A stretch of DNA of 46,770 nucleotides from a virus. Of this stretch, positions 1-46,770 are shown piece by piece. Location of the stretch: IMG/VR virus record IMGVR_UViG_3300032334_000156, positions 1-46,770 of that record; one strand, given 5' to 3'. Both the position numbers and the translations under genes were made by a program. The notes under the pieces were generated by a model, which was not told where the DNA came from, made no database searches, and was given only the letters and a program-made list of their open reading frames with translations. Within the stretch, counting starts at the first letter, position 1. Each line of letters starts with the position of its first letter.

Positions 1-1041
1 GAGCATGGTATCGGCAAGACTCAACTCTTCCGTAACCTTGCCAAGAAGCCAGCGTACGCAGACCACCTGTTCATCGAACCCATCGACTGTTCGCAGTTGA
101 GCGACGGTTCTGTGTTCATGCCCGACATCGACCGTGAAGCGGGTGTATCCCGTGAGCTACCCAACGAGCGGCTTGGTGTCAGTAAGTTAAATCGCCATGG
201 CGTAGCTGGCTCGCGCCCAATCATGTTGTGCTTCGATGAGGTCGGCAAGACCACACGCTATATGCACAACATACTCGCACCACTGATCTACGAGGGGCGT
301 GTCGGTGACTACTACTTCCCCAAGGGTAGCCTGATCATGTGCGCTACGAACCTCACCATCGAGGGCTTGGGTGATGTGATCCAAGAGCACATCATGGACC
401 GGCTGACCCCTATCAACGTGCGCAAGTCTACTGCCGAGGAGTACGTGCAGTATGCGCAGGGTGCGGGTGTGCACCCCATGGTGATTGCCTACGTGGCTTC
501 ATATCCACAGGTTATGGAGTCGTTCATGGACTACGAGCCGGGGGGTATCCATCACGGCAAGGACTTGTCCCGTACCAATGGCAGGATCTACAACCCACGC
601 AAGAAGGGCGGCAAGTATGCGACGCCGCGCTCCATTAACAGGATGGGGACGATCCTTACCGCGCATGAGACCAAGGGTAAGACTGACGAGTTTACTTTGG
701 AGATGTTGCTGACTGGTGCGGTGGGTCGGTTGGTGGCGACCGAGTTCATGGCGTTCCGTGCGTTGGGCGAGAGTAACTGTTCGATTGCCCGTGTGCTACA
801 CGACCCGCTGACTGCGCCGGTATCTGACAACAAGATGGCGCAGATCCAGCAAGCGATGAAGCTCCTGTCCGTGATCGACAACCGCACGGATGCGCAGTTG
901 GCGTGTGCGTATGTGCGGCGCATGGCGCGTGAGGTGCAGTGCATGTTCGTCAATGGCGTGACGGGGAGCAACCGCAAAGCTATCTACCTGACGCTGGCTG
1001 TGTTCCTGCAAATGCAGAACGACGCCAAGATGATGCTCTAA
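1..1041 (+). CDS. MoxR-type AAA+ ATPase, 5' end cut by the window edge
   Basis: The reading frame is open from base 1, so the start lies outside the window; the first residues already belong to the Walker A loop (EHGIGKTQLF). Walker B is LCFDE near base 230 and a sensor-1-like CATN follows near base 342. This layout fits the MoxR/CobS group of AAA+ ATPases, which use ATP to remodel partner complexes and usually work with a VWA-domain protein. That partner is encoded directly downstream, after a 13-base gap. The stop at 1039-1041 is followed by an AGGAGG ribosome binding site for the next gene. The ATPase assignment is firm; the substrate is unknown. Confidence 0.88.
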   Translation, partial: EHGIGKTQLFRNLAKKPAYADHLFIEPIDCSQLSDGSVFMPDIDREAGVSRELPNERLGVSKLNRHGVAGSRPIMLCFDEVGKTTRYMHNILAPLIYEGRVGDYYFPKGSLIMCATNLTIEGLGDVIQEHIMDRLTPINVRKSTAEEYVQYAQGAGVHPMVIAYVASYPQVMESFMDYEPGGIHHGKDLSRTNGRIYNPRKKGGKYATPRSINRMGTILTAHETKGKTDEFTLEMLLTGAVGRLVATEFMAFRALGESNCSIARVLHDPLTAPVSDNKMAQIQQAMKLLSVIDNRTDAQLACAYVRRMAREVQCMFVNGVTGSNRKAIYLTLAVFLQMQNDAKMML

Positions 1042-1054
1042 ACAGGAGGCGATG

Positions 1055-2260
1055 ATGAGTCTACATTCATGGGATAGATTACCGCTCGACATGCGGATAA
1101 CCGCAGTCAACATCGACTGCGCTAGGCATCCGAAGTTCGCCGTCATGGCGGGCGTGATCATGATGGGGCAGAACAAGATCAAGCAGATCAAGACTGCCGC
1201 CACCAATGGCCGGGACGTTCACTACGGTGAGACGTTCTCTCTTGGACTGGACCGCAAGCAACTGCGGTACTTGGCGCTACATGAGAACGGACACAAGGCT
1301 CTGATGCACTGCGTCCTGCCCATGTACAAACAACTATCCAAGAAGTATCCGAGGCTGACCAATCAGGCGCAGGATTACGTGATCAATGGATGGATCGAGG
1401 AACTGGACCCCAACTTTGAGTTCGTGGATCGACCGTGCGAGGGCCTGTGTATCGACAAGCGGTTCGACGGGATGTCCTTCATCGACATCATGAAGATACT
1501 GATCAAGGAGGCAGAGGAACGCGGCGACGACCCAACAGAAGAAAAGGATGGCGATCATGACTTCGACGAACACATCGACGGCGACCAAGACTTTGCGCCA
1601 GAGGAGCAAGAGCAGATCCAGAAGGAGGTTGATAGCGCACTGCGTCAGGGCGAGTTCTTGGCGCGCAAGCTGGCCGGTAAGGGGTCGGGGGGCCGGGACA
1701 TCTTTGGGCTGGCGCAAGACCGGAGCACCAACTGGATCGACCCTATGCGGGAGTTCATCGAGGAGATGACTCGCGGGGATGAGAATGGCCGGTTGATACC
1801 GCCCAACAAGCGCATGTTTGCAAGTGGCTACATCTTCCCCTCACGCTACGACGAGACGGTCGGGGACTTGGTTATCGCATGCGATACCTCCGGGTCCATG
1901 GGTCCGTACTACACGCTGATCTTCGGCGAGGTGGCGCGTATCTGTCAGGACACCAAGCCGCAGAGCGTACGTGTCCTGTGGTGGGACTCAGCAGTGTGTC
2001 ACGACCAAGTGTTCAAGCCAGACGATTACGGCAGTATCGCCACGCTACTCAAGCCCAAGGGGGGCGGCGGCACCGAGCCGCAGTGCGTGGTGGACTACAT
2101 GAAAGCTAAAGAGATCAAGCCCAAGGCGATGATCTGGATCACAGACGGTTACATCGGTGGTGAACCACACAACGAAGTGCCAGCGTTGTGGGGTGTGGTG
2201 GGGAACGACCGCTTCGTTCCCCGGTTTGGCAAGTTAGTACGTATCCCAACGGAGCTTTGA
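1055..2260 (+). CDS. VWA-like protein with metallopeptidase motif (DUF2201-like)
   Basis: A 401-residue protein with two recognisable parts. The N-terminal half has a zincin motif HENGH (from about residue 76) followed by KALMH, as in the DUF2201 putative metallopeptidase domain. The C-terminal half is a VWA-like fold with a MIDAS motif DTSGSM from about residue 277 and WITDG near residue 359. A very acidic linker separates them. ATG codons occur at 1052 and 1055; AGGAGG at 1044-1049 is only 2 bases from the first and 5 from the second, so 1055 is preferred. With the upstream AAA+ ATPase it probably forms a MoxR/VWA machine; the zinc site suggests a protease, but activity is inferred. Confidence 0.85.
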   Translation: MSLHSWDRLPLDMRITAVNIDCARHPKFAVMAGVIMMGQNKIKQIKTAATNGRDVHYGETFSLGLDRKQLRYLALHENGHKALMHCVLPMYKQLSKKYPRLTNQAQDYVINGWIEELDPNFEFVDRPCEGLCIDKRFDGMSFIDIMKILIKEAEERGDDPTEEKDGDHDFDEHIDGDQDFAPEEQEQIQKEVDSALRQGEFLARKLAGKGSGGRDIFGLAQDRSTNWIDPMREFIEEMTRGDENGRLIPPNKRMFASGYIFPSRYDETVGDLVIACDTSGSMGPYYTLIFGEVARICQDTKPQSVRVLWWDSAVCHDQVFKPDDYGSIATLLKPKGGGGTEPQCVVDYMKAKEIKPKAMIWITDGYIGGEPHNEVPALWGVVGNDRFVPRFGKLVRIPTEL

Positions 2261-2262
2261 TT

Positions 2263-3159
2263 ATGGACATGCAGATCCCTCGCTACAACATCGACACCTG
2301 CGCAGTACTGGTGGAGTTCAACGCCAGCGTGTGGACAGCACGCAAGCTGGACAAGTCCACGACTGAGGAGGTTGTTACCAACAAGAACGCGGCGGCTAAG
2401 GATGCCGCACGTGTGAACAAGAACCTGCTGGCCGGGCGCACAGAACTGGATAAGATCCAGCAGATCGTGAACGCGGCGCGTACCTACCTCAACGACAACA
2501 CCCTGCCGTGGTCTAACAATGGACAGCGCATGCTCCCGCAGGCTACTTTCCTAGAGGTGGACAAGAAGCTGACCGAGTTCGGTGATCTGTTCTGGGCCGA
2601 GGTCCGTCCGTTCATTGATGTGTATCCGACGCTCATCGTGGCGCAAGCCATGGCTCTCGGTGATATGTTCAAGCGGCAGGACTACCCTACACAGGCTGAC
2701 ATCTCTCAGCGCTTCGCCTTCTCTGTGAACTACCTGCCCGTACCCACGGCGGGTGACTTCCGTATCGACGTAGGCAACGCCGCGATGAACGAAGCCCGTG
2801 ATGCGTGGTCGAAACGGCTTGAGAAGCTCACGGCTGAGCGGGTTGACAACGCCATGGCCGACGTTCGCTCACGCTTGAGCGACCACCTCAAGCGTATGTC
2901 AGATAGGCTGACGACAGACATCGTAGATGGACAACCGAAGGCTCGCAGAATTTACGATTCGGTTATTGACGGCGCGTTAGAACTATGCGATGTTGTCAAA
3001 GCTTTGAATGTAGTAGGTGACAAAAACCTAGAGGCCGCGCGGTATTCGTTGGAGTGTGCCCTCGTTGGGGTAACGCCTGATGAACTGCGCAAGAATGAGT
3101 ACGTGCGTGAAGGTACTAAGAAGGCCGTCGATGCCATCTTGGAACAGTTTAACTTTTGA
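2263..3159 (+). CDS. DUF3150-like protein of the MoxR/VWA cassette
   Basis: A 298-residue, mostly helical and charged protein. The ATG at 2263 (MDMQIPRYN) lies 2 bases after the previous stop and is preferred over in-frame upstream alternatives inside the VWA gene; 2269 is also possible. A conserved-looking core reads PVPTAGDFRID near residue 164, followed by a helical stretch rich in Arg, Lys and Asp. I recognise it tentatively as the DUF3150 family, whose members sit beside AAA+ ATPase and VWA genes in phages and bacteria. Function is unknown; the context suggests a third subunit or the substrate adaptor of that cassette. Confidence 0.7.
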   Translation: MDMQIPRYNIDTCAVLVEFNASVWTARKLDKSTTEEVVTNKNAAAKDAARVNKNLLAGRTELDKIQQIVNAARTYLNDNTLPWSNNGQRMLPQATFLEVDKKLTEFGDLFWAEVRPFIDVYPTLIVAQAMALGDMFKRQDYPTQADISQRFAFSVNYLPVPTAGDFRIDVGNAAMNEARDAWSKRLEKLTAERVDNAMADVRSRLSDHLKRMSDRLTTDIVDGQPKARRIYDSVIDGALELCDVVKALNVVGDKNLEAARYSLECALVGVTPDELRKNEYVREGTKKAVDAILEQFNF

Positions 3160-3171
3160 CATAGGACACAG

Positions 3172-3729
3172 GTGATTACCTTGCAAGACATCGCATCAGC
3201 GCTCAAGTCAGCCATAAAAGACTGGGAAGTAACTAAGGAACTTAACACTATGCAAACCGTAGACACCGCTAAAGTTCACCAGTGGGACGGCGCAGTACCC
3301 ACCGCAAAGCAACCCGTGGCGCACACCATCTTCAACTATGTGCGGGACAACCCGGGCATGCTCGTCGCACAGTACGTTGAGAAGTTGTCCGAGAAGGGCT
3401 TGATCCGTGGGTCAATCAGCTCGTACCTGTATCAGATGGTTGATACAAACCTGTTGTACGCAGACGCTGAGCGCAAACTGTATACACGGCACACAGAGTA
3501 CAAGACCCTCAAGCAACTCAAGCCAACGCCAAAAGCAAAGAAAGCTAAGAAGCCTGTGGTTGCCAAGCCCAAGCCCGTGGTCGCACCGGAACCTGTACGC
3601 ACAGTACACGTACAGCAGAAGGTTGACACCGTGGATCAGGATGTGGAGCGGATACTGTCTATGCTCAACGTGCGTACCGCACACAAGTTACGTGAGGCTC
3701 TGAACAACATCTTCAGTACGCACAAGTAA
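3172..3729 (+). CDS. Winged-helix-like hypothetical protein with Lys/Pro tail
   Basis: A 185-residue protein. The GTG at 3172 follows AGGA (3163-3166); an ATG at 3250 is an alternative start. The middle part, around residues 50-105, looks like a winged-helix unit (IFNYVRDNPG, then SSYLYQMVDTNLLY). A Lys/Pro/Ala-rich linker (about residues 118-145) and a short helical C-terminus follow. This suggests DNA binding, but no specific family is recognised. It lies 12 bases after the DUF3150-like gene and is probably cotranscribed with it. Confidence 0.65.
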   Translation: MITLQDIASALKSAIKDWEVTKELNTMQTVDTAKVHQWDGAVPTAKQPVAHTIFNYVRDNPGMLVAQYVEKLSEKGLIRGSISSYLYQMVDTNLLYADAERKLYTRHTEYKTLKQLKPTPKAKKAKKPVVAKPKPVVAPEPVRTVHVQQKVDTVDQDVERILSMLNVRTAHKLREALNNIFSTHK

Positions 3730-3899
3730 ACATAAGCCGGGGCTGCATCTCGATGCGGTGCTCGCACGTGGCTTGTATATCTTGTGCGTCCCGCAGGGGC
3801 AGGGTTCCCGGCTGTGTGGTTTGTGCCCTGCCCCACTCCCTCACCGCGAACCGAGGGGGCGCGGAATATACATTCCCCCCTCACTAATTTGGAACGCCA
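3730..3899 (+). promoter_or_regulatory. Structured intergenic region with inverted repeats
   Basis: This 170-base gap is the longest in the early module and shows no convincing gene. GGGGCAGGG at 3796-3804 pairs perfectly with CCCTGCCCC at 3826-3834 across a 21-base loop. A second hairpin pairs GAGGGGG (3853-3859) with CCCCCTC (3876-3882), with a smaller GAAT/ATTC pair inside its loop. Neither is followed by a T-run, so a classical intrinsic terminator is not supported. They may be transcript-processing or attenuator structures before the nuclease/polymerase genes, or protein-binding sites. Confidence 0.4.
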
Positions 3900-4196
3900 A
3901 TGGCTACGCCCGAAAGTTTAGTTAAGAAGCAGATCCGCGCAATACTCGATGAGGCGGGCGCGTACTACGCCATGCCAATTGGTAGCGGCTACGGAAACTC
4001 AGGTGTGCCTGACTTCCTTGCTTGTTGCAACGGGCGGTTCATTGGCATCGAAGCCAAGGCTGGAACAAACAAAGCTACTGCATTGCAAGAGAAGAATATC
4101 CAAAAGATATTTGACGCTGGCGGTGTTGGGTTAGTTATAAACGAACACAACCTATCTGAATTGCGGGAGCTACTTGAATGGACGATGAGACTCTAA
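3900..4196 (+). CDS. VRR-NUC domain nuclease
   Basis: A 98-residue protein that is essentially a lone VRR-NUC domain, a PD-(D/E)XK-type nuclease fold. Visible catalytic elements are an N-terminal Glu (E5), GVPDF with P37-D38, and IEAK with E51 and K53, followed by Q63. Stand-alone VRR-NUC proteins are common in phages, usually near replication genes, and are thought to act on branched DNA or recombination intermediates. The ATG at 3900 has a short GGA upstream. The 3' end overlaps the next gene by 19 bases. Confidence 0.87.
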   Translation: MATPESLVKKQIRAILDEAGAYYAMPIGSGYGNSGVPDFLACCNGRFIGIEAKAGTNKATALQEKNIQKIFDAGGVGLVINEHNLSELRELLEWTMRL

Positions 4197-4420
4197 GCCC
4201 GGGCTACGTAAATCTGCAACGTGTAGCAGAGATGTTGCAGAGTTGTTTGAAAACATCCGATGATGCGCAAGGCGTGTTCCTTTACAACAGGGGCGGTACG
4301 CTGGCAATTGTCACGTTCAATGCGACGCCGGTTGATGTGTTCAACATGGCTATACAGACGGCATACACGATAGAGAAGTCGGTAACAGAAGACATGCCAC
4401 CAAAGGAGATGTTCAATTGA
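4178..4420 (+). CDS. Small hypothetical protein upstream of DNA polymerase
   Basis: An 80-residue protein not recognised as any named family. It has an amphipathic N-terminal helix (VNLQRVAEMLQSCL), a beta-rich middle (GVFLYNRGGTLAIVTFNA) and a helical C-terminus. It starts inside the VRR-NUC gene and its TGA (4418-4420) overlaps the TTG start of the polymerase, so translational coupling to both neighbours is likely. Confidence 0.65.
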   Translation: MDDETLSPGYVNLQRVAEMLQSCLKTSDDAQGVFLYNRGGTLAIVTFNATPVDVFNMAIQTAYTIEKSVTEDMPPKEMFN

Positions 4421-6369
4421 ACATAGTGACAATAGATTTTGAGACTCGATGGGACAGCAAGGAGTACACGCTATCCAAGCTGACAACTGAGGAGTATATT
4501 CGTGACCCCCGCTTCAAGGCATTCGGTGCTTGCTTACATGACTATGGATCAGATGAAGACATCAAGTGGTACAACGGCGACGACCTGCGTGAAGCCCTTG
4601 CACAGTATGACTGGACCAAGACCGCAATCCTTGCGCACAACGCACAGTTCGATGTCGCCATCCTTGAGTGGAAGTACAATTGTCACCCAGCTTTTATCCT
4701 TGACACGCTCAGCATGGCGCGCGCCCTGCGTGGAGCAGAAGCAGGGAACTCACTCGCAAAGCTAGCGTCTGACTTCCGTCTGCCGCCCAAGGGTAAGGCG
4801 GTGCACGACACGAACGGACTGCAAGAGATCACGCCAGAGATCGAGGCCGAGCTAGCGGCGTACTGTGCACACGATGTGGAGTTGTGCGAAGCAATCTTTG
4901 AACGCCTGTCCGTTAACTACCCCGCCAAAGAGTTGCGTCTGATCGACATGACTCTGCGCATGTACACCCGCCCCATGCTGTTGCTTGATGGCGGCATGTT
5001 GATCAACGCAATCAGTCAAGAGTCCAGCTATCGGACTGAACTACTGGAGAGACTCAATGTTAAGGAGGAAGACCTCGCGTCGAACCAGAAGTTCGCATCG
5101 TTACTGGAGAGTGTTGGGGTTGAACCGCCGCGTAAGCTTAGTAAAACAACTGGTAATCAGACGCTTGCGCTCGCTAAAACGGACGCCCTCTTTCAAGCGA
5201 TACTTAACGGAGAGAATGAACCGGCTGCTCTACTCTGCGAAGCCCGACTTAAAGTAAAGTCAACGAGCGAACGAACCCGAGCGCAACGATTCTCGGACAT
5301 CAGTAGACGCGGCGCTCTGCCTGTGCCGCTCAGCTATTACGGGGCGTCAACGGGACGGTGGACTGCGAGCAAGGGGTCTGCTATCAACATGCAGAACCTC
5401 AAGCGTGGGTCGTTCCTGCGCCGTGCAATCATGGCACCGGAGGGGTATCAGTTAGTAGTCGGTGACCTGTCGCAGATCGAGCCGCGTGTGCTGGCGTGGC
5501 TGGCTGACTACCAAGATATGCTGGACATCTTCCGCTCTGGCGCTGATCCATACGCACAGTTCGGCGCGAAGATGTTTCGTATCCCGGGCATGACCAAGGA
5601 GTCGCACCCTGACCTGCGCCAGTCTGCCAAGTCTGCGCTACTGGGGTGTGGGTACGGTCTGGGCTGGCAGTCGTTTGCGTCTCAGTTGCTGGTCGGCTTC
5701 CTCGGTGCGCCGCCTGTGCGGTACGACAAGAAGTTTGCCAAGACGCTTGGCGTGGGTCCTGAGTACGTAAGCAAGTTTGTTTCGTGGCAAGACAACATGG
5801 ACAAGCTTAACGCTATCCCACGGATCTGTAGCGACCTTGAGATACTAACGCATGCCGTAGCAAGCAAAATGATCATCGACACGTACCGCGCAACTGCATG
5901 GCCGGTCAAAGCGTTCTGGGATATGTGTACAGAACTACTGGGCGCTTCGTTGTACGGCGGCGAGCCGTACACGCACAAGTGCCTGACGTTTGAGAAGGGA
6001 GCGATCCTACTTCCCAACCGTATGTACATCCGGTATGATGACCTCAAGCAAGTAGCGGATGAGGAAGGTCGCTCGCAATGGGTCTATGGCCCGGACGAGA
6101 CCAAGCTCTACGCAGGGAAGATTACTAACAATGTCACGCAAGCATTGGCTCGCATCGTGATGACTGACGGCATGCTGCGCGTGGCGAAACGCTACCCAGT
6201 TGTCGGGACAGTTCACGATGAGTTGATCTGCGTGGTGCCGGACTCTGAGGTTGATGAGGCTAAGGCGTGGGTCTTAGAACAGATGACCGTGGAGCCAATC
6301 TATATGCCGGGGATACCTCTGGCCGCTGACGTTGGCGCACACCGTCGATATGGGGATGCAAAGAAGTGA
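4417..6369 (+). CDS. Family A DNA polymerase with 3'-5' exonuclease (T7 type)
   Basis: A 650-residue replicative polymerase. The exonuclease domain shows Exo I DFET (D7, E9), Exo II as HNAQFD, and Exo III as YCAHD. The polymerase domain shows motif A as GDLSQIEPR (D350), motif B as RQSAKSALLGCGYG, and motif C as VHDE (D601). Length and layout match T7-like phage polymerases without a 5' nuclease domain. Translation probably starts at TTG 4417, 8 bases after AAAGGAG (4402-4408) and overlapping the preceding stop. The 3' end overlaps the next gene by 4 bases. No thioredoxin-binding insertion was identified. Confidence 0.96.
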   Translation: MNIVTIDFETRWDSKEYTLSKLTTEEYIRDPRFKAFGACLHDYGSDEDIKWYNGDDLREALAQYDWTKTAILAHNAQFDVAILEWKYNCHPAFILDTLSMARALRGAEAGNSLAKLASDFRLPPKGKAVHDTNGLQEITPEIEAELAAYCAHDVELCEAIFERLSVNYPAKELRLIDMTLRMYTRPMLLLDGGMLINAISQESSYRTELLERLNVKEEDLASNQKFASLLESVGVEPPRKLSKTTGNQTLALAKTDALFQAILNGENEPAALLCEARLKVKSTSERTRAQRFSDISRRGALPVPLSYYGASTGRWTASKGSAINMQNLKRGSFLRRAIMAPEGYQLVVGDLSQIEPRVLAWLADYQDMLDIFRSGADPYAQFGAKMFRIPGMTKESHPDLRQSAKSALLGCGYGLGWQSFASQLLVGFLGAPPVRYDKKFAKTLGVGPEYVSKFVSWQDNMDKLNAIPRICSDLEILTHAVASKMIIDTYRATAWPVKAFWDMCTELLGASLYGGEPYTHKCLTFEKGAILLPNRMYIRYDDLKQVADEEGRSQWVYGPDETKLYAGKITNNVTQALARIVMTDGMLRVAKRYPVVGTVHDELICVVPDSEVDEAKAWVLEQMTVEPIYMPGIPLAADVGAHRRYGDAKK

Positions 6370-6662
6370 TACCGGACAACGTACTGATAGGAAACAAACT
6401 GTACACAGTGCACGTGCTCGACCATCTAAAGCACGATCACCTTGGGTATATCGACTACGACAGACAAACAATCGAGGTATCACGCTACCGATTCGACAAC
6501 ACAGAAGTAAGTCCCAAAGAACTAGAGCATGCGTTCTGGCATGAAGTAACCCATGGAATACTCAAAGACATGCACCACAAACTAGAGAGTAATGAGAAGT
6601 TTGTTGATGCGTTCGGCCTGCGGCTGGCGCAGATCCAGCGCTGGATGCGGGGTGAGAGATGA
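6366..6662 (+). CDS. Small HExxH zincin-like protein
   Basis: A 98-residue protein with a canonical zinc-protease motif in FWHEVTHGIL (H59, E60, H63). A beta-rich N-terminal half (YTVHVLDHLKHDHLGYIDY) leads into it, as in small phage ImmA/IrrE-like or minigluzincin folds. A third zinc ligand could be a downstream His or Glu, but it cannot be fixed by eye. The start is GTG 6366, overlapping the polymerase stop; the end overlaps the next gene by 4 bases. Its place between polymerase and nuclease suggests an early role, perhaps cleavage of a host or phage regulator; that is inference. Confidence 0.75.
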   Translation: MIPDNVLIGNKLYTVHVLDHLKHDHLGYIDYDRQTIEVSRYRFDNTEVSPKELEHAFWHEVTHGILKDMHHKLESNEKFVDAFGLRLAQIQRWMRGER

Positions 6663-7324
6663 AGCCGGTAACGTGGAGCCACTCAAGTCTCAAGGACTTT
6701 GAGGGATGCGCGCGCCGGTATCACGAAGTCAAAGTGCTGAAGAAGCACCCGTTCCAAGAGACCGACGCTACCCGCTACGGCACCGAATTACACAAAGCCG
6801 CTGAGCTATACGTTGCTAAAGGCACGGAGTTGCCCGAGCAGTTCGGGTTCATCCAGCCAACACTCGACGCATTGCTTACCAAGACTGGGCGCAAGCTACC
6901 CGAGTATCAGATGGCGCTGACCAAGGAACTCAACCCATGCAAGTGGGACGCCGCCAACATGTGGGTGCGCGGCATCGCTGATCTGCTGATCATTGACGAC
7001 GATGGGTTGACTGCATGGATTGCTGACTACAAGACAGGCAACAACAAGTACCCAGATCGTGATCAATTGAAGCTGATGTCTCTGCTTGTGTTCGCGCACT
7101 TCCCACACATACGCAAAGTTAATTCGGCTCTGTTATTTGTTGTGAAGAACGACATGGTGACCATGACCATGGACCGGGAGGACATCGAGCCGTTGTGGTG
7201 GGAGTACAGGGAGCGCATCGCCAAGCTGGAGGCGGCGTTTGCTAATGACGTATGGAACCCAACGCGCACCCCGCTATGCGGTTGGTGCACGGTTAAGTCG
7301 TGCGAGTTCAATCCCAAACACTAA
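6659..7324 (+). CDS. PD-(D/E)XK nuclease, RecB/Cas4-like, with probable Fe-S cysteines
   Basis: A 221-residue nuclease. Motifs in order are WSHSSLKDFEGC at the N-terminus, YGTELHKAAE (H45), GIADLLI (D108), ADYKTG (D123, K125) and QLKLM (Q136), the standard RecB/Cas4-type arrangement. Four cysteines are placed as in Fe-S-cluster nucleases: C17 alone near the N-terminus, and C207, C210, C215 at the C-terminus. Such proteins process DNA ends in recombination and repair. The ATG overlaps the previous stop by 4 bases. No cas1 or CRISPR array is nearby, so a CRISPR role is not supported. Confidence 0.9.
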   Translation: MKPVTWSHSSLKDFEGCARRYHEVKVLKKHPFQETDATRYGTELHKAAELYVAKGTELPEQFGFIQPTLDALLTKTGRKLPEYQMALTKELNPCKWDAANMWVRGIADLLIIDDDGLTAWIADYKTGNNKYPDRDQLKLMSLLVFAHFPHIRKVNSALLFVVKNDMVTMTMDREDIEPLWWEYRERIAKLEAAFANDVWNPTRTPLCGWCTVKSCEFNPKH

Positions 7325-7332
7325 GCAACAGT

Positions 7333-7521
7333 ATGAAATGTCCTGAATGTTTGTGGCCGATGAAGACTAAAGATACGCGGCAGTGGAAAGATACAGCCAG
7401 AGATTTTGATTGGGTTGAGCGGCGCAGGGTATGTTCTTTATGTAACTACCGGATTATGACAATCGAGATGCCCAAAGAAGTCTGGGCTAAATATACGGAG
7501 GGCAATGATGACCAAGGGTGA
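7333..7521 (+). CDS. Stand-alone NrdR-like zinc ribbon
   Basis: A 62-residue protein with a zinc ribbon, CPEC (C3, C6) and CSLC (C34, C37), separated by a basic stretch ending ERRRVC. This closely resembles the N-terminal zinc ribbon of NrdR, the repressor of ribonucleotide reductase genes, but the ATP-cone domain is absent. The ATG at 7333 is used because the residues match the domain start. It may bind DNA and interfere with or mimic NrdR, or be an unrelated treble-clef protein. Confidence 0.7.
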   Translation: MKCPECLWPMKTKDTRQWKDTARDFDWVERRRVCSLCNYRIMTIEMPKEVWAKYTEGNDDQG

Positions 7522-7708
7522 AGCATGGCGCGAATGGTGGATGGAGAAACACGGCAAGCACATGCCGATGGGTGGGTATCACCCGATGGAAGGAGCTATA
7601 TATGACGCATTTACCGCAGGATGGGAAGCCAGAACCGCCGACTTGTCAGCAGTGCCGAATAAAACCAGCGACGTTCAAAACCCCGACGACAAACGGCAAG
7701 GGGTTTAG
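7505..7708 (+). CDS. Small hypothetical protein with AGWEAR motif
   Basis: A 67-residue protein starting at ATG 7505 or 7508, overlapping the zinc-ribbon gene by 17 bases. It contains EAWREWW and AFTAGWEAR, a pattern common in small accessory phage proteins of unknown function. Its last 107 bases are shared out of frame with the next gene, so its C-terminal tail (after AGWEAR) may be poorly constrained. Confidence 0.6.
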   Translation: MMTKGEAWREWWMEKHGKHMPMGGYHPMEGAIYDAFTAGWEARTADLSAVPNKTSDVQNPDDKRQGV

Positions 7709-7772
7709 ATGGAAGTGTGAGACTTGCTACAAACGATTGGCTTTGAGTGGCTTTAAGGAGAAGCATGTATGA
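7602..7772 (+). CDS. Small four-cysteine zinc-finger protein
   Basis: A 56-residue protein. The ATG at 7602 is preceded by AAGGAG at near-ideal spacing, although it lies inside the previous gene in another frame. Cysteine pairs CQQC (C15, C18) and CETC (C39, C42) suggest one zinc-binding ribbon with a basic surface. The TGA overlaps the ATG of the DUF3310 gene. Role unknown; probably nucleic acid or protein binding. Confidence 0.65.
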   Translation: MTHLPQDGKPEPPTCQQCRIKPATFKTPTTNGKGFRWKCETCYKRLALSGFKEKHV

Positions 7773-7996
7773 AAGCAGACGACATACAAATAGGTGGTGA
7801 TCACTACAAAGAGATGGGCGTCCCGCCATGGGATGTGATGCAAGCGGTGTTGACCCACGAAGAATTCGTTGGGTTCCTCAAGGGCAACATCATCAAGTAC
7901 GCCATGCGTCAAGGCAGGAAAGATTCTGACGATGCAGGCAAGTGCGTCCACTACAAGCAGAAGCTGGCCGAGGTGGAGAAGGAGGGTGGATGGTGA
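7769..7996 (+). CDS. DUF3310 family protein
   Basis: A 75-residue protein matching the DUF3310 family by its hallmark IGGDHYKEMGVPPWDVM near the N-terminus, plus a helical part with NIIKYAMRQGRKD. The family is widespread in phage early regions and is often labelled a nucleotide-kinase-like protein, without firm biochemical proof that I can cite. The ATG at 7769 has AAGGAG 8 bases upstream. The final codons overlap the next gene. Confidence 0.88.
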   Translation: MKADDIQIGGDHYKEMGVPPWDVMQAVLTHEEFVGFLKGNIIKYAMRQGRKDSDDAGKCVHYKQKLAEVEKEGGW

Positions 7997-8235
7997 ATAG
8001 AGAAGACATTATCCGCATGGCGGTGGAGGCGGGTGCTAGAGATTGTGCTAACCCGGACAAGTGGGATATCTGGGAAATTCAAGACACAGACCTTGAACGC
8101 TTCGCTGCCCTGATCGCCGCGCATGAGCGAGAGGAGTGCGCCAAGTGGGCTGAACTTGTGGCGCGGGAGATTGACAACACGAACAACACCGCGACTTACA
8201 TTGCATCCGGTATTCGCGCAAGGGGAGAGAAATGA
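7993..8235 (+). CDS. Small hypothetical protein (LERFAALIAA type)
   Basis: An 80-residue, mainly helical protein with EDIIRMAVEAGA at the start and DLERFAALIAAHEREECAKW in the middle, a pattern seen in many accessory phage proteins of unknown function. AAGGAGG at 7979-7985 is 7 bases from GTG 7993 and 4 bases from ATG 7990; GTG is preferred on spacing. The end overlaps the next ATG. Confidence 0.7.
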   Translation: MNREDIIRMAVEAGARDCANPDKWDIWEIQDTDLERFAALIAAHEREECAKWAELVAREIDNTNNTATYIASGIRARGEK

Positions 8236-8693
8236 AATACGAAGATATTAAAGATTTTTATGAGCGGTGCAATAAACACCCTGACCACCAGAGCGGCATG
8301 ATCTCGTACAGAATGATTGAGCGACGACTGCAAGAGGAGATCGAGGAATTGCGCCAATATATTGAACAACGAGAGCAGTCAAGGCAAAAGCCTGTGGCAT
8401 GGATGCATACAATCATCAAAGACAACGTAATTGCTCACCGCCCATCCGACTTAAAGCGGCACCCGGAGCGGTGGACTGCGCTGTATCCCGCCCCACAACC
8501 GTGCCCAACGTGCCAATCGTTAGCCCGGACAGTGATGATGGACCAGACCGGCTATGACCCGCGCCCGTGGGTCGGGCTGACTGATGATGAGATCAAAGAA
8601 ATTATAGGGCCGTGGGGGGATACGCCAATCAAAGGCTACACCCGCAAACTATTTGACCAGATTGAAACCAAGCTGCGAGATAAGAACACATGA
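8232..8693 (+). CDS. Hypothetical coiled-coil phage protein
   Basis: A 153-residue protein. Residues about 30-60 form a charged coiled coil (RRLQEEIEELRQYIEQREQ). This is followed by a motif frequent in phage accessory proteins, PVAWMH then WTALYPAPQPCPTC, and a C-terminal helical part with GLTDDEIKEI. Function unknown. The start overlaps the preceding stop and the end overlaps the next small gene. Confidence 0.7.
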   Translation: MKYEDIKDFYERCNKHPDHQSGMISYRMIERRLQEEIEELRQYIEQREQSRQKPVAWMHTIIKDNVIAHRPSDLKRHPERWTALYPAPQPCPTCQSLARTVMMDQTGYDPRPWVGLTDDEIKEIIGPWGDTPIKGYTRKLFDQIETKLRDKNT

Positions 8694-8869
8694 GGTGGCT
8701 CATGCTCTGCCTTCCCTTGTTTGGGTGCGGACCAACCTGTACAGAGCAAGGCGGCAAAGTGGTTCAGGATGGGTACATCTATGTGTACCAATGGATTGAT
8801 ATGCAAAAGGGGATTGGTTACATGCAACCGTATCCCAATTACATATGTTTAAAGGAGAAGAACGGATGA
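8690..8869 (+). CDS. Small candidate lipoprotein
   Basis: A 59-residue gene. The N-terminus (MRWLMLCLPLFGC) has a short basic and hydrophobic segment ending in LFGC, which resembles a lipobox although Phe at -2 is unusual. A further cysteine follows (GPTC), then a polar Tyr-rich tail (YIYVYQWIDMQKG). The start overlaps the previous TGA, and the TGA at 8867-8869 overlaps the next ATG, supporting translation. If exported and lipidated it could be an envelope protein, for example for superinfection exclusion; this is inference. Confidence 0.55.
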   Translation: MRWLMLCLPLFGCGPTCTEQGGKVVQDGYIYVYQWIDMQKGIGYMQPYPNYICLKEKNG

Positions 8870-9099
8870 GCGAATTAACAGAAGCCAACTTTGAGGCCAT
8901 GCTTATAAAACTCCGTAAGCACTTAGATGAGACTGGTGAGAAGGCCGCTTTGACACCAAACAGTATGATTTTCAAGCCACACCAATGCCCACGATGCTTT
9001 GGGTTTTTCAAAGAGGGAGACAGGTTTTTTAATGATGAGGGGACGGTCTATCATTGGATGTGTTGGGTTCAGAAATCAAAGGAGAAGAACGGTGGATAA
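8866..9099 (+). CDS. Small hypothetical protein, paralogue A, with zinc-finger-like tail
   Basis: A 77-residue protein. The ATG at 8866 directly follows the 15-base leader aaaggagaagaacgg (8851-8865). The N-terminal half shares a pattern with the next gene: L-I-K-L, H-x-D, GEK, L-x-P and a later P. The C-terminal half carries CPRC and a later HWMC, which could bind zinc. Function unknown. Confidence 0.65.
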   Translation: MSELTEANFEAMLIKLRKHLDETGEKAALTPNSMIFKPHQCPRCFGFFKEGDRFFNDEGTVYHWMCWVQKSKEKNGG

Positions 9100-9283
9100 C
9101 GAGTTAGCCCAAGAGGAACTAGAGAAGCTGATCATGAAGGTGGCGGGGCACATTGATGCGCAGGGGGAGAAGGTTTCTCTCATACCCAAGTGGGTAATGT
9201 ACCGCCCCGCCGACTTGGAAGCACTTGGGCTTACACACGAAGATATTGTTAAGTTAATCAAGGAGAATCACGATGCCACTTAA
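9092..9283 (+). CDS. Small hypothetical protein, paralogue B
   Basis: A 63-residue protein, probably starting at GTG 9092 just after the same 15-base ribosome-binding leader (9078-9092) seen before the preceding gene. HIDAQGEKVSLIP parallels HLDETGEKAALTP of that gene, so the two look like a tandem duplication. Here the cysteine tail is replaced by a helical end (THEDIVKLIKEN). Function unknown. Confidence 0.65.
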   Translation: MDNELAQEELEKLIMKVAGHIDAQGEKVSLIPKWVMYRPADLEALGLTHEDIVKLIKENHDAT

Positions 9284-9509
9284 ACCACACCCAACTGACC
9301 CAGACAAACTTGTATTTACAGCAGGTGATTACGCAGCACCAACCTACTTCACAGCAGAACACGCCATGAGCATGACCCTGCGCGATTACTTTGCAGGACA
9401 GGTAGTGCAAGGGTTTATACAACAAGAACTTATTACGCCAACGTACGAACAAATGGCAGACGCTTGCTACAAACTTGCAGACGCAATGCTGAAGGCGAGA
9501 GACAAGTGA
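9273..9509 (+). CDS. Small hypothetical protein
   Basis: A 78-residue protein with ATG 9273 behind AAGGAG. It contains MTLRDYFAGQVVQGF and a helical C-terminus (YEQMADACYKLADAMLKAR), a combination common in phage accessory proteins of unknown function. It overlaps the previous gene by 11 bases and the next by 4. Confidence 0.7.
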   Translation: MPLKPHPTDPDKLVFTAGDYAAPTYFTAEHAMSMTLRDYFAGQVVQGFIQQELITPTYEQMADACYKLADAMLKARDK

Positions 9510-9649
9510 GATACGGAATCCTTGACGACGAAGGCAAGGTGATCCGGTGGGTGTGGCACCCCCCGCCATACCCTCACATCGTGCAGAAAATCAAGCGCAA
9601 ACGTAAACCCAAGTTGGACTTGTCCAACGTACCGGAGGCATTGTTTTAA
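9506..9649 (+). CDS. Very small hypothetical protein
   Basis: A 47-residue protein starting at GTG 9506, overlapping the previous TGA. The sequence begins VRYGILDDEGKVIRWVWHPP and ends in a basic stretch (KIKRKRKPK) and LDLSNVPEALF. Its stop abuts the ATG of the next gene. No family recognised; the chain of overlapping starts and stops supports it. Confidence 0.55.
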   Translation: MRYGILDDEGKVIRWVWHPPPYPHIVQKIKRKRKPKLDLSNVPEALF

Positions 9650-9973
9650 ATGGACGACCCGATCATTAACTACATACAGAAAAACGGAGAGTGTGCGGCA
9701 TCCGATATAAAGATTGCTGGCTATTCGCTCGCCGCTGTTAAAACTAAAGTGCTAACACTATACAAAGCGGGGGTGCTGACGCGCCGCGCTGAACCCATAC
9801 GCGAAGGGCAAGCGCGCTTCCATTGGGTGTATGAGTTGTCTGGTGTTTCACCCAAACAAAAGTCAAAGAGCGACAGGCTCTATGAAAGACTCAAACTTTC
9901 CGCGTTAAAGAACGAACCTTCTTACGCATACCACTTACGCAACCTACCAAGGGATCAACATGGAACCAACTAA
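9650..9973 (+). CDS. Winged-helix-like small protein
   Basis: A 107-residue protein. Residues about 5-50 (IINYIQKNG, AAVKTKVLTLYKAGVLTRRA) fit a winged-helix DNA-binding fold, followed by a short beta hairpin (ARFHWVYEL) and a basic C-terminus. It starts directly after the previous stop and overlaps the next gene by 14 bases. Probably a regulator or DNA-associated protein; target unknown. Confidence 0.65.
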   Translation: MDDPIINYIQKNGECAASDIKIAGYSLAAVKTKVLTLYKAGVLTRRAEPIREGQARFHWVYELSGVSPKQKSKSDRLYERLKLSALKNEPSYAYHLRNLPRDQHGTN

Positions 9974-10142
9974 GACTGCACACGTTACACCATGGGGCAA
10001 GGTGTGGACACACGGCGCTGATGTAATGAAGACCTTCAAACAATTCGGGTTTGTCCCGCCAAGTGAGTACCGCGATGACTACCTCTTCAAAATCAACAGA
10101 GACAACGGACGAGTCGAAGATCCAAACAAAACATGTGGCTGA
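9960..10142 (+). CDS. Small hypothetical protein
   Basis: A 60-residue protein with ATG 9960 inside the end of the winged-helix gene. It has no recognisable motif; FKQFGFVPPSEYRDDYLFK is the most structured-looking part. It overlaps the following gene in another frame, so one of the two starts may be wrong. Confidence 0.5.
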   Translation: MEPTKTAHVTPWGKVWTHGADVMKTFKQFGFVPPSEYRDDYLFKINRDNGRVEDPNKTCG

Positions 10143-10314
10143 CGCTTGGCTTATTAACTACGGACCCGACTGGGTATCAGAGGATGAGATAAAAACAGAC
10201 CCGTTCTTCTACGGACGCATCCACGATCTGATGGGGCGCGGGTTTCTTGAATCTCAGTTCATGCTTTACACGAATAGGTTGCACTACAGGTTTATTCCGT
10301 ATGGAAATAGTTGA
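10075..10314 (+). CDS. Small winged-helix-like hypothetical protein
   Basis: A 79-residue protein if started at ATG 10075; GTG 10135 would give 59 residues and avoid most of the overlap with the preceding gene. The conserved-looking part (AWLINYGPDWVSEDEI, then YGRIHDLMGRGFLE) fits a small winged helix, the third such protein in this early region. It overlaps the helicase start by 14 bases. Confidence 0.5.
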   Translation: MTTSSKSTETTDESKIQTKHVADAWLINYGPDWVSEDEIKTDPFFYGRIHDLMGRGFLESQFMLYTNRLHYRFIPYGNS

Positions 10315-11863
10315 TAACAAAGCTCTGCTTTTCAGGACGCGCAAGCCTGAGAAGTACAGCATCATCCCCAAGCACAAGGTGCTGGACCCCGACGAAGATG
10401 GCATCTATCAGGTAGCCGTGTACTGGGGGCTGGATGAAGCGCGGGTGCTGCGCAACCTCGGCGTCAAGGATGTACCGTCGCCCATCACGGCACGGTACGG
10501 CTGGCCCGGGCGGTACAAACCCATGCAACATCAGGTCGAGACGGCGGCTTTCCTGACGCTATACCGCAGGGCGTTTTGTTTCAACGACCCGGGCACAGGC
10601 AAAACTATGTCTGCGCTATGGGCGGCTGACTACCTGATGGAGCGCGGGTACGTGCGCCGTGTGCTGGTGTTGTGCCCGTTGTCGATCATGCAGTCGGCGT
10701 GGATGCAGGACATCAACAACACGATCATGCACCGTAGCGCCATCGTTGCTCACCATCAGCAAGCGTCTCGGCGTATCGAGATGATTCAAGGTGACTACGA
10801 GATTGTCATCACCAACTACGATGGGCTGGCGCTGATTGCGAAGGAGATTGAAAACGACGGCAGGTTCGACCTGATAATTGTTGACGAAGCCAACGCATAC
10901 AAGAACTCCACAACACGTAGGTGGAAAGCACTGGCGTCAATCATCAGACCGGATACGTACCTGTGGATGATGACGGGTACGCCTGCTTCGCAGTCACCCG
11001 TGGATGCGTACGGTCTGGCTAAGCTGGTCAACCCCAACGGGATACCGAAGTTCCTGACAGCGTGGCGTGAGCAGGTAATGAACAAGATCACCATGTTCAA
11101 GTGGGCACCCAAGCCCGACGCCTCGATCCAAGTACACAAGGCGTTGCAACCAGCAATCCGCTTCACTAAGGCTCAGTGCTTGGACCTGCCGCCCGTGGTC
11201 ACGGTCACCCGCGAAGTGCCCATGACTCCACAGCAGAACAAGTACTACAAGCAACTCAAAGATCAGTTGATGGTCTATGCGGCAGGCGAAACAATCAGCG
11301 CAGTCAACGCTGGAGTGGCAGTAAGTAAACTGCTACAGATAAGTTGTGGTGCCGCGTACACCGACGACAAGGAAGTAGTTGTGTTCGACGCTGGCCCGCG
11401 CATGGCTGTGCTGGAGGAGATCATGGAGGAGACGGATCGCAAGGTGCTGATCTTCGCCATGTTCCGTACCAGTATGGACAGCATTGCCGCGCACCTAACG
11501 AAGCACGGGTATACCAACGAGCAGATCAACGGCGACGTTAGTCCGAGCAAACGCAACCGGATCATCCATGACTTCCAGAACACGGACAACATCCGGGTGC
11601 TGGTCATGCAACCGCAAGCGGCGGCGCATGGGTTGACGCTGACTGCGGCTGACACGGTGGTGTTCTATGGTCCGCTCATGTCTGTCGAGATGTACACACA
11701 GTGTATTGCTCGCGCTGATCGCAAAGGTCAGGACTCAGACAAGGTGACTGTGGTGCACATCCAGAGCAGCACAATCGAGCGCGATCTATTCACAGCGATG
11801 CGCAACAAGGTGAACGACCACACCATGCTGGTCAAACTTTTCAGCGAGGAAGTCAAACGATAA
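10301..11863 (+). CDS. SNF2-type superfamily 2 helicase
   Basis: A 520-residue DNA-dependent ATPase. Motif I is PGTGKT (K101), motif II is DEAN (D195-N198), motif III is MMTGTPAS, and motif VI is ARADRKGQ (from residue 470), typical of SNF2/DEAD-like phage helicases that translocate on duplex or branched DNA. A short N-terminal extension precedes the helicase core. ATG 10301 (MEIVDNKALLF) is chosen because upstream residues read out of the previous gene. Likely roles are replication restart or recombination. Confidence 0.93.
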   Translation: MEIVDNKALLFRTRKPEKYSIIPKHKVLDPDEDGIYQVAVYWGLDEARVLRNLGVKDVPSPITARYGWPGRYKPMQHQVETAAFLTLYRRAFCFNDPGTGKTMSALWAADYLMERGYVRRVLVLCPLSIMQSAWMQDINNTIMHRSAIVAHHQQASRRIEMIQGDYEIVITNYDGLALIAKEIENDGRFDLIIVDEANAYKNSTTRRWKALASIIRPDTYLWMMTGTPASQSPVDAYGLAKLVNPNGIPKFLTAWREQVMNKITMFKWAPKPDASIQVHKALQPAIRFTKAQCLDLPPVVTVTREVPMTPQQNKYYKQLKDQLMVYAAGETISAVNAGVAVSKLLQISCGAAYTDDKEVVVFDAGPRMAVLEEIMEETDRKVLIFAMFRTSMDSIAAHLTKHGYTNEQINGDVSPSKRNRIIHDFQNTDNIRVLVMQPQAAAHGLTLTAADTVVFYGPLMSVEMYTQCIARADRKGQDSDKVTVVHIQSSTIERDLFTAMRNKVNDHTMLVKLFSEEVKR

Positions 11864-11870
11864 ACATCAC

Positions 11871-11899
11871 TTGCGTTCCCCAGAATTTACCCGTAAACT
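11871..11899 (+). promoter_or_regulatory. Weak sigma-70-like promoter candidate
   Basis: In the 62-base gap after the helicase, TTGCGT (11871-11876) and TAAACT (11894-11899) are separated by 17 bases. Both boxes are poor matches, but the spacing is right and the site lies just before a strong AAGGAG-led gene and the SSB-like gene. It could add transcripts for these highly needed proteins. Low certainty. Confidence 0.2.
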
Positions 11900-11925
11900 G
11901 TCAAACACTAGACAAGGAGAAGTAG

Positions 11926-12345
11926 ATGCCTGACGAAGCCAACGATTTGGCGGTAGTACCTATGGACAAACTCGCCAAGGTGTACCGTAAGATGGCAACA
12001 CGCATTCAGTTGCTCACCTCTGAGTATGAGAATTCCGTTGAGGAGATCAAGGCTCAGCAGGAGCAGATCAAGAATGCTATGAAAGATCAGATGCTTGCCC
12101 TCGGCATAGCGTCCGTGCGCACGACCGAAGGCACCGTAACGCTGTCTACCAAGACACGTTACAACACGCAGGACTGGGATGCCTTCAAGCGCTTCGTTGT
12201 CACCAACGATGCGGTCGATCTTCTGGAGAAGCGAATCCATCAAACCAACATGGCTTCGTTCCTTGAAGAGAATCCCGGTTCAGTTCCCCCCGGACTCAAC
12301 TCCGTGCAGGAGTACGCAGTCTCTGTTCGCAAACCCACTAAGTGA
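11926..12345 (+). CDS. Conserved phage protein with coiled coil (Gp157/Gam-like, tentative)
   Basis: A 139-residue protein. Residues about 20-55 form a coiled coil ending KNAMKDQMLALGI; then a beta-rich part (SVRTTEGTVTLSTKTRY), a W-x-x-F helix (DWDAFKRFVV), and an end containing SVPPGLN and VSVRK. Similar proteins accompany SSB or recombination genes in many phages. I place it loosely near the Siphovirus Gp157 or Gam-like groups but cannot prove that. It has a strong ribosome binding site (AAGGAG) and lies immediately before the SSB-like gene. Confidence 0.65.
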   Translation: MPDEANDLAVVPMDKLAKVYRKMATRIQLLTSEYENSVEEIKAQQEQIKNAMKDQMLALGIASVRTTEGTVTLSTKTRYNTQDWDAFKRFVVTNDAVDLLEKRIHQTNMASFLEENPGSVPPGLNSVQEYAVSVRKPTK

Positions 12346-12351
12346 GGCTAT

Positions 12352-13287
12352 ATGTCTAACGTAACTATGTTCAATCCGTCCCAAGTCCCCGCCCACGTTC
12401 GTGCACGCGGCGAGCTTTCTGCCATGGCTAAGTCACTGGCAGGTGGCGCAGTCGGTGGGGGCAAGCGCATCTCCATCAAGGGCGGTGTGTTCCGTCTCAT
12501 GTCTGGCGGCAAGGAGATCGCGGCTATTGAGGATCGATTCCTTGATGTCGTGTTCGTCAACGCCGCGCCTAACATTGGTCGTATCTGGTATGCAAAAGCC
12601 TATGACGGTGACGCCAACGCCCCTGATTGCTGGTCTGCTGACGGCAAAACTCCCAGCCCTGATGCGGCTAACAAGCAGAGCGACTCCTGCGACGGATGCC
12701 AGAAGAACATTGCTGGTTCGGGTCAGGGTAATTCTCGCGCTTGCCGTTTTCAGCAACGTCTTGCTGTTGTGCTTGCTAATGATGTGGGCGGGGATGTTCT
12801 CCAGTTAGCGCTCCCGGCTACGTCTCTGTTTGGCAAGGGCGACAACGACCAGCGCCCACTTCAGGAGTACGCGCGATATCTGGCGGCGCAGAACGTAGAC
12901 CCATCTGACGTTGTTACTCGCATGAAGTTTGATACCAAGAGTGAGTCGCCCAAGCTCACGTTTAAAGCCATGCGCTGGATTGACTCTGATGAGCAAGAGA
13001 CAATCAAGTCGCAGGGTGAGTCGGACGATGCAATCAAAGCAGTCACCATGACGGTTGCAAAGATTGACAACGTGAAGGCTCCGGCCCCATTGTTCAACAC
13101 TCCGCGTCCGGCACCTGCCCCCAAGGCTGAAGCCAAGGCAGAGTCCAAGGTCAGCAAACCCGTTGATCTGGTCGCAGACGAAGCGGAGGAGCCGGTCGTG
13201 CGCAAGGAAGAGAAGAAGCCTAGCGCAGTGCCAGCAAAGAAGAATAGCCTAGCGGCTATGGTTGACGATTGGGACGACGAAGCTTAA
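12352..13287 (+). CDS. Putative single-stranded DNA-binding protein
   Basis: A 311-residue protein. The core (about residues 35-235) is beta-rich, consistent with an OB-type fold, and carries four cysteines (C93, C113, C116, C131) placed like a zinc-binding insertion, as in T4 gp32-like proteins. A flexible Ala/Pro/Lys/Glu-rich linker follows, ending in an acidic tip (MVDDWDDEA) of the kind SSBs use to recruit partners. Its place between the recombination-type gene and the primase-helicase supports the call. Sequence alone does not prove DNA binding. Confidence 0.75.
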   Translation: MSNVTMFNPSQVPAHVRARGELSAMAKSLAGGAVGGGKRISIKGGVFRLMSGGKEIAAIEDRFLDVVFVNAAPNIGRIWYAKAYDGDANAPDCWSADGKTPSPDAANKQSDSCDGCQKNIAGSGQGNSRACRFQQRLAVVLANDVGGDVLQLALPATSLFGKGDNDQRPLQEYARYLAAQNVDPSDVVTRMKFDTKSESPKLTFKAMRWIDSDEQETIKSQGESDDAIKAVTMTVAKIDNVKAPAPLFNTPRPAPAPKAEAKAESKVSKPVDLVADEAEEPVVRKEEKKPSAVPAKKNSLAAMVDDWDDEA

Positions 13288-13291
13288 AGGG

Positions 13292-13311
13292 CAGGGGGCT
13301 TACGCCCCCTG
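13292..13311 (+). terminator. Perfect GC-rich hairpin after the SSB-like gene
   Basis: CAGGGGGC (13292-13299) and GCCCCCTG (13304-13311) form an 8-bp stem with a 4-base loop (TTAC), 4 bases after the SSB-like stop. There is no T-run, so it is not a full intrinsic terminator; it may protect the 3' end of the SSB message or attenuate readthrough. It ends 9 bases before the next ATG, where a ribosome binding site would be expected. Confidence 0.5.
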
Positions 13312-13320
13312 AATATTCAG

Positions 13321-13599
13321 ATGGCATATTCACAAAAACTAATTGATGAAGTTGCCGCCGCCCCCAAGACGCTGGGCAACCAGCTTGGGCGGTGGGCAAT
13401 ACATCGTGACTTCTCCGTCTTGCGCGTGGCTCACATCACTGGCGCATCTCGGCAATCTGTTTACAACTGGTTCAGCGGCGGGGAGGTGTTCGTGGCGTAT
13501 CGACCGATAGCAGAGGCGTTAATCCAGATCTTAAAAGCCAACGTCGATCCTGACGTTGCGTACGATGAAGCATGCAAGGCGTTCAAGTTAAACCCGTAA
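13321..13599 (+). CDS. HTH DNA-binding protein (Cro/CI-like)
   Basis: A 92-residue protein. Residues about 33-75 match a lambda-repressor-type helix-turn-helix: SVLRVAHITGASRQSVYNWF, then GEVFVAYRPIAEALIQIL. The likely role is transcription control or DNA binding in the early region. No Shine-Dalgarno is visible before ATG 13321; the upstream space is occupied by a strong hairpin. This suggests low or controlled translation, or a start misread by me. Confidence 0.75.
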   Translation: MAYSQKLIDEVAAAPKTLGNQLGRWAIHRDFSVLRVAHITGASRQSVYNWFSGGEVFVAYRPIAEALIQILKANVDPDVAYDEACKAFKLNP

Positions 13600-13611
13600 C
13601 TCGGAAAGTTC

Positions 13612-16527
13612 ATGACACTACCGCTGAAATTTCTAGCGGAGGTTCTGCCGTCCCCGGGAGATGGGTACTACTGCGCGGTGGAGCTTTCAAATACTAAAGA
13701 ACATGTCTTTGTAAAACAAATTGAGGAGATTGACCAGTCAGTTGAGGACTGGTTGCAGAAGCGCTACGACGTTTACTTTGCGCTGGCTACATTCAAGACG
13801 GCAGAGAATCGCCGCGCAACGAATGCTTTCCAGATTCGTTCGTTCTTTCTGGACATGGATGGGTATGACACACGCAAGGAAGCGGCGCTATCACTAGCGG
13901 CATTTCTTGACAAGACAACGCTGAGTGATCTGGGTACACCGTGGTTGGTTAACTCTGGCGGTGGACTGCATGTGTATTGGCCGCTCACCGAGCCGGTCGA
14001 TGTTGTTGATTGGAAGCCTGTAGCAGAAGATCTCAAACGCCTGTGCAAGCAGGAAGGTTTGCGTATCGACATGACTGTCACGGCTGATGCGGCGCGGGTG
14101 CTTCGCATCCCGGGCACGATGAACTTCAAGAAGAAGTACGCAACTCCACGGGAAGTTAAGCTGCTTGCCGAGGGGGACAACTTCCGCTTCGATGACATCG
14201 TGAAGTGCATTGCCGATCACCTTGTCGAACCCAGCCTGATGGGTGCGCCCCCGCTCCAACTCCCCGGCACAAGACCTGCGCCTAAAGATACGAGCGCGGC
14301 TAAGCTGACGCTGATCTCCAATAGTGCAACATCGTTTGCGCTGATGGAGCAAAACAGCGACTGCGCTCAGATCAAGTTCTACCGTGAAAACGCCACGGAA
14401 GATGGGATGGAACCGATCTGGCGTGGGCTTCTGTCGTGGGCAAAGGTGTGTGAAGACGGCGAAGAAGCTGCCCGTGAACTCAGCGCCCTGCATCCATACG
14501 ATGAAGATCGTATGCGCAACAAGCTTGCGGAGATCAAGGGTCCGTACCCTTGCCGCAAGATGGATAGCGAGACCCCGGGAATTTGTAACAGTTGCCCACA
14601 CGCTGGGGCTATCACCAACCCGCTCGTCATGGGGCGAGTGGTCAAGACCGACAACACAGAGAAAGAGATACAGCTAACAGCCGATCAGATACTTGAAGCA
14701 GACGAAGATGAGGACGAGCCACAACTTGCCTCGACACTATCAATCATCAGACCCGAGCCGCCACGTGGTTACAGCTACGGAATAAACGGTGGGGTCTACG
14801 CTGAGCGGGAAGAGAAGGATGAGCAGACCAAGAAGAAGGTAAAGAAGACGGTTCAGATTCTGCCGTACGATTTGTTTGTGGTTCACATTCTTAAACAGGA
14901 GGCAGACCACTTAGTTAACTTAGCCGCGACACGACCCGAAGGCACAACGATCATCAACATGCCGCAGAAGTCGGTGGTCAGTAAAGAAGAGACGGTCAAG
15001 TGGCTGGCTAACCAGAACGTGCTGGCGTCATTCGGTCAAGGCAACGACAAGAATCTATTCGACTACGTGCGTGCTTCTGTGGAGCAGGCGTCACTCACTA
15101 AGCGGGTGCTCAATGTGCCGAAGCAATTCGGCTGGCAGGAGGACGAGTCCTTTGTCTACAACGAGCGTGTGTTCTACAAGAACGGTACGGTGGTCAACAT
15201 CCCCATGCCGGGGCTTGAGAACATCAACCGCAACACTTGTGGGCGGGGGGATCTTGACTCTTGGCGTGACGCTTGGACCACGATTTTTATCAAGCGCAAG
15301 ATGTATGACCTGCTGGCCTGTGCCATGGACAGCTTTGGTTCTATTCTCATGCAGTTCACTCAGTTTGAGGGCTTTGTCTGGCACCTTGGTGGTAAGACAT
15401 CTGGTACAGGTAAGTCTCTCACACTTAGCGCCAAGGCTGGGGTCTGGGGGCATCCGGTGCGCTACCGTACAGGCAAGGGCACATCGCCCGTAGCCATGCA
15501 GAACCGCGCCGGTATGTTGAACAGCATGCCCTTGCTGATTGATGAGATCACCAGCACTCAGCGTGACAACATGGAGTGGGCACCGGGCTTTATCTTCAAT
15601 CACACAGAAGGTCAGGGCAAGGAGCGCATGGAGTCGAGCGCCAACAAGGAGCGGATCAACGACACCAACTGGCACTCGACTGTGACTATGACCTCTAACG
15701 AGGTGCTGACCGACTACATGGCAGGCGCAAGGAAGTTCAGTTCCAACGGCGAGCTTCGCCGGTTCTTGGAGTGGACGCCCAATGTTGCGTTGCAATGGAA
15801 CTCGCAGGAGTTAGAAGCGGTTCGCGCCTTGAAGATGCACTTCGGTGTAGCGGGTGAAGCGTTCATCCGGTGGGTGGTGCGCAACCAATCAACGGCTCGC
15901 CGGTTGGTTGAGGAAACGTACGACCAACTCAGGAGTGAGATGGGGTTCTCTGGTGATGAGCGCTACTGGAATGCTGGCACAGCAACCACGGTGGCGGCGG
16001 CGATTCTTACGAGCAGACAGTACAGCAAGATCATTGATGTGCCGGTGCTCAACATTATCGACTCGCTCAAAGACAAGGTGAACCACTCGCGCACGGTGAT
16101 CAGGAACAGCGTCCGTACTGCGGAGGATGTACTGAACGCCTACACCCGGGACAACTACGGTGGGTTCATTGTCCTCAAGCGCCAGCCAAACGGCGATACT
16201 GCCGCAAGCTGGGGCGACGGGTCGATGTTCAGCGGTCCAGTTATCCGGTCGAAGATCCTTGGGCGGGTTGAGTTTGAGGTCACCAAGGAAGGCTACGTGG
16301 ACTACTTCATTGAGGAGCAGTTGCTCAAGGAGCACTGCGTCAGCATGAGCTACGGCTACTCGGACTTTAAGTTTGAGCTTAGCAAGAACTACGTGGTGAC
16401 GACCGTCAAGAAGGACATGCTGGCGCGAACCAAGGGACCAATGCTACGGGTCAACGCTCTACACATCTGTCGCAAGAAGACGCATGAAGCTGAAGATTCA
16501 CTACCCGTGGAACCAACTGAAACGTAA
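13612..16527 (+). CDS. Primase-helicase (AEP-like primase with DUF927-type ATPase)
   Basis: A 971-residue replication protein. The N-terminal third resembles an archaeo-eukaryotic-type primase: FFLDMDG (D81, D83), SGGGLHVYW (H120) and ARVLRIPGTMNFK. A cysteine-containing segment (CRKMDSETPGICNSCPHAG) near residue 315-330 may bind zinc. The C-terminal half is a DUF927/SF3-like ATPase with Walker A SGTGKS (K601), Walker B PLLIDE near residue 642, and TMTSNE further on. It probably primes and unwinds DNA for the phage polymerase. ATG 13612 follows GGAAAG. Confidence 0.92.
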   Translation: MTLPLKFLAEVLPSPGDGYYCAVELSNTKEHVFVKQIEEIDQSVEDWLQKRYDVYFALATFKTAENRRATNAFQIRSFFLDMDGYDTRKEAALSLAAFLDKTTLSDLGTPWLVNSGGGLHVYWPLTEPVDVVDWKPVAEDLKRLCKQEGLRIDMTVTADAARVLRIPGTMNFKKKYATPREVKLLAEGDNFRFDDIVKCIADHLVEPSLMGAPPLQLPGTRPAPKDTSAAKLTLISNSATSFALMEQNSDCAQIKFYRENATEDGMEPIWRGLLSWAKVCEDGEEAARELSALHPYDEDRMRNKLAEIKGPYPCRKMDSETPGICNSCPHAGAITNPLVMGRVVKTDNTEKEIQLTADQILEADEDEDEPQLASTLSIIRPEPPRGYSYGINGGVYAEREEKDEQTKKKVKKTVQILPYDLFVVHILKQEADHLVNLAATRPEGTTIINMPQKSVVSKEETVKWLANQNVLASFGQGNDKNLFDYVRASVEQASLTKRVLNVPKQFGWQEDESFVYNERVFYKNGTVVNIPMPGLENINRNTCGRGDLDSWRDAWTTIFIKRKMYDLLACAMDSFGSILMQFTQFEGFVWHLGGKTSGTGKSLTLSAKAGVWGHPVRYRTGKGTSPVAMQNRAGMLNSMPLLIDEITSTQRDNMEWAPGFIFNHTEGQGKERMESSANKERINDTNWHSTVTMTSNEVLTDYMAGARKFSSNGELRRFLEWTPNVALQWNSQELEAVRALKMHFGVAGEAFIRWVVRNQSTARRLVEETYDQLRSEMGFSGDERYWNAGTATTVAAAILTSRQYSKIIDVPVLNIIDSLKDKVNHSRTVIRNSVRTAEDVLNAYTRDNYGGFIVLKRQPNGDTAASWGDGSMFSGPVIRSKILGRVEFEVTKEGYVDYFIEEQLLKEHCVSMSYGYSDFKFELSKNYVVTTVKKDMLARTKGPMLRVNALHICRKKTHEAEDSLPVEPTET

Positions 16528-16672
16528 CCAAGCGTTCTTTGTCCCCGGGCTAGACACAGACAAGGTGCGAGAGATGACGCTACGCGCAAGCGTAGCTCAG
16601 CGCATGCGTCTGCTAGCTACCCCGGGGATAAAGGACGGACTCATTGGGGTGCTGTTCGTGCGTAAGCGCTGA
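16484..16672 (+). CDS. Small conserved-looking protein at the end of the early module
   Basis: A 62-residue basic protein with ATG 16484, overlapping the primase-helicase end by 44 bases. It reads like a small domain that follows replicative genes in other phages: FFVPGLDTDKVREMTLRAS then GLIGVLFVRKR. Function unknown. Its last 32 bases overlap, antisense, the 3' end of the 2780-residue gene. Confidence 0.65.
   Translation: MKLKIHYPWNQLKRNQAFFVPGLDTDKVREMTLRASVAQRMRLLATPGIKDGLIGVLFVRKR
16579..16596. terminator. Hairpin near the convergent junction
   Basis: GCTACGC (16579-16585), loop GCAA (16586-16589), GCGTAGC (16590-16596): a perfect 7-bp stem closed by a GNRA-type tetraloop. It lies inside the 62-residue gene, 45 bases before the opposing stop codon. 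As a symmetric stem it could act on both strands where early and late transcription meet. No T-run follows on the plus strand, so termination is only a suggestion. Confidence 0.3.
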
Positions 16673-19600
16673 GCATTGTCTGCGCCAGCTTGTTTTGCGC
16701 AGCTATGATGTTCTTGATTTGCGCGTCCTTCTGTTCAGTAGTTAAGCTGGGCCGCGCCTCAATATTACGGCGCAGTTCGGCCAGCTTACCGATCCGGTTC
16801 TCAACTGCACCAGCCATCTGCGACAAGTTGATGTCCGATCTGTGCGAAGCTAAGTAAGCGTTTGCGTCTTCAGTACGCCCTTCAGCCAGCATCTTCTTGT
16901 ATGTTTTGCGTGCCATATCAATCTCTTGCATGCGGCGGTACGCTTCATCAATAACCCCACGCCCTTCTGCTGGCTGGAACAACGTACCAATAACCCGCAT
17001 CTCACTCAAACCCTTGGTACGCTCTTGAACTTGCTGCCCTCTGCCAAACGGAAGCACCGCCGCAAGGTCGGAGATCAACATCCCAAGCGCCCCGAAATGT
17101 CCACGGATCAGGTGATCAATCTGTACTGGCGACAGCATGTTGGCTTTGCCAAGTAGCTCAGCGCCAGCCGAAGTGCCGGGGCGTACGCGCTCACTCTTTT
17201 CTACAGCAAGCTCACGCGCAGATTCAATCGGCCCACCAAACAGGGACGTACCCAGAAAGACTTCAAGCCCCGGTTTAAATGCGGCAGGTACTGGCGTGAA
17301 TGGGTTCGACTGCTCAAGCAGTTTGAAGATTCCGCGAGCAGCGTTCTCGGCTGTGTCGTTACCTTTGAGCGTGTTGTATATCGCTTCCGGTACAGCTTTG
17401 AAGATAAGCCCGATCTCAAACGGGATCGGCACACGGATCAGATCGCCCTTCGGGTCCATTGGGTTGACGATGAACCAGTTGCCGTAGCGCTCTTCGGGCT
17501 TGGCTTTCTTGTACCTCTCGTCATCTTCCATATACGCTGCGTAAGCAATTGTGCTGGCGGACATCAGCAAAGCGCGTTGGAAAAACTTGGAGCGGATGCG
17601 CATCTGCTGCTCAAACGGCATCTTGCCCTGTGAGCTACGGTAAAGAACGTCCAGACCCTGAAGCTGTGCGTTAAGGAAGGGGATGACTGCCGCCGCCATT
17701 TGCAAACTTGAGCTAGTTCCACGGCGTGTAAAGTTCTGCGACTCCAGCGTACGAAGCAGAGCTTCTTGCTCTGTCATCCCTTTCCTGATCGAGTCTTCGT
17801 AGATTGTGATCCGGGTTGTGGCGTCACCTGCCAGAGACAATGCGTCCAGCTTACCAATGAGTTTCGTCCAGCCTCTCTTGCCGGTGGCAATCTGCTCGAC
17901 CAAACGCTGAGCGTCTTCCTTGCCGCCAGTAAACACAAGGTTACTGACAGCACCGGACTCCATAAGCTGCTGCGCTTTTGCGCTTCTGCCAGAAGCCAAC
18001 GCAACGCCTTGCTTCAAAGCGCTGAGTACGGGGATGCTGCTTGTACCCGTGGTGAAGAAGGAGTTCATCGAGTCGCGCACAACTTGGCGCAGGGCATAGA
18101 CTGGGTTGCGTGTTACGAACTTGCGCAGAACATCAGCCGGGAACCCCATCGCCCGGACAACTGAAGGGATCATTGTCTTGATACCTTCCATACCCTCGAC
18201 AATCAGCTTTGCTGGTATGCCAAACTGATCCGTGTCAATGACAATCACATGGTCTTCGCCGTTGACTTTGAACCGGACAACATCTTTGCCAGACAAGTTC
18301 TTCTTAGCTTTGCCAATATAGCTAGCCATACCAAGCTTGTTCAGCACAAACGCTGACTCTTTGATTGCTTGGTTCCGTAGCGCCATGTCCGTCAGCAAGA
18401 ACGTGTTCTGTACGGCGCTATCAAAAATCCCCATGATCTTCTGTTCACCGCCAACCAGTTCCTGTAGGCGTGGCTCATCCTTTATGTTGCCAATCCGCAC
18501 TGGCTTCACCGTCTTGTCCAGTTCCAGCAAGAGGTCGCCGCTCTTATTGTCTACACGGTAGTACGGAACGTATGGTTTGCTGTTGAGTTCTTGAGCAAGC
18601 GCTTTGGTTATCGTGCCTGTCTGCTCCAAGAAGTTGATCAACCCCTTGTTGTACTCAGTGTAGATAGCCTCTGCGTTCTTGAACGCGGTCAACGCCTTGG
18701 GATTGGCGTTGATGATCTGCATTACGTTGTTGTATTCCGTCTTGGCTTTTGCCGGGTTCCCTACGTTAACCTTGTCCCAGCCCACTACGTTGGCACGCTG
18801 CCCAACCATGTATACGGTGAAGTAGTTCTCCAGCTTGTCGGCTTTGATGCCAGACTTGTTGAGTTCTTTAGCTACGTCTTGCAGGTTTGCACCCTTGACG
18901 CTGCGGTAGATGTATTGCACACCCTTGGCGGTAACGTCTTTGACTAGTTGCAACGGACCATTGGTTAGCGCCATACCCGCAAAGTGGTTGCGCTGCTGCC
19001 CCATACGCAAAGCAAACTGCACATTGCCCGCTTCGGTTGAGTCGATGATGCCCTGCTCAAACCCTTTCTTCAGCGCTTCGTCCATGCTGGCGTAGCTATC
19101 CAACGCCTTCTGTCTGGCAGCAAGCCCAGCCGTACCTTTAAACGTATTTCGTAGTGCTTGGACGTTTGATGTTTTGCCAGCGACAAACGACTCGTTGGGT
19201 GCTTTAGCAATATCAAAAACAGTTTCACTGCCTTCATGCAGCATGGCAGGGGAAACAAAAGTTCCGTCCCCACGTATTACAGAGTCAAGCCCGCGATAGA
19301 GCGCTGACTCTGAACGCAAGCCGAGTATTCTCTTGGCTCCTTCCAACATCTGACGAAGCCAGTTACGCGCACGCTCTTGCCAGCTTTCTGCTTGAGCGCG
19401 CTTTTGCAAAATTTCGGTGGCCTTGACTGCCCAGTATTCGCTTGCGTTGTACAAGTGGTAGTGTTCGTCGCGCGTCAGTATCCCGCTACTAAACATGGAT
19501 CGCGCATTTGCCTGCGCTCTAGCGTTTCCTGTTTGAGCTTCCGCGATAAAGCGCAAAGCTCTTTCCCTTGCCATACTCAAAAGAACATCTTGCGGTATCT

Positions 19601-22600
19601 TCAAACCACTGACGCGCTCAGCCAGCACCCGCAGCATGTTTTGAGGATTGAATGGGTCGTAGTTCCAGCGGGTCTCCATGTAGTCAGACACAACATCTAA
19701 GGCGTTCTGTGTTGTGGTGCCGTTCTTTATCGCGGCCTTGATTCGCGCGTCTCTGTCTTTAACAGCGTCTGCTAGCGCTTTTGCAAATACGCGGGCGTAC
19801 TGTCTGCGGATGCCGTTTTGTATATCGGCAGGCATCATGCGTTCTGTGTGATGCAGAATCTCATGTACGGCAGTCGATGTGTCGGCGGCTCCCGTAAACA
19901 AAGTCATCAGGCGCCCAAAAGAACCGTACTGCCCAGCAGATCCTACTTCTTGTTCGTTTGCAGCGCGAACAGAAATGGCAAGATCGGTGGCTAAATGTGG
20001 GTTAGCGTTTAGTAACCAAAGCGCAAACTCAACAACTGGGTACTCTAATGCACCAGACCTACGTGCCCGCAACAATCTTTCGCGGACCCAATCCTCACCG
20101 CGCTCACGCCCGCGCATAACACGGTTGTATTCGTTTTGCCTGCGTTGTTCACGAGCTGCCATAACTCGTGCCATCAATCCATCAATTCTAGCGGCGTGCT
20201 CTGCTTCTGTTATCCGCCCGTCTGCAAGCATTCGATCAAAGCCGCGCATGAGTTGCTCGACCCGAATGCTCGGTAGCCTTGTGTGTGGATATGTTGCATA
20301 CGGATCGCCCGTTGGCGGCGTTGCAAGTTCGGCAGGCGCAGCTTCCGGTTCAGCTTCCGGTTCAGCTTCCGGTTCAGGTGACCGAGCAATAGGAGGACCG
20401 CCCTCCTCAGCAGTTTCCTGCTCACGCTCTCTTGCTCTGGGTGCTTCTGGCCCGCGTAGTGCGGGGCCTTTCTCTTCTTCAACAGGCGCAGGTGCTGGCC
20501 CGGGGCCGAGTTCTTCTTCCTGCTCAACTACTTGCTTGGTCTCTGTTGCTGGCTCAACTGTGTCGCGGACAAGTATGTCTTCGCCGGTCTTGTTCTTGGC
20601 TACGTCGCCAAACAGGAAGTCTTGAATGCGCGCCGAGTTATCTGGCACAACAAACAGAGACGCCCCATCCATCTGCGTCAGGTGGTTGTCCAGCAGGAAC
20701 TTGTAGGATGCTTTGTCTACGTTGATGCAACCAAAGGAGTACCGGGAATCAGTCGGATCTTCTTTGGCAATTGCTGCTGCACGCATCTTTGCGTCAGATT
20801 CTTTCAGCCAGATCGAGTGGAACAGCGTGGTGCTGTACTCACCTTCGACGGCTTTATCCAGAACAAACACTTTCTGGAAGTCGTAGTCCCCTGCGGTGCG
20901 CATCTCACCCGCACTACGCTGCGCGTCGCGCAAGCCCATCTTGAACAACCCAGCCGGGGTAATCCGGTTAGCCTCAACTTCGTTGTTGCCACGGTAAAAA
21001 TCTCCCATCGCTTTACCGACGAGGACTTTGTGGTCAAGGATGGGCGTGCCGTCTGGCGCAAACACAAACAACCGAGCGTTCGGTTTGTCGGCAATGATGA
21101 AGAGCTTGTTAGCTTCTTTAAGCCGCGCCTGTAGCGCAGGGTAGAGCGAAGCGTACGCTTGCTTAGCGCTGTCGGACATGCGTGCTGACACGGATGCTGG
21201 CACAGGTGCCATCACCTGCTGAACAACTGTGCGCACAACTTTCGGTGTGATGACTACAGTCTCTGGCAGGTTGATATTTGTGGCGTTGAACACAAACGAT
21301 GTGGCGATCAGCGCGTGGTACAGCTTGGCAATTATCTTGGCAATGCCTTTAGCCAGTGCCGACAATCCCTTGCTGGCGTACGTCGCCAAGTCTGCGGACA
21401 CACCAGAGATAAACTCAGCCGTGCCACGGGCAAACCCATAGTGATTCTCAAGAGCGCGAGTCGCGCCTTCACCAACAGCGGGCAGCGCCTCTTGAATACT
21501 GTTGGATTCTTTGGTGTTTGGTGCTTCTGCTGGCGCAGTCTGCTCTGCTGTTGCTGCTCGGGCTGACGCAGATACAGCAGTCTTGCTGTCCTCAAGAGCA
21601 CTTATTAGCTCGCCAATACCGTCCTCAACATCCATTGCTTTGGTTTGCTCAAGGATGTTCTTTGCGTCCTGCTGGGAAATCAGCCCGTCTTTCTCGGCTT
21701 TCTTTGTGAGCGCGTTTACTTTTGCTTTGGTTGTTTCGGGATCAATCCGTAGATCTTCGGCCTTCTCAATCGCGGCATCAATCTTCTTGATCTTTTCTTT
21801 TTGTTCTGGCGTTTGTTCTGGAGCAGCGACCTTAACAACGCGCTTACCTTTGCGTTGAACAACTGGCTCAGTCGCTGCGCCTTGTGTTTCAGTCGCGGGT
21901 TCGACAGTTTCAGTAGGCGTAGGTGCAGCAGGGGCTTTCGCCACTCTACGAACTCTTGGCTTTGGCGCTTCTTCTGTTGTTGCAACGGTCTCTGCTGGCG
22001 CAGGTGCGGCTTCCTGTTCAACAGGTTTCTTGCGTGTGTAAGTTATCTCGTTGCCAGATGTTGCGGCATCAAACTTTTCTGCCAGTGCTGCTTTGATTTC
22101 TGGGGGAAGGTTTTTGGCAGTAGCGGTGGTCATTGACACCGACTGAACAGCTTGTGGCGCAACTACGTTTGTGCGGTAAACCCCACCGAAAGAAGTTGGT
22201 GCGAGCTTTTGTTTTGTGCCACTTACTGCGTCATGCCGAAACTCAATAGAAATTGGCTTTCCTTCGCTAGCCAGCATGTCGCTGTTGTACGTTGCATTGT
22301 CCGTAACTTCCAGTTTGACTGGGTGATAGCTAGCATCATTAACAAGAAGATTGCCCAGCATCATTGGCTGAGAACGATAGAACCACCCACGTTGAATACC
22401 GCTAACTGTCGGGCCGAGATCAGACTTGATTGGCGTGATCTTCTCTTTAACCGAAGCTGGCGCTTCCGTAATTGACGGTGGCTTGACTGGCTCAGCAGGC
22501 TTAACAGCAGCGGGTGGTTCTGCTGCTGCTTTTAGTTTGTCTGCGCCGTATTGAAATATTTGTTCCGCTTCTAAAACTGAATATTCGTCTGTGACTCCGT

Positions 22601-24983
22601 ACTCACGCATCGTGTCACGAAGATTTTCAAAATGCACATCGAGTGAATTTTGTAGCCCTCCCCAAAAAGCTTGTTGATCTTCTGCATCAGACAACAAAGT
22701 TTTTGCAAACTTAACCGCATCAAATTTAGTTTCCGCAGGTGCAGCAGGCGTTTCAGTCGGCGCAGCCGGGGTCTCAACCGTAGGCGCAGTAGTTTCAGTT
22801 TGCCCCTCAAACACTAGCTCGTCGGCTGGAACAAAACTTCTATTGTTGTTGAATAAAACTTCAACATATTTCCTGCCAGATTTTGGATCTGCTACAGGTT
22901 GCCCTACAACTTCTACTGGAAAATCAGAATCCGCACTACGCCAAGTAGCTTTACCTACCGGAGCAGGTGCAGGCGTTTCAACCACGGGCGCAGCAGGTAC
23001 TTCAACCGCAGCCGGAGTCTCAACCACAGGTGCAGGTGCAGGTGCAGCGGGTTGGAGAGCAGCAAGCCGCTCAGCTAGCGCAGGGGGGATTGGTTTACCG
23101 GCGGCTTGAAGTTTAGCCACCATGCCTTCGTACATAATACGAGGGGCATCTTGTTTGCGCTGCGTAGCATCCGCAGCCGCTTCCTCTGGCGTCATTGATG
23201 TTGACGGCGCAGGTTGGAAGTTAGTCGCAGCCGGTACGACAGGCATCTGCGTAACAGTCGCCGGTCCCGGCTCAGTATCGGGTACTGCCGCAGGCTCAGC
23301 CACGTTGGGTTGGAAACCCAAGCGCATGCCACCCATCTCAAACGGGGCAGGAGCAGCGACTTCCGGTTCCGCTTGCGGCACAACTGCTGGCTGCTCAGCG
23401 CCAACTAACTGCCGCCCCCCTTTGCTATCCATGGGGGTGACAATCCCGTTCTTCTCCATCTGTTCAATCAACCGACCAGCACGGTTGTAACCGATCTTGA
23501 ATTCGCGCTGAACCGCAGAGATTGATGGTCTTCCGGGGCCGCTAACAAAAGCAACAGCCTGATCGTATAAAGGATCGACTTGAAGTGTCGGCGCTGGTGG
23601 CGGTGGAGGCGGTGGAGGCGGCGGCGTTACCGCTGTTTGCCCAGCAGGTGGGGGTGGCGGAGGTGGTGCGGGTGGTTGACCGGGAGGTGGTGATGTCTGC
23701 TGACCTGCTTGCGCTTCAGCAAGCGCTTGTTCTACCGTGCGCTGTGCAACCAACGGATCAATGTCGCCCTTGCGTTCTTTGTATTCAGACAGCAGCGGGT
23801 TGTACGTTTCTTTGCGGAACTTAGTCGCTTCCCTGCTTGCCCGTTTCCACGCATCAAACGCAGCCGGATCAGCATCTTCGTCTGGCTTTTTGCCAAGCGC
23901 GATCTTCATTTCGGTAAGCTTTTGCTTAGCCGCTAAGTAATTGTCGTTCAGACCCAGCAGGTACTCTGGGGCATTCTTAATCGCGTCCTTCTTAGTTTTC
24001 TCTTCTGCCTCAAGCCTGCGCCGTTCAGCCAGTGCTTTCTGGTTGGCTTCAACAGTCTTTGTGTACTCACCAAGTTCGTAACGACTTTGCTCTGCGCCAC
24101 GTTCAAACCGGCGACCGACACCACCAAACACACCACCAAGTAGCGCACCATCAAACGCACTATCCAAATACTCAGCGCGAGCTTTATCGTCCGAAAGACT
24201 AAGCCCCGCTTGCAAGCGCTCAAGAACTTGCTGCGCAGTTTCGGTGAGGGATTCAGCAGTTAACGCCTTGCCGGTACTCAGCGTGTAGTCAAGAACTTTT
24301 TTGCTGATTGTTTGTTCAACTACGTTTGCCGCAGCTTTGGCTGGTATGCCCAGAATCTTACTGACGCCGGGGATAAAAGCATTAGCAGCGGCATCAAGTC
24401 CAGACTGAAAGACGGCGGAACCAACAGCCGCGCCAAGATCTGTGCGTTCAAGTGGCGTGCCTTCCTTGACTTGCCGTGTGATGTTGGTTCCCGTAAACCC
24501 GGGGACACCAGCTAAAGTTCCAGCAGCACCCGCAGCAAGGAGCGCAGGCAAACCAACAGGTGCGGCAGCAGCGGCAGCACCTCCCGCTATAAGCGGTGCC
24601 AGCATTTGCGGAATAGAACTACCAATACGACCACCAAGATAATTAAGAGGGTCGTCGGCAAACCGTTCTACAGGTCGATACGCTTTTGCAGCCTCGGCTT
24701 CGCGTTCTTTTGCGTATTGCTCAGCATTGCGCATATCGCCAATACCGGCACGCGCTCCAGCCCGGGCAATGTCTGCTTTGTACTGTTCATACCCGCCAGA
24801 AAGCCCAGATAAAAGCCCCGACCCCGGCGGCGTAGTGGGAAGCGTTGGCTGTACCGGCTCCCGTGGGGTTATCCCAAACAGTTGGGGGTATGTATTTAGC
24901 GCCCTGCTCCACGCATCATCTGGAGTTTCGTTGGGGCGTACCTCTACTAACCGACCGTTTGGGAGTGGCAGATATTGGGGCAT
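16641..24983 (-). CDS. Giant multidomain polyvalent-type protein (FtsK-gamma, YkuD, HExxH)
   Basis: A 2780-residue protein, last in the late operon. In order: a short conserved-looking N-terminus (PLPNGRLVEVRPNETPDDAW); an Ala/Gly hydrophobic stretch (about 124-162) that could insert in membranes; poly-Pro linkers (about 430-467); an FtsK-gamma-like winged helix (about 467-530, SAVQREFKIGYNRAG); Ala/Pro/Glu linkers; an L,D-transpeptidase YkuD domain (about 1290-1470; H1389, SFGC with C1419); an acidic PEPEAE repeat (about 1535); an HExxH motif HEILHH (H1707-H1712); and a helical C-terminal region (about 2150-2700) resembling LPD38-type 'large polyvalent protein' domains. Such proteins are thought to be injected with phage DNA. 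Roles are inferred from domains. Confidence 0.88.
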   Translation of the reverse strand: MPQYLPLPNGRLVEVRPNETPDDAWSRALNTYPQLFGITPREPVQPTLPTTPPGSGLLSGLSGGYEQYKADIARAGARAGIGDMRNAEQYAKEREAEAAKAYRPVERFADDPLNYLGGRIGSSIPQMLAPLIAGGAAAAAAPVGLPALLAAGAAGTLAGVPGFTGTNITRQVKEGTPLERTDLGAAVGSAVFQSGLDAAANAFIPGVSKILGIPAKAAANVVEQTISKKVLDYTLSTGKALTAESLTETAQQVLERLQAGLSLSDDKARAEYLDSAFDGALLGGVFGGVGRRFERGAEQSRYELGEYTKTVEANQKALAERRRLEAEEKTKKDAIKNAPEYLLGLNDNYLAAKQKLTEMKIALGKKPDEDADPAAFDAWKRASREATKFRKETYNPLLSEYKERKGDIDPLVAQRTVEQALAEAQAGQQTSPPPGQPPAPPPPPPPAGQTAVTPPPPPPPPPPAPTLQVDPLYDQAVAFVSGPGRPSISAVQREFKIGYNRAGRLIEQMEKNGIVTPMDSKGGRQLVGAEQPAVVPQAEPEVAAPAPFEMGGMRLGFQPNVAEPAAVPDTEPGPATVTQMPVVPAATNFQPAPSTSMTPEEAAADATQRKQDAPRIMYEGMVAKLQAAGKPIPPALAERLAALQPAAPAPAPVVETPAAVEVPAAPVVETPAPAPVGKATWRSADSDFPVEVVGQPVADPKSGRKYVEVLFNNNRSFVPADELVFEGQTETTAPTVETPAAPTETPAAPAETKFDAVKFAKTLLSDAEDQQAFWGGLQNSLDVHFENLRDTMREYGVTDEYSVLEAEQIFQYGADKLKAAAEPPAAVKPAEPVKPPSITEAPASVKEKITPIKSDLGPTVSGIQRGWFYRSQPMMLGNLLVNDASYHPVKLEVTDNATYNSDMLASEGKPISIEFRHDAVSGTKQKLAPTSFGGVYRTNVVAPQAVQSVSMTTATAKNLPPEIKAALAEKFDAATSGNEITYTRKKPVEQEAAPAPAETVATTEEAPKPRVRRVAKAPAAPTPTETVEPATETQGAATEPVVQRKGKRVVKVAAPEQTPEQKEKIKKIDAAIEKAEDLRIDPETTKAKVNALTKKAEKDGLISQQDAKNILEQTKAMDVEDGIGELISALEDSKTAVSASARAATAEQTAPAEAPNTKESNSIQEALPAVGEGATRALENHYGFARGTAEFISGVSADLATYASKGLSALAKGIAKIIAKLYHALIATSFVFNATNINLPETVVITPKVVRTVVQQVMAPVPASVSARMSDSAKQAYASLYPALQARLKEANKLFIIADKPNARLFVFAPDGTPILDHKVLVGKAMGDFYRGNNEVEANRITPAGLFKMGLRDAQRSAGEMRTAGDYDFQKVFVLDKAVEGEYSTTLFHSIWLKESDAKMRAAAIAKEDPTDSRYSFGCINVDKASYKFLLDNHLTQMDGASLFVVPDNSARIQDFLFGDVAKNKTGEDILVRDTVEPATETKQVVEQEEELGPGPAPAPVEEEKGPALRGPEAPRAREREQETAEEGGPPIARSPEPEAEPEAEPEAAPAELATPPTGDPYATYPHTRLPSIRVEQLMRGFDRMLADGRITEAEHAARIDGLMARVMAAREQRRQNEYNRVMRGRERGEDWVRERLLRARRSGALEYPVVEFALWLLNANPHLATDLAISVRAANEQEVGSAGQYGSFGRLMTLFTGAADTSTAVHEILHHTERMMPADIQNGIRRQYARVFAKALADAVKDRDARIKAAIKNGTTTQNALDVVSDYMETRWNYDPFNPQNMLRVLAERVSGLKIPQDVLLSMARERALRFIAEAQTGNARAQANARSMFSSGILTRDEHYHLYNASEYWAVKATEILQKRAQAESWQERARNWLRQMLEGAKRILGLRSESALYRGLDSVIRGDGTFVSPAMLHEGSETVFDIAKAPNESFVAGKTSNVQALRNTFKGTAGLAARQKALDSYASMDEALKKGFEQGIIDSTEAGNVQFALRMGQQRNHFAGMALTNGPLQLVKDVTAKGVQYIYRSVKGANLQDVAKELNKSGIKADKLENYFTVYMVGQRANVVGWDKVNVGNPAKAKTEYNNVMQIINANPKALTAFKNAEAIYTEYNKGLINFLEQTGTITKALAQELNSKPYVPYYRVDNKSGDLLLELDKTVKPVRIGNIKDEPRLQELVGGEQKIMGIFDSAVQNTFLLTDMALRNQAIKESAFVLNKLGMASYIGKAKKNLSGKDVVRFKVNGEDHVIVIDTDQFGIPAKLIVEGMEGIKTMIPSVVRAMGFPADVLRKFVTRNPVYALRQVVRDSMNSFFTTGTSSIPVLSALKQGVALASGRSAKAQQLMESGAVSNLVFTGGKEDAQRLVEQIATGKRGWTKLIGKLDALSLAGDATTRITIYEDSIRKGMTEQEALLRTLESQNFTRRGTSSSLQMAAAVIPFLNAQLQGLDVLYRSSQGKMPFEQQMRIRSKFFQRALLMSASTIAYAAYMEDDERYKKAKPEERYGNWFIVNPMDPKGDLIRVPIPFEIGLIFKAVPEAIYNTLKGNDTAENAARGIFKLLEQSNPFTPVPAAFKPGLEVFLGTSLFGGPIESARELAVEKSERVRPGTSAGAELLGKANMLSPVQIDHLIRGHFGALGMLISDLAAVLPFGRGQQVQERTKGLSEMRVIGTLFQPAEGRGVIDEAYRRMQEIDMARKTYKKMLAEGRTEDANAYLASHRSDINLSQMAGAVENRIGKLAELRRNIEARPSLTTEQKDAQIKNIIAAQNKLAQTMLSAYARTAPQ
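20344..20380 (-). repeat. 12-bp tandem repeat coding for an acidic PEAE linker
   Basis: The plus strand shows about three copies of a 12-base unit (ttccggttcagc) coding on the minus strand for Glu-Ala-Glu-Pro units. It lies between the L,D-transpeptidase and HExxH parts of the giant protein and is probably a flexible linker that varies by slippage. Confidence 0.75.
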
Positions 24984-24986
24984 GGT

Positions 24987-27068
24987 TTAGCGTGGTGCGT
25001 AAAGATCGGTTACAGCCGGAGTTGTTGTGGGAACTTTTACCCGCGTATCAAATCGAGGGTCGTTTGAAATAACTCCCGGTCCCGGCCTGATCACACTTGG
25101 AATACCACCACCCATTAAAAGAGGAGCCGCTTGCCCTGCTGGCAAATTCATTACCGGAGGTCTGTCTTGTGCTCGCATCTTTCTTACGTCAGCCATTGTG
25201 TACAACGGTATGTGTTGCGTTGGGTCCATTATCCCCTTGTTCTGCGCAACCACTGAACTGTTGAGCAACACAAGCATTTCGTCGTCCGACTTACGGTGCG
25301 CACGTTCGTACCCAACTTTAATATCCCCATCACCCAAGATTCTTGCAAGCGCAATCATGTCGGGTTCTTTTTTGAGTTGTGCCAACGCAACCCGAGTGCT
25401 GTTGTTGGAAATGTGTATATTTGTTTCGGCAGCTATTCCTGCTCGCCTGTCATCGGCGGCTACGCTAGCGGAGTTCTTAGCTATATCAGAAGCAACTTGT
25501 GCGCTGACATTGAGTCGGGTCATTAGTGTATCGGTCAATTTGCTCTGGTAGTCACTAAGCGCTTTTGCTTGCTCAACTTTAAAGCCCATCGCGTCTTTTG
25601 CACGACCGTACTCTTCAGCGCGCCGACGCTCTTTCTCCAGCATCTCAAACTTGTCCAAGTCTTTGCTTGCCGCTTTGAAGTCTTTGAGCGCTTCTTTGTG
25701 CTGTTCAAATCCTTTGCCCAGTCCGCCAGCCACATTCTCCAAGAATCGGTGTGATTTGCCGGACGCAATAGCCAGCCCAGCATTTATCAAGAACATTGGC
25801 CCAAGCGTTTCTTTTTCTGCTGCCAATTCTTTTTTGGTCTTATCAATGTACTTAGCGCCAGCAGTCTCTTCGGCTTTTTCTAGTTGAGGCAATCCGGCAA
25901 ACGCCTCGGAAGCAGTTTTCTGGCTTGTTTCAAACGCGCGTTTTGCGTCCGCCAAATACCTTTCAGCCGTACCTTGATCCATGTACACGCCAGCTTGTTC
26001 TTTAGCTTTTTCTGGACTAATGCCTTGTGCGCTAAGTAACGCTGTTACACCAGCAGAAGGCTTGAGCAGGCTGATGCCTTCACCGGGCGGGGGTTTCTTC
26101 ACAATGCTGCGCGTGCCTTCGTCTGTAACTGGTGTTGGCGGAGGTGGTGGTGATGTTGGCGCTGGTTGATACCGCGCGTTCTGCATGTTGAAAATAAACT
26201 GCCCCAGCGCTGGCGAGTTAGCCGCAGCTTCCGCAATGTTTGTTTGTGTTGGTGCTTTGCCACTACTTGGCGAAACTTCGCGGCTTACAAAAGGGTTGCG
26301 GTCATTAGGCCCAACAGCCGGTGTTTCACCAGTCATCCGTGGGTTTGGAATCATTGGTGGATTAGCCGACGCTTCATACGCGGACGGTATCTCGCGGCTT
26401 AAAAGTGTTGGGACACCAACACTGCTAGTGGTGGCGGGAGTGAACGGCAAATTTATTTGCGGTGTTTGCGTTTTTCGCTGTTGAATTGCCGCTTCAATTG
26501 CAACGTCCGACAGACCAAGTTCTCTGCCTTTTGCACGAATCTCTGCTTCGGTTGCATCGCCGCCAAAGGCCATATGGACTTCTCCACCATCAGCGTACCC
26601 AGCGATCCCGCCGTCAGCCATGCCTTGCAGATTCGGAGCGGGCAACCCAGCGATACCTTGCGGTCCCGGCGCGGGTCCGGGGGGTGGAGCAGACGGTGGC
26701 ATCTGCATACCCGGAGGCGGACCTTGCGGTGGCATACCCTGCGGTGGCATCTGTCCTTGTGGCCCACCGGGTGGTGGCATTGGCGCTCCACCTTGCTGTT
26801 GCGCCCCCATACCGGGAGGTGCCATACCTTGAGGATTAAGCGCGGCTACAGCCTGCGGAATAACTTTCGGTTGTTCCTGCCCACTCATCAACGCTTGCAA
26901 GCGCTGCATCTGTTCTTTGCGATCCTTGTCCACTTGCATGGCAAGGCTAACGTAGATGGCGTTGTCTTGATGCGCCGCAGCAAACTGTTGAAGCTGCGGG
27001 CCGTCCATCTTGGACAGCATGGCGTGGACTTTGGCGATATCCGGGTGGGCGACGCTTTGCAAAGACAT
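24987..27068 (-). CDS. Virion-associated protein, probable ejection protein
   Basis: A 693-residue protein. The N-terminus is helical; residues about 78-140 are Pro/Gly/Met/Gln-rich; residues 150-171 carry a triple Gly-Gly motif (MADGGIAGYADGG, then MAFGGD). The middle, about residues 370-560, is a long charged coiled coil interrupted by a hydrophobic GPMFLINAGLAIASGK. The C-terminus is Pro-rich. Size, coiled coil and position just before the giant protein fit an internal virion (ejection) protein, but no named family is recognised. ATG 27068 is 9 bases after the upstream gene's stop. Confidence 0.6.
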   Translation of the reverse strand: MSLQSVAHPDIAKVHAMLSKMDGPQLQQFAAAHQDNAIYVSLAMQVDKDRKEQMQRLQALMSGQEQPKVIPQAVAALNPQGMAPPGMGAQQQGGAPMPPPGGPQGQMPPQGMPPQGPPPGMQMPPSAPPPGPAPGPQGIAGLPAPNLQGMADGGIAGYADGGEVHMAFGGDATEAEIRAKGRELGLSDVAIEAAIQQRKTQTPQINLPFTPATTSSVGVPTLLSREIPSAYEASANPPMIPNPRMTGETPAVGPNDRNPFVSREVSPSSGKAPTQTNIAEAAANSPALGQFIFNMQNARYQPAPTSPPPPPTPVTDEGTRSIVKKPPPGEGISLLKPSAGVTALLSAQGISPEKAKEQAGVYMDQGTAERYLADAKRAFETSQKTASEAFAGLPQLEKAEETAGAKYIDKTKKELAAEKETLGPMFLINAGLAIASGKSHRFLENVAGGLGKGFEQHKEALKDFKAASKDLDKFEMLEKERRRAEEYGRAKDAMGFKVEQAKALSDYQSKLTDTLMTRLNVSAQVASDIAKNSASVAADDRRAGIAAETNIHISNNSTRVALAQLKKEPDMIALARILGDGDIKVGYERAHRKSDDEMLVLLNSSVVAQNKGIMDPTQHIPLYTMADVRKMRAQDRPPVMNLPAGQAAPLLMGGGIPSVIRPGPGVISNDPRFDTRVKVPTTTPAVTDLYAPR

Positions 27069-27077
27069 GGTTCTACC

Positions 27078-29399
27078 TTATCCCATCTGAGCGATTGCAA
27101 GTGCAGGCAAACCGCGTGGCTGACGAATCATACCGCCTTCTGCCTTAAACAAATTACCTAACTGCGCGGCACCAATCGCAGCCGTACCAAAACCCGCAAG
27201 CTGCGAAGCCATACTTGGAGCTTGCTGATACTGCGCAGCGGTTGTTTGAGAAAGCGGCAAGCCGCGAAGGATGTTTGAGAACTGTCCGATCTGCTGGATT
27301 GGGTAGTCCCGTTGATTAACAAAGTCGTTGTAGTTCTGGGCAAGCTGTTGGTTTTGATAGTTCTGCGCTTGCTGCCCCATTTGGTTCTGGGCGTTGTATA
27401 TGTTCAGACCTTGCTGGTTGTACAAGTTACTCAAGTTGCCGTAGTTCTGCATGCCCTGCATGCCCGATTGCAACGCTTGCAATCCATACCCCGCACCGTA
27501 CTGCCGCGCCTGTTCGTTTAACTGATTGGCGGCTTGCCCGTACTGCGCAGCGTTTGCTGCGCCAGCCATCTGCTGCCCGTAGCCGTACTGATTAGCAAGC
27601 TCTTGTTGTTGCTGCGTAGTCAGCCCAGCCTGTTGATTGGCTAACGCGGCTTGCAGGGCTTGGTTGTTATACAACTGTTGCACACCAAGATTGGCGGCAA
27701 GGTTCTGCTGCCCTGTAGTCAGCCCAGCCTGCTGGTTTGCAAGGTTGGCCTGCTGCTGCATTTGCGCGTTCTGTAGGTTAGCCCCCTGCGTTAGCTGACT
27801 CTGCGCCAGTCCGTACTGTCCGGCCAAAGCTTGATTAGCAAGCGCGGTTTGGTTTGCTGCCTGTTGATTAGCAGCGTTTGCTGCCTGATTAAATTGCCCC
27901 TGCTGTAGACCGTACTGCGCGCCATATTGCTGATTAGCCAGTGCCGCCTGTTGCAAATTAGCAAGGTTCTGCATAGCCATCTGCTGATTCATCTGACCTT
28001 GCTGCAAGCCATACTGCGACCCGTACTGCTGGTTATTAGCCGCCGCTTGTTGTGCAAGCTGAGCGTTCTGAAGCGCAAGAGCCTGATCCATCTGACCTTG
28101 TTGTAGGCCGTACTGTCCTTGTAGTCCTTGGTTAGCAAGCTGCTGTTGCTGCGCCAACTGCGCATTTTGTAAAGCGGTGTTATACGCCTGCTGTTGGTTG
28201 AACTGTCCGGTCTGCATTCCGGCTTGTTGATTAGCCAGCGCTGCCTGTAGTCCTGATTGTTGGTTTAACTGCTGCGCGGTTAACCCTGTCTGCGCACCAA
28301 GACCCTGCGTCTGGAGTAACGCACTTAAATTCTGGACGCCAGTCTGTTGTTGCACCTGTTGGTTAGCCAAGGCTGCTTGAAGCGCTGCTTGCTGCTCAGT
28401 ATTAAATTGCCCTTGTGCTGACTGAAATGCTGACTGCAACCCCTGCGCTTGAATGTCGCCCTTCTGTGTTGCCAGATTGCGAGCAGCTTCAGCGTTCTCA
28501 ATAGCTTGCCGACTACCACCAAAAGCACCCGATTGCGCAAACCCAGCACCGCGCTTAGTCGATTGAATGTCTGCTTGTCGCTGAGCTTCGCGCTGTTGAA
28601 TGTCCACCACATTCTGCATGTAGGGAGACATATACGCTTGGGCTGATCCGGGCTGGGTAAATGATCCAGTCCCGACATCCCGCGCGGCCTGCATTTGCAA
28701 TTGTTGCAGTGGCAGCGCACTGACCCGCTCAGCATTCGCCGTTTGATAACCAATGCCTTGTGGAGAGTAGTTAAGCTGCTGCCCCGTGTATGTTGGAATA
28801 GCCGCTAAACCAGTGCGTGCGGCTTGTGCCGCAGACATAGTGGGCACATCACCAAGCTTTGCCGCCGTTCCAGTCTTCCCAGTAACAGTGGGAGCCGTTC
28901 CCATCTGCGCGGCCTTCATTGTTTGGGCTTCGGCTGTTGGGGAAACCCCCAGTCGTGCCGCAGTTGCTTCAGCACCCGTTACATCTTCGGGCTGTTGCAT
29001 TTGAAAGAACTTCGCAGCCTGCGGGTTTACTGCCTGAAAGTTAAAGTCGGTGGGTGTGTACGCACTTTGCGACTGATACTGGTTACCGTACGCGGTTGGA
29101 GCATAGCTTGATGTACCGGCCTGCGTAGCCAAGTTGTACATGCTCTCAAGCGAGTTGCCCGCTTGCGCACCTAGCCCCATGGTTCTAAGCGCGGTGTATG
29201 CTTGCTGCGACAGTGGATCTACATTGGCAAAACGCTGACCATAGTAGAGCGGATACTGTTTAATCCCTGTGGGTTTACCAGTCGCATCAACATTAAAGAG
29301 CGCCCCCTGCGCCAAGCCGAGCATGCTCGTAACATAGGGTTCCGCATATGTCGGTATTGATGTCTGTGTTTGCTGAATTACGGTTGGATCGGTCGCCAT
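27078..29399 (-). CDS. Gln/Ala/Asn-rich repetitive virion protein
   Basis: A 773-residue protein. The first 330 residues look ordered (YAEPYVTSMLGLAQGALFN near the start). Residues about 330-640 are built from degenerate repeats of the type LANQQAG and QYGLQQGQMNQ, a low-complexity Gln/Ala/Asn-rich helical or amyloid-like region. The C-terminus has hydrophobic GTAAIGAAQLGNLF and a Gly-Gly motif (KAEGGMIRQPRG). Similar proteins occur near ejection proteins of uncultured aquatic phages. Probably a structural or ejection protein; function unproven. Confidence 0.6.
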   Translation of the reverse strand: MATDPTVIQQTQTSIPTYAEPYVTSMLGLAQGALFNVDATGKPTGIKQYPLYYGQRFANVDPLSQQAYTALRTMGLGAQAGNSLESMYNLATQAGTSSYAPTAYGNQYQSQSAYTPTDFNFQAVNPQAAKFFQMQQPEDVTGAEATAARLGVSPTAEAQTMKAAQMGTAPTVTGKTGTAAKLGDVPTMSAAQAARTGLAAIPTYTGQQLNYSPQGIGYQTANAERVSALPLQQLQMQAARDVGTGSFTQPGSAQAYMSPYMQNVVDIQQREAQRQADIQSTKRGAGFAQSGAFGGSRQAIENAEAARNLATQKGDIQAQGLQSAFQSAQGQFNTEQQAALQAALANQQVQQQTGVQNLSALLQTQGLGAQTGLTAQQLNQQSGLQAALANQQAGMQTGQFNQQQAYNTALQNAQLAQQQQLANQGLQGQYGLQQGQMDQALALQNAQLAQQAAANNQQYGSQYGLQQGQMNQQMAMQNLANLQQAALANQQYGAQYGLQQGQFNQAANAANQQAANQTALANQALAGQYGLAQSQLTQGANLQNAQMQQQANLANQQAGLTTGQQNLAANLGVQQLYNNQALQAALANQQAGLTTQQQQELANQYGYGQQMAGAANAAQYGQAANQLNEQARQYGAGYGLQALQSGMQGMQNYGNLSNLYNQQGLNIYNAQNQMGQQAQNYQNQQLAQNYNDFVNQRDYPIQQIGQFSNILRGLPLSQTTAAQYQQAPSMASQLAGFGTAAIGAAQLGNLFKAEGGMIRQPRGLPALAIAQMG
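27480..28380 (-). repeat. Degenerate Gln-rich coding repeats
   Basis: Within the 773-residue gene, units resembling QYGLQQGQ and LANQQAGLQ recur many times with imperfect spacing. On the plus strand this appears as repeated gct/ctg/ttg-rich blocks. Boundaries are approximate. The degeneracy argues for an old, selected repeat rather than a recent expansion. Confidence 0.6.
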
Positions 29400-29408
29400 G
29401 ACTATTCC

Positions 29409-30662
29409 TTATGCTGGCAGCAGACGTTCTGCGTTTGTGTCGGTGGCTACTTTGTTTTTGCCAACCGTTTTGCGCCGTGCACGCTGAACACGGTCCATCA
29501 TTGCGTATAGTTTACGCGCTCCTGCCTCAGTTGAGCCGTTGCCAATCTCAGACACGATACGGGCCGGAACAACAAACTCCCCATCGGCTAGCCGCGCGGG
29601 TTGGCGATCTCCAATAGTTGCCGGGATGTTGTCAGACACGCCATCACCGGGGCCGCGAAGCAAACGCCCACCATCAGAGTAGCCGCCCAGTGAACCCAGA
29701 CCACCTTGGTTAAACGCCACGACACCCCCTGTTGCACCAGTTGGCGTTGTTCCAGCTTTGTATGGGGTAAGCGCTTCCCACGTATCGTTAAAGTACCGGC
29801 GTTCTCCAGTACCACTGTACGGCTCAGCGTTTCGTTGGCGTGTAAGCCTATATGGGCGGATGTACGAATCGGGCGTCAGCGAATCCAGCGTTGGCATTGG
29901 TGTTTTTTGCCCTTTACCAATAGCAGCCATTACAGGAAGCGCGGCCACTCCCGCACCAACGAGCGGATTACCACCACCCAATGTACTGAGCGGAGCCTTT
30001 GTGAACTTGTCCAGAAAACTTTGACTTGCGGCACTGCTTGCGGCACTTCTTGCGCCGGAACTGGCACCTTCCAAAGAACCCCAATTTTCAGTTGGGGCTA
30101 TATAAGAAGGCACGCCTTCAACAATCGGGGCTGTAGTGCCCGAGCTAAAAAGATTGCCAAAAAACCCGGAGTTGGAACCAGCACCTGTGCCAGCCCCTGC
30201 GCCTGCGCCTGCACCAAAAGAACCGGCAAGACTAGCGCCACCATATGCGCCCAGACCAGCCATCAAACCGTTCTTCAAACTGCCGCTCTGTATACCCGTG
30301 AACCCGCCAACCAACCCTGCGGCTAGAAGCGGTCCCACACCGGGGATCATAGCCAGTCCCGCCCCTGCAATTGGCGCAAGGATTGGGTTGTTTGCAATAG
30401 ACCCCGCAAGACCAGTGCCTTGGCTTGTGTTAATCCCCAGCAGATCGTCTGCTACCGTCTTGCGAAGAAGCCCTTCTTTGCCGGTGTAGTTGTTAATATT
30501 AAAAGGGTTCCAATACTCCGGCAACCCAGTCTTGGGGTTGATCGTGCCTGACCCGCCAAGGGATTTAAGCAGCGCCGCTTCTTGGGGATTGATATGCGCA
30601 AGGATTGTGTCTCCGCCTCGACCTTGGGCGGCTAGCTGCTGGGCAAGATTGTGTAGGCTCAT
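29409..30662 (-). CDS. Gly-rich membrane-active virion protein
   Basis: A 417-residue protein. Residues about 92-160 are hydrophobic and Gly/Ala-rich (ILAPIAGAGLAMIPGVGPLL, then GAGAGAGTGAGS), as in proteins that enter the membrane during DNA injection. Residues from 317 carry Gly-Gly motifs (FNQGGLGSLGGYSDGG), then a conserved-looking C-terminal unit: GPGDGVSDNIPA, ADGEFVVPARIVSEIG, ARKLYAMMDRV. That unit recurs in virion proteins of many uncultured phages. Likely an ejection or tail-tip protein. Confidence 0.65.
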   Translation of the reverse strand: MSLHNLAQQLAAQGRGGDTILAHINPQEAALLKSLGGSGTINPKTGLPEYWNPFNINNYTGKEGLLRKTVADDLLGINTSQGTGLAGSIANNPILAPIAGAGLAMIPGVGPLLAAGLVGGFTGIQSGSLKNGLMAGLGAYGGASLAGSFGAGAGAGAGTGAGSNSGFFGNLFSSGTTAPIVEGVPSYIAPTENWGSLEGASSGARSAASSAASQSFLDKFTKAPLSTLGGGNPLVGAGVAALPVMAAIGKGQKTPMPTLDSLTPDSYIRPYRLTRQRNAEPYSGTGERRYFNDTWEALTPYKAGTTPTGATGGVVAFNQGGLGSLGGYSDGGRLLRGPGDGVSDNIPATIGDRQPARLADGEFVVPARIVSEIGNGSTEAGARKLYAMMDRVQRARRKTVGKNKVATDTNAERLLPA

Positions 30663-30664
30663 GA

Positions 30665-31591
30665 TTACGTCGCTGTGTTACTAATTAAAACGCCTTGCAA
30701 AATTAAACCAACAGAGTGCGTTCCTGATGCGGTTGAATATTGCCACTGAATGTCTGTTTTTTGCGTGTAGGGAAAAGGATTATTTCGTATTACTTGGTAT
30801 CTTTGGTCCCAAGCTGTTTGCAATACCGTTAGGGTAACCGGGTGTGTTTGAGCGTTGTTTGTGCTTTTAACTTGATAGTTAATCGCATTCCCGGGCGCGG
30901 CATCGCCATTAAAAGCATTAATTGAAGTAATGTACATGGTGTACCCATTGGGTACAGAGTACACAGCGGCTTGTGACCTTCCCACCCCTATTGAAATTTG
31001 CGAGTAAGTAACCCCACCATTCTTTGCTGTAATTGTTCCTACGTTAGTAGTTTGACCAGTCCCTGTACTAGTCATAATCATGTTGTTAATACGAAGAAAC
31101 TGATTTGTTGTAGTTACACCTGTTACGCCATTTAGCGTTACTGTTTCTGTTATGGCATCCCAATTTGAATCAAGTCCGCTAATAAGGATTGTTGCTCTGG
31201 TATTGTCGGATGCTGAAGTGCTGACAAGTGTCATTGTTACAGCAGACGCCGGGAAAGCATATTGAGTGGTTCCCGTTAATTCCCACAATGTATACAATGT
31301 TGTTTTAACATTATCAGAAAAAGCAAAAATATTTACTTGGCTTGCACCAGTAACTTTCCCACGGGCAACTTGCAACCCCCAATCCGCAGATTGCGAAGAT
31401 TCTGTACTGATAGGTACGGGGGACGAAGTAGCCATTAGCTGCCCGAGTAAGTTGTCGATTTGGTTGAAGTACAACCGCAGGATGTTGTTGAGCTGGTTGA
31501 TGTAATTCTGGTCGTACTCAACCGTCGCAACAGGTAAACGCGGAGCGACAATTCGATTAAGTTCATAATCTGATGTAATAACGTAACTCAT
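30665..31591 (-). CDS. Putative virion structural protein
   Basis: A 308-residue protein. A short helical N-terminus (YDQNYINQLNNILRLYFNQI) precedes a Ser/Thr/Asn-rich beta-structured body without charged clusters, typical of phage tail or decoration proteins. No family recognised. ATG overlaps the previous stop (ATGA), so it is coupled to the gp10-like gene. Confidence 0.65.
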   Translation of the reverse strand: MSYVITSDYELNRIVAPRLPVATVEYDQNYINQLNNILRLYFNQIDNLLGQLMATSSPVPISTESSQSADWGLQVARGKVTGASQVNIFAFSDNVKTTLYTLWELTGTTQYAFPASAVTMTLVSTSASDNTRATILISGLDSNWDAITETVTLNGVTGVTTTNQFLRINNMIMTSTGTGQTTNVGTITAKNGGVTYSQISIGVGRSQAAVYSVPNGYTMYITSINAFNGDAAPGNAINYQVKSTNNAQTHPVTLTVLQTAWDQRYQVIRNNPFPYTQKTDIQWQYSTASGTHSVGLILQGVLISNTAT

Positions 31592-33696
31592 CTGCGACCG
31601 TCATTACGGATGTCAATACGAGGAGAACCAAGCTGCCATTGCAGTCCAAGCTGGTTACCTTCAATCTTGAACGCCATCTGGCGTCCGCGAACACGCACAT
31701 AGATCTGCCCAGTGTACGCTTCAATTGGATACGTGGATGTACGGGTGGACGTAGCGTAAGCGTTGCCAGCAACAGATAGCGGCGAGTTGTATCCTGAACC
31801 CGAGTTCTGCATGGGGTACAACGTCATGGTTACTTGCGGACTTGCGGCAGTAGACCCGTCAAATTTCAAGTCTGGCAACATGCGCCACACAAAACCGAAG
31901 TTGTTGCCGTCATCAATATCGAATTCAGACGACAAAATGTAGGAATCAATCGCCACGCCCGTGATTGAGTCAGTGCAATCATTGACCCCGTTTTCATGCC
32001 AGACAAGGTTATTGGAATACGTAGCGGCAATTGGGTAATCGTTCAGGCCACTATCAATCCAAGCCGTGCGCCCCATCGTGCCGTAGTACCAGACATTTTC
32101 CAAGTAGTTGTAGATGACGTACCGATCTACGGTATTACTACTGCCTGAACAATAGAACCACCAGATTTCATTAAAGCCTTCGTTGGTACTAGAGAAGACT
32201 TGATCAAACTGGCTTTTGTTTATGTTCTCAAACACATACTGGCGCAAGTCGCAGCTCAAAGTTTGTACGCGCCCATCGTACTTGTAAAATTTATCTACGC
32301 CCATCCAGTACATAACACCAGAAGCAAGCGCAGTAGCGTTTGGTCCGGCAATCGAGATGTTGTCACCAAGGAGTTGCGAACTCCAAACGTACGGTGGCCC
32401 AAGATATTGCAAAGAGTACACAGACGAGTCGGTCAAGACCACAATCTCTTGTCTACTCTGAATGGTCGTAACAATCTTGGAGCCGTGCGACAACCGCACA
32501 CTGCCTGCCTGATTAGTAATATCGGGATACCAAGTTGTTAAAGAATCCTGATCTGACCAACGAATTAACATTGGGTCAAGGATCGTGCTGCCGTAGTCGT
32601 TTGTGCCAAACACCAAAATAAACCGACTAGCATCCGATACAGTAAACGTGTTTTGGTACAGCGGAGCGTAGCCATCCGATCCCCCCACGCTTGCAAGCGG
32701 GTATCCCCGAGCAGAAATATACTGTGTGCCAGATTGCGTACCTGTTGTGTTGATTGCCGAGCCGCCATACGTGGCAGATAGATTGCATGTAGTGCCGCTA
32801 GCGTTGATGACGTAATAAACCGTGCCCGGAATCAGTCCGGTTGGCAAGTAACCTGTTGTTGTCAGAGTTACCGCTGTGCCATTAGCCAGCGCATATCCAA
32901 GGGTCAATACAGCGGGGCTGGCAATAGTGACGGTAAATGCCGTATTTTGATACCCGGTTTCTGCGTCCCAATAATAAAGCGGGCTTCCACGTGGGCCATA
33001 GAGCAGGTTCTGCCCATAGTTAATCTGATTCCAAAGCTGGATGGCGTTGGTTGTAGTGCCGCCATTACCCCAAGTACCAGAACTCCACGGACCAGCACCC
33101 CAACCTGTAACCGGGATAGCGTACTGCGGGCCTGTATTTACTTGATAGGAAACGTAGACTGTACCGCCGCCAGTGGTGCTGGACGATGCTGTACCCGCAA
33201 CAGAGATTGTGTATGAGTTTGTGCCCGCTGAAAGAATTACATACTCACCAGCAGCAATAGTCACGCCCCCAACCGTAGGAGCCGCGCCGGGATAGTATAT
33301 GGTTATGTAGCTCCCAGTTGTAGCGCCGTTAGCAGTATCTGCGACGGTTACGGTTGTGTACCCGCCAGAGTTGGTAGTAGTGCTTGTGGTAAACGGGTTA
33401 CTTAGCGTGCTGGTCTTACGGATTGGCGTGATGTCGTAGTACGATCCGCCGTTCTGGATGTAGAACTTCAGGTTTGTACCGACGCCCATCAAGTTAAGCG
33501 CAGCAAGCGTCACCCAAGACCAGAGCGAGCGGCAAATACCAACAAATGTGCTGGCAGAAATCTGCAACCAACCGCCAATTTTCTCGGGCGTGCCTTGGCG
33601 AAAGCGGATTTTTTCCGACTCGTAGTAACCGCCCTCGTTGGTGTACCGCGTGTTTTCGCGGTTAACCCCCGGTTTGAACAAAACCTTTTTTAGCAT
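31588..33696 (-). CDS. P22 gp10-like tail/stabilisation protein (tentative)
   Basis: A 702-residue, beta-rich virion protein. The N-terminus FKPGVNRENT, then GGYYESEKIRFRQGTPEKIG, matches a signature found in podovirus-type packaged-DNA stabilisation or tail hub proteins (P22 gp10-like). The middle is Thr/Gly-rich and Ig-like; later parts (SDQDSLTTWYPD, and VLTDSSVYSLQYLG) fit the same family's propeller-like body. It starts next to the antisense homing endonuclease gene. Confidence 0.7.
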   Translation of the reverse strand: MLKKVLFKPGVNRENTRYTNEGGYYESEKIRFRQGTPEKIGGWLQISASTFVGICRSLWSWVTLAALNLMGVGTNLKFYIQNGGSYYDITPIRKTSTLSNPFTTSTTTNSGGYTTVTVADTANGATTGSYITIYYPGAAPTVGGVTIAAGEYVILSAGTNSYTISVAGTASSSTTGGGTVYVSYQVNTGPQYAIPVTGWGAGPWSSGTWGNGGTTTNAIQLWNQINYGQNLLYGPRGSPLYYWDAETGYQNTAFTVTIASPAVLTLGYALANGTAVTLTTTGYLPTGLIPGTVYYVINASGTTCNLSATYGGSAINTTGTQSGTQYISARGYPLASVGGSDGYAPLYQNTFTVSDASRFILVFGTNDYGSTILDPMLIRWSDQDSLTTWYPDITNQAGSVRLSHGSKIVTTIQSRQEIVVLTDSSVYSLQYLGPPYVWSSQLLGDNISIAGPNATALASGVMYWMGVDKFYKYDGRVQTLSCDLRQYVFENINKSQFDQVFSSTNEGFNEIWWFYCSGSSNTVDRYVIYNYLENVWYYGTMGRTAWIDSGLNDYPIAATYSNNLVWHENGVNDCTDSITGVAIDSYILSSEFDIDDGNNFGFVWRMLPDLKFDGSTAASPQVTMTLYPMQNSGSGYNSPLSVAGNAYATSTRTSTYPIEAYTGQIYVRVRGRQMAFKIEGNQLGLQWQLGSPRIDIRNDGRR

Positions 33697-33707
33697 TATA
33701 CTGGCCC

Positions 33708-33728
33708 GGTGTTAACTGGGAGAACACC
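33708..33728 (+). promoter_or_regulatory. Hairpin around the ribosome binding site of the homing endonuclease
   Basis: GGTGTT (33708-33713) can pair with AACACC (33723-33728), leaving the ribosome binding site GGGAG (33718-33722) in a 9-base loop and closing directly against the ATG at 33729. Translation of homing endonucleases in T4-like phages is often limited by structures over the ribosome binding site, so this may be a similar brake. The stem is short. Confidence 0.35.
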
Positions 33729-34451
33729 ATGTACGTGTATATTTGGAAAGATGCGGCAGAAGTTCCATTCTACGTTGGGTTCACAAAAAATAAACGGCGC
33801 AGCAACCCTCGGAACAACGGTAACAGAAACTGGCTTTGCAAACAAAAACTTGCTGCTGTAGGTGTAGAAAACGTAATTGTTGAGCTTCGTCCAGTCTTTT
33901 CTGTAGAAGCGGGTACGGCGCTTGAGTGCAGTTTGATATCCACAATAGGGCGTGTTCAAACGGGAAACGGTCCGTTGACCAATTTGACTTCTGGCGGGGA
34001 TGGCGTTCATCCACCAACTCCTGAGCACATTGAAAAGTTGCGGCTAGCCATGCTAGACCCAAACCACCCCGTACGAAGCCCGGAAGCAAGAGCCAAACAA
34101 CGCATGCGCATGCAAGATGCGGACATTAAAGCGCTGTTTTCTGGAAACGCAAACCCTGCCAAAAAACCAGAAGTACGCGAAAAGCTAAAGGCTAAATGGG
34201 CAGATCCTGCATACAAAAATGCGCGGATTGCAGAAAAGATTGGACGCCCCATCCACACGGAAGAAGAAAAACAGCGCCGCCGAGAAGCGCTCCTTGACCC
34301 AAACAACCCCATGCGCGATTTCCACAAGGCACTAAACACAGACCCCACAATTGCCGCCAAACGAGCAGCAACCCTAAGAACGCCAGAACAAAGGGCAAGG
34401 CAGTCTGAAGCTATGCGACGGTACTGGGCCAAACGCAAAGAGTCCATATAG
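33729..34451 (+). CDS. GIY-YIG homing endonuclease with NUMOD3-like repeats
   Basis: A 240-residue site-specific DNA endonuclease. The N-terminal domain has the GIY-YIG signature in variant form (YVYIW, then FYVGF), a candidate catalytic Glu in ALECSLIS (E66), and the closing NLTSGGDG. About five helical basic repeats follow (TPEHIEKLRLAM, SPEARAKQRMRM, KPEVREKLKAKW, TEEEKQRRREAL, TPEQRARQSEAM), matching NUMOD3-type DNA-binding modules. It lies on the opposite strand to all neighbours and fits exactly between two late genes, as expected for a free-standing mobile gene. Confidence 0.9.
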   Translation: MYVYIWKDAAEVPFYVGFTKNKRRSNPRNNGNRNWLCKQKLAAVGVENVIVELRPVFSVEAGTALECSLISTIGRVQTGNGPLTNLTSGGDGVHPPTPEHIEKLRLAMLDPNHPVRSPEARAKQRMRMQDADIKALFSGNANPAKKPEVREKLKAKWADPAYKNARIAEKIGRPIHTEEEKQRRREALLDPNNPMRDFHKALNTDPTIAAKRAATLRTPEQRARQSEAMRRYWAKRKESI

Positions 34452-34889
34452 TTACTTGCTCGCTACACCCTTGTGCTTCTCAAATGAGCGCATCCCGCCA
34501 AACCCGAGCAAGCCAGCCAGCAACGTCATGAGTTGCTCAACGTCCAAGTCTGGCGGAGGGTTCAACCCTTTGGGGATTATGTCATACCCCTGACCAAAAG
34601 CCCATAGCCATTGCATCAGGGGGTAGCCAAGAAATTGGTAAGCCAGACCTGCAACCCCAACCCAGCCGACAGCAGGACGCCAGCCAGCGACAAAAAAATT
34701 AGAAGACGCCGCTTCAATCTTATTGACTTCAACCTGTGCCAAGTCAGTGGCTTGGTCAATCTTCTTTTCCTCCAGATCGAGCTTGCGGTCTTCCAGCGCC
34801 ATCTGGAGCTTCTCTTTGTCCGTCGTAATGAGATCGCCCGCAACTTTGCCAACACCTTCAATTATTGAGCCTATCCCGATTAAGTCCAT
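34452..34889 (-). CDS. Holin, GTA-type 3TM family
   Basis: A 145-residue protein. A helical charged N-terminal part (about 20-60) precedes hydrophobic segments around residues 66-100 (FFVAGWRPAVGWVGVAGLAY) and 120-135 (LMTLLAGLLGFGG), ending RSFEKHKGV. This matches the 'holin of 3TMs, for gene-transfer release' family, which permeabilises the inner membrane so the endolysin reaches the peptidoglycan. Its stop touches the endonuclease stop tail to tail; its start overlaps the endolysin stop. Confidence 0.85.
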   Translation of the reverse strand: MDLIGIGSIIEGVGKVAGDLITTDKEKLQMALEDRKLDLEEKKIDQATDLAQVEVNKIEAASSNFFVAGWRPAVGWVGVAGLAYQFLGYPLMQWLWAFGQGYDIIPKGLNPPPDLDVEQLMTLLAGLLGFGGMRSFEKHKGVASK

Positions 34890-35398
34890 TACTTGAGTCC
34901 TTGCAGGGTACGGTTGATCCAGCCGAGAAGGAATTTAGATTGCCCTCGGTCCTTGTTACAGATCTGCGCGTACCGGCTAATCTTTGCTAACGCATAGGCT
35001 GGCAAGAACTTCTCAGCAGTACAGATGTTCAACCGTTCGACGGTTTTTGCGCCGATGGCTCCGTCTGGGGTGACGCCGACGATGAGTTGAGCGAGCTTGG
35101 CTGCGACGCCGACTCCGGTGTTGACGGAGAAGTTGAAGATGGTTTCTGCAATAGCTTGTTCCTTAATTTCGTCACCTCGGATACGATCCCAAAAATGAGA
35201 TTTATAGAATTCGCGGACCAAAGGCGTAGCTGACCCAAAGTCTTTGCGGTCGATGTGCTGCCATCCTGCCCAGTCGGGGTTTGGTTTTCTTGCGATACCT
35301 GCATAGGTCTGTCCTCCCCGGTCACCGGGAACGTCGGTTAGTTGGTATCCACCTTCGTCGTGGATCATCTTCTCAAAAGCAGGATTGAAGTCAGCCAT
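34889..35398 (-). CDS. Endolysin, GH108 N-acetylmuramidase
   Basis: A 169-residue enzyme. The N-terminal motif DEGGYQLTDVPGDRGGQTYAG contains the catalytic Glu (E15) of glycoside hydrolase family 108, and the C-terminal half (GVTPDGAIGAKTVERLN, then RGQSKFLLGWINR) matches the associated peptidoglycan-binding domain. It cleaves the glycan backbone of peptidoglycan at lysis. There is no signal peptide, consistent with release through the holin next door. The ATG overlaps the preceding small gene by 8 bases. Confidence 0.93.
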   Translation of the reverse strand: MADFNPAFEKMIHDEGGYQLTDVPGDRGGQTYAGIARKPNPDWAGWQHIDRKDFGSATPLVREFYKSHFWDRIRGDEIKEQAIAETIFNFSVNTGVGVAAKLAQLIVGVTPDGAIGAKTVERLNICTAEKFLPAYALAKISRYAQICNKDRGQSKFLLGWINRTLQGLK

Positions 35399-35546
35399 TT
35401 TTTGCCTTGTTAATCTGTTCCCACGCGGCCTTCATTTTTTCTTCCAGCACCGCGACACGCAGGTCGAGTTTGGACAACACAACAATAAGCGTGATGATCG
35501 CCAACAGCACTGGCCATGCTTTGAAGAACAGATCAATCGTTTCCAT
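35391..35546 (-). CDS. Small single-TM protein of the lysis cassette
   Basis: A 51-residue protein with a short N-terminus, one membrane segment (WPVLLAIITLIVVL) and a short coiled coil (LRVAVLEEKMKAAWEQIN). ATG 35546 overlaps the preceding stop and the TGA overlaps the endolysin ATG region. In this place it may be a second holin, antiholin or spanin-like protein; length and lack of a periplasmic tail argue against a full Rz. Confidence 0.65.
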   Translation of the reverse strand: METIDLFFKAWPVLLAIITLIVVLSKLDLRVAVLEEKMKAAWEQINKAKNG

Positions 35547-35854
35547 TACTTCTTCATCCGTTCTTCAAGGATGACGATGCGCTCACGATTAACGTGAATC
35601 AGTTCGCGGTTCTCACCGATCTGTTTCTCAAGATCTTGACGAAGTTTCTCTCTAGCGAGTTCAGCGCCGGAGTTTACGGCTTGTTTGTTGTCGGATGTGA
35701 CAACAAGAGAGATTTTGGCGTTGAGTACCGTCACATCGTGCGTCAGTTTATCGAGCGCAGACATCAGGTACACAACGCATGTAAAGAGAATCGGGAAAAC
35801 AGCAAACGCGACTTTTTCGATCAGGTGCGATTTGGCTTCCAACTTCTCAGTCAT
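35546..35854 (-). CDS. TM plus coiled-coil protein of the lysis cassette
   Basis: A 102-residue protein: basic N-terminus, one membrane segment (AFAVFPILFTCVVYLMSAL) and a long coiled coil (about residues 62-102, ending IVILEERMKK). The layout recalls an i-spanin, but many phages also carry similar membrane coiled-coil proteins of unknown role. No overlapping outer-membrane spanin partner was found. Confidence 0.65.
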   Translation of the reverse strand: MTEKLEAKSHLIEKVAFAVFPILFTCVVYLMSALDKLTHDVTVLNAKISLVVTSDNKQAVNSGAELAREKLRQDLEKQIGENRELIHVNRERIVILEERMKK

Positions 35855-36027
35855 TTTTTCAATCCTTTGAGCGTTTCAGCTAACCGAGCGCGTTGGCCAA
35901 GTTTCCCCGGCTTCTTTGCGGCAGCGGCTAGCTTCTTCTCTGGGATGGGCTTGCCCGGCTTGGCACCGAGTTCAGCCCGGAGTGCTCCGGGCTTTTTGAT
36001 TGCGGACTGAATCCATTTCTCAGCCAT
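35851..36027 (-). CDS. Small basic conserved phage protein
   Basis: A 58-residue Lys/Ala-rich protein. ATG 36027 (MAEKWIQSAIKKPGALRAEL) is chosen because this start matches a pattern common to many phages, ending KLGQRARLAETLKGL. It overlaps the previous gene by 8 bases and the next by 4. Probably nucleic-acid or virion associated; function unknown. Confidence 0.8.
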   Translation of the reverse strand: MAEKWIQSAIKKPGALRAELGAKPGKPIPEKKLAAAAKKPGKLGQRARLAETLKGLKK

Positions 36028-36172
36028 TTTGTGCCTCTTTTGGCACCTGCGGGATTGCCTGTTCGCGGATTGACTGAACAACATCAGCAACTGCTTCATA
36101 CGGGGCTTTGCCCAGAGCAGCCATAATGACGTTGACTTGGGCCAGCGACAGGGTAAGGGTGATGTTTTCCAT
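36020..36172 (-). CDS. Very small conserved phage protein
   Basis: A 50-residue protein, MENITLTLSLAQVNVIMAAL followed by GKAPYEAVADVVQSIREQA. It is of a type frequently found after tail fibre genes in aquatic phages and fits one beta strand plus helices. It starts directly after the preceding TAA. Function unknown; recurrence makes it a credible gene. Confidence 0.75.
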   Translation of the reverse strand: MENITLTLSLAQVNVIMAALGKAPYEAVADVVQSIREQAIPQVPKEAQNG

Positions 36173-36493
36173 TTAGTTAGTCCAAGGAAGTTGAGGTGAA
36201 ACGACAGGTGGGTTGATCTGGTTGTCGATCTGAGTCTGCACAGCGGCCTCGGCAGAGTCTTTGTCTACGCCAGATGACCATATCCATCCAAGTACTTGAT
36301 TTTGCGTAAGTTGGTCATAAGGCGTGTAGGGCGTACCAGCTACATACGTTACGTTGCAGGTCGAGTAGACCGAGCCGTTGTAGGTTCCGTCCGTGCCAGA
36401 GCAGGTCCAGTGGACAACGAACACTACGTCAGTCTGATTGTCATACTGCGGGTAGCAGTCGAGTTTTGTTACGGTCCATGTGAAAGTAGTCAT
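36173..36493 (-). CDS. Conserved phage protein downstream of the tail fibre
   Basis: A 106-residue, Thr/Tyr/Val-rich beta protein (TTFTWTVTKLDCYPQYD, then VVFVVHWTCSGTDGTY) with a short helical C-terminus. Proteins of this type are common next to fibre genes; possible roles are fibre assembly or decoration. It overlaps the fibre stop (ATGA). Confidence 0.75.
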   Translation of the reverse strand: MTTFTWTVTKLDCYPQYDNQTDVVFVVHWTCSGTDGTYNGSVYSTCNVTYVAGTPYTPYDQLTQNQVLGWIWSSGVDKDSAEAAVQTQIDNQINPPVVSPQLPWTN

Positions 36494-38838
36494 AGTTTAT
36501 TCTCCAGTTGAGAGATACGGATACGAAGGGATTGGATTTCCTTGACCAGCATTGGGACCAGTTTGGAGTAGTCCACAGCCATCATTTCATCAGGGTCTGC
36601 TGGTTGATTTACTGCTTCAGGAGCTACGGTCACAAGCTCTTGGGCTACAAATCCATAACGCTGGTGAGATCCGTCAGACTTCCAATCAAACTGTCGAACT
36701 TGGATTGCATCAATTAGATCAGATGCAGATTCAGCGTCTTGGATGTTTTCCTTTAGCCGTTGGTCAGAAGTAATGTTGTACAAAACTCCCGTTGTGCCGT
36801 TTTGGGTAATTGAGCCAATTACAGTACCTGCGTAAGTAAAATTGGCATAGCTGTTGCCGCTGGCAGTCCCACTTGCATGGTCAGCCACCGTTCTTGGTGA
36901 AGACGTGGCTCCGGTTGACAATATAACAACGCCGCCAGCGGATGGAGTAGTGCTAGTTGTTCCCAGCAACAAACTTCCATTAACATCCAGCGTCATCGCC
37001 TGTGTGAAGGTGATGGCATTACCTGCTGTGCCAGAGGGGGCCGTGAACCAAGCGTGAGAGCCGTTGCCCCCAGCATTTATTTCATATCTAACCGCATAGT
37101 TAGAGGATACTTTGTAAATCCAGTTTGAACCGTTGTAATAACAGTTTGCTCCAAAATATGCCAGAGGTGTCCCTGTATCTAGCGAGGCAAAGTGAACGCC
37201 GTTTTTTAGTTCAATAACTGGCGTAACGGTTGCCCAAGCACTCGGCGTGACCCCCAGACCAAGGTTACCGGAGGAGTCAATACGCGCTCGTTCTGTACCG
37301 TTGGTGACAATACGAGCCACATTTGAACCGGGTAAAAGTCCAAAATTGTTTAATCCCGCAGCGTCAGAAAAATCAATCTCGGTTGGGTCTGAGTAAAACA
37401 ATCCAGCTTGACCTGTGCTGCCCCCTTTAAAACGAGCAACAAACCCGTTTGATGCGCTTTGAACATCCAGTTTATACCCCGGCGAACTCGTCCCAATGCC
37501 AAGGTTGCCGGAGGAGTCGAGGGTTAACCTTTGTGAACTTGCTGCGTTGTCATAAACAAACAGTGTTTGAGCATTGTAGTTTTGTCCGATTTGAAAACCG
37601 CTTGCTCCAGACCCATTACCTGCAAAGTTGATTGCTGGGTTTACCGCGCCCGAGTTAGTTACCGTAATTTGCCCGTTTGCCACAGTAAGTTTCTGTGACG
37701 GAGAACTCGTCCCAATACCTACGTTTCCACCATTCGCACATATAAAAACAGACCCATTAGAACCCTGATTTTGAATGTATAAATTGTTTGCGCCGCCATA
37801 GGTAGAAATCTCACCGTAAGCGCTTGCTGTTGTTGCGTTGTATCGCCACTGAGTGAACAAACCAACAGTCGATGATTGACCTACAAACGTGTCCGTGTTT
37901 GCAGCGTTGTTTTGAACGTGCAGTTTATATGCTGGCGAACTTGTCCCAATACCCAGCCCCGTGCTGGTCAGGCGCATTTGTTCTGTGCTGGAAATAGCAA
38001 ACGCAATCGGTGTGCTTGCTCTATTGTAAATTCCTGCAATAGATGTGTTTTGAAACAAATCAAAACTGTCAGTGCCTAAAGTGCCTCCAGCAGACAGTCG
38101 AGTTCCAGCCGCAGAGCTACCCTTGATGTCGTTGTATTGGATTGTTCCGCCGCTATTCGTAAATATTTCAGACCCATCAAACGTCAATCTAGACCCAGTA
38201 GCCAAAGCACTTGACGAGCTTGCGTAGACAACACCGCCAGATGTGAATGACGTTAGTCCAGTACCACCGTAAGTTGTGCCGAGCGCATTCGTCAGGTTCA
38301 GCGTGTTCGCGGTGAGCGTCGTGCCGTTGAACGTCAGGTTTGCAGAGTCAGTCTCAAGACCGCCCGTAGTGCTGTACACTACCCGACCCGAAGTTAGGCC
38401 GGTGTTGGTGATGGAACTGAACGTACCCGCACCTCCAGATGCGCCGATCCGCACAAAGTCCGAACCGTTCCAAGCAACCTGAGCCTTTTCATTCACACCT
38501 AGTGTGACGCCTGTCGTGGGTCCAGCACCGCAAATCTTGACCGTGTACGTCCCTGACGTATTGATGATCGTGTAGATCTTGCTCGCTGCCGGTGCCGTGA
38601 TGGTGATGTTGGCCGACGCTGGAGACGCGATAATAATGGCGTACTGCGACGAAGTTGCCCCGAGGCTTGAGCCTGTGGTCTTGGTCAGCGTCGTGTCGGT
38701 CGTAATCGTCTGCGCCCCGGCAACGGCTGCATCAATATAGTTTGAAATGTAGTTATTGACCGTATCACCCCAAGTCCCTGACAACTCCCCAGTAGCAGGG
38801 AGGGCAAGCCCAAGAAGCGTGGTATACGAAGTAGCCAT
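36490..38838 (-). CDS. Tail fibre with C-terminal S74 autochaperone
   Basis: A 782-residue fibre protein. The N-terminus (LLGLALPATGELSGTWGDTV) is a fibre-anchor type seen in many phages. The shaft is Ser/Thr/Gly/Asn-rich and has three GIGTSSP units (LGIGTSSPAYK, VGIGTSSPSQK, LGIGTSSPGYK). The last 92 residues form the intramolecular chaperone (peptidase S74): SDQRLKENI, with S691 and K696 in the spacing of the known Ser-Lys dyad, then YGFVAQEL and a coiled-coil end. The chaperone trimerises the fibre and cuts itself off. Likely receptor-binding. Confidence 0.9.
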   Translation of the reverse strand: MATSYTTLLGLALPATGELSGTWGDTVNNYISNYIDAAVAGAQTITTDTTLTKTTGSSLGATSSQYAIIIASPASANITITAPAASKIYTIINTSGTYTVKICGAGPTTGVTLGVNEKAQVAWNGSDFVRIGASGGAGTFSSITNTGLTSGRVVYSTTGGLETDSANLTFNGTTLTANTLNLTNALGTTYGGTGLTSFTSGGVVYASSSSALATGSRLTFDGSEIFTNSGGTIQYNDIKGSSAAGTRLSAGGTLGTDSFDLFQNTSIAGIYNRASTPIAFAISSTEQMRLTSTGLGIGTSSPAYKLHVQNNAANTDTFVGQSSTVGLFTQWRYNATTASAYGEISTYGGANNLYIQNQGSNGSVFICANGGNVGIGTSSPSQKLTVANGQITVTNSGAVNPAINFAGNGSGASGFQIGQNYNAQTLFVYDNAASSQRLTLDSSGNLGIGTSSPGYKLDVQSASNGFVARFKGGSTGQAGLFYSDPTEIDFSDAAGLNNFGLLPGSNVARIVTNGTERARIDSSGNLGLGVTPSAWATVTPVIELKNGVHFASLDTGTPLAYFGANCYYNGSNWIYKVSSNYAVRYEINAGGNGSHAWFTAPSGTAGNAITFTQAMTLDVNGSLLLGTTSTTPSAGGVVILSTGATSSPRTVADHASGTASGNSYANFTYAGTVIGSITQNGTTGVLYNITSDQRLKENIQDAESASDLIDAIQVRQFDWKSDGSHQRYGFVAQELVTVAPEAVNQPADPDEMMAVDYSKLVPMLVKEIQSLRIRISQLENKL

Positions 38839-38847
38839 TTCAAATCC

Positions 38848-39687
38848 TTAGATGTCGGTCCAGTTCGGCGTTTGGCCTGTGGAGATTGTAGACCAGTTTG
38901 GGGTTTCAGTATTGCTGATTGCTGCCCAGTTTGGTGTCTGCGTGGTTGTTACGGATGTCCAATTCGGAGTCTCGGTATTGCTAATTGCTGACCATGCGGG
39001 CGTCTGTGAATCGTCAATCAAGTTCCAAAGGAACGCGGCAATAACGGCATCGGAAATACCAGCGGCTTCGGCAACCGCTGAATAGAAAACAAGGACTGCC
39101 AATACCGAGTCAGCCCCGCTGGCAGTTTCTGAAATGTTTGTTGCAAAAGTTTGTTTAGCGGATATTGCATCAAGTCCGCTAGCGGCTTCGGCAACACCAG
39201 AATAGAACACAGCTTTAGCAGACGGGGCGTCTGCAATACCGGCTGTTTCATAAACAGCGCCGAAGAAAACAAAGCTAGAAGAAACCGAGTCAACTCCGCT
39301 TGCCGCTTCTGCGATAGCTGACGCAAATATTTGTGCGGCGGAAATTGCATCAACTCCACTTGCTGTTTCTGAAATACTTGTGACAAAAGTTTGCGCGGCA
39401 GATACTGCGTCAACGCCACTAGCAGACTCGGCAATCGCAGAAGCAAACAACTGTGCAGCGGATATAGCATCAACACCGCTCGCAGACTCGGAAATAATAG
39501 TGCTGAATAGCTGTGCCGCAGATATTGCATCAACGCCGCTTGCCGCTTCCGCGACAGCCGAGACAAATAGTTGCGCTGCGGATATTGAGTCAACACCGCT
39601 TGCCGTTTCTGCAACGGCGCGGTCATAGACAGACCCACCCCAAGCGGATATGCCCCACCCACCGGAACCCCACCCGCCTTCAGCCAC
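38848..39687 (-). CDS. Repeat protein, ten 20-residue and five 11-residue units
   Basis: A 279-residue virion-type protein. A Gly/Trp-rich N-terminus (GGWGSGGWGISAWGG) is followed by ten 20-residue units (residues 24-223) of the type AVAEAASGVDAISAAQLFVS, and then by 11-residue units (residues 227-279; last one partial) of the type TETPNWTSVTT. The first repeats could form a beta-solenoid or fibre shaft, the second a Trp/Pro ladder. Position beside the tail fibre gene suggests an accessory fibre. No named family recognised. Confidence 0.75.
   Translation of the reverse strand: MAEGGWGSGGWGISAWGGSVYDRAVAETASGVDSISAAQLFVSAVAEAASGVDAISAAQLFSTIISESASGVDAISAAQLFASAIAESASGVDAVSAAQTFVTSISETASGVDAISAAQIFASAIAEAASGVDSVSSSFVFFGAVYETAGIADAPSAKAVFYSGVAEAASGLDAISAKQTFATNISETASGADSVLAVLVFYSAVAEAAGISDAVIAAFLWNLIDDSQTPAWSAISNTETPNWTSVTTTQTPNWAAISNTETPNWSTISTGQTPNWTDI
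38851..39009 (-). repeat. 33-bp tandem repeats (11-residue units)
   Basis: Four full and one partial copy of a 33-base unit code for [S/T/G]-[Q/E]-TP-[A/N]-W plus five variable residues, at the C-terminus of the repeat protein. Confidence 0.85.
39019..39618 (-). repeat. Ten tandem 60-bp repeats (20-residue units)
   Basis: Ten consecutive 60-base units, each coding for 20 residues with the core AEAASGVDAISAAQ. The first six are well conserved; units seven, nine and ten have drifted (for example AVYETAGIADAPSAK). No length change or frame slip is seen. Confidence 0.9.
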
Positions 39688-39698
39688 GCTTCCATCCT

Positions 39699-40217
39699 TT
39701 AGGTAGCAGTCAAGCTAAACGTGTACGTCACATTGAGCGTATCGCCAGAAGCAACTGTGCGATCACCCGGAGAAGAGAAGTCAGCAGCAGAGAACAACGT
39801 GCCAGTCGTACCCGACTTTGCACTGCCGCTTGTTAAGAACGCACCACCAACCGTAGCAGTAGCGTTGATACTAAACTGCGCAGGGGAGGCCGAGTTAGTT
39901 GCCACTGACGGGTTAGCCGTCGTAGCCGTAGCAAAAGTACAAGCTACGCGGGTTGCGTTGCTATATGGAACCGCTTCGGTCCAGCCAGCGTGACTAGCCA
40001 TCGTGTCACCAGCCGCAGGGGTGTTTGAAGCCCCGGCTCCATACAGCCCGATATACCACGTAGTGATTTGGGTCACGCTAGTCAGAGCAGATCCAGCCAT
40101 GTATGCAAGACCTGCGTTGACAACCAAGTTGTCCGTCTCATCTGCCCACTTTAGTTTCCCGTCTGGGCCGAAGCACTCAAACCGAAAAACACCTTTGGCT
40201 GCTGCTGTTTGATCCAT
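39699..40217 (-). CDS. Conserved virion-type protein
   Basis: A 172-residue Ala/Thr/Ser-rich beta protein. The start (FRFECFGPDGKLKWADETDN, then LVVNAGLAYM) and WYIGLYGAG are of a type found in structural regions of many phages. The body has alternating Thr/Ser/Ala strands. Probably tail or decoration; function unknown. Confidence 0.75.
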   Translation of the reverse strand: MDQTAAAKGVFRFECFGPDGKLKWADETDNLVVNAGLAYMAGSALTSVTQITTWYIGLYGAGASNTPAAGDTMASHAGWTEAVPYSNATRVACTFATATTANPSVATNSASPAQFSINATATVGGAFLTSGSAKSGTTGTLFSAADFSSPGDRTVASGDTLNVTYTFSLTAT

Positions 40218-40219
40218 GA

Positions 40220-40657
40220 TTAAGCGATCCTGATAATTGCTGAAGTGTTGGTTACTGCCGGAAACTGCACAGTAAACGTAGTTGTCGATGTCTTATCTGC
40301 GCCAAAATCCAACACACAGATGGCAGGATTTGTAGTCCCATTAGCCAAATAGATCAACGCTCCCCGCGCAGTAACCGCAGTAGTCCAGACGGCGTTATCA
40401 AATGACCAGTACGCAGTCGTGCCGGAATTACCAATAGTAGGGACTTGGCTAATAACAAGGACTTGCCCCCCAGCGGTATACCCCGAGGCAGAAACCTCGC
40501 CTGTGGAAGTGTACGCAGTGGTAGTCGCATCTAGTGTGGCGGCGTTGGTATACAACGCAATCTTGAAGACCTGCGTCGTGCCCGTGTTGAAGTTAAACGT
40601 CCCGCTAGGAAGCCCCGTCTTAAACGTGTTGGTTGTCCAATTGCCGGTAAACGCCAT
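40220..40657 (-). CDS. Conserved virion-type protein
   Basis: A 145-residue beta-rich protein: WTTNTFKTGLPSGTFNFNTG, FKIALYTNAATL, STGEVSASGY and a C-terminal VLDFGADKTSTTTFTVQFP. Such proteins recur in late regions of aquatic phages next to adaptor and fibre genes. Its start overlaps the adaptor stop (TGATG). Function unknown. Confidence 0.78.
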   Translation of the reverse strand: MAFTGNWTTNTFKTGLPSGTFNFNTGTTQVFKIALYTNAATLDATTTAYTSTGEVSASGYTAGGQVLVISQVPTIGNSGTTAYWSFDNAVWTTAVTARGALIYLANGTTNPAICVLDFGADKTSTTTFTVQFPAVTNTSAIIRIA

Positions 40658-41307
40658 CAGGTCACCTTCTGACGATACTGACCAGAACGGTAAGCATCTT
40701 GACGCTCAAGTCCGTCACCCAACCGTTTAGCGAGAGCAAGCGCTTCTTTGTACTTGCCATCATACAAAGCCATCATGTCCTGCTCACCTTTCATGAAACT
40801 GTAGGCTTCAACAAGCGTACCGTACAACAGCACCGTATCAAAGTTATCGCCCAACCAAGTATTAACCGCAGTAACAATCGACGTTGGATAATAAAAGTAA
40901 TGCAACTCTACGTTGTATATGGCGTCTGGCGTTGGTCCAAGAATAAAAGTCAGCTCGGCTTCGTTAGTAGACTGCGGACCAAACAGCGCGTAGTACTTTG
41001 GGGTAGCTGTGTCTGTTGGCTGCGGATACGCTTCGCGGATGAAGTTAACATCTTTATTCAGCAGGTACGAATACTCCCCACCAGTGGGGTACACAGCCAT
41101 CGAGTACACAGACAAAAAGTCACCGGGGCAAGCAAGATACTTATTTCCCGTTGCCGTCACCCCGGTCACGTTTTTGCGCAGCGACGGGAACTGGATCGTG
41201 TTGTAAATGCGTTGTTCAGCCTGCTGAATGAACGTGTTCATATCAGTCGTCTGGAACGTGTTCTCCGTATAGTCGGAGACCGCAGTTACAAGCGCGGCAT
41301 AGTTCAT
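40657..41307 (-). CDS. Head-tail adaptor-like protein (SU10 adaptor type)
   Basis: A 216-residue protein. The N-terminus MNYAALVTAVSDYTENTF, then FIQQAEQRIYN, and the C-terminal LYGTLVEAYSFMKGEQDMMALYDGKY fit the family of short-tailed phage adaptor proteins that sit under the portal. Expected role: joining portal and tail. The stop and start overlap both neighbours. Confidence 0.8.
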   Translation of the reverse strand: MNYAALVTAVSDYTENTFQTTDMNTFIQQAEQRIYNTIQFPSLRKNVTGVTATGNKYLACPGDFLSVYSMAVYPTGGEYSYLLNKDVNFIREAYPQPTDTATPKYYALFGPQSTNEAELTFILGPTPDAIYNVELHYFYYPTSIVTAVNTWLGDNFDTVLLYGTLVEAYSFMKGEQDMMALYDGKYKEALALAKRLGDGLERQDAYRSGQYRQKVT

Positions 41308-41567
41308 GCCATCGGACCCCGAGCCATCGTGCCTTTAGTGGCGCAGCCATTACCGCGAGTTTGAATGCCTGCGGTTTTAGTCGTTTTGTCCGGTCCGTTG
41401 TTGTACATCCCAACACTCATACGCATGGTATTGAGACTTCCAAGATCAGACGGTTTGCCGGGGTTAGTGCTAATCCCAACAGTTTTGCCCGACATGTCGT
41501 GGGGTTCTGCGTAAACGGAAGCAGGGCCAACTTCTTTGCCGCCTCGTTTCATGCTGAACTTAGCCAT
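41304..41567 (-). CDS. Small conserved phage protein with TRGNGCATKGT end
   Basis: An 87-residue Gly/Met/Lys-rich protein ending AGIQTRGNGCATKGTMARGP, a C-terminal motif seen repeatedly in small phage proteins near adaptor genes. Function unknown, probably virion-linked. It overlaps the adaptor gene by 4 bases. Confidence 0.75.
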   Translation of the reverse strand: MAKFSMKRGGKEVGPASVYAEPHDMSGKTVGISTNPGKPSDLGSLNTMRMSVGMYNNGPDKTTKTAGIQTRGNGCATKGTMARGPMA

Positions 41568-41755
41568 TACCGCCCCCGTGCGCCGCTGCGCTGGTTCATA
41601 GCACGAGATATGTTGCGACCGTATTTCATGCGGTCTTCCGAGGTTGGGCCACCGGCTTTCATGCTTTTGGCTCCCTTGTGCATACGGGACTCATGTCCCT
41701 TAACTTCTTTCTTGGCTTCGACATCTGCGATAGCCTTGACCGTTTTCCTATCCAT
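41567..41755 (-). CDS. Small basic conserved phage protein
   Basis: A 62-residue protein rich in Lys, Arg and Gly: VKGHESRMHKGAKSMKAGGP, then RMKYGRNISRAMNQRSG. The pattern recurs in other phages. Likely nucleic-acid binding or packaged, but without proof. Start ATG 41755; the stop overlaps the next start. Confidence 0.75.
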   Translation of the reverse strand: MDRKTVKAIADVEAKKEVKGHESRMHKGAKSMKAGGPTSEDRMKYGRNISRAMNQRSGARGR

Positions 41756-41763
41756 GATGACTC

Positions 41764-42153
41764 CTATGTCGTCACAACCGTTACTGTACCCAATTGCACC
41801 TGTAAAACCAAGTTGTTAGGCGTGAGGGCAGTGTCAAAAAAACTTGCCCCACCAACCGGGTTCCACCCCCACTGAAAAATCCTGCTGCCGCCGCCCGCAT
41901 AACCGTCTGCCAAAAGACCAGACACTTGATAAGTGTTGTCTTTACGCGGGTCGCGCACCCCTTGCGGATCATCAACAGGATACATGCCAAGCTGTAACTG
42001 AGGCTGATCTGGGTCCCAGCAACTAGGGCAAACCAAAAGGTTGTATATCTTGGTCTTGATTACTTCCTTCTTGAGCATGCTTAGCTTGAAGCCAAACCCG
42101 CACCTATCGCATACGGCAATTGAATTCTTGCCGGATGAAAACCTATTGCCCAT
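41764..42153 (-). CDS. Zinc-ribbon virion-region protein
   Basis: A 129-residue protein. ATG 42153 overlaps the previous stop (TAATG) and is preferred to upstream alternatives. CDRCG and CPSC form a likely zinc site around an aromatic/basic loop (GFGFKLSMLKKEV). The middle has DPDQPQL and VRDPRKDN, a recurring pattern in phage head/tail regions. C-terminal half is beta-rich. Structural or assembly role is likely. Confidence 0.75.
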   Translation of the reverse strand: MGNRFSSGKNSIAVCDRCGFGFKLSMLKKEVIKTKIYNLLVCPSCWDPDQPQLQLGMYPVDDPQGVRDPRKDNTYQVSGLLADGYAGGGSRIFQWGWNPVGGASFFDTALTPNNLVLQVQLGTVTVVTT

Positions 42154-43085
42154 TACGGACCATACCCAATAAACATCTGACGCGGCACCAAACGAAGCGC
42201 CGCCGTTTCGCGGTCTTCCTGCGCAGCCAACTCCCAAGCCTCGTCGTACTGCATCTTTAGTACTTCAAGCCTATTGATGCCGTCAGGAATTTTCAGCGCC
42301 ACGTAGTAAGCAAGCCCTGCGGCCATGCAAGGAATAAACCGAAACGGCACATCCATGACGTTAACACCACCGCCTGCATCCTGCGTGCGACGCATGCGCC
42401 AGTAAACAAATTGATACGTAGTAACCCCATCCGGTGTGGGCCAAACTGTGATGGCAGGAACTTGCTGCCAGTAGACAGTGGCACCGGCTGTGTGCGCTGC
42501 GGCTGTCGTGTTCTGTTGTGCCCGGAAGCAGTTGTACAGCGTGGTGCCGCTGATATATCCGTAATTGATGATCTCGGAGTCGATCTTCACAAACCCAGCA
42601 GCGGGCAGATTATCGACCGAACTAACCGTAATCGTTGTGTCAGTGCTAGTGATTGTCGTGCTCAGCGTGGCAGACACTGGAGAAGTCTGCGCGTTATAGC
42701 GCTGCACCCACACTTGGATCGGGCGACCTTGTGACAATTTGTTTGGCAACGTAGCGTACGTTGATACGCTGATGCGGGTGATCGTCAGGTCAGACTGGTT
42801 AGATGTGCTGTTTGCATTTGTGCGAATTACATGCTCAAGCAGATCAACCGTGTCGTTGGGCAGCGCGTAGGTATTCTGCCCTTGCACCAAGGTGATCGTG
42901 CCCTGCTCAAACGTCCACATGTTGATGCCACGGTTTGCCCAGTCAGCAAACATGAGGTTAAGCGAACGCCGCGCTGTGCGCAGATCGTAACCCGAGCGCA
43001 ACTCCGAGCCAGCACGCTCAAAAGCTTCCTCGACCAGTTCAGTCAGGTCGAGGTTAAATGAGGTTTGGCCGGATGTGTTTGCCAT
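42153..43085 (-). CDS. Tail tubular/adaptor-type virion protein
   Basis: A 310-residue protein. The N-terminus LVEEAFERAGSELRSGYDLR, then SLNLMFADWANRGINMWTFE, and ENTYALP-like GQNTYALPNDTVDLLEHVIR belong to a group common in short-tailed uncultured phages. An Ig-like insertion (about residues 138-205) precedes a C-terminal helical part (ALKIPDGINRLEVLKMQYDE). It probably joins portal and tail machinery; the exact family is uncertain. Confidence 0.75.
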   Translation of the reverse strand: MANTSGQTSFNLDLTELVEEAFERAGSELRSGYDLRTARRSLNLMFADWANRGINMWTFEQGTITLVQGQNTYALPNDTVDLLEHVIRTNANSTSNQSDLTITRISVSTYATLPNKLSQGRPIQVWVQRYNAQTSPVSATLSTTITSTDTTITVSSVDNLPAAGFVKIDSEIINYGYISGTTLYNCFRAQQNTTAAAHTAGATVYWQQVPAITVWPTPDGVTTYQFVYWRMRRTQDAGGGVNVMDVPFRFIPCMAAGLAYYVALKIPDGINRLEVLKMQYDEAWELAAQEDRETAALRLVPRQMFIGYGP

Positions 43086-43750
43086 TAGTAGCTGCTAATA
43101 AAGTTTTGCTGCTTGGGGCCAATTGGCGTATACCCATTTGGGTATTGGTTCTGTGTGTTGGTAGACAACAGGCTAGGCAATCCCGACTGCTGCGGACTCC
43201 CACCGACAGACACACTTTGCGGCTGCGTAGGACCGGGGTTGTACATGCGTTGACCGTTAGGAGGTTGCTGTTGACCAAACGGATTCTGAAACTGCATTGG
43301 TTGCGGAGCAAAACCACCAAACACATTACCGCTCTGTTGGTTGTAACCCCCGCCATTTTGTGGCTGCACTTGTTGTGGTTGTGTTTGTGGCCCAAACGGA
43401 TTATTAAACTGCGGAGTTGAGTCCGTCATACCGCCAAATGCGTATCGCTTACCTTCTGTGCGAGTTATGGGGTCCGTGGCTATCTGGTTAAACAGTGTGT
43501 ACACCTCATTTGGCGTATCAAAATAATTGTAGCCTTTGATTTCGTTGTTTTCTTTTGGTAACGAGCGATCTGGGGTTATCGTGTTCTGTATAAACGGAGT
43601 AAAGGAATTAATCAGGGGAGCCAACCACCCAGCGTTACTAGTGATTTGTGGCGACGGCTTTACAGGAGCAGCAGCACTCGTATCGGCTTGGAGCGCGGAT
43701 TGCATCGCGTTGTTGTTACGCAAGGAATCTAAAATATCGCTAAAAAACAT
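43085..43750 (-). CDS. Gln/Pro/Asn-rich hypothetical virion-region protein
   Basis: A 221-residue protein. A helical N-terminus (FFSDILDSLRNNNAMQSALQ) is followed by a hydrophobic piece and a motif RYAFGGMTDS near residue 110, then a disordered Gln/Pro/Asn/Gly-rich half with repeated NPFG units. No family recognised. The Gly-Gly motif resembles those in the ejection-type proteins. Confidence 0.6.
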   Translation of the reverse strand: MFFSDILDSLRNNNAMQSALQADTSAAAPVKPSPQITSNAGWLAPLINSFTPFIQNTITPDRSLPKENNEIKGYNYFDTPNEVYTLFNQIATDPITRTEGKRYAFGGMTDSTPQFNNPFGPQTQPQQVQPQNGGGYNQQSGNVFGGFAPQPMQFQNPFGQQQPPNGQRMYNPGPTQPQSVSVGGSPQQSGLPSLLSTNTQNQYPNGYTPIGPKQQNFISSY

Positions 43751-43764
43751 AATATTTATTTCCC

Positions 43765-44010
43765 TTACCTAAACTTAGCCGTTTTCTTGGCTACCGACTT
43801 TGGCTGCGCTACAAACTGTTTACCTGCGGCTTTCCCTGCACGTTTAGCTTTGGTCGTTGCAGCATACTCAGACGGACTAAGACTTGCAATCGCCTTCTCA
43901 GGCAGATACCGCTCTCCAGTTTTGCTGGATGGCTTACCACTCTTGGTGCGCCACTTCTGGTCGCCCCAGTCTTTGAGGGATTGCTGAGGGGGTTTCAATC
44001 TTTCGCCCAC
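43765..44010 (-). CDS. Small basic conserved phage protein (GERYLPEKAI type)
   Basis: An 81-residue protein: KSGKPSSKTGERYLPEKAIA, SPSEYAATTKAKRAGKAAGK, ending VAKKTAKFR. This pattern occurs in many phages and suggests a compact nucleic-acid-binding protein. GTG 44010 is the likely start. Function unknown. Confidence 0.8.
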   Translation of the reverse strand: MGERLKPPQQSLKDWGDQKWRTKSGKPSSKTGERYLPEKAIASLSPSEYAATTKAKRAGKAAGKQFVAQPKSVAKKTAKFR

Positions 44011-44132
44011 GCTTTGTCATACAACTCAGCGTCAATTTCTTCGTCAGTCATTACATCAGGATCGCACACAACATCACAATCACACTGCCCCAATTCTTTA
44101 AGCAAACATTCTTCCATGCGTTGTTTAGTCAC
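43995..44132 (-). CDS. Very small acidic Cys-containing protein
   Basis: A 45-residue reading frame from GTG 44132, MTKQRMEECLLKELG then CDCDVVCDPDVMTDEEIDAE. It overlaps the preceding stop by 8 bases and the next start by 16. Its acidic composition contrasts with the basic proteins around it. Coupled overlaps support it, but its size leaves doubt. Confidence 0.5.
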   Translation of the reverse strand: MTKQRMEECLLKELGQCDCDVVCDPDVMTDEEIDAELYDKAWAKD

Positions 44133-44400
44133 GATAACCTCCACCAGCAGCTTTATATTTCTTGGCAACAAGCTGTGCTTTACGGGCTGACCACTGACCT
44201 GCGCCCGTGCCTTGCGTTGCTGCCGCCTTTACCTGAGACACAATCCGTTTACGCAGACTTGGTTTGGTGTAGTTGCCTGCGGCATTAACCTTGCCGCCAT
44301 CCTTGTACTGCGTAAAGTCAGTATCGTCGCGGCGAGCCTTGACCTTTGGTCCGGGCATCTTCTTGGGGTTGATGTCTCCCATACCGCGACTGGTTCTCAT
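44125..44400 (-). CDS. Small basic conserved phage protein (RGMGDINPKKMP type)
   Basis: A 91-residue protein: RGMGDINPKKMPGPKVKARR, DGGKVNAAGNYTKPSLRKRI and GTGAGQWSARKAQLVAKKYK, ending GGGYRD. The pattern recurs in aquatic phages. It has a Gly-Gly motif (YKDGGKV) like its neighbours. Probably virion-linked; function unknown. Confidence 0.8.
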   Translation of the reverse strand: MRTSRGMGDINPKKMPGPKVKARRDDTDFTQYKDGGKVNAAGNYTKPSLRKRIVSQVKAAATQGTGAGQWSARKAQLVAKKYKAAGGGYRD

Positions 44401-44401
44401 T

Positions 44402-44611
44402 TTAGCAACTGCCGCCGCCAGCCATTTTGACCATCATGCCTTTGGTCTTGCCGCGTTGTGCGCAACCATCAGCACGCGAAGAAGCAGAGCCGCCGCCTGC
44501 CATTTTCTTGGGCTTCTTGATTGGTTTGGTTGGGCCTTCGTAGTCGATAGGGGGGTTGCCCATGTCGGCTGTGTAGATGTCTGCTTCGCCGGGTTTCTTT
44601 TCAAGCGCCAT
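44402..44611 (-). CDS. Small protein with C-terminal SASSRADG motif (copy 1)
   Basis: A 69-residue protein. ATG 44611 (MALEKKPGEADIYTADMG) is 10 bases after GGAG. The middle is Pro/Lys-rich; the C-terminus carries GGSASSRADGCAQRGKTKG, shared with two neighbours, and ends MAGGGSC. The cysteine tail could anchor or cross-link. Function unknown. Confidence 0.75.
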   Translation of the reverse strand: MALEKKPGEADIYTADMGNPPIDYEGPTKPIKKPKKMAGGGSASSRADGCAQRGKTKGMMVKMAGGGSC

Positions 44612-44613
44612 AA

Positions 44614-44958
44614 TTAACAAGCTCCGCCTTTTTTAAGTAGTTTACCTTTAGTCTTGCCCTTCTGGGCAATCCCGTCTGCACGTGAAGAAGCGGACCCGCC
44701 CTTCTTCATACCCATCATCTCGGACTTTTCGTGTTTGATCATGGCGGCGGGAGCACCCTTCTTCTTCATGAAGGCCACTTCTTTACCAACCATTTTCTTT
44801 GACTCAGCCATATCACCACCTTTTGAAAATTTACGACCCTTGTCAGCCGCTGCAAAGTCCTTGCCCACGGACTGAGGGACGCCAGCTTTCTTGGCAAAAC
44901 TGGGGCTGTGGGCTACAGCCTCCATGAAATTGTGCTGCTTCTTCGACGTACTAGGCAT
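44614..44958 (-). CDS. Small basic protein with C-terminal SASSRADG motif (copy 2)
   Basis: A 114-residue protein. The N-terminal part, SKKQHNFMEAVAHSPSFAKK then GVPQSVGKDFAAADKGRKF, is a pattern known from many phages. Lys/Met-rich helices follow, then GGSASSRADGIAQKGKTKG and an end KKGGAC. The N-terminal pattern shows this is a real gene; function unknown. Confidence 0.82.
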   Translation of the reverse strand: MPSTSKKQHNFMEAVAHSPSFAKKAGVPQSVGKDFAAADKGRKFSKGGDMAESKKMVGKEVAFMKKKGAPAAMIKHEKSEMMGMKKGGSASSRADGIAQKGKTKGKLLKKGGAC

Positions 44959-45187
44959 GATGGTCCATCAGCTTATCAATCTTGGCTTCAAGCCGATCAA
45001 GCCTGTCCATTACCCGATTGATGTCGGCGTGAACTTCGGACTTGGTAACGTACTCTTTGGCAATCTCTTCGCGGGTCTTGTTTAGCAGCACTTGCAGGCG
45101 CTGCATCTCATCAAAAACGCTCTTGAGGAAAAATCCAACCACGCTGATTCCAACCGAAAGAACTGCGTTCCAGATCGTGTGTTCCAT
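44951..45187 (-). CDS. TM plus coiled-coil small protein
   Basis: A 78-residue protein with one membrane segment (NAVLSVGISVVGFFLKSVF) and a charged coiled coil (about residues 35-78, DRLDRLEAKIDKL). ATG 45187 overlaps the preceding TGA (TGATG). It could be a second holin-like or membrane-anchoring protein outside the main lysis cassette. Confidence 0.7.
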   Translation of the reverse strand: MEHTIWNAVLSVGISVVGFFLKSVFDEMQRLQVLLNKTREEIAKEYVTKSEVHADINRVMDRLDRLEAKIDKLMDHHA

Positions 45188-45633
45188 CACACAAACCGCC
45201 CTTTGGTTTTGCCGCGCTGCGCGCAGCCGTCTGCACGGGAAGAAGCGCTGCCACCTTTCGCCATCTTCTTGACTGCACCACCTTTAGCCATCTTCAGGGG
45301 GTTATCTTTGAGCTTCAACACCCTGTCCGTAGCGTACAGACTTGGCTCTTTTTCAAGATCTTGGTCAGACATCCCCGCACGTTGCTTTGCGGTTTGATAC
45401 CGAGATTCGCGGCGTGCAATATCTTCAGCAATCATCTCGTTTTTTTGATTAGCCGGGTGCCCAAGAACGAGGCCCATCTTATCTATAATACGGCTACCCA
45501 AAGGACGTTCACGCTCACTCGTAGCCGATTCTAGTTCTGCCTGTTGTTTTGCGCGTTCTTTGCGTTTTTCGTCTGGCGTTAAATTGCCAAACCTAGCCAT
45601 CCGCGTTTCGTCATCAGCAATAGGTCTTGCCAT
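45187..45633 (-). CDS. Hypothetical protein with C-terminal SASSRADG motif (copy 3)
   Basis: A 148-residue, highly charged helical protein (FGNLTPDEKRKERAKQQAEL at the start). The C-terminus has AKGGAVKKMAKGG followed by SASSRADGCAQRGKTKGRFV, the same motif as in two downstream genes. No family recognised. Probably virion or DNA associated. Confidence 0.75.
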   Translation of the reverse strand: MARPIADDETRMARFGNLTPDEKRKERAKQQAELESATSERERPLGSRIIDKMGLVLGHPANQKNEMIAEDIARRESRYQTAKQRAGMSDQDLEKEPSLYATDRVLKLKDNPLKMAKGGAVKKMAKGGSASSRADGCAQRGKTKGRFV

Positions 45634-45634
45634 C

Positions 45635-45889
45635 TCAACACTTCCACGCCCGGAGGCTCTTATTGATACGAGAGTCTGGATCGTTAGCGGTTTTGGCGCT
45701 AGTGAGCTTTTTCTTCATGCCCGACATCCGGGCACAGAATGACTTCTTGCGTGAGCCACCTTCGGGTTGCGGTGGCTTGAGTCCGGGTTTCCCCGGATTA
45801 GCAGCGTTGTAGGAAGCACGCCCTTTGGCGTTCAAACCGCCACTCTCAGACTTGCCTTCTTTGCGCTGCCATGCAGGGGACTTAGCCAT
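45635..45889 (-). CDS. Small conserved phage protein (DUF6321-like, tentative)
   Basis: An 84-residue basic protein from ATG 45889. It reads SPAWQRKEGKSESGGLNAKG, KPPQPEGGSRKKSFCARMSG and DPDSRINKSLRAWKC at the end, a pattern very common in phage genomes, which I recall as DUF6321. Function unknown; strong conservation suggests a core virion or packaging-related role. Confidence 0.82.
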   Translation of the reverse strand: MAKSPAWQRKEGKSESGGLNAKGRASYNAANPGKPGLKPPQPEGGSRKKSFCARMSGMKKKLTSAKTANDPDSRINKSLRAWKC

Positions 45890-45891
45890 GA

Positions 45892-46770
45892 TTATGCCTG
45901 TGCTTCTTTCCAAGACAACCGAGCAGACAGCGTGATTGCCGTTGCCGTTAGTGGTGTGACGCACACATACAGAATGTCTGGACCATCTGGGTACGTCTGA
46001 GCGTATGACGTTGGAACCGTGGCAACAGTTCCGCCACCAAGGATAGAGTTACCCAAGTCACGGACTTGCGACAAATCCAACGTGGTCTGACCGTTAGAGT
46101 TTGTAAATGCTGCCGCTACTGACTCACCGCCAGACAACGTAACTGTATTAGTGGTATTGGTTGCTACTTGCGCCAAAGACGAAGTATAAGCGCCAGAACC
46201 CTGAGTAGTTGGACTACGCCAGTTTGCAATACTAAACGCCGCAGATGGATACCCATTCAGCACAAGATTGACCAACAACGGACCAGTTGCGTAAATACCC
46301 AATTCAAACAACTGTAACTGCATACGGTTGATGATTTCTTGCGCTCCAAGAAGACCAATCTGCCCGTTAGAAACAGATGGGGCAATCCGAATTGCAAGAA
46401 TTGGCGTAACCTGTGTTATCGACGTTGTAGTCGTCATCTGGATAGGGTTACCGAAGTTAAAGATCAGCGACTTGTCGTCGTTGAACTGCCCATCCATAAT
46501 TACCGACGAACCCCAGTGCGATAAAGATGGAGTCGTATCGGGCGTTACAAGTTCAATAGCCGTTGGAGCAGTTGCGCTTAAAGTAAACGTAGTTGCTGAC
46601 GCCCCACCAGTTACACCTCTGGTTAAACCCGTCAGCACGTTGTTGCTGTTTCCAGTGTAAGAAACATATTCAACAGCCGAGCCATCTTGAACCTTTACCG
46701 TACCAGATGGAGGAAACAGCGTGGAATTCAGCACGGACATTGACGTTACATTGCCTGACAACAACGTAGC
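45892..46770 (-). CDS. Virion-type protein, 5' end cut by the window edge
   Basis: The frame stays open to base 46770, so the N-terminus is outside the window. The visible 292 residues are Ser/Thr/Val/Asn-rich and beta-structured, beginning with an Ig-like segment (GTVKVQDGSAVEYVSYTGN, LTGLTRGVTGG) and later FELGIYATGPLLVNLVLNGY. It looks like a tail, capsid-fibre or decoration protein; exact family not recognised. Its stop is 2 bases from the next start. Confidence 0.7.
   Translation of the reverse strand, partial: ATLLSGNVTSMSVLNSTLFPPSGTVKVQDGSAVEYVSYTGNSNNVLTGLTRGVTGGASATTFTLSATAPTAIELVTPDTTPSLSHWGSSVIMDGQFNDDKSLIFNFGNPIQMTTTTSITQVTPILAIRIAPSVSNGQIGLLGAQEIINRMQLQLFELGIYATGPLLVNLVLNGYPSAAFSIANWRSPTTQGSGAYTSSLAQVATNTTNTVTLSGGESVAAAFTNSNGQTTLDLSQVRDLGNSILGGGTVATVPTSYAQTYPDGPDILYVCVTPLTATAITLSARLSWKEAQA

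What the first reader, a model, noticed from the sequence alone, without database searches (positions are those of the whole stretch)
44440..45257. Three neighbouring proteins share a C-terminal GGSASSRADG-x-AQ-[RK]-GKTKG motif
The motif occurs at about 44442-44502, 44648-44703 and 45201-45257, in proteins whose remaining sequences are unrelated. Two of them end in a short tail with a terminal Cys. A shared tag on different proteins suggests a common sorting, packaging, cross-linking or DNA-binding signal. I know of no name for it.
Basis: seen in the sequence. Interest (0 to 1): 0.72.

Follow-up and report, generated by a model that had tools for sequence, protein, structure and literature searches.

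The report
Shared C-terminal tag on phage proteins
Many otherwise unrelated small proteins of a large, mostly uncultured phage group end in the same 15-17-residue peptide, always encoded between the capsid genes and the neck/tail genes, which suggests an undescribed address label that docks a changing set of accessory proteins onto or into the virus particle.

Summary
Three minus-strand proteins (148, 114 and about 70 aa) share a C-terminal tag, (G)GSASSRADG[C/I]AQ[R/K]GKTKG, and their bodies are unrelated. The coding pattern occurs three times in the window and never in shuffles. Their bodies fall into 83 groups. First and second codon positions are fixed while third positions vary freely, so a protein signal is under selection, not copied DNA. 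Tagged genes sit in one conserved cassette: downstream of portal/GroES/scaffold/major-capsid genes and upstream of two SU10-adaptor-type neck genes. A second, possibly related tag (GIKxRGTGAATKGxMARGPMA-end) ends one protein between the adaptor genes; here it is 41304-41567. In cellular genomes the pattern appears only in phage contigs binned into MAGs, plus one chimera. Pfam, PHROGs, NCBIfam, the PDB and the held literature have no record of the tag. One cultured relative, Planktothrix phage Pag-Yong1, carries a variant at the same locus. Best reading: a C-terminal virion-docking or packaging signal, working like the T4 capsid-targeting sequence but not a member of it. This is inferred; no virion data exist.

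The parts
45187..45633 (-). Tagged protein A, 148 aa; unique charged body plus C-terminal tag GGSASSRADGCAQRGKTKGRFV
   Evidence: no significant Pfam/PHROG/PDB match
45200..45237 (-). Tag core coding sequence, copy A (RADGCAQRGKTKG)
44614..44958 (-). Tagged protein B, 114 aa; N-terminal SKKQ helical module (phrog_16759, E 1.6e-20) shared with phiKZ 165.1 and with head-protein PHROGs, variable linker, C-terminal tag ending KKGGAC
44645..44682 (-). Tag core coding sequence, copy B (RADGIAQKGKTKG)
44402..44611 (-). Tagged protein C, 69 aa from ATG (72 aa from TTG at 44620); tag followed by MMVKMAGGGSC
44439..44476 (-). Tag core coding sequence, copy C (RADGCAQRGKTKG)
41304..41567 (-). Type-2 tagged protein, 87 aa, ending GIQTRGNGCATKGTMARGPMA; family of at least 582 relatives in viral contigs; 3-11 genes downstream of the type-1 tagged genes in all 155 gene pairs
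42153..43085 (-). Neck protein with SU10_adaptor domain (PF24175), downstream border of the tagged-gene cassette
40657..41307 (-). Second SU10_adaptor-type neck protein (PF24175, E 4e-24), just downstream of the type-2 tag gene
45892..46770 (-). Virion structural protein (phrog_5838), cut by the window end; upstream border of the cassette here

Best explanation
The peptide (S)SASxRADG[I/C]Ax[R/K]GKT[K/R]G[K/R][M/F/I][V/C/I]-COOH is a C-terminal docking signal. It is recognised by one conserved component of the virion or assembling prohead in this phage group (capsid, scaffold, portal or adaptor). It recruits a changing set of small, mostly disordered accessory proteins onto or into the particle, much as the T4 capsid-targeting sequence recruits diverse internal proteins. 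The type-2 tag (RGTGAATKGxMARGPMA-COOH) would be a sister signal. Shown here: the tag, its C-terminal position, its modular use on unrelated bodies, protein-level constraint, and the fixed place of the genes in the virion gene block. Inferred: that the tagged proteins are in the virion, that the tag binds a protein partner, and which one.
For: 186 tagged proteins in 120 loci plus the window and MAG contigs: 151 end exactly 3 aa after the core and 181 within 17 aa; C-terminal position was not part of the search pattern. Bodies fall into 83 BLAST groups. In the alignment of 120 tagged proteins only the tag columns are conserved; GG, S and K, which the pattern did not demand, are also above 90%. 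Entropy per codon position is 0.48, 0.48 and 1.58 bits. None of 244 tagged genes has a same-strand neck/tail gene upstream and 243 of 244 have no head gene downstream; order is type-1 then type-2 tag, same strand, in 155 of 155 pairs. Of 22 loci fetched by the type-2 protein alone that span the cassette, 20 have a strict type-1 tag and all have a strict or loose one; background for the loose form is 21 of 2042. The SKKQ module occurs without the tag in phiKZ 165.1 and inside a 'structural protein' of phage 121Q. AlphaFold gives low confidence over the tag end, as expected for a peptide that folds on binding. In T4, diverse internal proteins share only the targeting sequence (PMC3012670).
Against: No proteomics or structure shows a tagged protein in a virion. 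Phage DSL-LC04 has a 90.7% identical capsid protein to a tagged relative (L016) and no tag was found in either stretch read of its genome, so the tagged proteins are dispensable for that capsid. No partner was identified: the conserved virion genes are shared by tagged and untagged relatives. Gene position alone does not prove virion location.
Confidence: 0.42

Rival explanations
1. The tag is a basic, flexible nucleic-acid-binding tail (RG/GK-rich) that lets small proteins coat or condense phage DNA, perhaps to neutralise charge during packaging, without a protein receptor.
For: Median net charge +6 in the last 30 residues and basic bodies; disordered prediction; RG/KG content; T4 internal-protein lysines contact packaged DNA (PMC3012670).
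Against: D, G, A and T are invariant, S is about 90% and the C-terminal end is strictly placed; a charge-driven tail would be expected to drift in sequence and position.
Confidence: 0.2
2. The tag targets the proteins to a host or phage-made factor in the infected cell (chaperonin, protease, membrane, replication compartment) and is unrelated to the particle.
For: A C-terminal position suits recognition by a cellular factor; these phages carry a GroES-like gene in the same operon.
Against: Genes are always inside the head-to-neck block; untagged relatives have the same GroES gene.
Confidence: 0.17
3. The tag is a by-product of gene birth: C-terminal coding segments are shuffled or copied among small late genes by recombination and have no common partner.
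For: Within a contig, synonymous differences (0.50) are below the 0.65 expected for independent codons, and tag identity is higher within than between contigs (0.82 vs 0.77), so some copying occurs; three proteins carry two tags in tandem.
Against: Synonymous sites differ widely while amino acids are fixed; conserved C-terminal end; a cultured cyanophage with a diverged genome keeps it at the same locus.
Confidence: 0.11
4. The terminal Cys and Lys-rich ends cross-link tagged proteins to each other or to the capsid.
For: In the SKKQ family the last Cys is conserved in at least 90%; two of the three window proteins end in Cys.
Against: Only 88 of 254 tagged proteins end in Cys.
Confidence: 0.06

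Closest known systems
T4 capsid-targeting sequence (CTS) of internal proteins
   Same: Short conserved peptide on otherwise diverse small phage proteins; works as an address label for the head (PMC3012670)
   Different: From general knowledge the CTS is N-terminal and cleaved off by the prohead protease; this tag is C-terminal, has a different sequence, and no processing is known
Encapsulin cargo-loading (targeting) peptides
   Same: From general knowledge: short C-terminal peptide on unrelated cargo, recognised by an HK97-fold shell
   Different: Different sequence; encapsulins are cellular compartments; no shell binding is shown here
SKKQ N-terminal module (phrog_16759; phiKZ 165.1; N-termini of phrog_22033 and phrog_25121 head proteins; 121Q gp51)
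   Same: Window protein B carries it (E 1.6e-20); it is itself modular and linked to virion proteins
   Different: It is the body of only one tagged family; phiKZ 165.1 and 121Q gp51 lack the tag
HTVC023P-type, CRP-901/902-type, Pag-Yong1 and DSL-LC04 phages
   Same: Same portal, GroES, scaffold, Mu-gpT-like capsid and SU10-adaptor order as the tagged contigs
   Different: Only Pag-Yong1 has a type-1 tag (IGRDGCAKRGRTKGRFI-end). HTVC023P gp51 ends in a type-2-like RGGGAAVRGMGFKGVF; no tag was found in the stretches read of HTVC027P, CRP-902, QDWS535, Caulobacter RW and DSL-LC04

Membership tests
T4-type capsid-targeting sequence | Conserved short peptide on diverse phage proteins with unrelated bodies | tested here: met
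   83 body groups share one tag
T4-type capsid-targeting sequence | Located at the N-terminus | tested here: not met
   Tag is C-terminal in 181 of 186 proteins
T4-type capsid-targeting sequence | Directs the protein into the prohead and is removed by the prohead protease | not testable with these tools
   Needs virion proteomics
Encapsulin cargo-loading peptide | C-terminal peptide on cargo proteins | tested here: met
   Position only
Encapsulin cargo-loading peptide | Binding to an HK97-fold shell | not testable with these tools
   A Phage_capsid_4/Mu gpT-type capsid gene lies nearby in relatives, but no binding test was possible
Any Pfam, PHROGs or NCBIfam family | Tag matched by a curated profile | tested here: not met
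   Tag peptides and 120 tagged proteins: only phrog_16759/22033/25121, 12 members each and in protein B confined to the SKKQ body, plus isolated weak hits
   No body similarity
Pelagiphage/roseophage/Pag-Yong1-like group (portal, GroES, scaffold, Mu-gpT-like capsid, SU10 adaptors) | Same gene order around the tagged genes | tested here: met
   The window itself ends before its capsid gene, so its place in the group rests on the neck genes and on synteny with the other tagged loci

The most novel reading that the evidence does not exclude
A general C-terminal virion-loading code: two related C-terminal peptides (type 1 and type 2) are read by a conserved head or neck component and let a phage group swap its packaged accessory or injected proteins freely.
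Probability: 0.35. Interest if true: 0.82.

Novelty: new variant of a known kind. Interest (0 to 1): 0.64.

Why it matters
If the tag loads proteins into virions, every tagged gene in metagenomes becomes a predicted packaged or injected protein, and its uncharacterised body a candidate for early host takeover or counter-defence, as with T4 internal proteins. It would also give a simple sequence rule for finding such cargo in uncultured phages, and a small handle for putting foreign proteins into these capsids. The tag is not named in any family library or paper searched here.

Tried and rejected
Gene duplication: rejected by body comparison. Mobile or copied DNA element: rejected by free third codon positions and 68-72% DNA identity in the window, though mild within-genome sharing remains. 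Cellular use of the tag: rejected; of 4 contigs in about 85,000 species, three have the phage gene order and the fourth (L127, Patulibacter MAG) is an assembly chimera in which an acyltransferase frame runs into a phage tag at the contig end. Finding the tag in cultured phages by tblastn with 29-37-residue peptides gave nothing; the Pag-Yong1 variant was found only through capsid and portal relatives. Sequence searches for the type-2 protein, proteins A and B, the tag alignment, the capsid protein and the adaptor gave no usable PDB match. AlphaFold of the type-2 family: disordered, pLDDT 59. Foldseek of protein B: no significant PDB match; in BFVD its best matches are other uncharacterised phage proteins. 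Profile comparison of type-1 and type-2 tags: score 13.4 against a column-shuffled null of 7.7 +/- 1.8 (1 of 100 as high), suggestive only. A common partner by gene presence/absence: none stands out.

Full report
Observation. Three minus-strand ORFs at the right end of the window carry the motif at their C-termini. The degenerate DNA pattern for R-[AG]-D-G-x-A-x-[RK]-G-x-T-[KR]-G occurs exactly three times in the 46,770 bases and in none of 100 shuffles. With the tags removed, the three bodies have no detectable similarity.

How common it is. They and the window hold 186 tagged proteins. Because the pattern fixes several residues, conservation of those residues proves nothing by itself. What the pattern did not ask for is informative: 151 of 186 proteins stop exactly three residues after the core and 181 within 17; upstream S-A-S and G-G, K after the second G, and a hydrophobic residue next to the end recur. 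The bodies fall into 83 groups. In an alignment of 120 of them only the tag is conserved. Codon-position entropies are 0.48, 0.48 and 1.58 bits, so the conserved thing is the peptide.

An estimate free of that bias. The neighbouring 87-aa gene (41304-41567) ends in a second tag and was used alone to fetch 80 loci. Of the 22 that span the region from head genes to the adaptor, 20 have a strict type-1 tag and all 22 a strict or loose one, usually one to three genes each; the loose form occurs at the end of 21 of 2042 other proteins. The second tag, GIKxRGTGAATKGxMARGPMA-end, has its own invariant residues R, G, G, A, G. It can be aligned with the first (RaDGiAqrGk over rGtGaatkG), but the statistical support is modest.

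Gene order. In this phage group the order is portal, GroES-like protein, acidic scaffold-like protein, two small proteins, Mu-gpT-like major capsid protein, small structural proteins, tagged genes, SU10-adaptor gene, a small gene, the type-2 tag gene, a second SU10-adaptor gene, then tail and fibre genes. The portal, scaffold and small structural assignments rest on relatives' annotation and position rather than Pfam. Type-1 genes precede the type-2 gene on the same strand in 155 of 155 pairs. None of 244 type-1 genes has a same-strand neck/tail gene upstream and only one has a head gene downstream; one locus outside that count, L125, has a further tagged gene between two neck genes.

Who carries it. 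In one genome per species for about 85,000 prokaryotes, a slightly stricter pattern is found in four contigs, all from MAGs or uncultured bins: three have the phage gene order and one is a chimera. Capsid and portal searches give cultured relatives: HTVC023P and HTVC027P (SAR11), CRP-901/902 (Roseobacter), Pag-Yong1 (Planktothrix), DSL-LC04, Alcaligenes phage QDWS535 and Caulobacter phages. Pag-Yong1 UMO75986 (308 aa), between the minor capsid and portal-adaptor genes, ends YASGGMIGRDGCAKRGRTKGRFI, a diverged type-1 tag at the same place. HTVC023P gp51 ends RGGGAAVRGMGFKGVF, resembling type 2. DSL-LC04, whose capsid is 90.7% identical to that of tagged locus L016, has no tag in the two stretches that together cover its record, so tagged proteins come and go on nearly the same particle.

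Modularity of one body. Protein B starts with an SKKQ module: three short helices with pLDDT about 80-90, followed by less confident helices and a disordered end. The module almost alone is phiKZ 165.1 (58 aa), and it begins a 263-aa protein annotated as structural in phage 121Q. In 40 relatives from this group the module and the C-terminal G-K-T core stay fixed while the middle varies in length and sequence.

Mechanism. [quoted passage not shown] I therefore favour a C-terminal virion-docking or loading signal (0.42). That tagged proteins are in particles, and what the tag binds, are inferences. A DNA-binding tail (0.20), a cellular target (0.17), recombination by-product (0.11) and cross-linking (0.06) remain open.

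Novelty. No Pfam, PHROGs, NCBIfam or PDB entry describes the tag and the held open-access literature does not contain its sequences. It works, if the reading is right, like a known kind of signal, but it is not a member: the T4 signal is N-terminal (general knowledge).

Noticed in passing
window 41304-41567: A very common 87-aa protein of this phage group, ending in GIKxRGTGAATKGxMARGPMA, has at least 582 relatives in viral contigs and no PHROG or Pfam match above noise.
   Followed up: yes
window 24987-30662, 43085-43750 and the tagged proteins: A phi-x-x-GG motif (YADGG, MAKGG, YASGG and the like) is about 4.6 times denser in tagged proteins than in other proteins of the same loci (11.5 vs 2.5 per 1000 aa) and also appears in the window's large late proteins; it may be a second shared signal.
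   Followed up: partly
L127 1-2003 (JALRCL010000652.1, Patulibacter MAG): Likely assembly chimera: an acyltransferase frame runs directly into a phage C-terminal tag and a phage-like gene start at the contig end.
   Followed up: yes
L006, L008, L078: Single proteins with two tandem copies of the tag.
   Followed up: no
L212 1315-1542 (phage DSL-LC04): An untagged relative has a 75-aa protein at the cassette with an N-terminal RGMGCATRGGGAV and a C-terminal KMGGSACK, as if pieces of both tags were rearranged.
   Followed up: no
window 33729-34451, + strand: A 240-aa ORF on the opposite strand inside the late block, beginning MYVYIWKDAAEVPFYVGFTKNKRRS, looks like a GIY-YIG-type homing endonuclease by eye; not searched.
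   Followed up: no
window 16641-24983: A 2780-aa late protein, a candidate large polyvalent or internal virion protein (part matches phrog_9854 and phrog_18222).
   Followed up: no
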